Part shown: piece by piece, positions 1-32,155 of the stretch
Numbering within the stretch: the stretch's first letter is position 1
How the letters are laid out: each line of letters starts with the position of its first letter
Translations under genes and position numbers: made by a program
The notes under the pieces: generated by a model
Told to the model about the DNA's origin: nothing
Databases searched by the model: none
What the model saw: only the letters and a program-made list of their open reading frames with translations
Source of the DNA: Acidobacteriota bacterium
Lineage (GTDB): Bacteria; Acidobacteriota; Terriglobia; Acidiferrales; UBA7541
Direction: 5' to 3'
DNA: 32,155 nt
Assembly (NCBI GenBank): GCA_003224055.1
Contig: QHYE01000104.1
Span: 1 to 32,155 of the forward strand

Positions 1-1
1 C

Positions 2-1045
2 CCGACGGGCGGCCACATCGAACAGTCCGACGGCACAGCATGGATGGCCATGTATACGCTCAACATGCTGGCCATCGCCCTCGAACTCGCCAGCGAGAAT
101 CCCGTCTATGAAGACGTAGCCAGCAAGTTCTGGGAACACTTCCTCTACATCGCCAATGCCATGAGCCACCGCGGCGACGGTGAAGAATCCATGTGGAATG
201 AAGAGGACGGCTTCTTCTATGACGTACTCCATCTCCCAAACGGTGAACGCACACCGATGAAGGTCCGTTCCATGGTCGGTTTGATTCCGCTCTTTGCTGT
301 TCAGACCCTGGAGCCCGAACTTCTGGAGCGGCTTCCCAATTTCAAACGCAGGCTCGACTGGTTTGTCGAGAACCGTCGCGACCTGACATCCAACATCGCC
401 TGTATGCGTACGCCAGGCAATCACGAACGAAGACTCCTCTCCATCGTCGATGCGGACAAATTACGCCATGCACTCCGTTACATGCTGGATGAGAGCGAGT
501 TTCTCTCGCCACACGGCATCCGCGCGCTATCTCGGTTCCACATGGACCATCCCTATGTCCTGAATGTGCACGGCATGGAGCATCGTGTCGATTATCAACC
601 GGCGGAATCGAAGACCTCCCTGTTTGGCGGAAACTCCAACTGGCGCGGGCCCATCTGGTTCCCCATGAATTTTCTGCTCGTCGAGTCTCTCCAAAAGTTC
701 CATCACTACTTTGGAGACGAATTCAAAGTCGAGTTCCCGACCGGCAGCGGACAACTGTTCACGTTAGCCGAGGTCGCGGCAGAGATTTCCCGCCGCCTGA
801 ACAAGATTTTTCTCCGCAGCGAAGACGGCCGCCGCCCCGTGGCTGGAAATTTGGAGGTTTTCCAGAACGATCCGCACTGGAACCACTTGATTCTCTTCCA
901 TGAGTATTTCCACGGCGACACCGGCAGCGGCGTCGGCGCAAATCACCAAACTGGATGGACCGGACTTGTCGCCAAACTGCTGACCCAGAGCGGCGAAGCC
1001 CGCGAGAAGAACATTGAGTTTCGATCAAAAAGTGCGGCGAGATAA
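2..1045 (+). CDS. Glucosidase, GH63 / MGH1-like, C-terminal part (5' end outside window)
   Basis: The reading frame is open from base 2, so about 347 C-terminal residues of a longer protein are present; the first in-frame ATG (44) is internal. The sequence looks like the (alpha/alpha)6-barrel catalytic end of the mannosyl-oligosaccharide glucosidase group (GH63 and its bacterial relatives). Visible family motifs are [13 protein letters not shown] near the middle and, near the end, [12 protein letters not shown] followed by [10 protein letters not shown]. The Glu in FHEYF (codon 902-904) lies where the GH63 catalytic base is expected; this assignment is by motif only. The protein probably releases glucose from alpha-glucosides. 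Its stop is 10 nt before a glucose dehydrogenase gene, so the two likely form an operon in which released glucose is oxidised. The exact substrate cannot be read from the sequence. Confidence 0.75.
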
Positions 1046-1055
1046 GGAGAACATC

Positions 1056-2189
1056 ATGAAAGCAATAGCGGTATTACCTGGCAAAGCAGGGAGCGTACAT
1101 CTGGCGCAGGTTCCCAAGCCATGCGTCGCCGACGTTCCGAATGGTCGCGGCGTGCTGGTGAAGATTCTTCGCGTCGGTGTCGACGGCACGGACAAGGAAA
1201 TCAATGCCGCCGAATATGGGGCCGCGCCGGACGGCTGCAACTATTTGATTATCGGACACGAAAGTTTTGGCCGTGTGGAAGACGTTGGCCCGAACGTTAC
1301 GGAGTTTAAGCCCGGCTACTACGTTGCTCTCACCGTGCGCCGCCCTGGTTCGAGTCTCTACGATCAGATCGGCACCTACGACATGACCACTGACGACACC
1401 TACTTCGAGCGCGGCATCAACCTGCGCCACGGCTTCCTAACGGAATACGTCGTTGATGAACCGGAATACATCATTCGCGTGCCGGGAAACCTGAAAGAGG
1501 TCGGCGTCCTGATGGAACCGATGAGTGTGGCGCAGAAAGCGATTGAACAGGCTTACCGCATCCAGCAGCGCCTTCGCGTATGGCGTCCCAGACGGGCAGC
1601 GGTGCTCGGAGCGAGTACACTCGGCCTCTTGTCATCGCTTGTCCTGCGGCTGCGCGGGCTTGAAGTCACGGCCTTCGGGAATACGATGCCGCCGTTTTTG
1701 AATTCGAGGCTTCTCGAAGAACTTGGCGTCCGTTACGTCAGCACTAAAGAAATGTCACTAACCGATGCCTCCGCGAAGTACGGCCCGTTCGATCTGATTC
1801 TCGAAGGTACCGGTTATTCGCCGCTCGTGTTCGAAGCAATGAATGTCCTCGCGAAGAATGGTGTTCTGGCCATGGTGAGCGTTACCGGCGGCTCGCGCCA
1901 GCTTGAGGTCCCCGCCGACAAAATCAATCTCGGCTTTGTGCTCGGCAATAAGGTTGCCTTTGGAAGCGTCAACGCGAATCGCGAGTACTTCGAAACGGGT
2001 GTAAAGGACCTGTCGACAGCGGAACTCCAATACCCCGGGTGGCTGAAGAAACTTCTTACGCACCCCGTGAAGGGATTAGAGAACTACGAGGAAATCATTC
2101 GCCTGCTCACGGAGTCTAAGGGATCGATCAAGGTGTATTGCGAGATCGCGGCCATCGAAGGCGAGCAAACAGCAACCGCGGCAGGCTAA
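1056..2189 (+). CDS. gdh: Glucose 1-dehydrogenase, zinc-type MDR family
   Basis: 377 aa from the ATG at 1056, preceded by AAGGAGA that overlaps the stop of the gene before. An in-frame start at 1014 would overlap that gene and lacks this ribosome site. The protein belongs to the medium-chain dehydrogenases and resembles archaeal-type glucose 1-dehydrogenases that oxidise beta-D-glucose to gluconolactone with NAD(P). The catalytic zinc region reads [11 protein letters not shown], with Asp43 in place of the usual Cys, and IIGHESFG with His68 and Glu69. Asp at this place is known from the haloarchaeal enzyme. The four-Cys structural zinc lobe is absent: the stretch after VALTVRRPG has no cysteines. 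A Rossmann segment follows ([12 protein letters not shown]). Cytoplasmic; likely feeds a non-phosphorylating gluconate route. Confidence 0.8.
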
Positions 2190-2336
2190 GAGGTGGATTG
2201 TTTCGCACCTCACCGGAGAGATCATGCTTGCCATGTGGTACGTCGTAGTCACTCGCCAACCTTCCGCGCCCCCTTGTGAGGGATGATCCCGAGAAGAACC
2301 TCCGCGGCGCACGTCCTTCCCTGATTCATGCTCTCC
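2190..2336. other. Convergent intergenic region
   Basis: 147 bp between the ends of the rightward dehydrogenase gene and the leftward lipoprotein gene. I see no strong terminator hairpin and no convincing small gene; open frames across it lack ribosome sites. Confidence 0.5.
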
Positions 2337-4067
2337 TCAGCGCTTGCGCACCTTCTTCACGACAAGCTCCGGGGAAAGCGCGCCGTTTTTGAAAAGAAGC
2401 CCTCGCAGGGACACCGTGTAGCCATCAGCCAAAGCGCTAACATCTGAAACGCCTTCGAAGTCCGAATTGCTAGATGTTTGAACGTGGATGCTGCTAATGC
2501 CGACGTTGGTGAACAGCGCTGGCAGCGTATCGACGCTAAAGTTGGGTGGCACGATCGAGTCAGCCTTCACGTTTGCTGTGAATTGGGTCATCCGTAGCCG
2601 CACCCGGTCGGCGGTCACCGCGACGGGCGGACCTGGATTCGCCGGACCCGTCAGCCGGATCTCGACCGTCTGGCCGGGCAATAGCTGCGATGTATCCGTT
2701 GCTCCTTCGAACCCACCCTGTAGCGCACTCGGTACCGATAGGCCGTCAGCCTTCACCTGGAATCCAGGATTGCTCAAAGTGACGACGGTGGGGTTCCCGA
2801 CGTTCACGTTGTTGACGCTTCTGAGTTCGTCGAGCACAACCATCTCGAAGTGCGTCGCGTCGTCGATTTTGAAGACGATGCCTTCGAGTTCGTCGTCCTC
2901 GGTGTCGTCTTCGAATTCAATCTTCTTGGCCAGGAACACTCCCCCGGCCATGAGCTTTGCGTCCACCTCCACAACTTGATTGTTCTGCAAGCAGGTGAAA
3001 TTATTCGCGGCGCACGCCTCGAAGTCGAACTCCGTATTGTTGTCTGTCGTGATCGGAAAGTCGCCTTCCGATGTATGTAGCGTGAACTTCTTGTTTGTGG
3101 TGTCGAGGCCTTGAACAGCTCCCCTCAGGTCCTCCAGATCGTCCAGCTCACCGGCTGGCTTCATCGTGAGTTGCTGAACGCTGACTGCCCCGGCAAGACT
3201 GAAATCCACGCCCAGAGTAGTGCTGAGAATTGTGTTCGGGTTGACGTCCACCTGGATGCCGGCCGGTGAATTCGCCATGATGACAATACCCGACCCTGGA
3301 AAATTAACCGTTGAGGTAAGCGTTCCCGTTGGTTTGATCTCGCATCCGGCCCCAGGGGCGCAGCCGGCCAGCGTGGCTCCCGTATCATTCTTGAAAGTAA
3401 GTTCGGGATTGGCAAACGTGAGGGTGAGGCTCGTGAACGTCCCCGGAGTTACGGTTGCCGTGGTGAGAAACGCCGATTCTGTTTCGAGTTGCTTTACCTC
3501 AATCTGAATTGGCCCCCTGCCGCCGAGCAGATCCACGCTGCCCGGATTGAGCATGGCCCCAGTGACGCTTACTTCGAACGATAGCAGCGTCACACCCGCT
3601 GGCGGCGTGTCCGTCATCGTGAGCGACACTGCCGCGGCTCCCGCAGCTGCAGCCGCCGTAACGGTGATCGTCGCAGTGGAGCTTTTCGTGGCGTCGTTGA
3701 CCGAGGTCGCAGTGAGTGTGACGGTGGTGGGACTGGGCGGGCTGGCAGGTGCATTGTAGGTGACCGAACTCGGCGTCGCGGCGGTGAGCGAACCACAAGA
3801 AGTGGCCACGCTGCAACCTGCGCCGGAGAGGGCCCAGGTAACCCCTCTGCTCAAGTAATCGTTCATGACCGTAGCCGTGAAATTCTTGGTTCCGGTACCA
3901 GCCGGCACGCTGGCGCTTGTCGGAGAGATGGTTACGGAAGTTGGTGTTGGTGGCGGCTGAGAAGGCGGACTATAACTGCCGCAGCCGTCAAGGCCGAGAA
4001 GGCCCGCGAACAAGATCAGTCCAGACGAAATACGGCGCGGTATCAGACTGCTGATATGTCGTGGCAT
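2337..4067 (-). CDS. Secreted lipoprotein with Ig-like, DUF4382-like and DUF5666-like regions
   Basis: 576 aa if translation starts at 4067 (MPRHISSLIP); an ATG 13 codons upstream is also in frame. The N-terminus has basic residues, a hydrophobic stretch and a lipobox ending GLDGC, so it should be a lipid-anchored envelope protein. A Pro/Ser/Thr-rich linker leads to a bacterial Ig-like (Big_2-type) domain (SVTISPTSASVPAGTGTKNF). The middle resembles DUF4382 (DLLGG, ATVTPGTFTSLTLTF). The C-terminal half resembles repeated DUF5666 beta units (GAVQGLDTTNKKFTL, ELEGIVFKIDDATHFEMVV, TADRVRL). Family names are from memory of patterns, not a search. Function unknown; a cell-surface role is inferred. 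It is divergent from the heme-porin operon, with phased repeats in the shared upstream region. Confidence 0.65.
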   Translation of the reverse strand: MPRHISSLIPRRISSGLILFAGLLGLDGCGSYSPPSQPPPTPTSVTISPTSASVPAGTGTKNFTATVMNDYLSRGVTWALSGAGCSVATSCGSLTAATPSSVTYNAPASPPSPTTVTLTATSVNDATKSSTATITVTAAAAAGAAAVSLTMTDTPPAGVTLLSFEVSVTGAMLNPGSVDLLGGRGPIQIEVKQLETESAFLTTATVTPGTFTSLTLTFANPELTFKNDTGATLAGCAPGAGCEIKPTGTLTSTVNFPGSGIVIMANSPAGIQVDVNPNTILSTTLGVDFSLAGAVSVQQLTMKPAGELDDLEDLRGAVQGLDTTNKKFTLHTSEGDFPITTDNNTEFDFEACAANNFTCLQNNQVVEVDAKLMAGGVFLAKKIEFEDDTEDDELEGIVFKIDDATHFEMVVLDELRSVNNVNVGNPTVVTLSNPGFQVKADGLSVPSALQGGFEGATDTSQLLPGQTVEIRLTGPANPGPPVAVTADRVRLRMTQFTANVKADSIVPPNFSVDTLPALFTNVGISSIHVQTSSNSDFEGVSDVSALADGYTVSLRGLLFKNGALSPELVVKKVRKR

Positions 4068-4169
4068 GTTCGAACGCCCCCGAATGAGTGATGCAGCCCG
4101 GCCCATTTGATTCGATTGCCTGCTGCCAGGACTTCCAAGGAGTGAGGTTAGGCAATTCGCGAACTGCGA

Positions 4170-4246
4170 TTGTCACAGGTTTGTCTGGCATATGTAAAAA
4201 GTCATTCACATCTGCATCACACAAGAAATTCACATTCGGGTGACAA
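4170..4246. promoter_or_regulatory. Two opposed arrays of 11-bp-spaced TTGTCA-like repeats (candidate response-regulator operators)
   Basis: On the + strand TTGTCA (4170-4175), TTGTCT (4181-4186) and ATGTAA (4192-4197) start exactly 11 bp apart. On the - strand TTGTCA (4246-4241), ATGTGA (4235-4230) and TTGTGT (4224-4219) also start exactly 11 bp apart. They lie between the divergent genes starting at 4067 and 4339, each array nearer to one gene. Direct repeats with one-helical-turn spacing are how OmpR/PhoB-family regulators bind (Pho box TGTCA repeats). Similar arrays occur at 9050 and 9437. Which regulator binds is inference. Confidence 0.6.
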
Positions 4247-4338
4247 CTCCACTGTTCCTTCCTGCCACTCTGCATGATCTAACCGGTTCGCGAGAATTTT
4301 GGGCACACAAAAATAACCAGCCGAGAACAGTGCGGATC

Positions 4339-5739
4339 ATGATGCTGTTCAGATTAAGAGTTATATTACTGTTGGTGCTCGTCTTGGGGGCGCTTTTCTC
4401 TCTGCGTCAGCCCGCACATGCCATCCCCGCGTTCGCGAGGAAGTACAGCTTGCCCTGCTCTGCCTGTCATGAGGCTTGGCCAAAACTGAATGACTTCGGG
4501 ATCGCGTTCCGGGACAGGGGCTATCAGTTGGGAAATGAAAAAGATTCCCCGATTTGGCAGAACCCGAGCTACTGGCCGATCACGATGCGAATCACACCGC
4601 AATGGCACAGAGAGAGCAGTAGCAACCAAGTAGTGGACACAGTTCCGGGCAACCCTGCACTCGGACAGACGTTCCAGAACGCCACGACTCACGGCTTTGA
4701 TTTTGGCGGCGTAGACATCTGGGCTGCCGGAACTCTTTATAAAGACATCTCTTTTTCTCTGCTGCCCTCATCTGATTCTTCCGGATCCTTTCATTTTGAA
4801 AACGCGTTCGTTCGTTTTGATAATCTATTTAGGACACGCTGGGTAAACGTCAAGTTCGGGAAATTCGAACTCGACAACCTGGTCTCCGAGAAGCGCATGC
4901 TGTTTCTCTCCAACAATGGCGGGTTCTATCAGGTTTATCACTACACGCCGTTCCGAGAAGCCCAGTTTCGCGCTTCAGGTCCTTCGATCGTGCAATTCGG
5001 TGACGCCTTTGGCATCGGCGACAACCAATTGGGTGTTGAGCTGTCGGGCCACTCCGAAAATAGCTATACGCGTTATTCGGTCGCATTATTGAGCAGCAAT
5101 GAGGGTAATCCGGGTTTGCCTAACCGAACCTACGATGGTTGGGCGAGCTTCAACCAAGGGTTTCAGGTAGGCAAGCTTGGGGTGCAGCGCCTCGGAGGGT
5201 TTGCCTATTTCGGACAGCGGCCCACCTTCTTCAACACGTCCCTTGGGAGTCCGGTTTTGGGCCAAGGGCTCGGGAGCAAGTCCTTTTATCGTGCCGGACT
5301 GACAGGACTCTTCTACATAAAAAAGCTCGACTTCAGCACGGTATTTGTACACGGATGGGACAACGTCTTCCTCGGGACAGGAACCGCGGCAAATGCGTCG
5401 CTACCCGTGGGAGCGCGGGGGCCAAGCTGGAATGGTGGATTTGTCGAAACCCACTTCACCTATTCTCCGCAGCTCGTCTTTGTGCAGCGCAACGAAATCG
5501 TGCGCATGTCCCGCCAAGTGTTCAGCGCAGACCCGCGCGATCTGGGTGATGTAGATGCTTTCTCGTTCGGGCTGAGGTATTACCCGTTCATGTCCAGCCG
5601 CGCGGGGCTGGCCCTCCACACCGAGTACTCGTTCGTTCGCTCGTACAAGTCTGCGTCACCGCTCCCTACGAGTACGAGCCCGTTTGGACCCGATCTGCGG
5701 GCGAGTAGCGTGTTTGTTGGGCTCGATTTCGCATTTTAA
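4339..5739 (+). CDS. Outer-membrane beta-barrel protein with one N-terminal c-type heme motif
   Basis: 466 aa from the ATG at 4339 (a second ATG follows at 4342). The frame is open further upstream to 4240, but that start would put 33 extra residues before the signal peptide. The signal peptide is RLRVILLLVLVLGALFSL with cleavage near PAHA. Directly after it comes IPAFARKYSLPCSACHEAWP, with a heme-attachment motif C40-x-x-C43-H44. The remaining ~400 residues look like porin beta strands with alternating aromatic residues and end in LDFAF, the terminal Phe typical of barrels inserted by the Bam complex. This layout, a single heme next to a barrel, fits an electron-conducting or substrate porin in the outer membrane. 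The next gene is a diheme cytochrome, supporting a redox role. The partner and direction of electron flow are unknown. Confidence 0.7.
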   Translation: MMLFRLRVILLLVLVLGALFSLRQPAHAIPAFARKYSLPCSACHEAWPKLNDFGIAFRDRGYQLGNEKDSPIWQNPSYWPITMRITPQWHRESSSNQVVDTVPGNPALGQTFQNATTHGFDFGGVDIWAAGTLYKDISFSLLPSSDSSGSFHFENAFVRFDNLFRTRWVNVKFGKFELDNLVSEKRMLFLSNNGGFYQVYHYTPFREAQFRASGPSIVQFGDAFGIGDNQLGVELSGHSENSYTRYSVALLSSNEGNPGLPNRTYDGWASFNQGFQVGKLGVQRLGGFAYFGQRPTFFNTSLGSPVLGQGLGSKSFYRAGLTGLFYIKKLDFSTVFVHGWDNVFLGTGTAANASLPVGARGPSWNGGFVETHFTYSPQLVFVQRNEIVRMSRQVFSADPRDLGDVDAFSFGLRYYPFMSSRAGLALHTEYSFVRSYKSASPLPTSTSPFGPDLRASSVFVGLDFAF

Positions 5740-5752
5740 GAGGGAACTCCCA

Positions 5753-6607
5753 ATGAAGCACAGCCGCATGCGGGCGCATCTTGCGGGTATCCTAGCTCTC
5801 CTCCTTGCGGGAGGCGGCCCGGCAACCTTCGCCCAAGAGACCCACATAGGCGGCCTCACGGGAGAAGCGAGCCGGGGAAAGCAGCTCTACCGGCGTTATT
5901 GCGTCGGATGCCACGGTCCGCTGGGAGACGGTCGGGGAGAAAACGCGGTGTGGATCGATCCCAAGCCGCGTAATTTTGTGACGGGCACGTTCAAGTGCCG
6001 CTCCACGCCGACGGGCGCGCTCCCGACTGACGAAGACCTCTACATGTCCGTGACGCGTGGATTCGTCAACTCAAACATGCCATCATGGCTGCCGCTCACC
6101 GAGCAGCAACGTGTGGATCTGGTTGCTTATGTGAAGACTTTCTCTTCAAGTTTCCGCGAGGAAAAGCCCGCTGCTCCCGTGCCGGTGCCCTCAGAGTCGG
6201 CGGCCAATCAGCAGAGCATTCAGCGCGGCAGCGAGCTTTTTCAAAAAATGAACTGCTGGGCGTGTCACGGCAAGGAAGGACGCGGGGATGGCCCATCCGC
6301 GCAAACGCTGGTGGATAATAGAGGCTACCCGATACCTCCCTACGATTTCTCGGGAGGGACGCGTTTCAAGTGCGGCGAGTCTAACCAAGACCTTTATCGC
6401 ATTCTTATGACTGGACTGGATGGCACGCCGATGCCTTCGTATGCAAGCGGTCTGACGCCGGCCCAGGCATGGGACCTGGTGCACTACCTACGGACACTTC
6501 AAATCAATGCGAAACACAAACGGCCAACGGCTGACAGCGAACAAAAGCACAGGAGCGAGAGTAAACCAGTTGGTGAGGAACTCGAGGGACGCGCTAACCG
6601 GTTTTAG
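5753..6607 (+). CDS. Periplasmic diheme cytochrome c
   Basis: 284 aa from the ATG at 5753, 13 nt after the porin stop, with AGAGGGA upstream; an ATG at 5684 lies inside the porin gene and is unlikely. A signal peptide (ILALLLAGGGPATFA) precedes two cytochrome c domains. The first has RRYCVGCHGPLGDGRG (heme motif C50, C53, H54) and the candidate distal Met in NMPSWLPLT. The second has MNCWACHGKEGRGDGP (C168, C171, H172) and TPMPSYASGL with another candidate axial Met. Both resemble the mono-heme cytochrome c / CccA group. The Lys/Arg-rich tail after residue ~255 is polar and probably disordered. It likely passes electrons between the heme porin and a periplasmic or membrane partner; the blue-copper protein encoded next is one candidate. 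Confidence 0.85.
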   Translation: MKHSRMRAHLAGILALLLAGGGPATFAQETHIGGLTGEASRGKQLYRRYCVGCHGPLGDGRGENAVWIDPKPRNFVTGTFKCRSTPTGALPTDEDLYMSVTRGFVNSNMPSWLPLTEQQRVDLVAYVKTFSSSFREEKPAAPVPVPSESAANQQSIQRGSELFQKMNCWACHGKEGRGDGPSAQTLVDNRGYPIPPYDFSGGTRFKCGESNQDLYRILMTGLDGTPMPSYASGLTPAQAWDLVHYLRTLQINAKHKRPTADSEQKHRSESKPVGEELEGRANRF

Positions 6608-6694
6608 TTACCCGGCGATTTCGAGGAAAAGTCAAGAGCTGAAGATGAGAGGAGTCCTTTTACCAATCCCGGGCCTTCTGGGAGGAAATGCCCC

Positions 6695-7477
6695 ATGGGA
6701 ACGATAATCAAATGCCTTCACCTTATCGCTGCGGCGATATTCGCTTTCTCGACGGCACCTGATATCGCCAGGAGGACCATGGCGATTACCAGAGCGAGCG
6801 GCGCGACGACAAGAACCAGCGAGGCTTGGCCTGGCGTGCCCGAAGACGGGACCGTATCGGGCACGGTGAGAGTGACAGGGCCGCAAACTGTGGCCACGCG
6901 CATCGACATGGCTGCGGATCCCGCGTGTTTGAAGATGCACCCTGCGCCGGTGATGAGCGACGAAGTCGTCACGGGACCGAACGGCGCGCTGAAAAATGCA
7001 ATCGTCTACATTTCCGAGGGGATTGGGAATCATTCCTTCGATCCGCCCACCATACCCGCCGTGTTTGAGCAGAAGGCTTGCACTTATAATCCGCGTATTC
7101 TTGGGATGCGGGCAAGACAGACCCTCCGGCTCATCAACAGCGATCCCACGACCCACAATATCCACCCCGTGCCGCAGAACAATCGGGAGTGGAACCTCTC
7201 GCAACCCCCAGGCTCATCTCCTATCGAGGAATCCTTCGCCCGCGAGGAGATTATTCCGGTGAAGTGCAATGTACATCCTTGGATGAAGGGCTACATCGCT
7301 GTTTTCAAGCATCCTTACTTCGCGATCACCAACAAGGATGGCATGTTCGAACTGAAAAACGTCCCGCGCGGCGAGTATACGATCGAGGCCTGGCATGAAA
7401 AGTACGGCGTGCTGACTCAGAAGGTCACACTCGAAACCAATCAAGCAAAAACTCTGGAATTCGTTTTCAAGCGCTAA
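6695..7477 (+). CDS. Secreted cupredoxin with carboxypeptidase-regulatory-like tail
   Basis: 260 aa from the ATG at 6695, with GGAGG at 6681-6685. The N-terminus is a signal peptide. A cupredoxin-like domain follows, with likely type-1 copper ligands His154 (PTTHNIHP) and Cys191, His194 and Met197 in KCNVHPWMKGY. The last ~70 residues (FAITNKDGMFELKNVPRGEYTIEAWHEKYG) form a small beta-sandwich like the carboxypeptidase regulatory domain. Proteins of this shape are often labelled methylamine utilisation protein, but no methylamine genes are present. An extra Cys in DPACLKMHP lies near the N-terminus. It is the third gene of the redox operon and probably acts as a small electron carrier in the periplasm. 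Copper binding is inferred from the motif. Confidence 0.75.
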   Translation: MGTIIKCLHLIAAAIFAFSTAPDIARRTMAITRASGATTRTSEAWPGVPEDGTVSGTVRVTGPQTVATRIDMAADPACLKMHPAPVMSDEVVTGPNGALKNAIVYISEGIGNHSFDPPTIPAVFEQKACTYNPRILGMRARQTLRLINSDPTTHNIHPVPQNNREWNLSQPPGSSPIEESFAREEIIPVKCNVHPWMKGYIAVFKHPYFAITNKDGMFELKNVPRGEYTIEAWHEKYGVLTQKVTLETNQAKTLEFVFKR

Positions 7478-7799
7478 GGCACGAGCTCGGACACCTGGCG
7501 ACTCCTGGCAGAGACCCGGCAGACGATGCAAGTCACAAATAGCAGCGACGAACTGCTCGCACAACCATAGTTACGCCCAGTGCGTCCAGTAAAACACCCA
7601 TTATGGACGCGAATAGAAAAAGTATAGTCGTGCTTTGTGCCGTTCAGCCCTGGCTCTCGTTCGCGATTCAAATTGCTATTGGTGGAGCGCCGATGAAACT
7701 GTATCTCCTCATCGGCGCCCCGCAGCCGTTGATTCAGGGAACGCTTCCTAGTTTCCGATTCAACTGTGTGACGAAAAACCGGGCTGAAAGTCGTCCGCT
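7478..7799. other. Convergent intergenic region
   Basis: 322 bp between two convergent genes. It holds the hairpin at 7687-7718 and otherwise nothing I can support; an open frame from 7603 has no ribosome site and runs antisense into the next gene. Confidence 0.5.
7687..7718. terminator. Hairpin in convergent intergenic region
   Basis: GCGCCGATGA (7687-7696) and TCATCGGCGC (7709-7718) form a perfect 10-bp stem with a 12-nt loop; flanking bases extend it with one mismatch. There is no clear T tract on either side, so it may be a bidirectional hairpin barrier or another RNA end rather than a classical intrinsic terminator. Confidence 0.4.
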
Positions 7800-8924
7800 T
7801 TATTCTTCGTCGCCGTCGAGGCCGTCAACGGGCGTGATAGTGCCGAAGAGACCGTCCTGTTCGCCGTTAATGCCAGCGGTGAAGAACAGGGTGTTGGCTG
7901 GTCCTGCGGTCCCATCATTGCCGAAGGTGAGCGACCACAAACCATCGATGGTGAGGATGGAATCGTCGGGGTTCTTTACGAAGCCCAAGAATTTGTAGGT
8001 GAAGCCGTTGAATGCAGCAATCTTGCCACTCCCGAAATTCCCGACGAGGATGGCGTTGCTGAACTCGCCGAAATCGCGCGTGGTCCAGACAACTCCCCAG
8101 GGTGAGTTGAACCACGGACCATGCTGAAGATGGCCGATGTGCCTGCCGGCCGGCGTGAAGATTTCAACGAAGCCGAGACCGTCACCGGCGACATCATCGT
8201 GCCGGGCGGCGTCCTGCTTGGCGTAGGTGACGAAGAGAGTGCCACCGATGTTTTGAATATTGAACGGCGCGAAGCCGTGGGGGATTTCCTCGGCTTCGAA
8301 CGCCTCTTCTCCAAGGCGCACGCGCTTGAAGTTGGTGTCATAGACTTCAACTCTCGCGGAACGGAAATTGGTAACGTAGAGAAATTTGTTGCCGTTGATT
8401 TCGCCGGAGGTTGCGCCTTTGTAGACGGCGCCGTTCGCGGAGCCGTTATCGGAGTTGTCAACGACGAGTACGGCGTTCTGTCCGCCGTTCCAGCCGGCGA
8501 TCGTTCCGTCTTCCGTGGCAAAGATGAAGTGAGCGGATTTGCCGGGCGCAACCAGAAAATCCGTGGGGCTGCCATTGAAAACGACACCTGTGGGAGTTGA
8601 CTGGGTTCCCGCCGGCGAACCATTCGGCGGCGGAACGGTGACGTTGCCAGTGCCGTTAATGGGAATGGCGCCGCCCGTGCCGTTGTAGAGAGTGGAGGTA
8701 CCGGAATTGTTGTTGGAAACCCACCAAGGGCTGCCGCCCGGGGAGCGAGTCAGTCCCCAAGGGTTTTTCAGATTGGGGTCAGGAGGATTTGGAGTGGAAA
8801 TCGAGGCCAGATTCGAAACGAGGTTCGTTTGTTTATAATGTTGCGCACGTGCGAGAACGGGGAGCAGTAGCGCAGCGAGGCCAAGGAATAAGGATGACCT
8901 CAAGAACTTAGCGGCACACTTCAT
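7800..8924 (-). CDS. Secreted TIGR03118-like beta-propeller protein
   Basis: 374 aa from the ATG at 8924, chosen because GGAAGG lies just upstream and a clean signal peptide follows (FLGLAALLLPVLARAQ). The frame is open to 9056, but the upstream residues are Arg/Ser-rich and unlike a leader. Typical sequence features are YKQTNLVSNLA, NPWGLTRSPGGSPWWVSNNNSGTSTLY and GTIAGWN, which I recognise as those of the TIGR03118 family. NHL-like repeats (HGFAPFNIQNIGG, SPWGVVWTT) suggest a propeller fold. The biochemical role of the family is unknown. The tail ends DGLDGDEE. The gene stands alone, and an array of 11-bp-spaced repeats sits about 125 bp upstream, suggesting co-regulation with the redox genes. 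Confidence 0.75.
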   Translation of the reverse strand: MKCAAKFLRSSLFLGLAALLLPVLARAQHYKQTNLVSNLASISTPNPPDPNLKNPWGLTRSPGGSPWWVSNNNSGTSTLYNGTGGAIPINGTGNVTVPPPNGSPAGTQSTPTGVVFNGSPTDFLVAPGKSAHFIFATEDGTIAGWNGGQNAVLVVDNSDNGSANGAVYKGATSGEINGNKFLYVTNFRSARVEVYDTNFKRVRLGEEAFEAEEIPHGFAPFNIQNIGGTLFVTYAKQDAARHDDVAGDGLGFVEIFTPAGRHIGHLQHGPWFNSPWGVVWTTRDFGEFSNAILVGNFGSGKIAAFNGFTYKFLGFVKNPDDSILTIDGLWSLTFGNDGTAGPANTLFFTAGINGEQDGLFGTITPVDGLDGDEE

Positions 8925-9049
8925 ATAAGCCCTTCCTTCCAAATGACGTTTAGTGTCGAAATTCGGGCTCCAGCGTGGGGACGATCTACGGGCTGACGCC
9001 GGTTTTCGAGCTTTCCGCGAATTGAGATAGCAAGAATTCTCCGAGAAGG

Positions 9050-9088
9050 TTGTCACAACAATTGTAAAAATTTGTCAAAAGATTGTCC
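9050..9088 (+). promoter_or_regulatory. Four TTGTCA-like repeats at ~11-bp spacing
   Basis: TTGTCA (9050-9055), TTGTAA (9062-9067), TTGTCA (9072-9077) and TTGTCC (9083-9088) have starts 12, 10 and 11 bp apart. The array lies about 125 bp upstream of the leftward gene starting at 8924. The repeats closely match those at 4170 and 9437. Candidate binding site for an OmpR/PhoB-family regulator. Confidence 0.6.
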
Positions 9089-9436
9089 GTCGGGTGGGGA
9101 AGCGCTCCGAAGGTCAGACTTCTCTGTTGTAGTTATTTGCCTTACCGGGCCATTGATCCCAGGCAGAGTCAATTGTCAAGCGGAGCAGCGACTCTAAGAA
9201 TCTCACGGGTTCGGAATTTGAGTGCACACGCATTTTCAAACTCCAAGTTGAGTCGTCCTTACAGTCACGGAAAGCAACAAGGAAAGGCAGGACACAAGAT
9301 TGGGTGTGTATGCCGCGGCTCCCGGACTAACCCAGATTCGACGCCCCGCGGCCAAGATTCGCCCGGCCTCGTCAGTGGGACCGGCAAGCGCAGCTCGCCA
9401 CGGTGGGTTCACCGCCGAAGGGGGTAGACGAGCAAG

Positions 9437-9475
9437 TTGTCGGGATTTTGTCACCAGCATGTAAAAGTTTTGTTT
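9437..9475 (+). promoter_or_regulatory. Four TTGTCA-like repeats at exact 11-bp spacing
   Basis: TTGTCG (9437-9442), TTGTCA (9448-9453), ATGTAA (9459-9464) and TTGTTT (9470-9475) start exactly 11 bp apart. The array ends 112 bp upstream of the porin start at 9588, whose operon leads to the response regulator at 12014. Relative to its gene it is in the opposite orientation to the other arrays. Candidate OmpR/PhoB-type operator. Confidence 0.6.
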
Positions 9476-9587
9476 GCATCAGCGGGAGCGCATCATTAGC
9501 GGGGTTTACTTCGTGTACGGCGAAGCGGCTTAATTCCTGTCCGGAGTACAATTGAAAGCTCGTCGATGCTTTGGGAGGAGAGACTAT

Positions 9588-11150
9588 ATGAACCTTTCTA
9601 CCAGAGGCCTGTTGCGAGCAAGTGGGCGCTTGCTGTGCGTAGTGCTCGCGGGTGGCTTGCCCGCGTTTGCTCAATCCGCTTCCGCACCAGCGAGCCAAGC
9701 CGAACTGGACGCCAAAGTTCGAATGTTGTGCCAAACGCTCGAAGAGACGCGCGTCGAGCTCTCGGAGTCGCGATCGGAAATCCGGCAGCTCCGGGCAATG
9801 CTTGAACTAGTGCTGCGGAAAATGGGGGAGCCTGACAAACCTGCGCCCGCTGCCGTGGCCCCTCGAGAACAGGCACCCGAAAAATCCTCTGGAAACTCTC
9901 AAGAGACGAAATCAAACGATGAGCAGAACCTGGCCCGCATTACTGAGGACGATTGGCAGATTGCAAAGGCAAGGTTGGAGGAACTCCAACAAGACAAAGT
10001 GGAAAGCAGCTCAAAGTACCGGCTGAAGCTTTCGGGCATAGCCTTGTTCAACGCATTCGGCCAGACGGGTCATATGGACAACCTGGACGCGCCAACCGTC
10101 GCAATCCAGCAAGCACCCGGAGCGTCATCGGGCAGCCTCGGCGCTTCACTCAGGCAATCGATTGTCGGACTGACAGGTGTTGGCCCCAGTATCTACGGTG
10201 CAAGAACGTCCGGCGACGTTCAAATGGATTTCTTCGGCGGGTTGCCAAGCGGCTACGGGGCGGCAACTTCAGGCGTGATGCGCCTGCGTGTTGCCCGGAT
10301 TCGATTCGACTGGGAAAATACTTCAGTTGTTGTCGGCCTGGATGTACCCCTTTTCTCTCCAAATACGCCCACCTCTTACATGTCACTGGCCGTGCCGGCA
10401 TTCGCCTCTGCCGGAAACCTTTGGACGTGGACGCCTACGATTCGCGTTGAACAACGATGGCCGACATCTGTTTCACTGTTCAAAATCGAAGCAGGTGTCA
10501 TGGATCCCTCAAGGTATGCCAGCTCCAGCGCGAGTGTGCGCACTGCAAACCCCGGAGAAAGCTCTCGCAAGCCGGCTTATTCGCTGAGAATATCGGCAAA
10601 CGGAAGGAGCGAAAATCGGCCCCTATCCATTGCAGTTTCCGGCATTTACTTGCCGCAGCGCTATGGAGGGGAGACAGCCTCTGGATGGGGCGGTGTAACG
10701 GATTGGCGGCTGCCGTTGTTTCCGCATATGGAGTGGAGCGGCGAGTTCTTTGCAGGCAAAGGCCTGGACGTCTTTGGTGGAGTGCCCTACGTATTAGTTC
10801 AGCCTTCAGACCTCAATCGCTATAATTCTGTTACGGCGCCTGCTCTAGCCGGAATCAGGATGCTTGGCGGGTGGTCGCAAGTGAAGGTCAAGTTGAATTT
10901 CCGGAACGAATTTAACTTGGCAGCTGGCTCGGGCGCTCGCAGCGCCCGTGGTACACGTCAAACAGCTTTACTCGACCCGACTCTCCAATTCCTGTCGCGT
11001 CGTAACGATATGTGGTTTGTGAATTACATCTTTCGGCCACGGTCTGACCTTGTGTTTTCGACTGAGTACCGCCGCCTGAGGACCTACCAGGTCTCGGGAA
11101 CTCCGGCGATCGCCGGTCAAGTCGGCCTGGCAATGGGGTTCATTTTCTAG
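9588..11150 (+). CDS. Outer-membrane porin with N-terminal coiled coil
   Basis: 520 aa from the ATG at 9588, preceded by GGGAGGAGAG (9573-9582); an ATG at 9552 lacks this site. A signal peptide (GRLLCVVLAGGLPAFAQ) is followed by a heptad-rich helix (about residues 33-75: AELDAKVRMLCQTLEETRVEL, RQLRAMLELVLRKM) and a Pro/Glu-rich linker, then from about residue 135 a beta-barrel ending in LAMGFIF with a terminal Phe. The coiled coil before the barrel resembles trimeric porins that span the periplasm. No heme motif is present, unlike the porin at 4339. The substrate is unknown. The next gene, a blue-copper protein, begins at once downstream, which hints at a role in metal or redox handling. Confidence 0.65.
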   Translation: MNLSTRGLLRASGRLLCVVLAGGLPAFAQSASAPASQAELDAKVRMLCQTLEETRVELSESRSEIRQLRAMLELVLRKMGEPDKPAPAAVAPREQAPEKSSGNSQETKSNDEQNLARITEDDWQIAKARLEELQQDKVESSSKYRLKLSGIALFNAFGQTGHMDNLDAPTVAIQQAPGASSGSLGASLRQSIVGLTGVGPSIYGARTSGDVQMDFFGGLPSGYGAATSGVMRLRVARIRFDWENTSVVVGLDVPLFSPNTPTSYMSLAVPAFASAGNLWTWTPTIRVEQRWPTSVSLFKIEAGVMDPSRYASSSASVRTANPGESSRKPAYSLRISANGRSENRPLSIAVSGIYLPQRYGGETASGWGGVTDWRLPLFPHMEWSGEFFAGKGLDVFGGVPYVLVQPSDLNRYNSVTAPALAGIRMLGGWSQVKVKLNFRNEFNLAAGSGARSARGTRQTALLDPTLQFLSRRNDMWFVNYIFRPRSDLVFSTEYRRLRTYQVSGTPAIAGQVGLAMGFIF

Positions 11151-11156
11151 TTGGCT

Positions 11157-11891
11157 ATGAAGACCTGTCCACGCGGAATCGTCCCGTCGCTTTTGATCTT
11201 CTTCATCTCGGCGGCGGCGCAAACAAACGACCTTACTGGCCATCCGGCGCAGGCGGTCAAGGGTGAGGTCAGGCTGATTCAGGTAGACTCGGGGGGGACC
11301 GTAATGGACAGTTCCCGGGTAGTGGTTTGGCTCGTTCCTTTGGACACGGTCCGCCCGATTCGATTCAACGCTGAGCGACCGAACTACCGTATGGTGCAAC
11401 ACAACAAGACGTTCGAACCCAATTTGTTGGTCGTGCCCATGGGAAGCGTCGTCGTTTTTCCGAACCTCGATCCATGGTTTCACAGCGTGTTTTCGCTTTA
11501 CCGCGGGAAACGGTTTGACCTCGGACTTCATGAGGCGGGATCGCGGCAAGAGGTAAGATTCGACCGCCCTGGCGCATCTTATGTATTCTGCAACATTCAT
11601 CCGGAAATGGTGGCGGTTGTATTAACCGTGGACTCGGAATTCTATGGAATATCTGACAAAGCTGGACACATTTCCATCGCTGCCGTCCCTCCCGGAAGAT
11701 ACCTTCTTCGCGTGTGGTCCGAGAACGCCACTCCGGAGGCTCTGCGAGCCCTCGAACGTCTGATCATAATAGGCAACGGGAGCCACATCCTTCCGACGGT
11801 CTCGATTCCAGCGACCAGGCAAATTTCGATGAAGCACAAAAACAAGTTCGGGCGAGATTATGATCCCAAGGTACTGACGCCAGAGTACTAA
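11157..11891 (+). CDS. Secreted cupredoxin-like protein
   Basis: 244 aa from the ATG at 11157; a TTG at 11151, immediately after the porin stop, is an alternative start. The signal peptide is short (IVPSLLIFFISAAAQ). The cupredoxin region has candidate copper ligands His109 (LDPWFHSVFS) and Cys145, His148 and Met151 in VFCNIHPEM. A small regulatory-type beta domain follows (YGISDKAGHISIAAVPPGRYLLRVW). The architecture matches the protein at 6695, so the two are probably distant paralogs in parallel porin plus copper-protein units. The start is within a few bases of the porin stop, so they are co-transcribed. It is likely a periplasmic electron carrier or copper-binding protein; the function is inferred only. 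Confidence 0.7.
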   Translation: MKTCPRGIVPSLLIFFISAAAQTNDLTGHPAQAVKGEVRLIQVDSGGTVMDSSRVVVWLVPLDTVRPIRFNAERPNYRMVQHNKTFEPNLLVVPMGSVVVFPNLDPWFHSVFSLYRGKRFDLGLHEAGSRQEVRFDRPGASYVFCNIHPEMVAVVLTVDSEFYGISDKAGHISIAAVPPGRYLLRVWSENATPEALRALERLIIIGNGSHILPTVSIPATRQISMKHKNKFGRDYDPKVLTPEY

Positions 11892-12013
11892 AATCTTGCG
11901 TCTTCAAATCCAAAAGATGGCGGCACCCGTGCAATGGCGAGCCGCTCCCTCTTACGGAAGGTTGACAACTGTTACATATATGGGACCAACTTGGAAGATT
12001 CGGGGACGACAGA

Positions 12014-12751
12014 ATGGAAACCGTATTGGTGGTTGAAGACAGCCGCGCCATGCAGCGGACTTTGCAGCGTCTGTTTGAATCGGACGGGTTGCAAGTCCGG
12101 CTTGCATCCGACGGCGTTGAAGGCCTTGAGAGCTTCAAGAAACAGACGCCGAGCGTCGTGGTACTTGACCTCAAACTCCCGCGCCTGCCTGGCAAAGAAG
12201 TCTGCCGCGCGCTCAAGGCCTATGCAGCATCGGTCCCGATCGTCGTATTGAGCGCCAATACGGAAGTTGAGGACAAGGTTCTGCTTCTCGAACTCGGCGC
12301 GGACGACTACGTTACAAAGCCCTTTAGCCCTAAAGAGCTGCTCGCCCGTGTGCGTCGTGCGATGCGCCGCGGCGAACCAAGCACACCACATGGCACAACC
12401 GTCGCAGCGGAGACGCCCCAACATGAACTGCTGGCGTTCGGCGATATACGAATCGATTTTACTAGCATGGAGGCGGCGCGCACGGGCAAACCCGTCACAC
12501 TCACGACTCAGGAATTCAAACTGCTCAAGTTTTTCGCGCGCTCGCCTGGCAGAGTCATTTCACGAGAAGAATTGCTGAACGAAGTGTGGGGATACACCAA
12601 TTATCCGACCACTCGCACTGTCGATAACCATATCCTTCGTCTTCGGCAAAAACTCGAAGCTGACCCTGCCAACCCGCGCTACTTTCTGACCATGCACGGT
12701 TCGGGTTACAAGTTCGCACCCGACAGTGTAATGAATGGCCCTGAGAAATAA
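12014..12751 (+). CDS. OmpR/PhoB-family response regulator
   Basis: 245 aa. The receiver domain covers residues 1-120 with acidic E8/D9, phospho-acceptor Asp52 (VVVLDLKLPRLPG), Ser80 and Lys102 (DDYVTKPF). A winged-helix DNA-binding domain of the Trans_reg_C type follows from about residue 140 (LTTQEFKLLKFFARSPGRVIS, RTVDNHILRLRQKLE, GSGYKF). It acts as a cytoplasmic transcription factor phosphorylated by the kinase encoded 20 nt downstream. It lies 122 bp after the cupredoxin gene. Just upstream, TTGACAACTGTTACAT (11962-11977) contains reversed TTGTCA and ATGTAA hexamers, but with 9-bp rather than 11-bp spacing, so autoregulation is only a possibility. It is the best candidate to bind the phased arrays at 4170, 9050 and 9437. 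Confidence 0.9.
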   Translation: METVLVVEDSRAMQRTLQRLFESDGLQVRLASDGVEGLESFKKQTPSVVVLDLKLPRLPGKEVCRALKAYAASVPIVVLSANTEVEDKVLLLELGADDYVTKPFSPKELLARVRRAMRRGEPSTPHGTTVAAETPQHELLAFGDIRIDFTSMEAARTGKPVTLTTQEFKLLKFFARSPGRVISREELLNEVWGYTNYPTTRTVDNHILRLRQKLEADPANPRYFLTMHGSGYKFAPDSVMNGPEK

Positions 12752-12771
12752 GGCAGTTCACGGGGAATCCC

Positions 12772-14538
12772 ATGGCGCTTCTGCGGCTACGAACGCAGCT
12801 TCTCATTGCGACCTTGCTGATTATATCCACGTTAACGGGCGCCCTGCTCTTCATCGTCCGGCATGCCGTTCGGTCGGAACTCAACCAGGAAGTGCTGCAG
12901 AGCACCGACACCTCGATCCGCGCATTCCAAAGTGTTCAACGGCAACGTGAGTTCCAACTGTCCCAAACGGCGGCCATGCTGGCCGAGCTTCCTACTTTGA
13001 AGGCGTTAATGACAACCGAGGACGCGCTCACGATTCAGGATGCATCAGAGCCCTTCTGGAAGCTCGCGGGCAGTGACCTGTTTCTTCTGGCCAGGTCCGA
13101 CGGGAAAGTTCTGGGATTTCACGTCAAGAAACAGGGGTGGAGTCCGCGTGTCGCCGAGGCCGATCTTAGGAGATCCACGGAACAAGGAGAAGATGCAGCG
13201 TGGTGGTACGCGGACAATCAACTCTATTGGGTGTTCTTACGTCCGATAAACGTCGGGCCGGAGAATGACAGGAAACAACTTGGGGTGCTTGCCGTGGGGT
13301 ACCAGGTGGATTCCACTGTGGCCGAACAACTCGCGCTCGTTTCAGGCAGTCAGATTGTTCTTGCGATAGGCGACATCGTAATTGCTTCCACCCTTCCGTC
13401 GCGTGAGGAAAGTGAATTGAGGAGATGGGTTGGCCGGAAAGATCTCGGCCCCCCAACCAGAACGCAGGAGCTGACTCTTGGCACCGATCAATACCAAGTC
13501 GCATCGGTCTTGATCCACGAAGGTCCGCCGACCCCGGTGCGGTGCTATGTGCTCTTGTCCTTTCAACGGTCGAACAGTTTCCTTCAGCGACTCAATCGCA
13601 CAATCTTTATTCTCGGAATCTCAGCTGTGTTCCTGAGTGCTTTGCTGCTCAGCTTTGTCTCCCGCACGATCACACATCCCTTGGACAATCTTGTCTCCGG
13701 TGTCCGTGCACTCGCCGCCGGCGACTACATGTTTTCAATCACGCCGCGCGGGAGCAGTGAAGTTGCGGAATTGGGAGTGGCCTTCTCAAAAATGCGCGGC
13801 GAACTGTTGGCATCCCAACAGCGGTGGATCGCAAGCGAGCGGATCGCGGCTTTGGGCAGGGCCGCAAGCTCAATCTCTCACGATCTTCGCCACCACTTGG
13901 CGGCGGTCGTCGCGAACGCGGAGTTCTTGTACGAAGCGGAGAACTTGAAGCTCAACAGGGACGAGATCTACGAAGAGATCAAGACTGCGTCCGCTGAAAT
14001 GACCGATCTGCTGGATTCCCTGCGCGAATTAGCGCGAGAAGACAGCGCCGTATCTCCCACGTCCGCATTTCTCGATCAGACCGTCCGCCACGCGGTCGAA
14101 TCCGTGCTCACCAAGCCGGAGTTACGAAGCCGCCGGATTTCGATAACCGCGTCGGGCGAAATGGAGGGGTTCTTCGACCCTAAGAAGATGGAGCGAGCAT
14201 TTTTCAATCTGGTGCTGAACGCGTGTGAAGCTACGGCTCAGCGGCAGGGTCAGATCCGTGTCGAACTCCATTCCTCCCCGGAATCGTTTGAGGTTCGCGT
14301 CACGGACAACGGCCCTGGCATACCGGCATCGATCCGCAGCACGTTGTTCGATCCCTTCGTCAGCTCCGGAAAACCGAACGGCACTGGCCTTGGTCTCGCG
14401 ATTGTGAACAAAATCATTCACGATCACGGCGGATCCGTGAGCATCGAGCAAACTTCCGAAGCCGGAACAGTTTTTCTCGTCAAACTCCCGCGCTCTTCGC
14501 GTGCCGTGCGTGCAAGCTCACAGGCGACAGTCACTTAA
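12772..14538 (+). CDS. Membrane sensor histidine kinase
   Basis: 588 aa, partner of the response regulator upstream. TM1 is near residues 8-29 (LLIATLLIISTLTGALLFIV). A periplasmic sensor of ~240 residues follows, with a CACHE-like look (DLFLLARSDGKVLGFH, LGVLAVGYQVD). TM2 (FILGISAVFLSALLLSFVS) leads into a HAMP domain. The phosphorylated His370 lies in SSISHDLRHHLAAVVANAEF, an atypical H box with HDLRH rather than HELRTP. The ATPase domain has the N box NLVLNACEA, the G1 box DNGPGIP and the G2 box GTGLGLAIV. The likely signal is an extracytoplasmic small molecule or redox state, but no ligand can be read from the sequence. The extra basic HH pair after the phospho-His puts it in the HisKA variants common in PAS/CACHE kinases. 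Confidence 0.88.
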   Translation: MALLRLRTQLLIATLLIISTLTGALLFIVRHAVRSELNQEVLQSTDTSIRAFQSVQRQREFQLSQTAAMLAELPTLKALMTTEDALTIQDASEPFWKLAGSDLFLLARSDGKVLGFHVKKQGWSPRVAEADLRRSTEQGEDAAWWYADNQLYWVFLRPINVGPENDRKQLGVLAVGYQVDSTVAEQLALVSGSQIVLAIGDIVIASTLPSREESELRRWVGRKDLGPPTRTQELTLGTDQYQVASVLIHEGPPTPVRCYVLLSFQRSNSFLQRLNRTIFILGISAVFLSALLLSFVSRTITHPLDNLVSGVRALAAGDYMFSITPRGSSEVAELGVAFSKMRGELLASQQRWIASERIAALGRAASSISHDLRHHLAAVVANAEFLYEAENLKLNRDEIYEEIKTASAEMTDLLDSLRELAREDSAVSPTSAFLDQTVRHAVESVLTKPELRSRRISITASGEMEGFFDPKKMERAFFNLVLNACEATAQRQGQIRVELHSSPESFEVRVTDNGPGIPASIRSTLFDPFVSSGKPNGTGLGLAIVNKIIHDHGGSVSIEQTSEAGTVFLVKLPRSSRAVRASSQATVT

Positions 14539-14912
14539 TCAAAACTGCGGCGCTTGCTCGGCCTAGCTCTTGCTTAGGCTGGCGCGCATATGGTTAGAGC
14601 GGTCAATGCGGAACAGCGACGGTCCAGATCCGAGCTTGCCCATAAAATACGACATCGGCCAGACGATAAAATACCAGACTGTCGCTGTTCAACCACTTCA
14701 GATCGAGAGTTTCGTCCATATTCTTCTAGGTTACCGCCCGCTGCTCAGAACCTTGAGCAGTCGGAATGACCCAGATCGATCCGAAGGCAACGAGGAATCT
14801 CTCTTTTGCTTGAATTGTTTGCGCAGAGAGATTCCTCGCGAAGTTTACTCTGAGCGGAGTAAGAGGGCATCCTGCTCGGAGGGGAGGGGGAAAATGGTCC
14901 ACCCGCGCCTTG
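14539..14912. other. Intergenic region with inverted repeat
   Basis: 374 bp between the kinase gene and the leftward cupredoxin pseudogene. It holds the perfect inverted repeat at 14791-14838. An unsupported 38-codon frame exists on the - strand (14603-14719). Otherwise nothing is recognised. Confidence 0.4.
14791..14838. repeat. Perfect 13-bp inverted repeat with 22-nt loop
   Basis: CGAGGAATCTCTC (14791-14803) pairs with GAGAGATTCCTCG (14826-14838). It lies downstream of the leftward cupredoxin gene and could end its transcript, though no T tract follows. Nearby sequence (GTCGGAATGACC at 14759, GAGCGGAGTAAGAGGGCATCC after it) has the flavour of the palindromic interspersed repeats seen in many Acidobacteria, so a repeat-family remnant is an alternative. 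Confidence 0.5.
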
Positions 14913-15529
14913 TCAGTGATGTTCTTGATGCTCCTGGTGCTCCCCCTTCTCATGTTTGACAACCAAGCGCATCCAGGGATGGACGCAGCACTGAAACTTT
15001 TGTTTTTCGTCATCCCCAATCGTCGGACCCTGCTCGGTTTCGCCAGCAAGAAGAGATTGCCCGGGCCCGGCGGCTGCGGGACGAGGCTCCCATCAGGAAG
15101 AACTCGCGCGCACTCCGGCGCGAGGACGGGGTTTCCGGACAGCGCATTCAGGAGAGTCACAAACCCGCCGCCGAACTCCTCGACCCTTGTGAACGTGTGC
15201 AGTTCGCCGCCGCGATTCACCAGGACCAGCTTCGTTTCCTCTTTGGCCCGAATTTCATCGGGATTGAATCGCCATTCGCCCACCGACTTCTCCTCACCAA
15301 GCTCCGCAATGAATGTATCAAATAGCATCAACCCGCTGCCGATACACGTGCCGGCGCCCACTGCTTGATTGAACGTCGGTGGGTCGCAGAAGTCGCGCAA
15401 GTGGATTTGGATCACGTCTGGCTTGTTTGACTCGTCTGCGCGCGCGCCTTTCCTCGTGGCGAAACCCAGGCCGATGACACAAACGAATACAACCAGTGGA
15501 AACACGATTCTTTCACGCAGTGTGTTCAT
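14913..15529 (-). pseudogene. Cupredoxin with His-rich tail, frameshifted near 15043
   Basis: The start codon at 15529 (MNTLRERIVF) has AGAGG upstream and begins a signal peptide. The first frame is good through GPGNLFLLA and carries a candidate copper His in GGELHTFTR. It then runs into an unrelated tail extending to 14726. In the neighbouring frame, starting at about 15045, the expected end appears: EQGPTIGDDEKQKF, CCVHPWMRLVV, a His-rich tail KHEKGEHQEHQEHH and a TGA at 14913. A single lost base between about 15038 and 15048 explains this: the span is 617 nt, one short of 206 codons. Intact, it would be a ~205-aa secreted copper protein with ligands Cys, His and Met. It could be a real mutation or a sequencing/assembly error. 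The His tail suggests metal scavenging. Confidence 0.75.
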
Positions 15530-15717
15530 TTTTGTTGGCCTCTTTTGCCTGAAATGGAATTGCGAGAAGCGTCTAACGGGATTGGGGCCGATTTCTGGAC
15601 CTGTCGAAGTGCAGTTTCGTGACGCTCATATAATACTCAGCGTCGCGGGAAGTCAATAGGAGCGTACTCCTTGCTGTTGTCGCTTGCTGCAGTTCAGCCC
15701 AGTGGGCGAGTAGCGAG

Positions 15718-16440
15718 TTATCGGGCACTGTCCATTTCAGGATGATGTGGATGGTGGGTGCTCAACTCTGCAAACCGCGCGAAAACGCCCTGGACAACAC
15801 GATCGCAGCGGACGCCCATAAATGGAAATGCATTTTTTGCTTCTGGTCCGACGCGCGCAAAAAGCCAGCCGCGCACCATCGCCCGGCCTCGATGCAGCCG
15901 AACCTTCACGTTCTGCTCGGTGAGGTCGAGCGCGGCGGCTGTCTCTGAAGTGCTCAACTCTTCGACGTCTCGCAGCATGACCACTGTTCGATACTGTTCC
16001 GGAAGGCCAAGCACTGCATCTTCCAGAAGCTGGCCGAGTTCGGCTCTGGACGCATTCTGCTCTGGATCAAGCGAAGTCTCGACCATATTCATAGAAAGTT
16101 CTCCATCATGCTCGGTGTCTTCCAGTTGCGGGTTGCGGTTGCGCAAGCGGAGCCGGGCCAACGCTTCGTGAACTGCAATGCGCGTCAACCAGGCAGAGAA
16201 AGGTGCTCGCCCAGCAAACTGGTCAAGGTGCTGATATGCCCGGACGTAGGCATCCTGCATCACGTCTTCCGCTTCGGCATCATCGCGCAAGATCGCGCGC
16301 GCGACACGATAGAGCCGCTGGTTGTACCGGCGCATAATGATCTCGTATAGGGCGGTATCTCCCGCGCGGATTCGGCCGACAACCTCCTCATCGGTCCATC
16401 CTTCTGACCTAGCCCTTCCCAGGATCTCAGTGCCTTCCAT
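15718..16440 (-). CDS. ECF-type RNA polymerase sigma factor
   Basis: About 240 aa from the ATG at 16440; an ATG three codons upstream (16449) is equally possible. Sigma region 2 is clear (YEIIMRRYNQRLYRVARAIL, AEDVMQDAYVRAYQHLDQF, APFSAWLTRIAVHEAL), and region 4 has GLPEQYRTVVMLRDVEELST and EQNVKVRLHRGRAMV. After region 4 there is an extra ~40-residue tail (FPFMGVRCDRVVQGVFARF, then HHPHHPEMD) carrying a Cys and a His cluster. Such tails can sense metals or redox in some ECF groups, but this is not shown here. No anti-sigma gene is adjacent. It is divergent from a DoxX-like gene. A possible ECF promoter, TGTAACC (16482-16476, - strand) with CTCTATAG 16 nt further on, would suggest autoregulation. 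Confidence 0.88.
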   Translation of the reverse strand: MEGTEILGRARSEGWTDEEVVGRIRAGDTALYEIIMRRYNQRLYRVARAILRDDAEAEDVMQDAYVRAYQHLDQFAGRAPFSAWLTRIAVHEALARLRLRNRNPQLEDTEHDGELSMNMVETSLDPEQNASRAELGQLLEDAVLGLPEQYRTVVMLRDVEELSTSETAAALDLTEQNVKVRLHRGRAMVRGWLFARVGPEAKNAFPFMGVRCDRVVQGVFARFAELSTHHPHHPEMDSAR

Positions 16441-16451
16441 AGCTCTCATAA

Positions 16452-16482
16452 CTATAGAGCGCAGAGGCGGAGAAAGGTTACA
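16452..16482 (-). promoter_or_regulatory. Possible ECF-type promoter of the sigma gene
   Basis: On the - strand TGTAACC (16482-16476) is followed after 16 nt by CTCTATAG (16459-16452). ECF promoters often have an AAC-containing -35 element at this spacing. The predicted RNA start would be very near the start codon, which makes the assignment uncertain. Confidence 0.3.
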
Positions 16483-16617
16483 CGCGGCTCGCTACAATCA
16501 GATTACTCCCTATGGCTCGTCTTCGGGCTGCCAGTTGTCGAATCGCGATTCTGTCACGCCACGAAAATCCTTGTAACCATCTGGGCCTTCGCCGCTCCCT
16601 TAAGTAGGGGGCAAAAA

Positions 16618-17019
16618 ATGACAGATTTCGATGACCGCCTCAACGCTGGCTGGTGGGCGCTGAGAATCGGTCTGGGAGCTGGGCCCATCATTACCGGCAT
16701 CGACAAATACTTCAACAAACTGACCGACTGGGGAATGTATTTGAGCCCCGTGGTGACAAAAGTTGTGCCGGTCAACGCAACAACCTTCATGCACGCCGTT
16801 GGCGTTATCGAAATTATCGCCGGCGTGATGGTTCTCAGCCGTTGGACAAGGCTCGGGAGTTATATCGTCATGCTTTGGTTGCTCGGCATTGCGGTGAATT
16901 TGCTGGCAACTGGCATGTTCTACGACCTTGCCATGCGAGACGTGGAGATTGCTATTGGTGCGTTCGCGTTATCGCAACTGACAGCGGTGCGCGAAGCGCA
17001 GGCCACGGCAAGACCATAA
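16618..17019 (+). CDS. DoxX-like small membrane protein
   Basis: 133 aa with GTAGGGGGC before the ATG at 16618. Four hydrophobic segments are visible (WWALRIGLGAGPIITGIDKY, VNATTFMHAVGVIEIIAGVMV, LGSYIVMLWLLGIAVNLLAT, DLAMRDVEIAIGAFALSQL), and the overall pattern fits the DoxX/DUF417-like group. The biochemical role is not known; relatives occur near oxidative-stress and sulfur genes. It is divergent from the ECF sigma gene. A perfect 12-bp palindrome (16540-16551) lies between the two and could be a shared operator. The next gene, a small secreted protein, starts 76 nt downstream and may be co-transcribed. Confidence 0.65.
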   Translation: MTDFDDRLNAGWWALRIGLGAGPIITGIDKYFNKLTDWGMYLSPVVTKVVPVNATTFMHAVGVIEIIAGVMVLSRWTRLGSYIVMLWLLGIAVNLLATGMFYDLAMRDVEIAIGAFALSQLTAVREAQATARP

Positions 17020-17095
17020 GCAAAAGGAGCGTCAAGTTCACAGTTTGCTGTAACTCGGTAATAGGATCCAAAACAAAACTCAATCGGAGGATACT

Positions 17096-17437
17096 ATGCG
17101 TAAATTTGCTTCGTTTTTTCTACTGCTTGGGCTGTGTGCGATGCCTGCGTTGGCTGGTGTCGAGACCTATAAAGATGTGCCAGTGGTGGACTTCAACTGT
17201 TCCAAGAAGGTGGCCGCCGACCCGGACTCCCACCCACGCGCTTGCGCATTAAAGTGTGCGGAGAGTGGCTTCGGCATCGTGACGAAGGACAAGCAATTCC
17301 TGAAGTTCGATGCGGAGGGAAACACAAAGATCGTGGAAGCTCTCAAAGCGTCTGACAAGAAAGACCACCTTCGCGTGGACGTTACCGGCGACTTGCAGGG
17401 CGATACGTTGAAAGTCACTTCTATCAAGCTGCTCTAA
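17096..17437 (+). CDS. Small secreted Cys-containing protein
   Basis: 113 aa with CGGAGG ahead of the ATG at 17096. A signal peptide (FFLLLGLCAMPALAG) leaves a mature protein of ~93 residues. Its core is FNCSKKVAADPDSHPRACALKCAESGFG followed by beta-type strands (GIVTKDKQFLKFD, HLRVDVTGDLQGDTLKVTSI). The arrangement Cys, ~15 residues, Cys-x3-Cys, then a beta domain ending in a V-T-G / T-V-x-S-I pattern recurs in the protein at 31659, so they look like paralogs. The strand pattern recalls small OB-fold secreted proteins. Function unknown; the three cysteines could bind metal or form disulfides. Its position near sigma-factor and metal genes suggests envelope stress. Confidence 0.7.
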   Translation: MRKFASFFLLLGLCAMPALAGVETYKDVPVVDFNCSKKVAADPDSHPRACALKCAESGFGIVTKDKQFLKFDAEGNTKIVEALKASDKKDHLRVDVTGDLQGDTLKVTSIKLL

Positions 17438-17455
17438 TCCCGCCATGCCCGTCCT

Positions 17456-17492
17456 CTTGCGCACTGGGGTATTCTCCTCCCCGGTGCGCAAG
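17456..17492 (+). terminator. Strong hairpin after the small secreted protein gene
   Basis: CTTGCGCACTGGGG (17456-17469) pairs with CCCCGGTGCGCAAG (17479-17492) over 14 bp with one T-G pair and a 9-nt loop. It lies 18 nt after the stop codon. No run of T follows, so termination may need other factors, but the position supports a transcript end. Confidence 0.55.
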
Positions 17493-17751
17493 ATTGCAAA
17501 ACGCCGGGCTGTTGATGGACCCCTGCCCACCAGCCGCCTGGGAAGGCGACTAACCGGACTTGTAACCTCGCGGTTTACAAACGGCGTTCTGGGAAATGAA
17601 GCAATGCGTTGATGCACTGTCCAGCGACCGACTTTCGTGCAACACCGCAGTGATTCGTTCATTCGAGCCATTGGTGCCACCCATGAGGCTCTTATTGCCG
17701 CCTTTTGCCGCCTCGACAAATCGCTAAGTTGTTGTTGGGAAAAAGGATGGT

Positions 17752-17842
17752 TGGTAGGGGCGGTGGGGATCGAACCAAACGCCGTTCGGGTGTACTCGTC
17801 TGTCTAGAACCGCTGCCTCCCAAGCAGGTGCGCCAGTTGCAG
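17752..17842 (-). other. Degenerate tRNA-like remnant
   Basis: Read on the - strand, the segment has AACTGGCGCACC (like a D-loop end), CTGC-TTGGGAG-GCAG (a perfect anticodon-like arm, 17827-17813, anticodon position GGG), about 30 unrelated bases, then GGTTCGATCC (like a T loop) and a terminal CGCCCCTACCA. The T stem pairs poorly (3 of 5), the extra segment is too long for a proline-type tRNA, and no matching 5' acceptor strand is found. I read it as a decayed or rearranged tRNA, not a working gene. Confidence 0.3.
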
Positions 17843-18203
17843 AAGGAGTTTTGCAGTCTACAACCCGAAATCTTAAGCAACAACTGTTAGGATCGCAGTG
17901 CCCCGTAGCCTGTGTAACAAAGGTGAGGCGACGCGACCGAATCCGTGGCCTTAGGTGTGACAGAGCGACAACATTTGGCAATTGATTGAAATGGGACGGC
18001 TCGGGATGGTTACCAAAACCGCCGGAAGTCTCTCCCAGACACTGTTATTAGACCTCAAATGGACCCCAGGCTGCCTTGCCAGCCACCATATTCCTCTAGT
18101 TGAAGTGGAACGGTCCTAGCATTCTCTGAAGATGTGTTCAGGAAAACTTCAGTAGGCATCGCCGGGGGATCCTCATAGTATTTCCGCAAAGGGAGCTCAA
18201 GGT

Positions 18204-18884
18204 TTGCGCATCCTTGTAGTGGAAGACGAAGCGAAGGTGGCTCGCGCTCTTCGAGAAGGGCTGGAGCGCGAGAAGTACGAAGTTGTCGTTGCGCCAACCG
18301 GAGAAGAGGGATTCTTCCTGGTCAATGCGGAGGAATTCGATCTTGTCCTTTTGGATCTCATGCTTCCGGGTCGCGACGGACTCCAGGTGCTATCCACGTT
18401 AAGAAAGCGTGGATTGCAGACCCCGGTTCTCATACTCACCGCGCGTGACGCAATCGAGGACCGAGTCGAAGGACTCGACAAGGGTGCCGACGATTATCTT
18501 GTGAAACCCTTCGCATTCCCGGAGCTTTTGGCGCGCGTCCGGGCGTTACTTCGACGCGGGCGGACCGAACAATCCCACCACCTAAGACTTGCTGATTTGG
18601 AAGTGGAGGTGTTGACTCGCAAAGCGAGACGGAGCGGGCAACCACTGGACCTGACAGCCCGAGAGTTTGAGCTGCTCGAATATCTGCTTCGGCACAAAGA
18701 GCAGGTCGTTTCGAGAGAGATGCTGGCGCGCTACGTCTGGAAAGAGACCAGTCGGGCAACGCCACTCGATAATGTAATGGACGTTCACATCAACCGGCTT
18801 CGCCGCAAGGTGGATGAGCCCTTTGACCGCAAGTTGATTCACACGGTTCGCGGTGTCGGATTCGTGCTGCGAGAGGAACAATGA
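18204..18884 (+). CDS. CusR/CopR-like response regulator
   Basis: 226 aa starting at a TTG codon (18204), supported by GGGAG (18191-18195) and by the N-terminus MRILVVEDEAKVARAL aligning with the family start. The receiver domain has E7/D8, phospho-acceptor Asp51 (LVLLDLMLPGRDG), Thr in LILTARD and Lys in DDYLVKPF. The Trans_reg_C DNA-binding domain starts near residue 125 (LTAREFELLEYLLRHKEQVVS, NVMDVHINRLRRKVD, GVGFVL). It is the first gene of a tightly packed run reaching 27004. The closest known types control copper, silver or other heavy-metal efflux, but here the operon carries chromate-type genes. The kinase start overlaps its stop (ATGA). Confidence 0.9.
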   Translation: MRILVVEDEAKVARALREGLEREKYEVVVAPTGEEGFFLVNAEEFDLVLLDLMLPGRDGLQVLSTLRKRGLQTPVLILTARDAIEDRVEGLDKGADDYLVKPFAFPELLARVRALLRRGRTEQSHHLRLADLEVEVLTRKARRSGQPLDLTAREFELLEYLLRHKEQVVSREMLARYVWKETSRATPLDNVMDVHINRLRRKVDEPFDRKLIHTVRGVGFVLREEQ

Positions 18885-20314
18885 GATTCAGGCCGCGAAA
18901 CGTCCGTTCCCGATTGACGCTCTGGTATGTGCTCGTGCTGGCGAGCCTTTTGGCTTTGTACGCGGGAGTTGCTTCATTATTCCTGTTCTTGAGCTTGCGC
19001 GAGGATTTTGATCAGAACCTCCTTCAAGACATTGAAACGGTAGAGGGGATGCTTGCGAAGGAGCCAAACGGACTCGTATCTCTCCATGCCAGCCATCCAG
19101 ACGCGGCTGAACCAAGAATCGGGCATCTCATCGAAGTATGGTCGCCCGAGGGCTCGCTCCTCTATCGAAGTGCGGCGCTCCAGGACCAGGCATTGGGTGG
19201 TTCTCCTGACCGGGATGAGGGCCTGCACGATCCGGCTCCGTCCACTTCCCGGCTTCCGAATGGTACCCGAGTCAGGATGGCAAGCAGCATCTATCACGTA
19301 GAAGACCGGCGCGTCGTTATCCGAGTTGCCTACGGTGAAGACAGATTGTGGCGTGAACTCAGCGAATTTGGAGAAGTCTTGTTGCTTGGCTTTCCGATTG
19401 CTGTGTTGCTCGCAGGTTTCGGGGGCTACGCCCTCGCGCGAAAAGCACTCGCCCCGATCGATTCCATGGCCACGCAAGCAACAAAGATTTCGGCCGAACG
19501 GCTGAGTGACCGCCTTTCCATCGAAAATTCCGAAGATGAATTAGGAAAGCTCGGCGCCGTTTTCAACGACACGCTCGCGCGATTGCAAGCCGCCTTCGAT
19601 CAGCTGCGCCGCTTCACGGCTGACGCCTCCCACGAATTGCGTACTCCGCTCACTGCGATTCGAAGCGTTGGTGAGGTTGCGCTCCAGGACCAGAGGAGTC
19701 CGGTGGAGTATCGCGACGTGATCGGAAGCATGCTGGAAGAAGTAGATCGCCTGACGCGGCTCTCGGAGAGCTTGCTTGCGCTCTCTCGTGCCGATGCTGG
19801 CCATGTGCAGCTCCAGCGTGAAGACATTTCTCTTGTGCGCGTCGCAAGGGAAGCCAGTTCGCTCGTCGAAGTGTTGGCAGAGGAGAAACGCCAACGGACT
19901 GATATCGAAGGCAACGCAGACCTTCTGGTCTCCGCTGATCGCCTGATTCTCCGACAAGCCATCGTCAATCTGCTGGATAACGCGATTAAGTATTCGCCGC
20001 CGGAGAGCAGGATTCTGGTCCGGGTACAAAGCGAGGGAGACAAGCAGGTGTCCTTGGACGTGGTCGACCAGGGACCTGGAATTCCCAGCGAACATCAGCC
20101 GTATGTCTTCGACCGCTTTTACCGAGTTGACAGAGCACGGACCCGGGAATGGGGTGGCACCGGCCTCGGACTGTCCATCACTCGCTGGGCCATCGAAGCG
20201 CACGGTGGGAACGTAGCTCTCGAAAGCACAGAAGGCCGTGGCAGCACGTTTCGCATTTCTCTGCCACTCGCGAAATATTCCTCTACGAATCAGTCAAAAG
20301 GAGGCCCGCAATGA
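18881..20314 (+). CDS. CusS-like sensor histidine kinase
   Basis: 477 aa; its ATG at 18881 overlaps the regulator's TGA. TM1 (LTLWYVLVLASLLALYAGVASLF) and TM2 (VLLLGFPIAVLLAGFGGYALA) enclose a ~120-residue periplasmic sensor with few metal-ligand residues beyond a cluster of His near DPAPSTSR/HASHPDAAEP. A HAMP domain (ALARKALAPIDSM) is followed by the phospho-acceptor His251 in TADASHELRTPL. The ATPase boxes are NLLDNAIKYSP, DQGPGIP and GGTGLGLSI, with FDRFYR as the F box. This is the layout of the heavy-metal sensor kinase group (CusS/CopS). The true signal is unknown. It ends in ATGA shared with the next gene, so expression of sensor and effector genes is translationally coupled. Confidence 0.9.
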   Translation: MRFRPRNVRSRLTLWYVLVLASLLALYAGVASLFLFLSLREDFDQNLLQDIETVEGMLAKEPNGLVSLHASHPDAAEPRIGHLIEVWSPEGSLLYRSAALQDQALGGSPDRDEGLHDPAPSTSRLPNGTRVRMASSIYHVEDRRVVIRVAYGEDRLWRELSEFGEVLLLGFPIAVLLAGFGGYALARKALAPIDSMATQATKISAERLSDRLSIENSEDELGKLGAVFNDTLARLQAAFDQLRRFTADASHELRTPLTAIRSVGEVALQDQRSPVEYRDVIGSMLEEVDRLTRLSESLLALSRADAGHVQLQREDISLVRVAREASSLVEVLAEEKRQRTDIEGNADLLVSADRLILRQAIVNLLDNAIKYSPPESRILVRVQSEGDKQVSLDVVDQGPGIPSEHQPYVFDRFYRVDRARTREWGGTGLGLSITRWAIEAHGGNVALESTEGRGSTFRISLPLAKYSSTNQSKGGPQ

Positions 20315-21030
20315 AAAGGCTATTGGGGATTCTGGTAGCGGTTGCCGCACTGTCAGTATTGATCTGGGTGATTCTTGAATCCAGGGAGGGAAGATATTCC
20401 TCCCATGCATCTCCACCGGAGACTCCCGCGCCTCAGCAGTCTGCCGGCGCCTCCTTCACCTACAACTTCGATGGCGACGCCGTGGGGAACCCGCCTTCGA
20501 GGTTTCATAGCGCGCGCACCGGGAAAGGAGCAGAAAGCAAATGGGTGGTGATGGTCGATCCCAGCGCGCCTTCGAAACCCAACATTGTCGCGCAAATTTC
20601 CGCGGATACAACCGACTATCGCTTTCCCCTTCTCATTGCGGATGAAGGCAGCTTCAAAGACTTGGACCTCAGCGTGAGATTCAAAGCGGTTACTGGCGAA
20701 GTGGACCGCGCGGGAGGGTTGGTGTTCCGGCTGAAGGACGCGAACAACTACTACATCGTCCGCGCCAACGCTTTGGAGGACAACTACCGCCTGTACCACG
20801 TCGTCAACGGCAGTCGCCGCCAGTTCGCTGGCGCGAATCTGAAAGTGACTTCCGGCGAATGGCACGAGCTGCGCGTGGAAGCTGTCGGCAACAAGATTAT
20901 TTGTTACTACGACGGCGCCAAGAAGATCGAAGCGACGGACGACACGTTCAAAGATGCAGGCAAGGTTGGACTGTGGACGAAAGCAGATTCGGTGACGTAC
21001 TTCGACGATCTGAAAGTCACGGCGAAATAG
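20311..21030 (+). CDS. Secreted LamG / DUF1080-like protein
   Basis: 239 aa from the ATG at 20311, which overlaps the kinase stop and has AAGGAGG upstream. One N-terminal membrane segment (LLGILVAVAALSVLIWVIL) is followed by a Pro/Ser linker. A concanavalin-A-like beta-sandwich then runs to the end (YNFDGDAVGNPPSRFHSARTGKG, LSVRFKAVTGEVDRAGGLVFRLKDANNYYIVRANALEDN, LRVEAVGNKIICYYDGAKKI, VGLWTKADSVTYFDDLKV). It resembles the DUF1080 / 3-keto-disaccharide hydrolase fold group. No catalytic residues are evident. It may bind a surface glycan or act as an anchored scaffold. Coupling to a sensor kinase is unusual for this fold and hints at a sensing or envelope role. Confidence 0.7.
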   Translation: MKRLLGILVAVAALSVLIWVILESREGRYSSHASPPETPAPQQSAGASFTYNFDGDAVGNPPSRFHSARTGKGAESKWVVMVDPSAPSKPNIVAQISADTTDYRFPLLIADEGSFKDLDLSVRFKAVTGEVDRAGGLVFRLKDANNYYIVRANALEDNYRLYHVVNGSRRQFAGANLKVTSGEWHELRVEAVGNKIICYYDGAKKIEATDDTFKDAGKVGLWTKADSVTYFDDLKVTAK

Positions 21031-21046
21031 GATGGGGAGTTCATCG

Positions 21047-21484
21047 ATGAAGTGGATCACGTGCAGCAACGTCAAAGTGGACCGGGTTGCCTGCCCTTGG
21101 CTCATTCGGCGCTTCATTGACCCACAGGCCGAGTTTCTCTTCGTTCCCGAAGACGAGCTTTTGGAAGCGGCTCACCACGAAGGAGCGACTCCGTTCGACG
21201 CAAACCGGTTTCCCGAAGTGAACCTGAATCACCGAGGAGACCGCCGTACCTTCGAGGCGATTCTCGAGGATTACAAACTAGCAGAGCCAGCCCTTCATCG
21301 TCTCGCGCTGATCGTCCGCGGGGCTGACGTGCAAGGGCAGGAGCACGTCTCCCCTGAAAGTCTTGGATTGCGTGCCATTGCTCACGGATTTGCGCTTTCT
21401 GGAATCAGTGACGAGGAGCGTCTGGAACGGGAGTTCCCGGTTTACGACGCACTGTATGAGTACGTTCGCCAGGAATTGAGTTGA
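21047..21484 (+). CDS. Stand-alone ChrB C-terminal domain protein
   Basis: 145 aa from the ATG at 21047, with GGGGAG (21034-21039) upstream; an ATG at 21032 is less likely. The sequence KVDRVACPWLIRRFIDPQAEF, then EFLFVPEDELLEA, LIVRGADVQ and YDALYEYVRQ, matches the C-terminal part of ChrB, the protein encoded with the chromate transporter. The N-terminal regulatory half of classical ChrB is missing; the start is clean, so this is a natural short form. The invariant Cys-Pro-Trp and Arg pair could bind chromate or another oxyanion, but the biochemistry of this domain is unclear. The ChrA gene lies two genes downstream. Confidence 0.85.
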   Translation: MKWITCSNVKVDRVACPWLIRRFIDPQAEFLFVPEDELLEAAHHEGATPFDANRFPEVNLNHRGDRRTFEAILEDYKLAEPALHRLALIVRGADVQGQEHVSPESLGLRAIAHGFALSGISDEERLEREFPVYDALYEYVRQELS

Positions 21485-21538
21485 GCGCGTCATGCTCTGT
21501 TACCGAGATCCAGCTGCTAAACAATAGGAGGATGTCCG

Positions 21539-22465
21539 ATGCTTTGTTTCATGAAAAAAAGGATGTTGTTCTTGCTTGTTGGAGTCTGCCTCGCATTTTC
21601 CGGCGTGTCTGCCGTGGCCCAGGAGATTCCTAGCGACTATCAAGAGGTCTTGAAGTCACTCGACCGGAAGGGCGATTTCGAAGCCGGAGTTTTGAAAGTG
21701 AACATTCCGCGCAACGATTTGAAGATGGCCATCCGGGGATTTTCTACGCCGACGCCGTTTGGTTTCGGAGGCTGGATCGCGTTGACCAAAGCAACGGATG
21801 GGTCTGACGTGATGATGGGTGACTTGGTGTTGCTTCAGGAAGAAGTGAATCCCGTTCTTTCCGCGCTGCTCGACAACGGAATCGACGTCACAGCACTTCA
21901 CAACCATTTCTTCTGGGACGATCCGCACGTCTTTTACATGCACGTTCATGGAATGGGGAAAGCAGCCGACCTTGCGCGGCGGGTGAAACCTGGTCTCGAC
22001 CTGATTGGACACGTAAAACCAGAAACGGCTGCTCCCGCGAGCAGCGGTGGCACAGCGCTCGATAGCGCCAAACTCGCCAAAATCGTCGGGCACGAAGGCG
22101 AGCAGGCGGGCGCCGTTTACAAAATTACCGTGGGACGCGATGACCTCGGCATGAAGGAGCACGGAGCCGTGATCAACGCCCGCATGGGACTGAATACGTG
22201 GGCCGCGTTCATCGGCACGCAAGAAGACGCGGCGATTGCGGGTGACGTCGCGATGCTCGAAGAGGAAGTGACACCGGTGCTGAAAGCCCTTCGCAAGAAT
22301 GGCCTCGACGTGGTCGCGATTCACCACCACATGACTGGAGACCGGCCCATTGTTATCTTCCTCCACTACTGGGGCAGAGGCCCGGCCGAGAAACTGGCTG
22401 CCGGATTCAAAGCGGCTCTCGATGAACTCGGCAAAGGCGCTCCCGCTCATGGCGGTGCGCACTAG
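21539..22465 (+). CDS. Secreted double DUF1259 (LppY/LpqO) protein
   Basis: 308 aa; AGGAGG (21526-21531) precedes the ATG at 21539, and MKK at 21551 is a possible later start. The signal peptide is MLFLLVGVCLAFSGVSAVAQ. Two tandem DUF1259 units follow: residues ~30-160 (VLKVNIPRNDLKM, LLQEEVNPVLSALLDNGIDVTALHNHFFWDDPHVFYMHVHG) and ~175-300 (VYKITVGRDDLGM, MLEEEVTPVLKALRKNGLDVVAIHHHMTGDRPIVIFLHYWG). Each has a His-rich LHNH / IHHH motif that could bind a metal. The family has no established activity, but it often accompanies chrA in bacteria. It should be periplasmic. Confidence 0.85.
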   Translation: MLCFMKKRMLFLLVGVCLAFSGVSAVAQEIPSDYQEVLKSLDRKGDFEAGVLKVNIPRNDLKMAIRGFSTPTPFGFGGWIALTKATDGSDVMMGDLVLLQEEVNPVLSALLDNGIDVTALHNHFFWDDPHVFYMHVHGMGKAADLARRVKPGLDLIGHVKPETAAPASSGGTALDSAKLAKIVGHEGEQAGAVYKITVGRDDLGMKEHGAVINARMGLNTWAAFIGTQEDAAIAGDVAMLEEEVTPVLKALRKNGLDVVAIHHHMTGDRPIVIFLHYWGRGPAEKLAAGFKAALDELGKGAPAHGGAH

Positions 22466-22487
22466 AGTAGTTCCTTCAGCCCACGTG

Positions 22488-23663
22488 ATGACCACGAACT
22501 CAGAATCGAGAGAGAGCACCAGCACGCAGCCCACGCTGCGCGAGCTGGTGCTCTATTTTCTCCGCCTGGGAGCGCTGGGATTTGGCGGACCGATCGCTCT
22601 CGTTGGCTACATGCAGAGGGACTTGGTGGAAACGAGGAAGTGGGTTTCGAAAGAAGACTACTTCGAAGGTTTGGCTTTTTCCCAACTGTGCCCTGGGCCA
22701 CTGGCGGCGCAGCTGGCGAAGTATCTCGGATGGGTGCACAGCGGCACTTTAGGCGCCACGCTCACGGGCATCGCGTTCATCTTTCCTTCGTTTCTGATGG
22801 TCCTTGGATTGGCTTCGCTCTACGTACACTTCGGGCAGCTGGCGTGGATCCAAGGACTGTTCTACGGCATCGGGGCAGCGGTGAGCGCCATCATCGTGCG
22901 AAGCGCATGGAAGCTGATTCAGAAGACGCTGGGCAGGGATTACCTGTTATGGGTTCTATTCGGTGCGTTGGCGATCACAACCGTTTGGACGCAATCGGAG
23001 GTGGTGTGGCTGTTCCTCCTGTCCGGATTCGTTGCCATGTTGGTGAAGGCCCCGCCCAAACTGAAAGCACGTCCCGTCCAAGCGGAAATCGTAGGTCCCG
23101 GTCTTGTGACCGGGTTGCTCGGAGCCGCTTCGTTCGGGACCGTGGTCTCCGTGTTTTTGTTCTTTCTCAAAGCCGGTGCTTTTGTGTTTGGCAGCGGCTT
23201 GGCAATCGTGCCGTTTCTTTACGGAGGCGTAGTCGGGAAGTTTCACTGGCTGACGGAACGCCAGTTTCTGGACGCGGTGGCCGTGGCCATGATTACGCCG
23301 GGACCGATCGTCATCACGTCGGGTTTCATCGGTTATTTGGTCGCCGGCCCACTTGGCGCGTGTGCCGCGGCTTTGGCGGTATTTCTGCCGCCCTATTTGC
23401 TCGTGATTTTCGCCGCGCCGTACTACCGGCGGTTCGCCCAGAACCGCCAAGTGAAGGCCTTTGTGCAGGGCGTAACGGCAGCGGCTGTAGGCGCCATTGC
23501 CGGCGCAGCGGTCATTCTTAGCAGGCGGGCTCTGGTGGATGTGCCTACGGTTCTTATGGCGCTGATTTCTTTCGCCGTGCTGCTGGGATTCAAGAAAATG
23601 CCGGAACCGCTTCTCATCCTTGCAGCCGGCATGGCGGGTGTCGTACTTCACCGCGGTTCGTAA
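22488..23663 (+). CDS. chrA: Chromate transporter ChrA
   Basis: 391 aa from the ATG at 22488 (GTG at 22485 is also possible). The frame upstream to 22350 overlaps the preceding gene and is not likely used. It is a long-chain CHR protein with two homologous halves: the first starts FLRLGALGFGGPIALVGYM and the second FLKAGAFVFGSGLAIVPFLYGGV. Each half has a PGP motif (QLCPGPLAAQLAKYLG; AMITPGPIVITSGFIGYLVAGPLGA). About ten membrane segments are visible. ChrA exports chromate by proton-driven efflux in the inner membrane. It lies in a tight gene run under a two-component system rather than next to a full ChrB, which is an unusual regulatory setting. Another oxyanion substrate cannot be excluded. 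Confidence 0.93.
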   Translation: MTTNSESRESTSTQPTLRELVLYFLRLGALGFGGPIALVGYMQRDLVETRKWVSKEDYFEGLAFSQLCPGPLAAQLAKYLGWVHSGTLGATLTGIAFIFPSFLMVLGLASLYVHFGQLAWIQGLFYGIGAAVSAIIVRSAWKLIQKTLGRDYLLWVLFGALAITTVWTQSEVVWLFLLSGFVAMLVKAPPKLKARPVQAEIVGPGLVTGLLGAASFGTVVSVFLFFLKAGAFVFGSGLAIVPFLYGGVVGKFHWLTERQFLDAVAVAMITPGPIVITSGFIGYLVAGPLGACAAALAVFLPPYLLVIFAAPYYRRFAQNRQVKAFVQGVTAAAVGAIAGAAVILSRRALVDVPTVLMALISFAVLLGFKKMPEPLLILAAGMAGVVLHRGS

Positions 23664-23680
23664 CTACATTGGAGGAAGTG

Positions 23681-24700
23681 ATGCGAACGAAACTGTTTTG
23701 TCTGCGATCGGCTGCTTGTGCATTTCTCTTATTCGGCAGCATGTCTTCGGCAAGCGTATTCGGCCAAGCGCTCAAGCGGATCAGCACGTTCGACCTGCCT
23801 GGTCCGGGCGGAAAGCGATTCGACTACCTGACGATCGATGCGGACGATCACTATTTGATTTCCGCCCATCTCGCAGCGGGACAAACGTATGTGATTGACC
23901 TTCGTACGAACAAAGTGGTGGCCACGGTGACCGACACACCCGGTGCGGAGGGCGTCGAATACATTCCGGAACTTAAGAAGTTCTACACGTCAAACGCCGG
24001 CGACAACACGATCGGTGTCGTAGACCTGAAGCAGATGAAAGTCGTCAAGAAACTGAAGACGGAAGCAAAACCGGATGGAAGCACGTACGCGGCTCCGTTT
24101 CACAAGCTCTACGTCTCGGATGAGCGAGGAAAAGCCGAAGCCATCGTGGACGTGACCAAGGACGAAATCATCAAGACTCTGCATTTCGACAGCAAAACCG
24201 GGATGCCGCAATACGATCCCGTTGCACGCAAGGTGTACGTGAACCTGCAGGACGAAAACATTTTTGCGGTCATCGATCCAGCGACGGACGAAGTCGTCGG
24301 GCGGTATCCGGTGGGCCGATGCAAAGGAAACCACGGGATGACCCTAGACCCGGAGCATCACCGCGCCTTTCTTTCCTGCGAAGGGAACGACCTGATGACC
24401 GTGTTCGATCTCGACAAGCACCAGCCGACTGCCTTCCTGCCGATGGCCGGAGGGCCCGACGTCATCAAGTTCGATCCTGGCCTCAAGAGAATCTACGCCG
24501 CCTGCTCGAGCGGCGCCATCTCCGTATTCCAGATGGACGACCCTGACCATTACCGCAAGCTGGAGGACTTTACGGTTCAGAAGAAGGTTCACAGCTTGGC
24601 AATAGACTCTGAAACTCACCGCGTCTATGCGCCGGAGCAGGAAGCTGACGGCAAAGCAGTCGCCAGAATGGTTATTTACGAAGCAATCGTGCATCCGTGA
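23681..24700 (+). CDS. Secreted YncE-like seven-bladed beta-propeller
   Basis: 339 aa from the ATG at 23681, with GGAGG at 23671-23675; an ATG 12 nt earlier overlaps the ribosome site. A signal peptide (CAFLLFGSMSSASVFGQ) is followed by repeated YncE/WD-type blades (YLTIDADDHYLISAHLA, VIDLRTNKVVATVTDTPGAEGVEYIPE, NTIGVVDLKQMKVVKKLKTEAKP, IFAVIDPATDEVVGRYPV, LMTVFDLDKHQPTAFLPMAGGPDVIKFD). It resembles YncE and the surface-layer NHL proteins. Likely periplasmic or extracellular, binding a ligand or another protein. No catalytic residues are seen. It is the seventh gene of the run and is followed closely by a DUF5916 outer-membrane protein, so the pair may work together at the outer membrane. 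Confidence 0.8.
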   Translation: MRTKLFCLRSAACAFLLFGSMSSASVFGQALKRISTFDLPGPGGKRFDYLTIDADDHYLISAHLAAGQTYVIDLRTNKVVATVTDTPGAEGVEYIPELKKFYTSNAGDNTIGVVDLKQMKVVKKLKTEAKPDGSTYAAPFHKLYVSDERGKAEAIVDVTKDEIIKTLHFDSKTGMPQYDPVARKVYVNLQDENIFAVIDPATDEVVGRYPVGRCKGNHGMTLDPEHHRAFLSCEGNDLMTVFDLDKHQPTAFLPMAGGPDVIKFDPGLKRIYAACSSGAISVFQMDDPDHYRKLEDFTVQKKVHSLAIDSETHRVYAPEQEADGKAVARMVIYEAIVHP

Positions 24701-24718
24701 GCTGGCCCTTCCGTTGAT

Positions 24719-27004
24719 ATGAATCAAGTGCCCCAGCCCAGCCAGTCGCAAAGTACAGCGCTCATCGCATTATTCCGAGCCGCAGAAAGCCCAGAAGCGC
24801 GTCGCTGCGTTCTGTTGGCGCTAGTTTTGGTTTGTCTAAATTCAGGCACACTCTGGGCAAAAGCTGTTCCTAACCCAAGTCCCCCTTTTCCGCAGGAAGG
24901 GGCCCGCAAGGCAGAAGCAGTCCGGGTGGACCGTGCGCCGCGCTTGGATGGCACACTCAACGACCCACTCTGGCAATTAGCCAAACCGATTGCGGATTTT
25001 CGGCAGCGAGAGCCTCGTGAAGGCGAAGCGGCAACCGAGAAAACGGAAGTGCGTATCCTCTATACCCGGCATGCTGTGTACTTCGGGATTCAATGTTTTG
25101 ACTCTGAGTCCTCCCGGATTATCGCAACGGAACTGCGTCGCGACGTAAGCCAAGAATTAGACGACCATTTCGAAATTCTGATCGATTCGAACCATGATCG
25201 GCGTGACGGGTACGTGTTCCAGATCAACCCCCTCGGGACACAAATCGACGGATTAATCGTCGGAGAGCAAAAGAGCTCGCAAGGGGTCGACTTCGATTCG
25301 GGCTGGGACGGCGTTTGGATTTCGGAAGCCCGAATCGCACAAGGCGGCTGGACCGCAACGGTAGAGATCCCTTTCTCGACTCTAAATTTTACAAAGTCGA
25401 AGGATGTTATATGGGGATTGAATTTCAAGCGGTTTATTCGCAGGAAGAACGAGGAAGATATTTGGGCTGCCTACCGGCGAACATTCGGGATCATAAAAGT
25501 CTCTGAAGCTGGAGAACTCACCGGCATTACCGACATCGGGAGCGGAAGGCTCTTTGTCGTGAAGCCCTATGGGCTGGCGCAATACGACAAGCAGACCGGG
25601 CAAAACACAGCATTTCCTCTTACGGGCGGGCTGGATGTGAAGTATGGAATTAACTCACACCTGCTATTGAATCTTACGGGAAACACAGATTTTTCTGCCA
25701 CGGACGTGGATCAACAGCAGTTCAACCTGACTCCTTTCCCCATCTTCATTCCGGAGAAGCGCCAGTTCTTCCTGGAAAACTCGCAGATCTTCGACTTCGA
25801 TATGGGGCACCATGATCAGTTGTTCTTCAGCCGACAGATCGGGATCGATTCGGTAACGGGGAATCAGGTGCCTATTAATGGCGGAGCGAAGCTGACGGGC
25901 ACTGTGGGTCGTTTGCAATTCGGGGTCTTGGATGTGGACACTCGGTCGAGTGGCCCGAATCCCTACGCAAATTATTCGATTGTCCGGCTCAAGGAATCCT
26001 TGTGGGGTGGTTCGTATGTTGGCGTGATGGGTATCGATAAGCGCTCCGGCAGTGTTCAGGACAGCTTCAATCAGACTGGCGGAGTCGATACGCGCCTCGT
26101 CTTCTTCAAGGATTGGTTCGTGGATGCACATATGGCCGGAACGCAATCACCCGGGCGCCCCAGCGGGAATAGCGATGTCGGCGCGTCCCTGTCGTATCGC
26201 TCGAACTGGGTAGAGGGGATATTCGAACGCAGAAAAATCGGACCCAACTTCAACCCGGAAGTGGGATTCATCGAACGGATGGATTCCAATGAAACGTACG
26301 GGGATCTGACTTTCAAAGTGAGACCTGCGATAAGGGGAGTCCGGGAGATGCAGTTCGAGGGTTTCGTTCTCCATGCGCCCGACACTCAGGGTGTCGTGCA
26401 AACGCAAGAGTGGCAGGGTACCTTTCGGGCCGACTTCAATAACGGGGCGTACACCGACGATGACATCGCTGACGTGTTTACGCAGCGAATTACGACTCCT
26501 CTTCACATCTATAAGGACGTGTTCATTCCGAACGGGCTATATCACTTCGCACGTCATCAGCTCACGTATGGGTCAGGCAAAGAGCGCCGGTTTACGTACA
26601 ACTTCTTTGAAAGATTTGGCGGGTACTACGGAGGAACTCTGAATGAATTTCGTGTGCGGGCCAACTACCGCCCGACGGCCAAATTTTCGATCTCTGCTTC
26701 CGAGACCTGGGATCGTTTTCGATTGCCACTGGCAAACGGGAATTTCTCCGTAGTGCTGGCGAGCCTACAAGGGAACTATTCGTTTAGCCGGTTTCTGACC
26801 TTCACCAGCCTCATTCAGATGGATACTTCAAACACGCAGGCAGTCAGCGCCAATCTTCGCCTGAGGTATAACTACCGGCCCGACAGCGATCTCTACATCA
26901 TCTACAACGTTGGGACGCAGTTCGCTAGCATCGCCCCGGCAAACCCGCCGCAGGTTCGTGAAACCCGCTTCGCGATCAAATACACGTACTCGTGGCAACG
27001 GTGA
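24719..27004 (+). CDS. Outer-membrane DUF5916 protein with CBM9-like N-terminal domain
   Basis: 761 aa. The N-terminus contains a signal-like hydrophobic stretch (CVLLALVLVCLNSGTLWA) at residues ~30-47, so the true start may be slightly later. Next comes a carbohydrate-binding family-9-like domain (VDRAPRLDGTLNDPLWQLAKP, DDHFEILIDSNHDRRDGYVFQINPLGTQIDG, GWTATVEIPFSTLNF). From about residue 260 the DUF5916 region begins, with the hallmark NTDFSATDVDQQQFNLTPFP followed by IPEKRQFFLEN. The rest is a long beta-barrel. This family is common in Acidobacteria, Gemmatimonadetes and Bacteroidetes and has no known function. It ends the tightly spaced run that starts with the CusR-like regulator. An envelope transport or export role is inferred. 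Confidence 0.85.
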   Translation: MNQVPQPSQSQSTALIALFRAAESPEARRCVLLALVLVCLNSGTLWAKAVPNPSPPFPQEGARKAEAVRVDRAPRLDGTLNDPLWQLAKPIADFRQREPREGEAATEKTEVRILYTRHAVYFGIQCFDSESSRIIATELRRDVSQELDDHFEILIDSNHDRRDGYVFQINPLGTQIDGLIVGEQKSSQGVDFDSGWDGVWISEARIAQGGWTATVEIPFSTLNFTKSKDVIWGLNFKRFIRRKNEEDIWAAYRRTFGIIKVSEAGELTGITDIGSGRLFVVKPYGLAQYDKQTGQNTAFPLTGGLDVKYGINSHLLLNLTGNTDFSATDVDQQQFNLTPFPIFIPEKRQFFLENSQIFDFDMGHHDQLFFSRQIGIDSVTGNQVPINGGAKLTGTVGRLQFGVLDVDTRSSGPNPYANYSIVRLKESLWGGSYVGVMGIDKRSGSVQDSFNQTGGVDTRLVFFKDWFVDAHMAGTQSPGRPSGNSDVGASLSYRSNWVEGIFERRKIGPNFNPEVGFIERMDSNETYGDLTFKVRPAIRGVREMQFEGFVLHAPDTQGVVQTQEWQGTFRADFNNGAYTDDDIADVFTQRITTPLHIYKDVFIPNGLYHFARHQLTYGSGKERRFTYNFFERFGGYYGGTLNEFRVRANYRPTAKFSISASETWDRFRLPLANGNFSVVLASLQGNYSFSRFLTFTSLIQMDTSNTQAVSANLRLRYNYRPDSDLYIIYNVGTQFASIAPANPPQVRETRFAIKYTYSWQR

Positions 27005-27019
27005 GAGGTAGACAAGCCT

Positions 27020-27345
27020 ATGCGCAGTTCGACGCATGATGCCGCCAAACCCTTGAAGGGAAATCGCTGCTTACTCCTATTCTTGTGCTTGTTGCCGTTA
27101 TGCTCGGAGGCGCGAATCCAAGAGCCGCAGTCCACATCTGAAATCGCCATCGAGCGTTGTGATCTGCTGCCCATCGTAAAAGTGCGATTCTGGTGCTTCA
27201 CATTCCACGAGCCATTGCCGATCCGTACAGCGTGATCGGAAACGAGTGGACGAGTACGTTCGAGGCCCTGGCGAAAAGCGGAGTTGCCTTCATTCTGGGA
27301 CAAACGCTGGGTCGAGAGAGGGCCAAAGCTGACTTTGAGGAATAG
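27020..27345 (+). pseudogene. Junction of two gene fragments: secreted protease-like N-terminus and DoxX-like C-terminus
   Basis: Frame 1 from the ATG at 27020 encodes a signal peptide (CLLLFLCLLPLCSEA) and then EIAIERCDLLPIVKV, which resembles the start of secreted retropepsin-like aspartyl proteases; it loses sense after about 27180. A different frame (27163-27345) encodes SAILVLHIPRAIADPY, then NEWTSTFEALAKSGVAFILGQTLGRE, and stops at TAG. It resembles the C-terminal end of DoxX-family membrane proteins. Neither fragment is complete. The simplest reading is a deletion that joined two older genes. The family labels rest on short stretches. Confidence 0.35.
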
Positions 27346-27350
27346 TTTGT

Positions 27351-27367
27351 CGGGGCCGTGTGCCCCG
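27351..27367 (+). terminator. Short GC-rich hairpin
   Basis: CGGGGC (27351-27356) and GCCCCG (27362-27367) make a 6-bp stem with a 5-nt loop, 5 nt after the stop of the DoxX-like fragment, followed by a weak T-rich stretch (GCTTGCGTTCTTTC). It is a plausible transcript end for the long run of genes upstream. Confidence 0.4.
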
Positions 27368-27424
27368 GCTTGCGTTCTTTCGCCGGCTAAAGCAGCTGGG
27401 CGGTCTAGGCTGCAGAAGAATGAA

Positions 27425-27469
27425 TGGCGGGGACGACAGGACTCGAACCCGCGGCCTCTGCCGTGACAG
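27425..27469 (-). repeat. 3' half of a tRNA-Asp(GTC), probable attachment-site copy
   Basis: Read on the - strand, 27469-27425 begins with the anticodon loop CTGTCAC (anticodon GTC), continues with the 3' anticodon strand GGCAG, a T arm GCGGG-TTCGAGT-CCTGT, the acceptor strand CGTCCCC, discriminator G and CCA. Upstream of the loop the sequence does not match: the 5' anticodon strand should be CTGCC and is AGTGG. The match breaks cleanly at the anticodon loop. Tyrosine-recombinase elements typically duplicate exactly this part of a tRNA gene when they integrate. No 5' half or integrase gene is present here. Confidence 0.7.
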
Positions 27470-27610
27470 CCACTTCTGGCGCTCTACGGAATCCTCAGAA
27501 AGTTTTATTGCACCCTAATTGCACCCAGATTTCCCTTGCTTTGAGTGAGGAACACGCCTGCCTCGTGAGCAGGTGCCGAGACCAATAAAGAGCTCGACCG
27601 AATAACGCGC
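27470..27610. other. Scar region between tRNA fragment and metal cluster
   Basis: No gene is supported. A - strand frame ends GNLGAIRVQ just before the tRNA fragment, a spot where integrase genes often end, but the frame is too short to call. GCACCC occurs twice (within 27511-27528). Confidence 0.3.
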
Positions 27611-27865
27611 CTAGGCGAGGGCGGAACGCAGGACATGCTCGTCAGGGCCGCGACCCGCACAGCACCCTGCGAGTTTGCCGTCAACAACGATCGCGGGCAC
27701 GCTGCGGACCCCGTAGTGCCTCGCCTTGGATGCTACTTCAGACTGCTGCATGTCGTGAATCACGACCTCATGCGAAGAACCGGCTATCTTCTTGACGAGC
27801 TCGATTGTCTCCTTGCACGTTGAACAACCAGCACTGAAGACTTCAATTTTCTTTTTCGTGTTCAT
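27611..27865 (-). CDS. Small thioredoxin-fold protein with CSTC motif
   Basis: 84 aa, ATG at 27865 with AGGAGA upstream. A thioredoxin/glutaredoxin fold is indicated by KIEVFSAGCSTCKETIELVKK, with the redox pair C-S-T-C, and by the cis-Pro region GVRSVPAIVVDGKLAGCC. The second Cys pair (GCCAGRGP) after the cis-Pro segment is unusual for a plain thioredoxin. There is no signal peptide, so it is cytoplasmic. It starts 9 nt after the MerC-like gene and is likely in one transcript with it and merR. Similar small thioredoxins occur in mercury clusters, where they may pass or reduce metal-bound thiols. The role here is inferred. Confidence 0.8.
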   Translation of the reverse strand: MNTKKKIEVFSAGCSTCKETIELVKKIAGSSHEVVIHDMQQSEVASKARHYGVRSVPAIVVDGKLAGCCAGRGPDEHVLRSALA

Positions 27866-27874
27866 GATCTTCTC

Positions 27875-28300
27875 CTAGGTACTCCTTTGAACTTTCTTTC
27901 TATTGCAGTCGGAACAGTTTGACTGCTGGTTCGGTGTGCCGCGACGCGGCCACGTATTCCAGAGTGAAGAGATAACCAACAGTCCCACTGCGCCGTAGGT
28001 GATGGGATTAGACTCCCACGCAAACTTGCCTATCAGAACACCGCCTGCTGCAACGATTCCAAGCGCGAAAGGGCCGTATCCATGACGGACTCTCCCTTTG
28101 AATGCCATTGCTCCCAGTGCAAGAACCAAGAACCCAGCAGTCAACGGAAACAGGTAAGCCACTGAAATCAGAAACCCGAGACCAACGGAAGTGAGCAAAC
28201 CTGCGTAGGCTGGCCAGCACGCAGGACAAGCGAGTTTCGGAAGGATCGATACCCCGATGCTCGGCAGTGCCACCAAACCTTGCTTCCACCTGCTACTCAC
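27875..28300 (-). CDS. MerC-like metal transport membrane protein
   Basis: 141 aa; a GTG start at 28300 overlaps the merR stop (GTGA) and has GGAGG four bases ahead. The first segment LPKLACPACWPAYAGLLTSVGLG carries the C-P-A-C pair typical of MerC-type mercury uptake proteins. Four membrane segments are visible (…GLGFLISVAYLFPLT, FLVLALGAMAF, YGPFALGIVAAGGVLIG, ITYGAVGLLVISSLW). The C-terminal tail adds a second pair in CSDCNRKK. It would bring a soft metal ion such as Hg(II) across the inner membrane. No mercuric reductase (MerA) is present in the window, so Hg may not be the substrate. Confidence 0.7.
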   Translation of the reverse strand: MSSRWKQGLVALPSIGVSILPKLACPACWPAYAGLLTSVGLGFLISVAYLFPLTAGFLVLALGAMAFKGRVRHGYGPFALGIVAAGGVLIGKFAWESNPITYGAVGLLVISSLWNTWPRRGTPNQQSNCSDCNRKKVQRST

Positions 28301-28704
28301 AGGTCCTCCCTATCAAGACTCTCAAGAATGGGACATTCCGCGGTCGGTGCGCATCCGTCGCAAACCTTTGTAAGTTTCCGCAACGTCCTCTTCATGGATT
28401 CAAGGCTTTTGATCTTCGCTTCTATATCGGCAACCTTCGCCTCAGCGCGTGCCCTGATATCAGCGCTTGTTGTACGCCGTGACACACGGAGCGACAACAG
28501 TTCTCCGATTTCTGTAAGCGAGAAGCCAAGTTCCTGAGCACGCCGGATGAATCTGAGTCGGCGCGCGGCGTCGGCGGGAAACAGACGGTAGCCCGACGCG
28601 CTGCGTGGTGGTCTTGGCAGCAAGCCTCTTCGCTCGTAAAAACGAACGGTCTCCAGATTGACTCCGGCTTGTTTGGCGAGACGACCGATTGTGAGTGGCT
28701 TCAT
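28297..28704 (-). CDS. MerR-family metal-responsive regulator
   Basis: 135 aa from the ATG at 28704 (GTG at 28716 gives four more residues). The winged-helix domain reads LTIGRLAKQAGVNLETVRFYERRGLLP, then SGYRLFPADAARRLRFIRRAQELGFSLTEIGELLSL. A dimer coiled coil (IRARAEAKVADIEAKIKSLESM) leads to the metal loop KVCDGCAPTAECPIL, which has the two C-terminal cysteines. The third Cys, normally before the coiled coil in sensors of Hg(II), Zn(II) or Pb(II), is absent: that spot reads SRRTTSAD. Sensors of monovalent ions such as CueR also lack it. It is first in the transcript with the MerC-like and thioredoxin genes, and its own promoter has a MerR-type operator. Confidence 0.88.
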   Translation of the reverse strand: MKPLTIGRLAKQAGVNLETVRFYERRGLLPRPPRSASGYRLFPADAARRLRFIRRAQELGFSLTEIGELLSLRVSRRTTSADIRARAEAKVADIEAKIKSLESMKRTLRKLTKVCDGCAPTAECPILESLDREDL

Positions 28705-28728
28705 GTCCCTACCCACTTTCTAAGGGCA

Positions 28729-28759
28729 GTCTAAACCCCGGACTACGGTACGGGGTCAA
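28729..28759 (-). promoter_or_regulatory. MerR-type promoter/operator with 19-bp spacer
   Basis: On the - strand a -35 element TTGACC (28759-28754) and a -10-like TTAGAC (28734-28729) are 19 bp apart, the lengthened spacing that MerR proteins correct by twisting DNA. A dyad lies between and around them: ACCCCG (28756-28751) and CGGGGT (28740-28735) with matching AC/GT inside. The transcript start would be ~15-20 nt before the merR ATG at 28704. The site could also influence the divergent transporter gene at 28825. Confidence 0.75.
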
Positions 28760-28824
28760 GCACTATTTTGAGATGGCGGCAGGTCTTAGTCCGCCTTCGG
28801 CCCAGCGCATTGTAGACTCGGGAC

Positions 28825-29472
28825 ATGGCTGATATCGCCGTCTTGGAACGTATGGCTGTCGTGCGCCGTGGGCGAAGACTCGAATACTTCACCATCGCGT
28901 GGAACAGCTTAGAAGGTTTAGTGGCCCTCGTCGCAGGGGCAATCGCCGGCAGCATTTCCCTCGTTGGTTTTGGAATCGACAGCCTCATGGAAGTGACCTC
29001 CGGGTCAGTCTTGTTGTGGAGGATGTCCGTCGATGCGGATGTGCTTCGCCGCGAACGGAACGAGAGACGGGCGCTGCGAGTTGTCGGCATCTGTTTCTTG
29101 TTTCTGGCGGCCTACATTGCCTATGAGTCCGCTGTGGATCTATGGTCCAAGCGGGCCCCCGAACATAGCATTGCGGGAATAGTTCTGGCGTGTGTCTCGC
29201 TGGTCGTAATGCCGCTACTCTCGCGTGCCAAGCGGAAGGTGGGGCGTGCTTTGGGCAGCGCGGCCATGCACGCGGATGCGAAACAGACAGAGTTTTGCAC
29301 GTATCTATCGGCCATCCTGCTGGCCGGGTTGCTGCTCAACGCCGTCTTCGGGCTGTGGTGGGCCGACCCTGTGGCGGCGCTCATCATGGTCCCCATCATC
29401 GCAAAAGAAGGAATCGAAGGAGTGCAGGGCAAAGCCTGCGACGATTGTTGCGGTGGGATTGCTGAGGGATGA
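28825..29472 (+). CDS. Short cation-diffusion-facilitator-like transporter
   Basis: 215 aa, ATG at 28825 (28852 also possible); the ribosome site is weak. Membrane segments follow the CDF core: FTIAWNSLEGLVALVAGAIAGS, SLVGFGIDSLMEVTSGSVLLW, LRVVGICFLFLAAYIAYESAVDLW, AGIVLACVSLVVMPLLSRA, YLSAILLAGLLLNAVFGLWWADPVAALIMV. The metal-site regions GIDSLME (TM2) and HADAKQTEF (TM5) are present. The cytoplasmic C-terminal domain of full CDF proteins is missing; instead there is a Cys-rich end, KACDDCCGG. It probably exports a divalent metal. It diverges from merR and could share its control region. Confidence 0.8.
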   Translation: MADIAVLERMAVVRRGRRLEYFTIAWNSLEGLVALVAGAIAGSISLVGFGIDSLMEVTSGSVLLWRMSVDADVLRRERNERRALRVVGICFLFLAAYIAYESAVDLWSKRAPEHSIAGIVLACVSLVVMPLLSRAKRKVGRALGSAAMHADAKQTEFCTYLSAILLAGLLLNAVFGLWWADPVAALIMVPIIAKEGIEGVQGKACDDCCGGIAEG

Positions 29473-29523
29473 GTCCGATCTTGACGGTCCTTGCGGCCAG
29501 CGTGACGAAGCCGTTCGGTCGGA

Positions 29524-31581
29524 TTAGAGCGTCTCGCTTTGCAATTTCAGCCTGCGAAGCAATTGCGCATTTGCCGCGACCATGATAGTGGACAAGCTCA
29601 TCGCAACTGCGCCGACGCTCATGGGGAGATCCAATCCCCAGTGGACGAGAATACCTGCCGCGACTGGGATAGCGACAAGGTTATAGGCCGTCGCCCAAAC
29701 AAGATTTTGGATCATCTTTCTGTAGGTAGCGCGGGATAGCCTGATCGCACCTACGACGTCGCGCGGATCGCTGCGAACCAGCACGATTCCGGCGGATTCA
29801 ATCGCAACGTCGGTTCCCGCGCCAATTGCGATTCCCACATCGGCGGTCGCCAAAGCGGGTGCATCGTTCACGCCGTCACCTACCATTGCGACCTTCTTGC
29901 CGCCCATTTGGAATTTTTTCACTGCGGCAGCTTTGTCAGTGGGGAGAACTTCCGCTGCGACCTCATCGATCCCGATGCGGCGAGCGACGGAATCGGCAAC
30001 TGTTTTCGAATCTCCGGTAATCATAGCGACCTGGATACCAAGCCGATGAAGTTCATCGACGGCTTCACTGGATTCGGGCCGAATTTCATCTTCAACTGCG
30101 AAAGCTCCGAGCAGCCGGTCTTGAGCGACGGCATAGAGAACCGTCTTTCCGTCTGTAGCCCATGCGGTTGTCAGTTTTTCAACTTCTGGCGGCACCGCTA
30201 CTTTGGCCTCGATCGAGAGGCGCGGTCCGCCGACTATGATGGTCTCGTCTTCCACGAGCGCCTTCGCGCCTCGACCAGCAAGCGCCTCGAAGTTCGTGAC
30301 TGATAACTGGGTCACGTTTCGACGCTTGGCTTCGGTGACGATTGCTTTAGCAAGTGGGTGTTCGGAGTTGGATTCGACAGCGGCGGCACGCGCAATCAAA
30401 TTGTCTTCGGTGGTGCCGGGTGCAGCTGCGACTCCCGACACCGCAGGGGCGCCACGGGTGAGCGTTCCGGTCTTATCAAAAATGACCGTATCCAAATTGC
30501 GAGCACGTTCGAGTGCGAGCCTGTCCTTAACAAGGAGACCGTTTTGAGCGCCTATTGATGTGGAGATTGCGATTACCAGCGGAATTGCCAGTCCGAGGGC
30601 ATGCGGGCAAGCAATGATAAGGACCGTTGCCGTTCTAATCAGGGCGTGTTCTCTGTCGCCTGCAAACCACCAGTAGGTGAAGGTAATCGCGCCAGATACG
30701 ACTGCTACGTAAAAAAGGATCGCGGCCGCACGGTCGGCAAGAGCTTGCGCGCGAGACCCCGAAGCCTGCGCGGTGGCGACGAGCCGCATGATTCCGGAGA
30801 GCGCGGTCTGGTCTCCAACTGCCGTAATGCTGACGCGAAGGCTTCCACCACTGGCAACTGTTCCCGCCACAACTCTGGCACCCGCCACCTTCGATACCGC
30901 CTTGGACTCTCCGGTGATCATGGACTCGTCAACGTCGGCAGAGCCCTCAGCGACGACGCCATCAGCCGGAACGCGTGCGCCGGGCCGAACAAGAACGATA
31001 TCGCCAACGCGCAGCTCCGAGAGTGGAACGGATTGAGCGTCTGCGCCGTTGACGCGTTCAGCGGTGTCCGGGAGCAGGGCGGCTAGCGCATTGAGCGCAC
31101 CACGAGCCTGGGAAATGGCGCGCATTTCCAACCAGTGGCCGAGTACCATAATCGTGATCAGTGAGGCAACTTCCCACCAAACATCAATCTCGAAGAGGCC
31201 AAATGTCGCGGCGAGCGAAGTTCCAAACGCGACCACGATCGCCAGGCTGATGAGCGTCATCATGCCGGGTTTGCGGTCGGCAAGTTCGCCCCATGCCCCG
31301 CGGATAAAGACCAGTCCTCCATAAACGAAGACGATTGTTCCGAGGATTGCAGGGATAAACTTCGAGCCGGGGAAGGAAGGAGCGGTGTAACCGAGCCAAT
31401 GCTGAACGTCGCTTGACCAGAATACGACGGGAATTGTGAGGGCAAAACTCAGCCAAAATTTGTCGCGAAACATGGCAACGGAATGCCCGGCGTGACGGTC
31501 GTGGCTCCCGTGAACATCTGACATCTTGTGACCAGCGTGCGGGTCGGACGCTGGTCCGTTATCTTTCTGCGCCATTTTCAT
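29524..31581 (-). CDS. copB: CopB-type copper/silver P-type ATPase
   Basis: 685 aa from the ATG at 31581 (GGAGCGGAC upstream); an in-frame start at 31662 would add 27 non-conserved residues. The N-terminus is His-rich (DPHAGHKMSDVHGSHDRHAGH) rather than carrying CxxC metal domains, as in CopB-like P1B-3 pumps. The ion-path motif is CPH in LIIACPHALGLAIPLVIAI. The actuator loop has TGES, the phosphorylation motif DKTGTLTRG is intact, and the ATP-binding and hinge regions (SEHPLA, GDGVNDAPALATADVGIAIG) are present. It exports Cu or Ag from the cytoplasm. It lies downstream of a small secreted Cys protein, 77 nt apart, and probably shares its transcript. No CopZ or CueR of classical type is adjacent. 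Confidence 0.93.
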   Translation of the reverse strand: MKMAQKDNGPASDPHAGHKMSDVHGSHDRHAGHSVAMFRDKFWLSFALTIPVVFWSSDVQHWLGYTAPSFPGSKFIPAILGTIVFVYGGLVFIRGAWGELADRKPGMMTLISLAIVVAFGTSLAATFGLFEIDVWWEVASLITIMVLGHWLEMRAISQARGALNALAALLPDTAERVNGADAQSVPLSELRVGDIVLVRPGARVPADGVVAEGSADVDESMITGESKAVSKVAGARVVAGTVASGGSLRVSITAVGDQTALSGIMRLVATAQASGSRAQALADRAAAILFYVAVVSGAITFTYWWFAGDREHALIRTATVLIIACPHALGLAIPLVIAISTSIGAQNGLLVKDRLALERARNLDTVIFDKTGTLTRGAPAVSGVAAAPGTTEDNLIARAAAVESNSEHPLAKAIVTEAKRRNVTQLSVTNFEALAGRGAKALVEDETIIVGGPRLSIEAKVAVPPEVEKLTTAWATDGKTVLYAVAQDRLLGAFAVEDEIRPESSEAVDELHRLGIQVAMITGDSKTVADSVARRIGIDEVAAEVLPTDKAAAVKKFQMGGKKVAMVGDGVNDAPALATADVGIAIGAGTDVAIESAGIVLVRSDPRDVVGAIRLSRATYRKMIQNLVWATAYNLVAIPVAAGILVHWGLDLPMSVGAVAMSLSTIMVAANAQLLRRLKLQSETL

Positions 31582-31658
31582 GTCCGCTCCTATATCGTTT
31601 GTCCTGGAACTGCGGACTTTCGCAGGGACTCGGACGAATGCTCCGTTCCATAACTGAG

Positions 31659-32003
31659 TCACTTCGCCGGAACTACGGATTCCACGGTCATGGTCTCGCC
31701 CTTCATCGTTCCCTTCACGGTGACTTTCTGCGCCGCGTATTTGTCGAGCTCTGCTTCGTGACCTTCGAGTGTGTAGACGGTCTTGCCCGCGACGAGTGCG
31801 TACTTGGTTCCTTGCTTAACGCAGTAGCGCAAGCATTCCGCGGCGGGTTTGTCTTTCATCATGTGAGTCTGGCCGCACATCGCATCGCTCACGACACCGG
31901 TTAGAGTTTTCTGGTCGCCGGACGTTTGCGCAAGAATCGCAAGCGGGGCGAGCACTGCCACGGCCAGCATAGGAATTGCCTTTACTGAGAACATGGTCTT
32001 CAT
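31659..32003 (-). CDS. Small secreted Cys-containing protein (paralog of the 17096 gene product)
   Basis: 114 aa, ATG at 32003 with AGGAGG ahead. The signal peptide is KAIPMLAVAVLAPLAILAQ. The mature part reads TLTGVVSDAMCGQTHMMKDKPAAECLRYCVKQGTKYALVAGKTVYTLEG, then VTVKGTMKGETMTVESV. The spacing Cys, ~13 residues, Cys-x3-Cys followed by a beta domain matches the protein at 17096. Met and His residues between the cysteines (QTHMMK) would suit copper or silver binding. It lies directly upstream of the copper ATPase and may be a periplasmic metal-binding partner, but no family function is established. Proteins like this are frequent in Acidobacteria. Confidence 0.75.
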   Translation of the reverse strand: MKTMFSVKAIPMLAVAVLAPLAILAQTSGDQKTLTGVVSDAMCGQTHMMKDKPAAECLRYCVKQGTKYALVAGKTVYTLEGHEAELDKYAAQKVTVKGTMKGETMTVESVVPAK

Positions 32004-32155
32004 CGTACTTCCTCCTTTGGATGTTCTGAAATTACTGCCAAAACTCCTAGAAGCTGTTGCATAACCTAGTACAGGCTCCTGAAAAGAAGGTAGTTGAGTT
32101 TTCTCAGATGAGAGATAAGCAAAGTCAGCAGCGCCGAAGGAGGGCCGATGGCCCG
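32004..32155. other. Right-edge sequence, possible start of a further gene
   Basis: 152 bp upstream of the small secreted protein gene. At the very edge AAGGAGG (32137-32143) precedes ATG (32148-32150) on the + strand, which may begin a gene that leaves the window; only two codons and part of a third are visible, so no product can be named. Confidence 0.3.

Follow-up and report, generated by a model that had tools for sequence, protein, structure and literature searches.

Genes of the Locus

The window, the whole 32,155-nucleotide stretch of acidobacterial DNA analysed here, contains two divergent intergenic regions (4107-4338 and 8925-9587) flanked by genes with predicted envelope and electron-transfer functions. 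A DUF5666 lipoprotein-like gene (2337..4106, minus strand, PF18914) diverges from a plus-strand operon of three genes. The first, porin1 (4339..5739), encodes a Cyc2-type fused monoheme cytochrome-porin recognized by its Cyc2 motif and the barrel in its AF2 model. It is followed by a diheme cytochrome c (5753..6607), which matches PF00034 and PF13442 in two stretches each, and by cup1 (6695..7477), a cupredoxin-like protein with a CarboxypepD_reg domain (PF13620) and a copper-site pattern recognized by visual inspection of its translated sequence.

The second intergenic region separates a TIGR03118 family gene (7800..8924, minus strand; NCBIfam TIGR03118, 319.5 bits against a cut-off of 79.95) from a plus-strand gene set. 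This set comprises porin2 (9588..11150), a predicted outer-membrane barrel, and cup2 (11157..11891), a cupredoxin-like gene, both assigned by eye and without a Pfam match, followed by the response regulator RR (12014..12751) and the sensor histidine kinase HK (12772..14538), both also on the plus strand. RR is an OmpR/PhoB-type protein (PF00072, PF00486) and the proposed array binder, while HK contains HAMP, HisKA, and HATPase_c domains (PF00672, PF00512, PF02518) and a probable dCache-type sensor. In distant loci, cup2 homologues mostly adjoin porin2.

Repeat Arrays in the Window

Each intergenic region contains two arrays of TTGTCA-like hexamers. Array 1 (4170..4197, plus strand) consists of TTGTCA, TTGTCT, and ATGTAA in 11-bp steps and points to the cytochrome-porin operon, while array 2 (4219..4246, minus strand) consists of TTGTCA, ATGTGA, and TTGTGT in 11-bp steps and points to the lipoprotein gene. 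Array 3 (9050..9088, plus strand) holds TTGTCA, a degenerate unit at 9061, TTGTCA, and TTGTCC in 11-bp phase and points away from the TIGR03118 gene. Array 4 (9437..9475, plus strand), with TTGTCG, TTGTCA, ATGTAA, and TTGTTT in 11-bp steps, lies upstream of porin2-cupredoxin-RR-HK.

An initial annotation, made from sequence alone, had listed 14 hexamers, all of which were confirmed in position and strand, and an OmpR/PhoB-family regulator with its kinase at 12014-14538, which the Pfam domains of both proteins support. It had distributed the arrays over three intergenic regions, which proved to be two. The 12, 10, 11 spacing that it gave for array 3 is corrected to 11-11-11 (9050, 9061, 9072, 9083); none of three close relatives (L007, L008, L009) retains the TTGTAA at 9062. 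Its placement of array 3 upstream of the TIGR03118 gene held, but the repeats face away from that gene.

The window arrays are a real, non-random feature. The pattern WTGT-N7-WTGT-N7-WTGT occurs four times in the window, where 100 dinucleotide shuffles give 0.01 on average, and five times in the whole 4.53-Mb genome, four of which fall within the window (0.7% of the sequence); read backwards, it has no match in the whole genome. The fifth match (C93:2108) lies inside a crudely called ORF.

The bare triple fails as a genome-wide marker outside this genome: in 89 genomes of the family, the window's among them, a sum made by hand gives about 116 matches for the pattern and about 84 for its reverse. 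The comparative tests therefore used a fuller matrix or a stricter pattern. A two-unit pattern, TTGTCA-N5-TTGTCA with one mismatch allowed, gives 13 matches against 4 reversed in the window's genome. Three are in the window, and the other ten comprise eight overlapping crudely called ORFs and two intergenic matches; no further target in this genome was established with this pattern.

Conservation in Close Relatives

The same intergenic regions in L007, L008, and L009 keep the arrays in place, the comparison that the initial annotation had proposed. Array 2 scores 18.4 in L008 and 13.4 in L007 and L009, both of which have only two good units. Across the window, L007, and L008, the WTGT cores are identical at 50/56 positions, the array spacers at 26/50, and the remainder of both intergenic regions at 381/741. 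This contrast between cores and spacers is the only informative measure of array conservation. Block conservation was rejected as evidence, as the arrays do not stand out from other windows of the same regions: 49/205, 152/205, 108/625, and 186/625 windows are conserved equally to or better than arrays 1 to 4, respectively. The lipoprotein gene is a likely regulon member in this lineage, with the close relatives as the sole basis.

Arrays in Distant Acidobacteria

A matrix built from the window was applied to 40 distant upstream regions, none of which was used for building it, although two were picked since arrays had already been seen there. Pairs of strong units occur 25, 8, and 4 times at distances of 11, 22, and 33 bp and 0-2 times at other distances, while the reversed control for these regions gives 0, 0, and 0. 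In a score-selected set of 67 distinct arrays from distant genomes, the third position of the third unit is G in all 67.

Arrays also recur at RR orthologues. Upstream of these genes, 8 of 15 distant loci score at least 15 and 11 of 15 at least 12, against 2/514 and 10/514 windows, respectively, in the reversed background; the other 7 of 15 remain below 15. All eight arrays are located no farther than 350 bp upstream of RR, and seven are oriented towards it.

TIGR03118 copies carry an upstream array in 16/20 cases in genomes with RR (RR+) and in 0/5 cases in genomes without it (RR-; Fisher p 0.0024), with a background of 1/207. The remaining 4/20 copies in RR+ genomes are below score 15; the five copies from RR- genomes lack arrays even though four of them are the nearest homologues. 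In 15 of the 16 scoring copies, the array points away from the TIGR03118 gene, as array 3 does in the window. Across genomes, merged strict sites number 33 in 18 RR+ genomes and 6 in 11 RR- genomes, while the reversed pattern matches 4 times in the 29 genomes together; a perfect strict site is present in one RR- genome (G109). The division between RR+ (≥58% identity) and RR- (≤52%) was chosen by the analyst, and the tree supports it, with the RR orthologues as one clade; the RR+ and RR- genomes are not phylogenetically independent.

The association is weak at porin1, where upstream scores of at least 15 are found in 6/14 RR+ and 2/11 RR- genomes. One RR+ genome has an additional porin1 locus, L034, which scored 3.8 and is excluded from these counts. 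Outside the window's lineage, the porin1 operon is the weakest member of the proposed regulon. One candidate for a further array-tagged envelope electron-transfer gene has 18 CxxCH motifs.

These data bear on two alternative explanations. The first is that the repeats are AT-rich promoter or curvature elements phased by chance. On the minus strand, a loosely defined sigma-70 pattern does fit parts of arrays 1 and 3; the two intergenic regions contain 1 and 2 matches to it, with 0.4 and 0.3 obtained from shuffled sequence. However, the cores are base-specific while the spacers are free, reversed sequence gives little or no signal, and the arrays at TIGR03118 depend on RR, which together leave almost no room for this reading.

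The second is that the arrays are bound by another co-occurring regulator, for example one of a sister OmpR-type clade or the DBD-only protein of L022, and that RR is a mere neighbour. The L022 gene adjoins an array and the porin1 gene, the sister clade is present in four genomes of the tree, and there are no binding data. Against this, arrays sit upstream of RR itself in 8 of the 15 distant loci, mostly in its direction, and two of the four sister-clade genomes (G101, G102) have neither RR nor a strict site. This alternative is considered unlikely, and RR remains the preferred binder.

The Response Regulator and the Phosphate Regulon

None of 25 NCBIfam models gives RR a score that reaches its cut-off, the PhoB equivalog TIGR02154 among them (191.5 bits, cut-off 296.2). 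Its orthologues form one clade of 18 tips (support 0.90). The motif GYxNYP[TS]TRTVDNHIL[RK]LRQKLE is found at the recognition helix in 11/18 RR orthologues and in 0/18 other tree sequences, and the corresponding position in the own genome's PhoB reads GTDRFVTPRSVDVYVRRLREKIE. In distant loci, RR occurs together with the kinase in 14/15 cases and with porin2 homologues in 13/15.

No array scoring at least 10 is present in the 122 bp (11892-12013) that immediately precede RR in the window, and autoregulation therefore assumes co-transcription from array 4. Array 4 is inferred to be the equivalent of the array found upstream of RR orthologues elsewhere.

The resemblance to phosphate control raises a further alternative, namely that PhoB binds the arrays as Pho boxes and that the envelope genes are thereby part of the phosphate regulon. 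In E. coli, the PHO box is CTGTCAT in 11-nt direct repeats (PMC4415409), very like TTGTCA-N5-TTGTCA; both share the TGTCA core and the 11-bp direct repeat, and RR and PhoB are of the same family, OmpR/PhoB, whose regulators recognize direct repeats of 10-11 bp in tandem. RR is also 45% identical to the genome's own PhoB-like protein, and the box upstream of phoU in this genome scores 17 on the matrix.

However, the phosphate genes have their own regulator, on contig C135, for which PhoB is the best model (279.5 bits against a cut-off of 296.2), and this contig also encodes a PnpS-type kinase, PstS, PstA, PstB, and PhoU above cut-offs. Arrays of score at least 15 occur in only 1/30 phoU neighbourhoods, taken around the best 30 of the 60 phoU matches that 25 genomes yielded. 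The single case has the same box as the own genome, TTTTCAC..TTGTGAA..CTGTAA, which is unlike the window arrays. The neighbourhoods covered 1.5 kb on each side, and Pho promoters farther off would be missed. Arrays track RR, whereas PhoU matches are present in all 25 genomes. RR and PhoB are different proteins of different clades with different recognition helices, and the array targets are instead envelope electron-transfer genes. Because arrays are rare at phoU and a separate regulator serves the phosphate genes, Pho boxes are judged an unlikely explanation; the arrays are best read as sites for RR.

The Cyc2-Type Operon

Cyc2 proteins join an N-terminal cytochrome to a barrel in a single fusion and carry AXPXFAR[Q/K][T/Y], CXXCH, and PXL motifs (PMC8406198). 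Porin1 has the same fusion, with one CXXCH behind a signal peptide in an N-terminal monoheme region, and the same motifs: AXPXFAR[Q/K][T/Y] before CXXCH and PXL after it are met in the window and in 25/28 aligned sequences, the window included. Its AF2 model is a barrel (pLDDT 74.9) whose best PDB match is OprP 2o4v (TM 0.52). This model of moderate confidence has 18 strand elements, some split or merged, only a rough count to set beside the 16 strands of Cyc2, and its heme region is below pLDDT 50. Porin1 differs in coming from an acidobacterial group; there are no activity data, and Fe(II) oxidation is inferred.

In the rus operon of Acidithiobacillus ferrooxidans, cyc2 is followed by AfCyc1 (a c4 cytochrome), cox genes, and the cupredoxin gene rus (PMC10654088). 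The window operon shares the order porin, cytochrome c, cupredoxin, but unlike rus it has no neighbouring cox1. A cox1 gene lies within about 2 kb after cup1 in 18/25 porin1 loci examined, and none was found beside the operon in the window or in its three close relatives. The porin1 operon is rus-like and encodes a Cyc2-type cytochrome-porin, the activity of which is inferred.

Control of the rus operon also involves a two-component system, RegB/RegA, whose regulator binds the promoter region, but RegA sites were sought in At. ferrooxidans without success (PMC5506826). RR, by contrast, is an OmpR/PhoB-type winged-helix protein, a different HTH type from that of RegA, and has a clear repeat operator.

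Proposed Circuit and Implications

The analysis shows that the arrays exist, are phased and conserved, occur together with RR, and are rare at phosphate genes. The arrays are very likely the operators of RR, although binding is inferred and there are no binding or expression data. In the best reading, they mark a two-component regulon that is dedicated to Cyc2-type electron transfer and probably controls itself, with binding, autoregulation, signal, and sign all inferred. Shared control of the four transcripts, which the initial annotation had offered as inference, is supported by comparative evidence, as arrays, at strictly 11-bp spacing, recur upstream of the RR gene, as TIGR03118 arrays are found only in RR-holding genomes among those examined, and as arrays precede part of the cytochrome-porin operons.

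In the proposed mechanism, the dCache-like domain of HK probably detects a signal from beyond the inner membrane, and HK would phosphorylate RR. RR molecules would then bind head to tail on one DNA face, one per 11-bp TTGTCA-like unit, with three or four molecules per array. RR is predicted to control its own operon (porin2-cupredoxin-RR-HK), the Cyc2-type operon of cytochrome-porin, diheme cytochrome c, and cupredoxin, the TIGR03118 gene, and probably, in the window's lineage, the DUF5666 lipoprotein. The Cyc2-type porin would oxidize an extracellular donor such as Fe(II).

A bolder reading, which is no more than possible, is that this is the dedicated circuit of Cyc2-type extracellular electron uptake in Acidobacteria. 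A periplasmic dCache kinase would monitor the external donor or redox state, and array polarity would serve as a code. RR would activate the operons towards which the repeats point and would repress, or oppositely control, the TIGR03118 genes, from which they point away.

A search of the open-access literature found no paper on this regulon, judging by titles and abstract openings. The control of cyc2 genes is little known, and the need for tests of cyc2 regulation in diverse organisms has been stated (PMC7029218). The circuit proposed here would supply an acidobacterial case in which a clear operator goes with a regulator, its kinase, and a few conserved targets. The array would also serve as a promoter tag for finding further envelope electron-transfer genes, and its near-constant reversed placement at TIGR03118 genes offers a test case for whether repeat polarity sets the sign of regulation.

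Phased Repeat Arrays in the Window

Four arrays of TTGTCA-like units lie at helical spacing at 4170..4197 (+), 4219..4246 (-), 9050..9088 (+), and 9437..9475 (+) (arrays 1-4), and every hexamer listed in the initial annotation is present. Its placement of these arrays in three intergenic regions failed, as they fall in two: 4107-4338, between the lipoprotein and porin1 genes, and 8925-9587, between the TIGR03118 and porin2 genes. Array 3 also keeps an 11-bp phase, its second unit being a degenerate one at 9061; this corrects an earlier reading with TTGTAA at 9062, and that hexamer is not kept in the close relatives L007, L008, or L009. The claim that the arrays are operators of the OmpR/PhoB-type response regulator (RR) encoded at 12014, upstream of four transcripts, is a proposal that comparisons across genomes support, without binding data.

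The window makes up all of contig C99, one of the 136 contigs of a 4.53-Mb genome. It contains 4 matches to the pattern WTGT-N7-WTGT-N7-WTGT against 0.01 expected, and these are 4 of the 5 matches genome-wide; the fifth is inside a crudely called ORF, and the reversed pattern has no match in the whole genome. Because the pattern itself came from the finding, the small expectation overstates the surprise. Held-out tests in relatives are free of this bias.

Genes of the Cluster

The cluster begins with a DUF5666 lipoprotein-like gene, porin1 (4339..5739, +), a diheme cytochrome c, a cupredoxin with a CarboxypepD_reg domain (cup1, 6695..7477, +), and a TIGR03118 protein (7800..8924, -), followed by porin2 (9588..11150, +), a second cupredoxin-like protein (cup2, 11157..11891, +), RR (12014..12751, +), and its kinase (12772..14538, +). 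Both porins, cup2, and the copper sites of both cupredoxins were read by eye, without a decisive family match. Elsewhere in the window are a second OmpR-type regulator with a kinase (18204-20314), after which come DUF1259 and chromate-transporter genes, an ECF-type sigma factor gene (15718-16449, -), and a P-type ATPase gene (29524-31662, -).

Porin1 contains the string AIPAFARKY...CSACH...PKL. The Cyc2 signature is AXPXFAR[Q/K][T/Y] before CXXCH with PXL behind, and its first part is called unique to Cyc2 (PMC8406198). The strict motif occurs in 25 of 28 aligned porin1 sequences, window counted, and is missing in L019, L024, and L040, the last of which has an aligned stretch that starts too late. 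An AF2 model predicts a barrel (pLDDT 74.9, 18 strand elements listed) with the heme region, residues 21-74, below pLDDT 50; the nearest structure to this model is the phosphate porin OprP (TM 0.52). Cup1 was followed in 25 porin1 loci, and 18 of them have a cox1 gene within about 2 kb behind it; there is none in that range in the three close relatives or in L015, L018, L022, or L023. The other 11 of the 36 loci were omitted, being short or lacking cup1 after cytochrome c. The porin-cytochrome-cupredoxin-cox order of porin1 loci is similar to that of the At. ferrooxidans rus operon (PMC10654088).

Conservation and Unit Spacing

L007, L008, and L009 (porin1 identity 88-89%) retain every gene from lipoprotein through kinase together with the arrays, array 2 only partly in L007 and L009. 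Across the window, L007, and L008, WTGT cores are identical at 50/56 positions, spacers at 26/50, and the remainder at 381/741; L009 was left out because it is nearly the same as L007. The L009 record (QHQE01000121.1) is titled Verrucomicrobia, while its locus is almost identical to acidobacterial L007, and the contig may be wrongly binned or named.

A matrix built from the window's 13 good hexamers was used to score related loci. In 40 distant upstream regions (23 porin1, 15 RR, and 2 TIGR03118, the last two picked since arrays had already been seen there), strong-unit pairs number 25 at 11 bp, 8 at 22, and 4 at 33, with 0-2 at any other distance from 7 to 40 bp. The same regions reversed give none at 11, 22, or 33 bp and 0-2 elsewhere. 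At porin1 loci, triples scoring at least 10 number 136 versus 63 reversed; for the 36 loci including the three close ones, counts are 35 versus 1 at 16 or more and 19 versus 0 at 20 or more, both including overlapping registers.

Association of Arrays with the Regulator

RR is present at 58% identity or more in 17 of 28 genomes with porin1 loci (RR+), three close relatives among them; the other 11 have no match above 52% (RR-). In the 14 distant RR+ genomes, RR is found together with the kinase in 14 of 15 loci and with porin2 homologues in 13 of 15. The RR of one genome, G111, spans two reading frames, and the kinase gene that follows contains a run of N. Counting arrays up to 350 bp upstream of RR, 8/15 loci reach a score of at least 15 (one only in the opposite direction) and 11/15 a score of at least 12, against 2/514 and 10/514 reversed 370-bp windows. 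The window's RR and kinase come after porin2-cup2; therefore array 4, which heads that cluster, is inferred to be the probable counterpart of these distant arrays.

Every one of the 14 distant RR+ genomes has a TIGR03118 gene, as do 3 of the 11 RR- genomes. Among the 25 of 27 copies that could be scored, arrays of at least 15 occur in 16/20 RR+ versus 0/5 RR- copies (Fisher p 0.0024; background 1/207). One RR- copy is a fragment. The RR- copies have no such array even though four of the five resemble the window's protein most closely (67-83% across the aligned stretch). Of the four RR+ copies that miss this score, three reach 14.0 to just under 15. In 15 of 16 scoring copies the array points away from the gene; its distance ahead of the start is about 90-205 bp in 14 of them and about 320 bp in the other.

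The strict pattern, three WTGTMA units in 11-bp steps with one mismatch allowed, gives 42 rows versus 4 reversed in 29 genomes. With overlaps merged, the 18 RR+ genomes, which take in the window's genome and close relatives, hold 33 sites and the 11 RR- ones hold 6 (Mann-Whitney p 0.002); for distant genomes only, 26 fall in 14 RR+ versus 6 in 11 RR- (p 0.006). These p values are only indicative because genomes are not independent. Of the six RR- sites, five consist of TGTAA-type units and one, in G109, is a perfect site of the TGTCA type. No strict site occurs in the RR+ genomes G093 and G116.

Upstream of porin1 (600 bp), a score of 16 is reached in 7/33 distant loci versus 9/1499 other windows of the same loci. 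With one locus per genome, scores of at least 15 occur in 6/14 RR+ versus 2/11 RR- genomes, and therefore RR dependence at porin1 is not established. This sorting left out loci of genomes not sorted by RR, plus L034, a second porin1 locus of G105 (score 3.8). A strict site adjoins another second porin1 (L168). In L022 and L030 an array stands further upstream, with one gene between it and porin1: a DBD-only winged-helix gene in L022 and a gene that is TetR-like by eye in L030. The short L022 gene (9474-9881, +) is akin to the RR C-terminal half and lies between array and cytochrome-porin gene.

Other genes also adjoin such sites. A strong array, also a strict site, is followed directly by L165:3-1475 (-), which encodes a multiheme cytochrome-like protein with 18 CxxCH motifs and is possibly a further regulon member. 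Arrays are divergent to genes for similar secreted proteins, propeller-like by eye, in three genomes (L142:5362-6630, L143:8253-9515, L181:745-2001), and a perfect strict array adjoins similar genes, by eye for small membrane proteins, in two (L158, L159), including RR-less G109.

The Pho Box Alternative

A serious rival is that the arrays are Pho boxes, because the PHO box of E. coli, with CTGTCAT repeated directly every 11 nt (PMC4415409), is laid out much like them. This reading is unlikely on several grounds. The genome's own phosphate cluster (contig C135) encodes a separate response regulator (best model PhoB, 279.5 bits, under the cut-off of 296.2), along with a PnpS-type kinase, PstS, PstA, PstB, and two PhoU. 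Arrays scoring at least 15 occur in 1 of 30 phoU neighbourhoods (the best 30 of 60 matches, 25 genomes, 1.5 kb each side), and that box, present in the own genome as well, is unlike the window's arrays. RR orthologues form one clade (18 tips, support 0.90) separate from the PhoB-like clade, and GYxNYP[TS]TRTVDNHIL[RK]LRQKLE occurs in 11/18 of them versus 0/18 other tree sequences. Upstream of phoU, a phased TTTTCAC..TTGTGAA..CTGTAA (C135:60473-60500; L073:8474-8501) recurs in G103 and is likely the Pho box of this group.

Proposed Mechanism

The preferred reading remains that the arrays are operators of RR. Regulators of this family, repeats at 11 bp, and Cyc2 are all of known kinds; the regulon and operator were not found in the literature searched on Cyc2, TIGR03118, TTGTCA repeats, and Acidiferrum. 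A signal would act through a dCache-type kinase to yield phosphorylated RR; PF14827 (dCache) is weakly matched in 10 of 13 kinases (E up to 5), with the window's kinase at E 0.0011, under the curated cut-off. Three or four RRs would then bind head-to-tail on the 11-bp units, for which there are no binding data. This would place the RR cluster itself, the Cyc2-type operon, and TIGR03118 under RR control.
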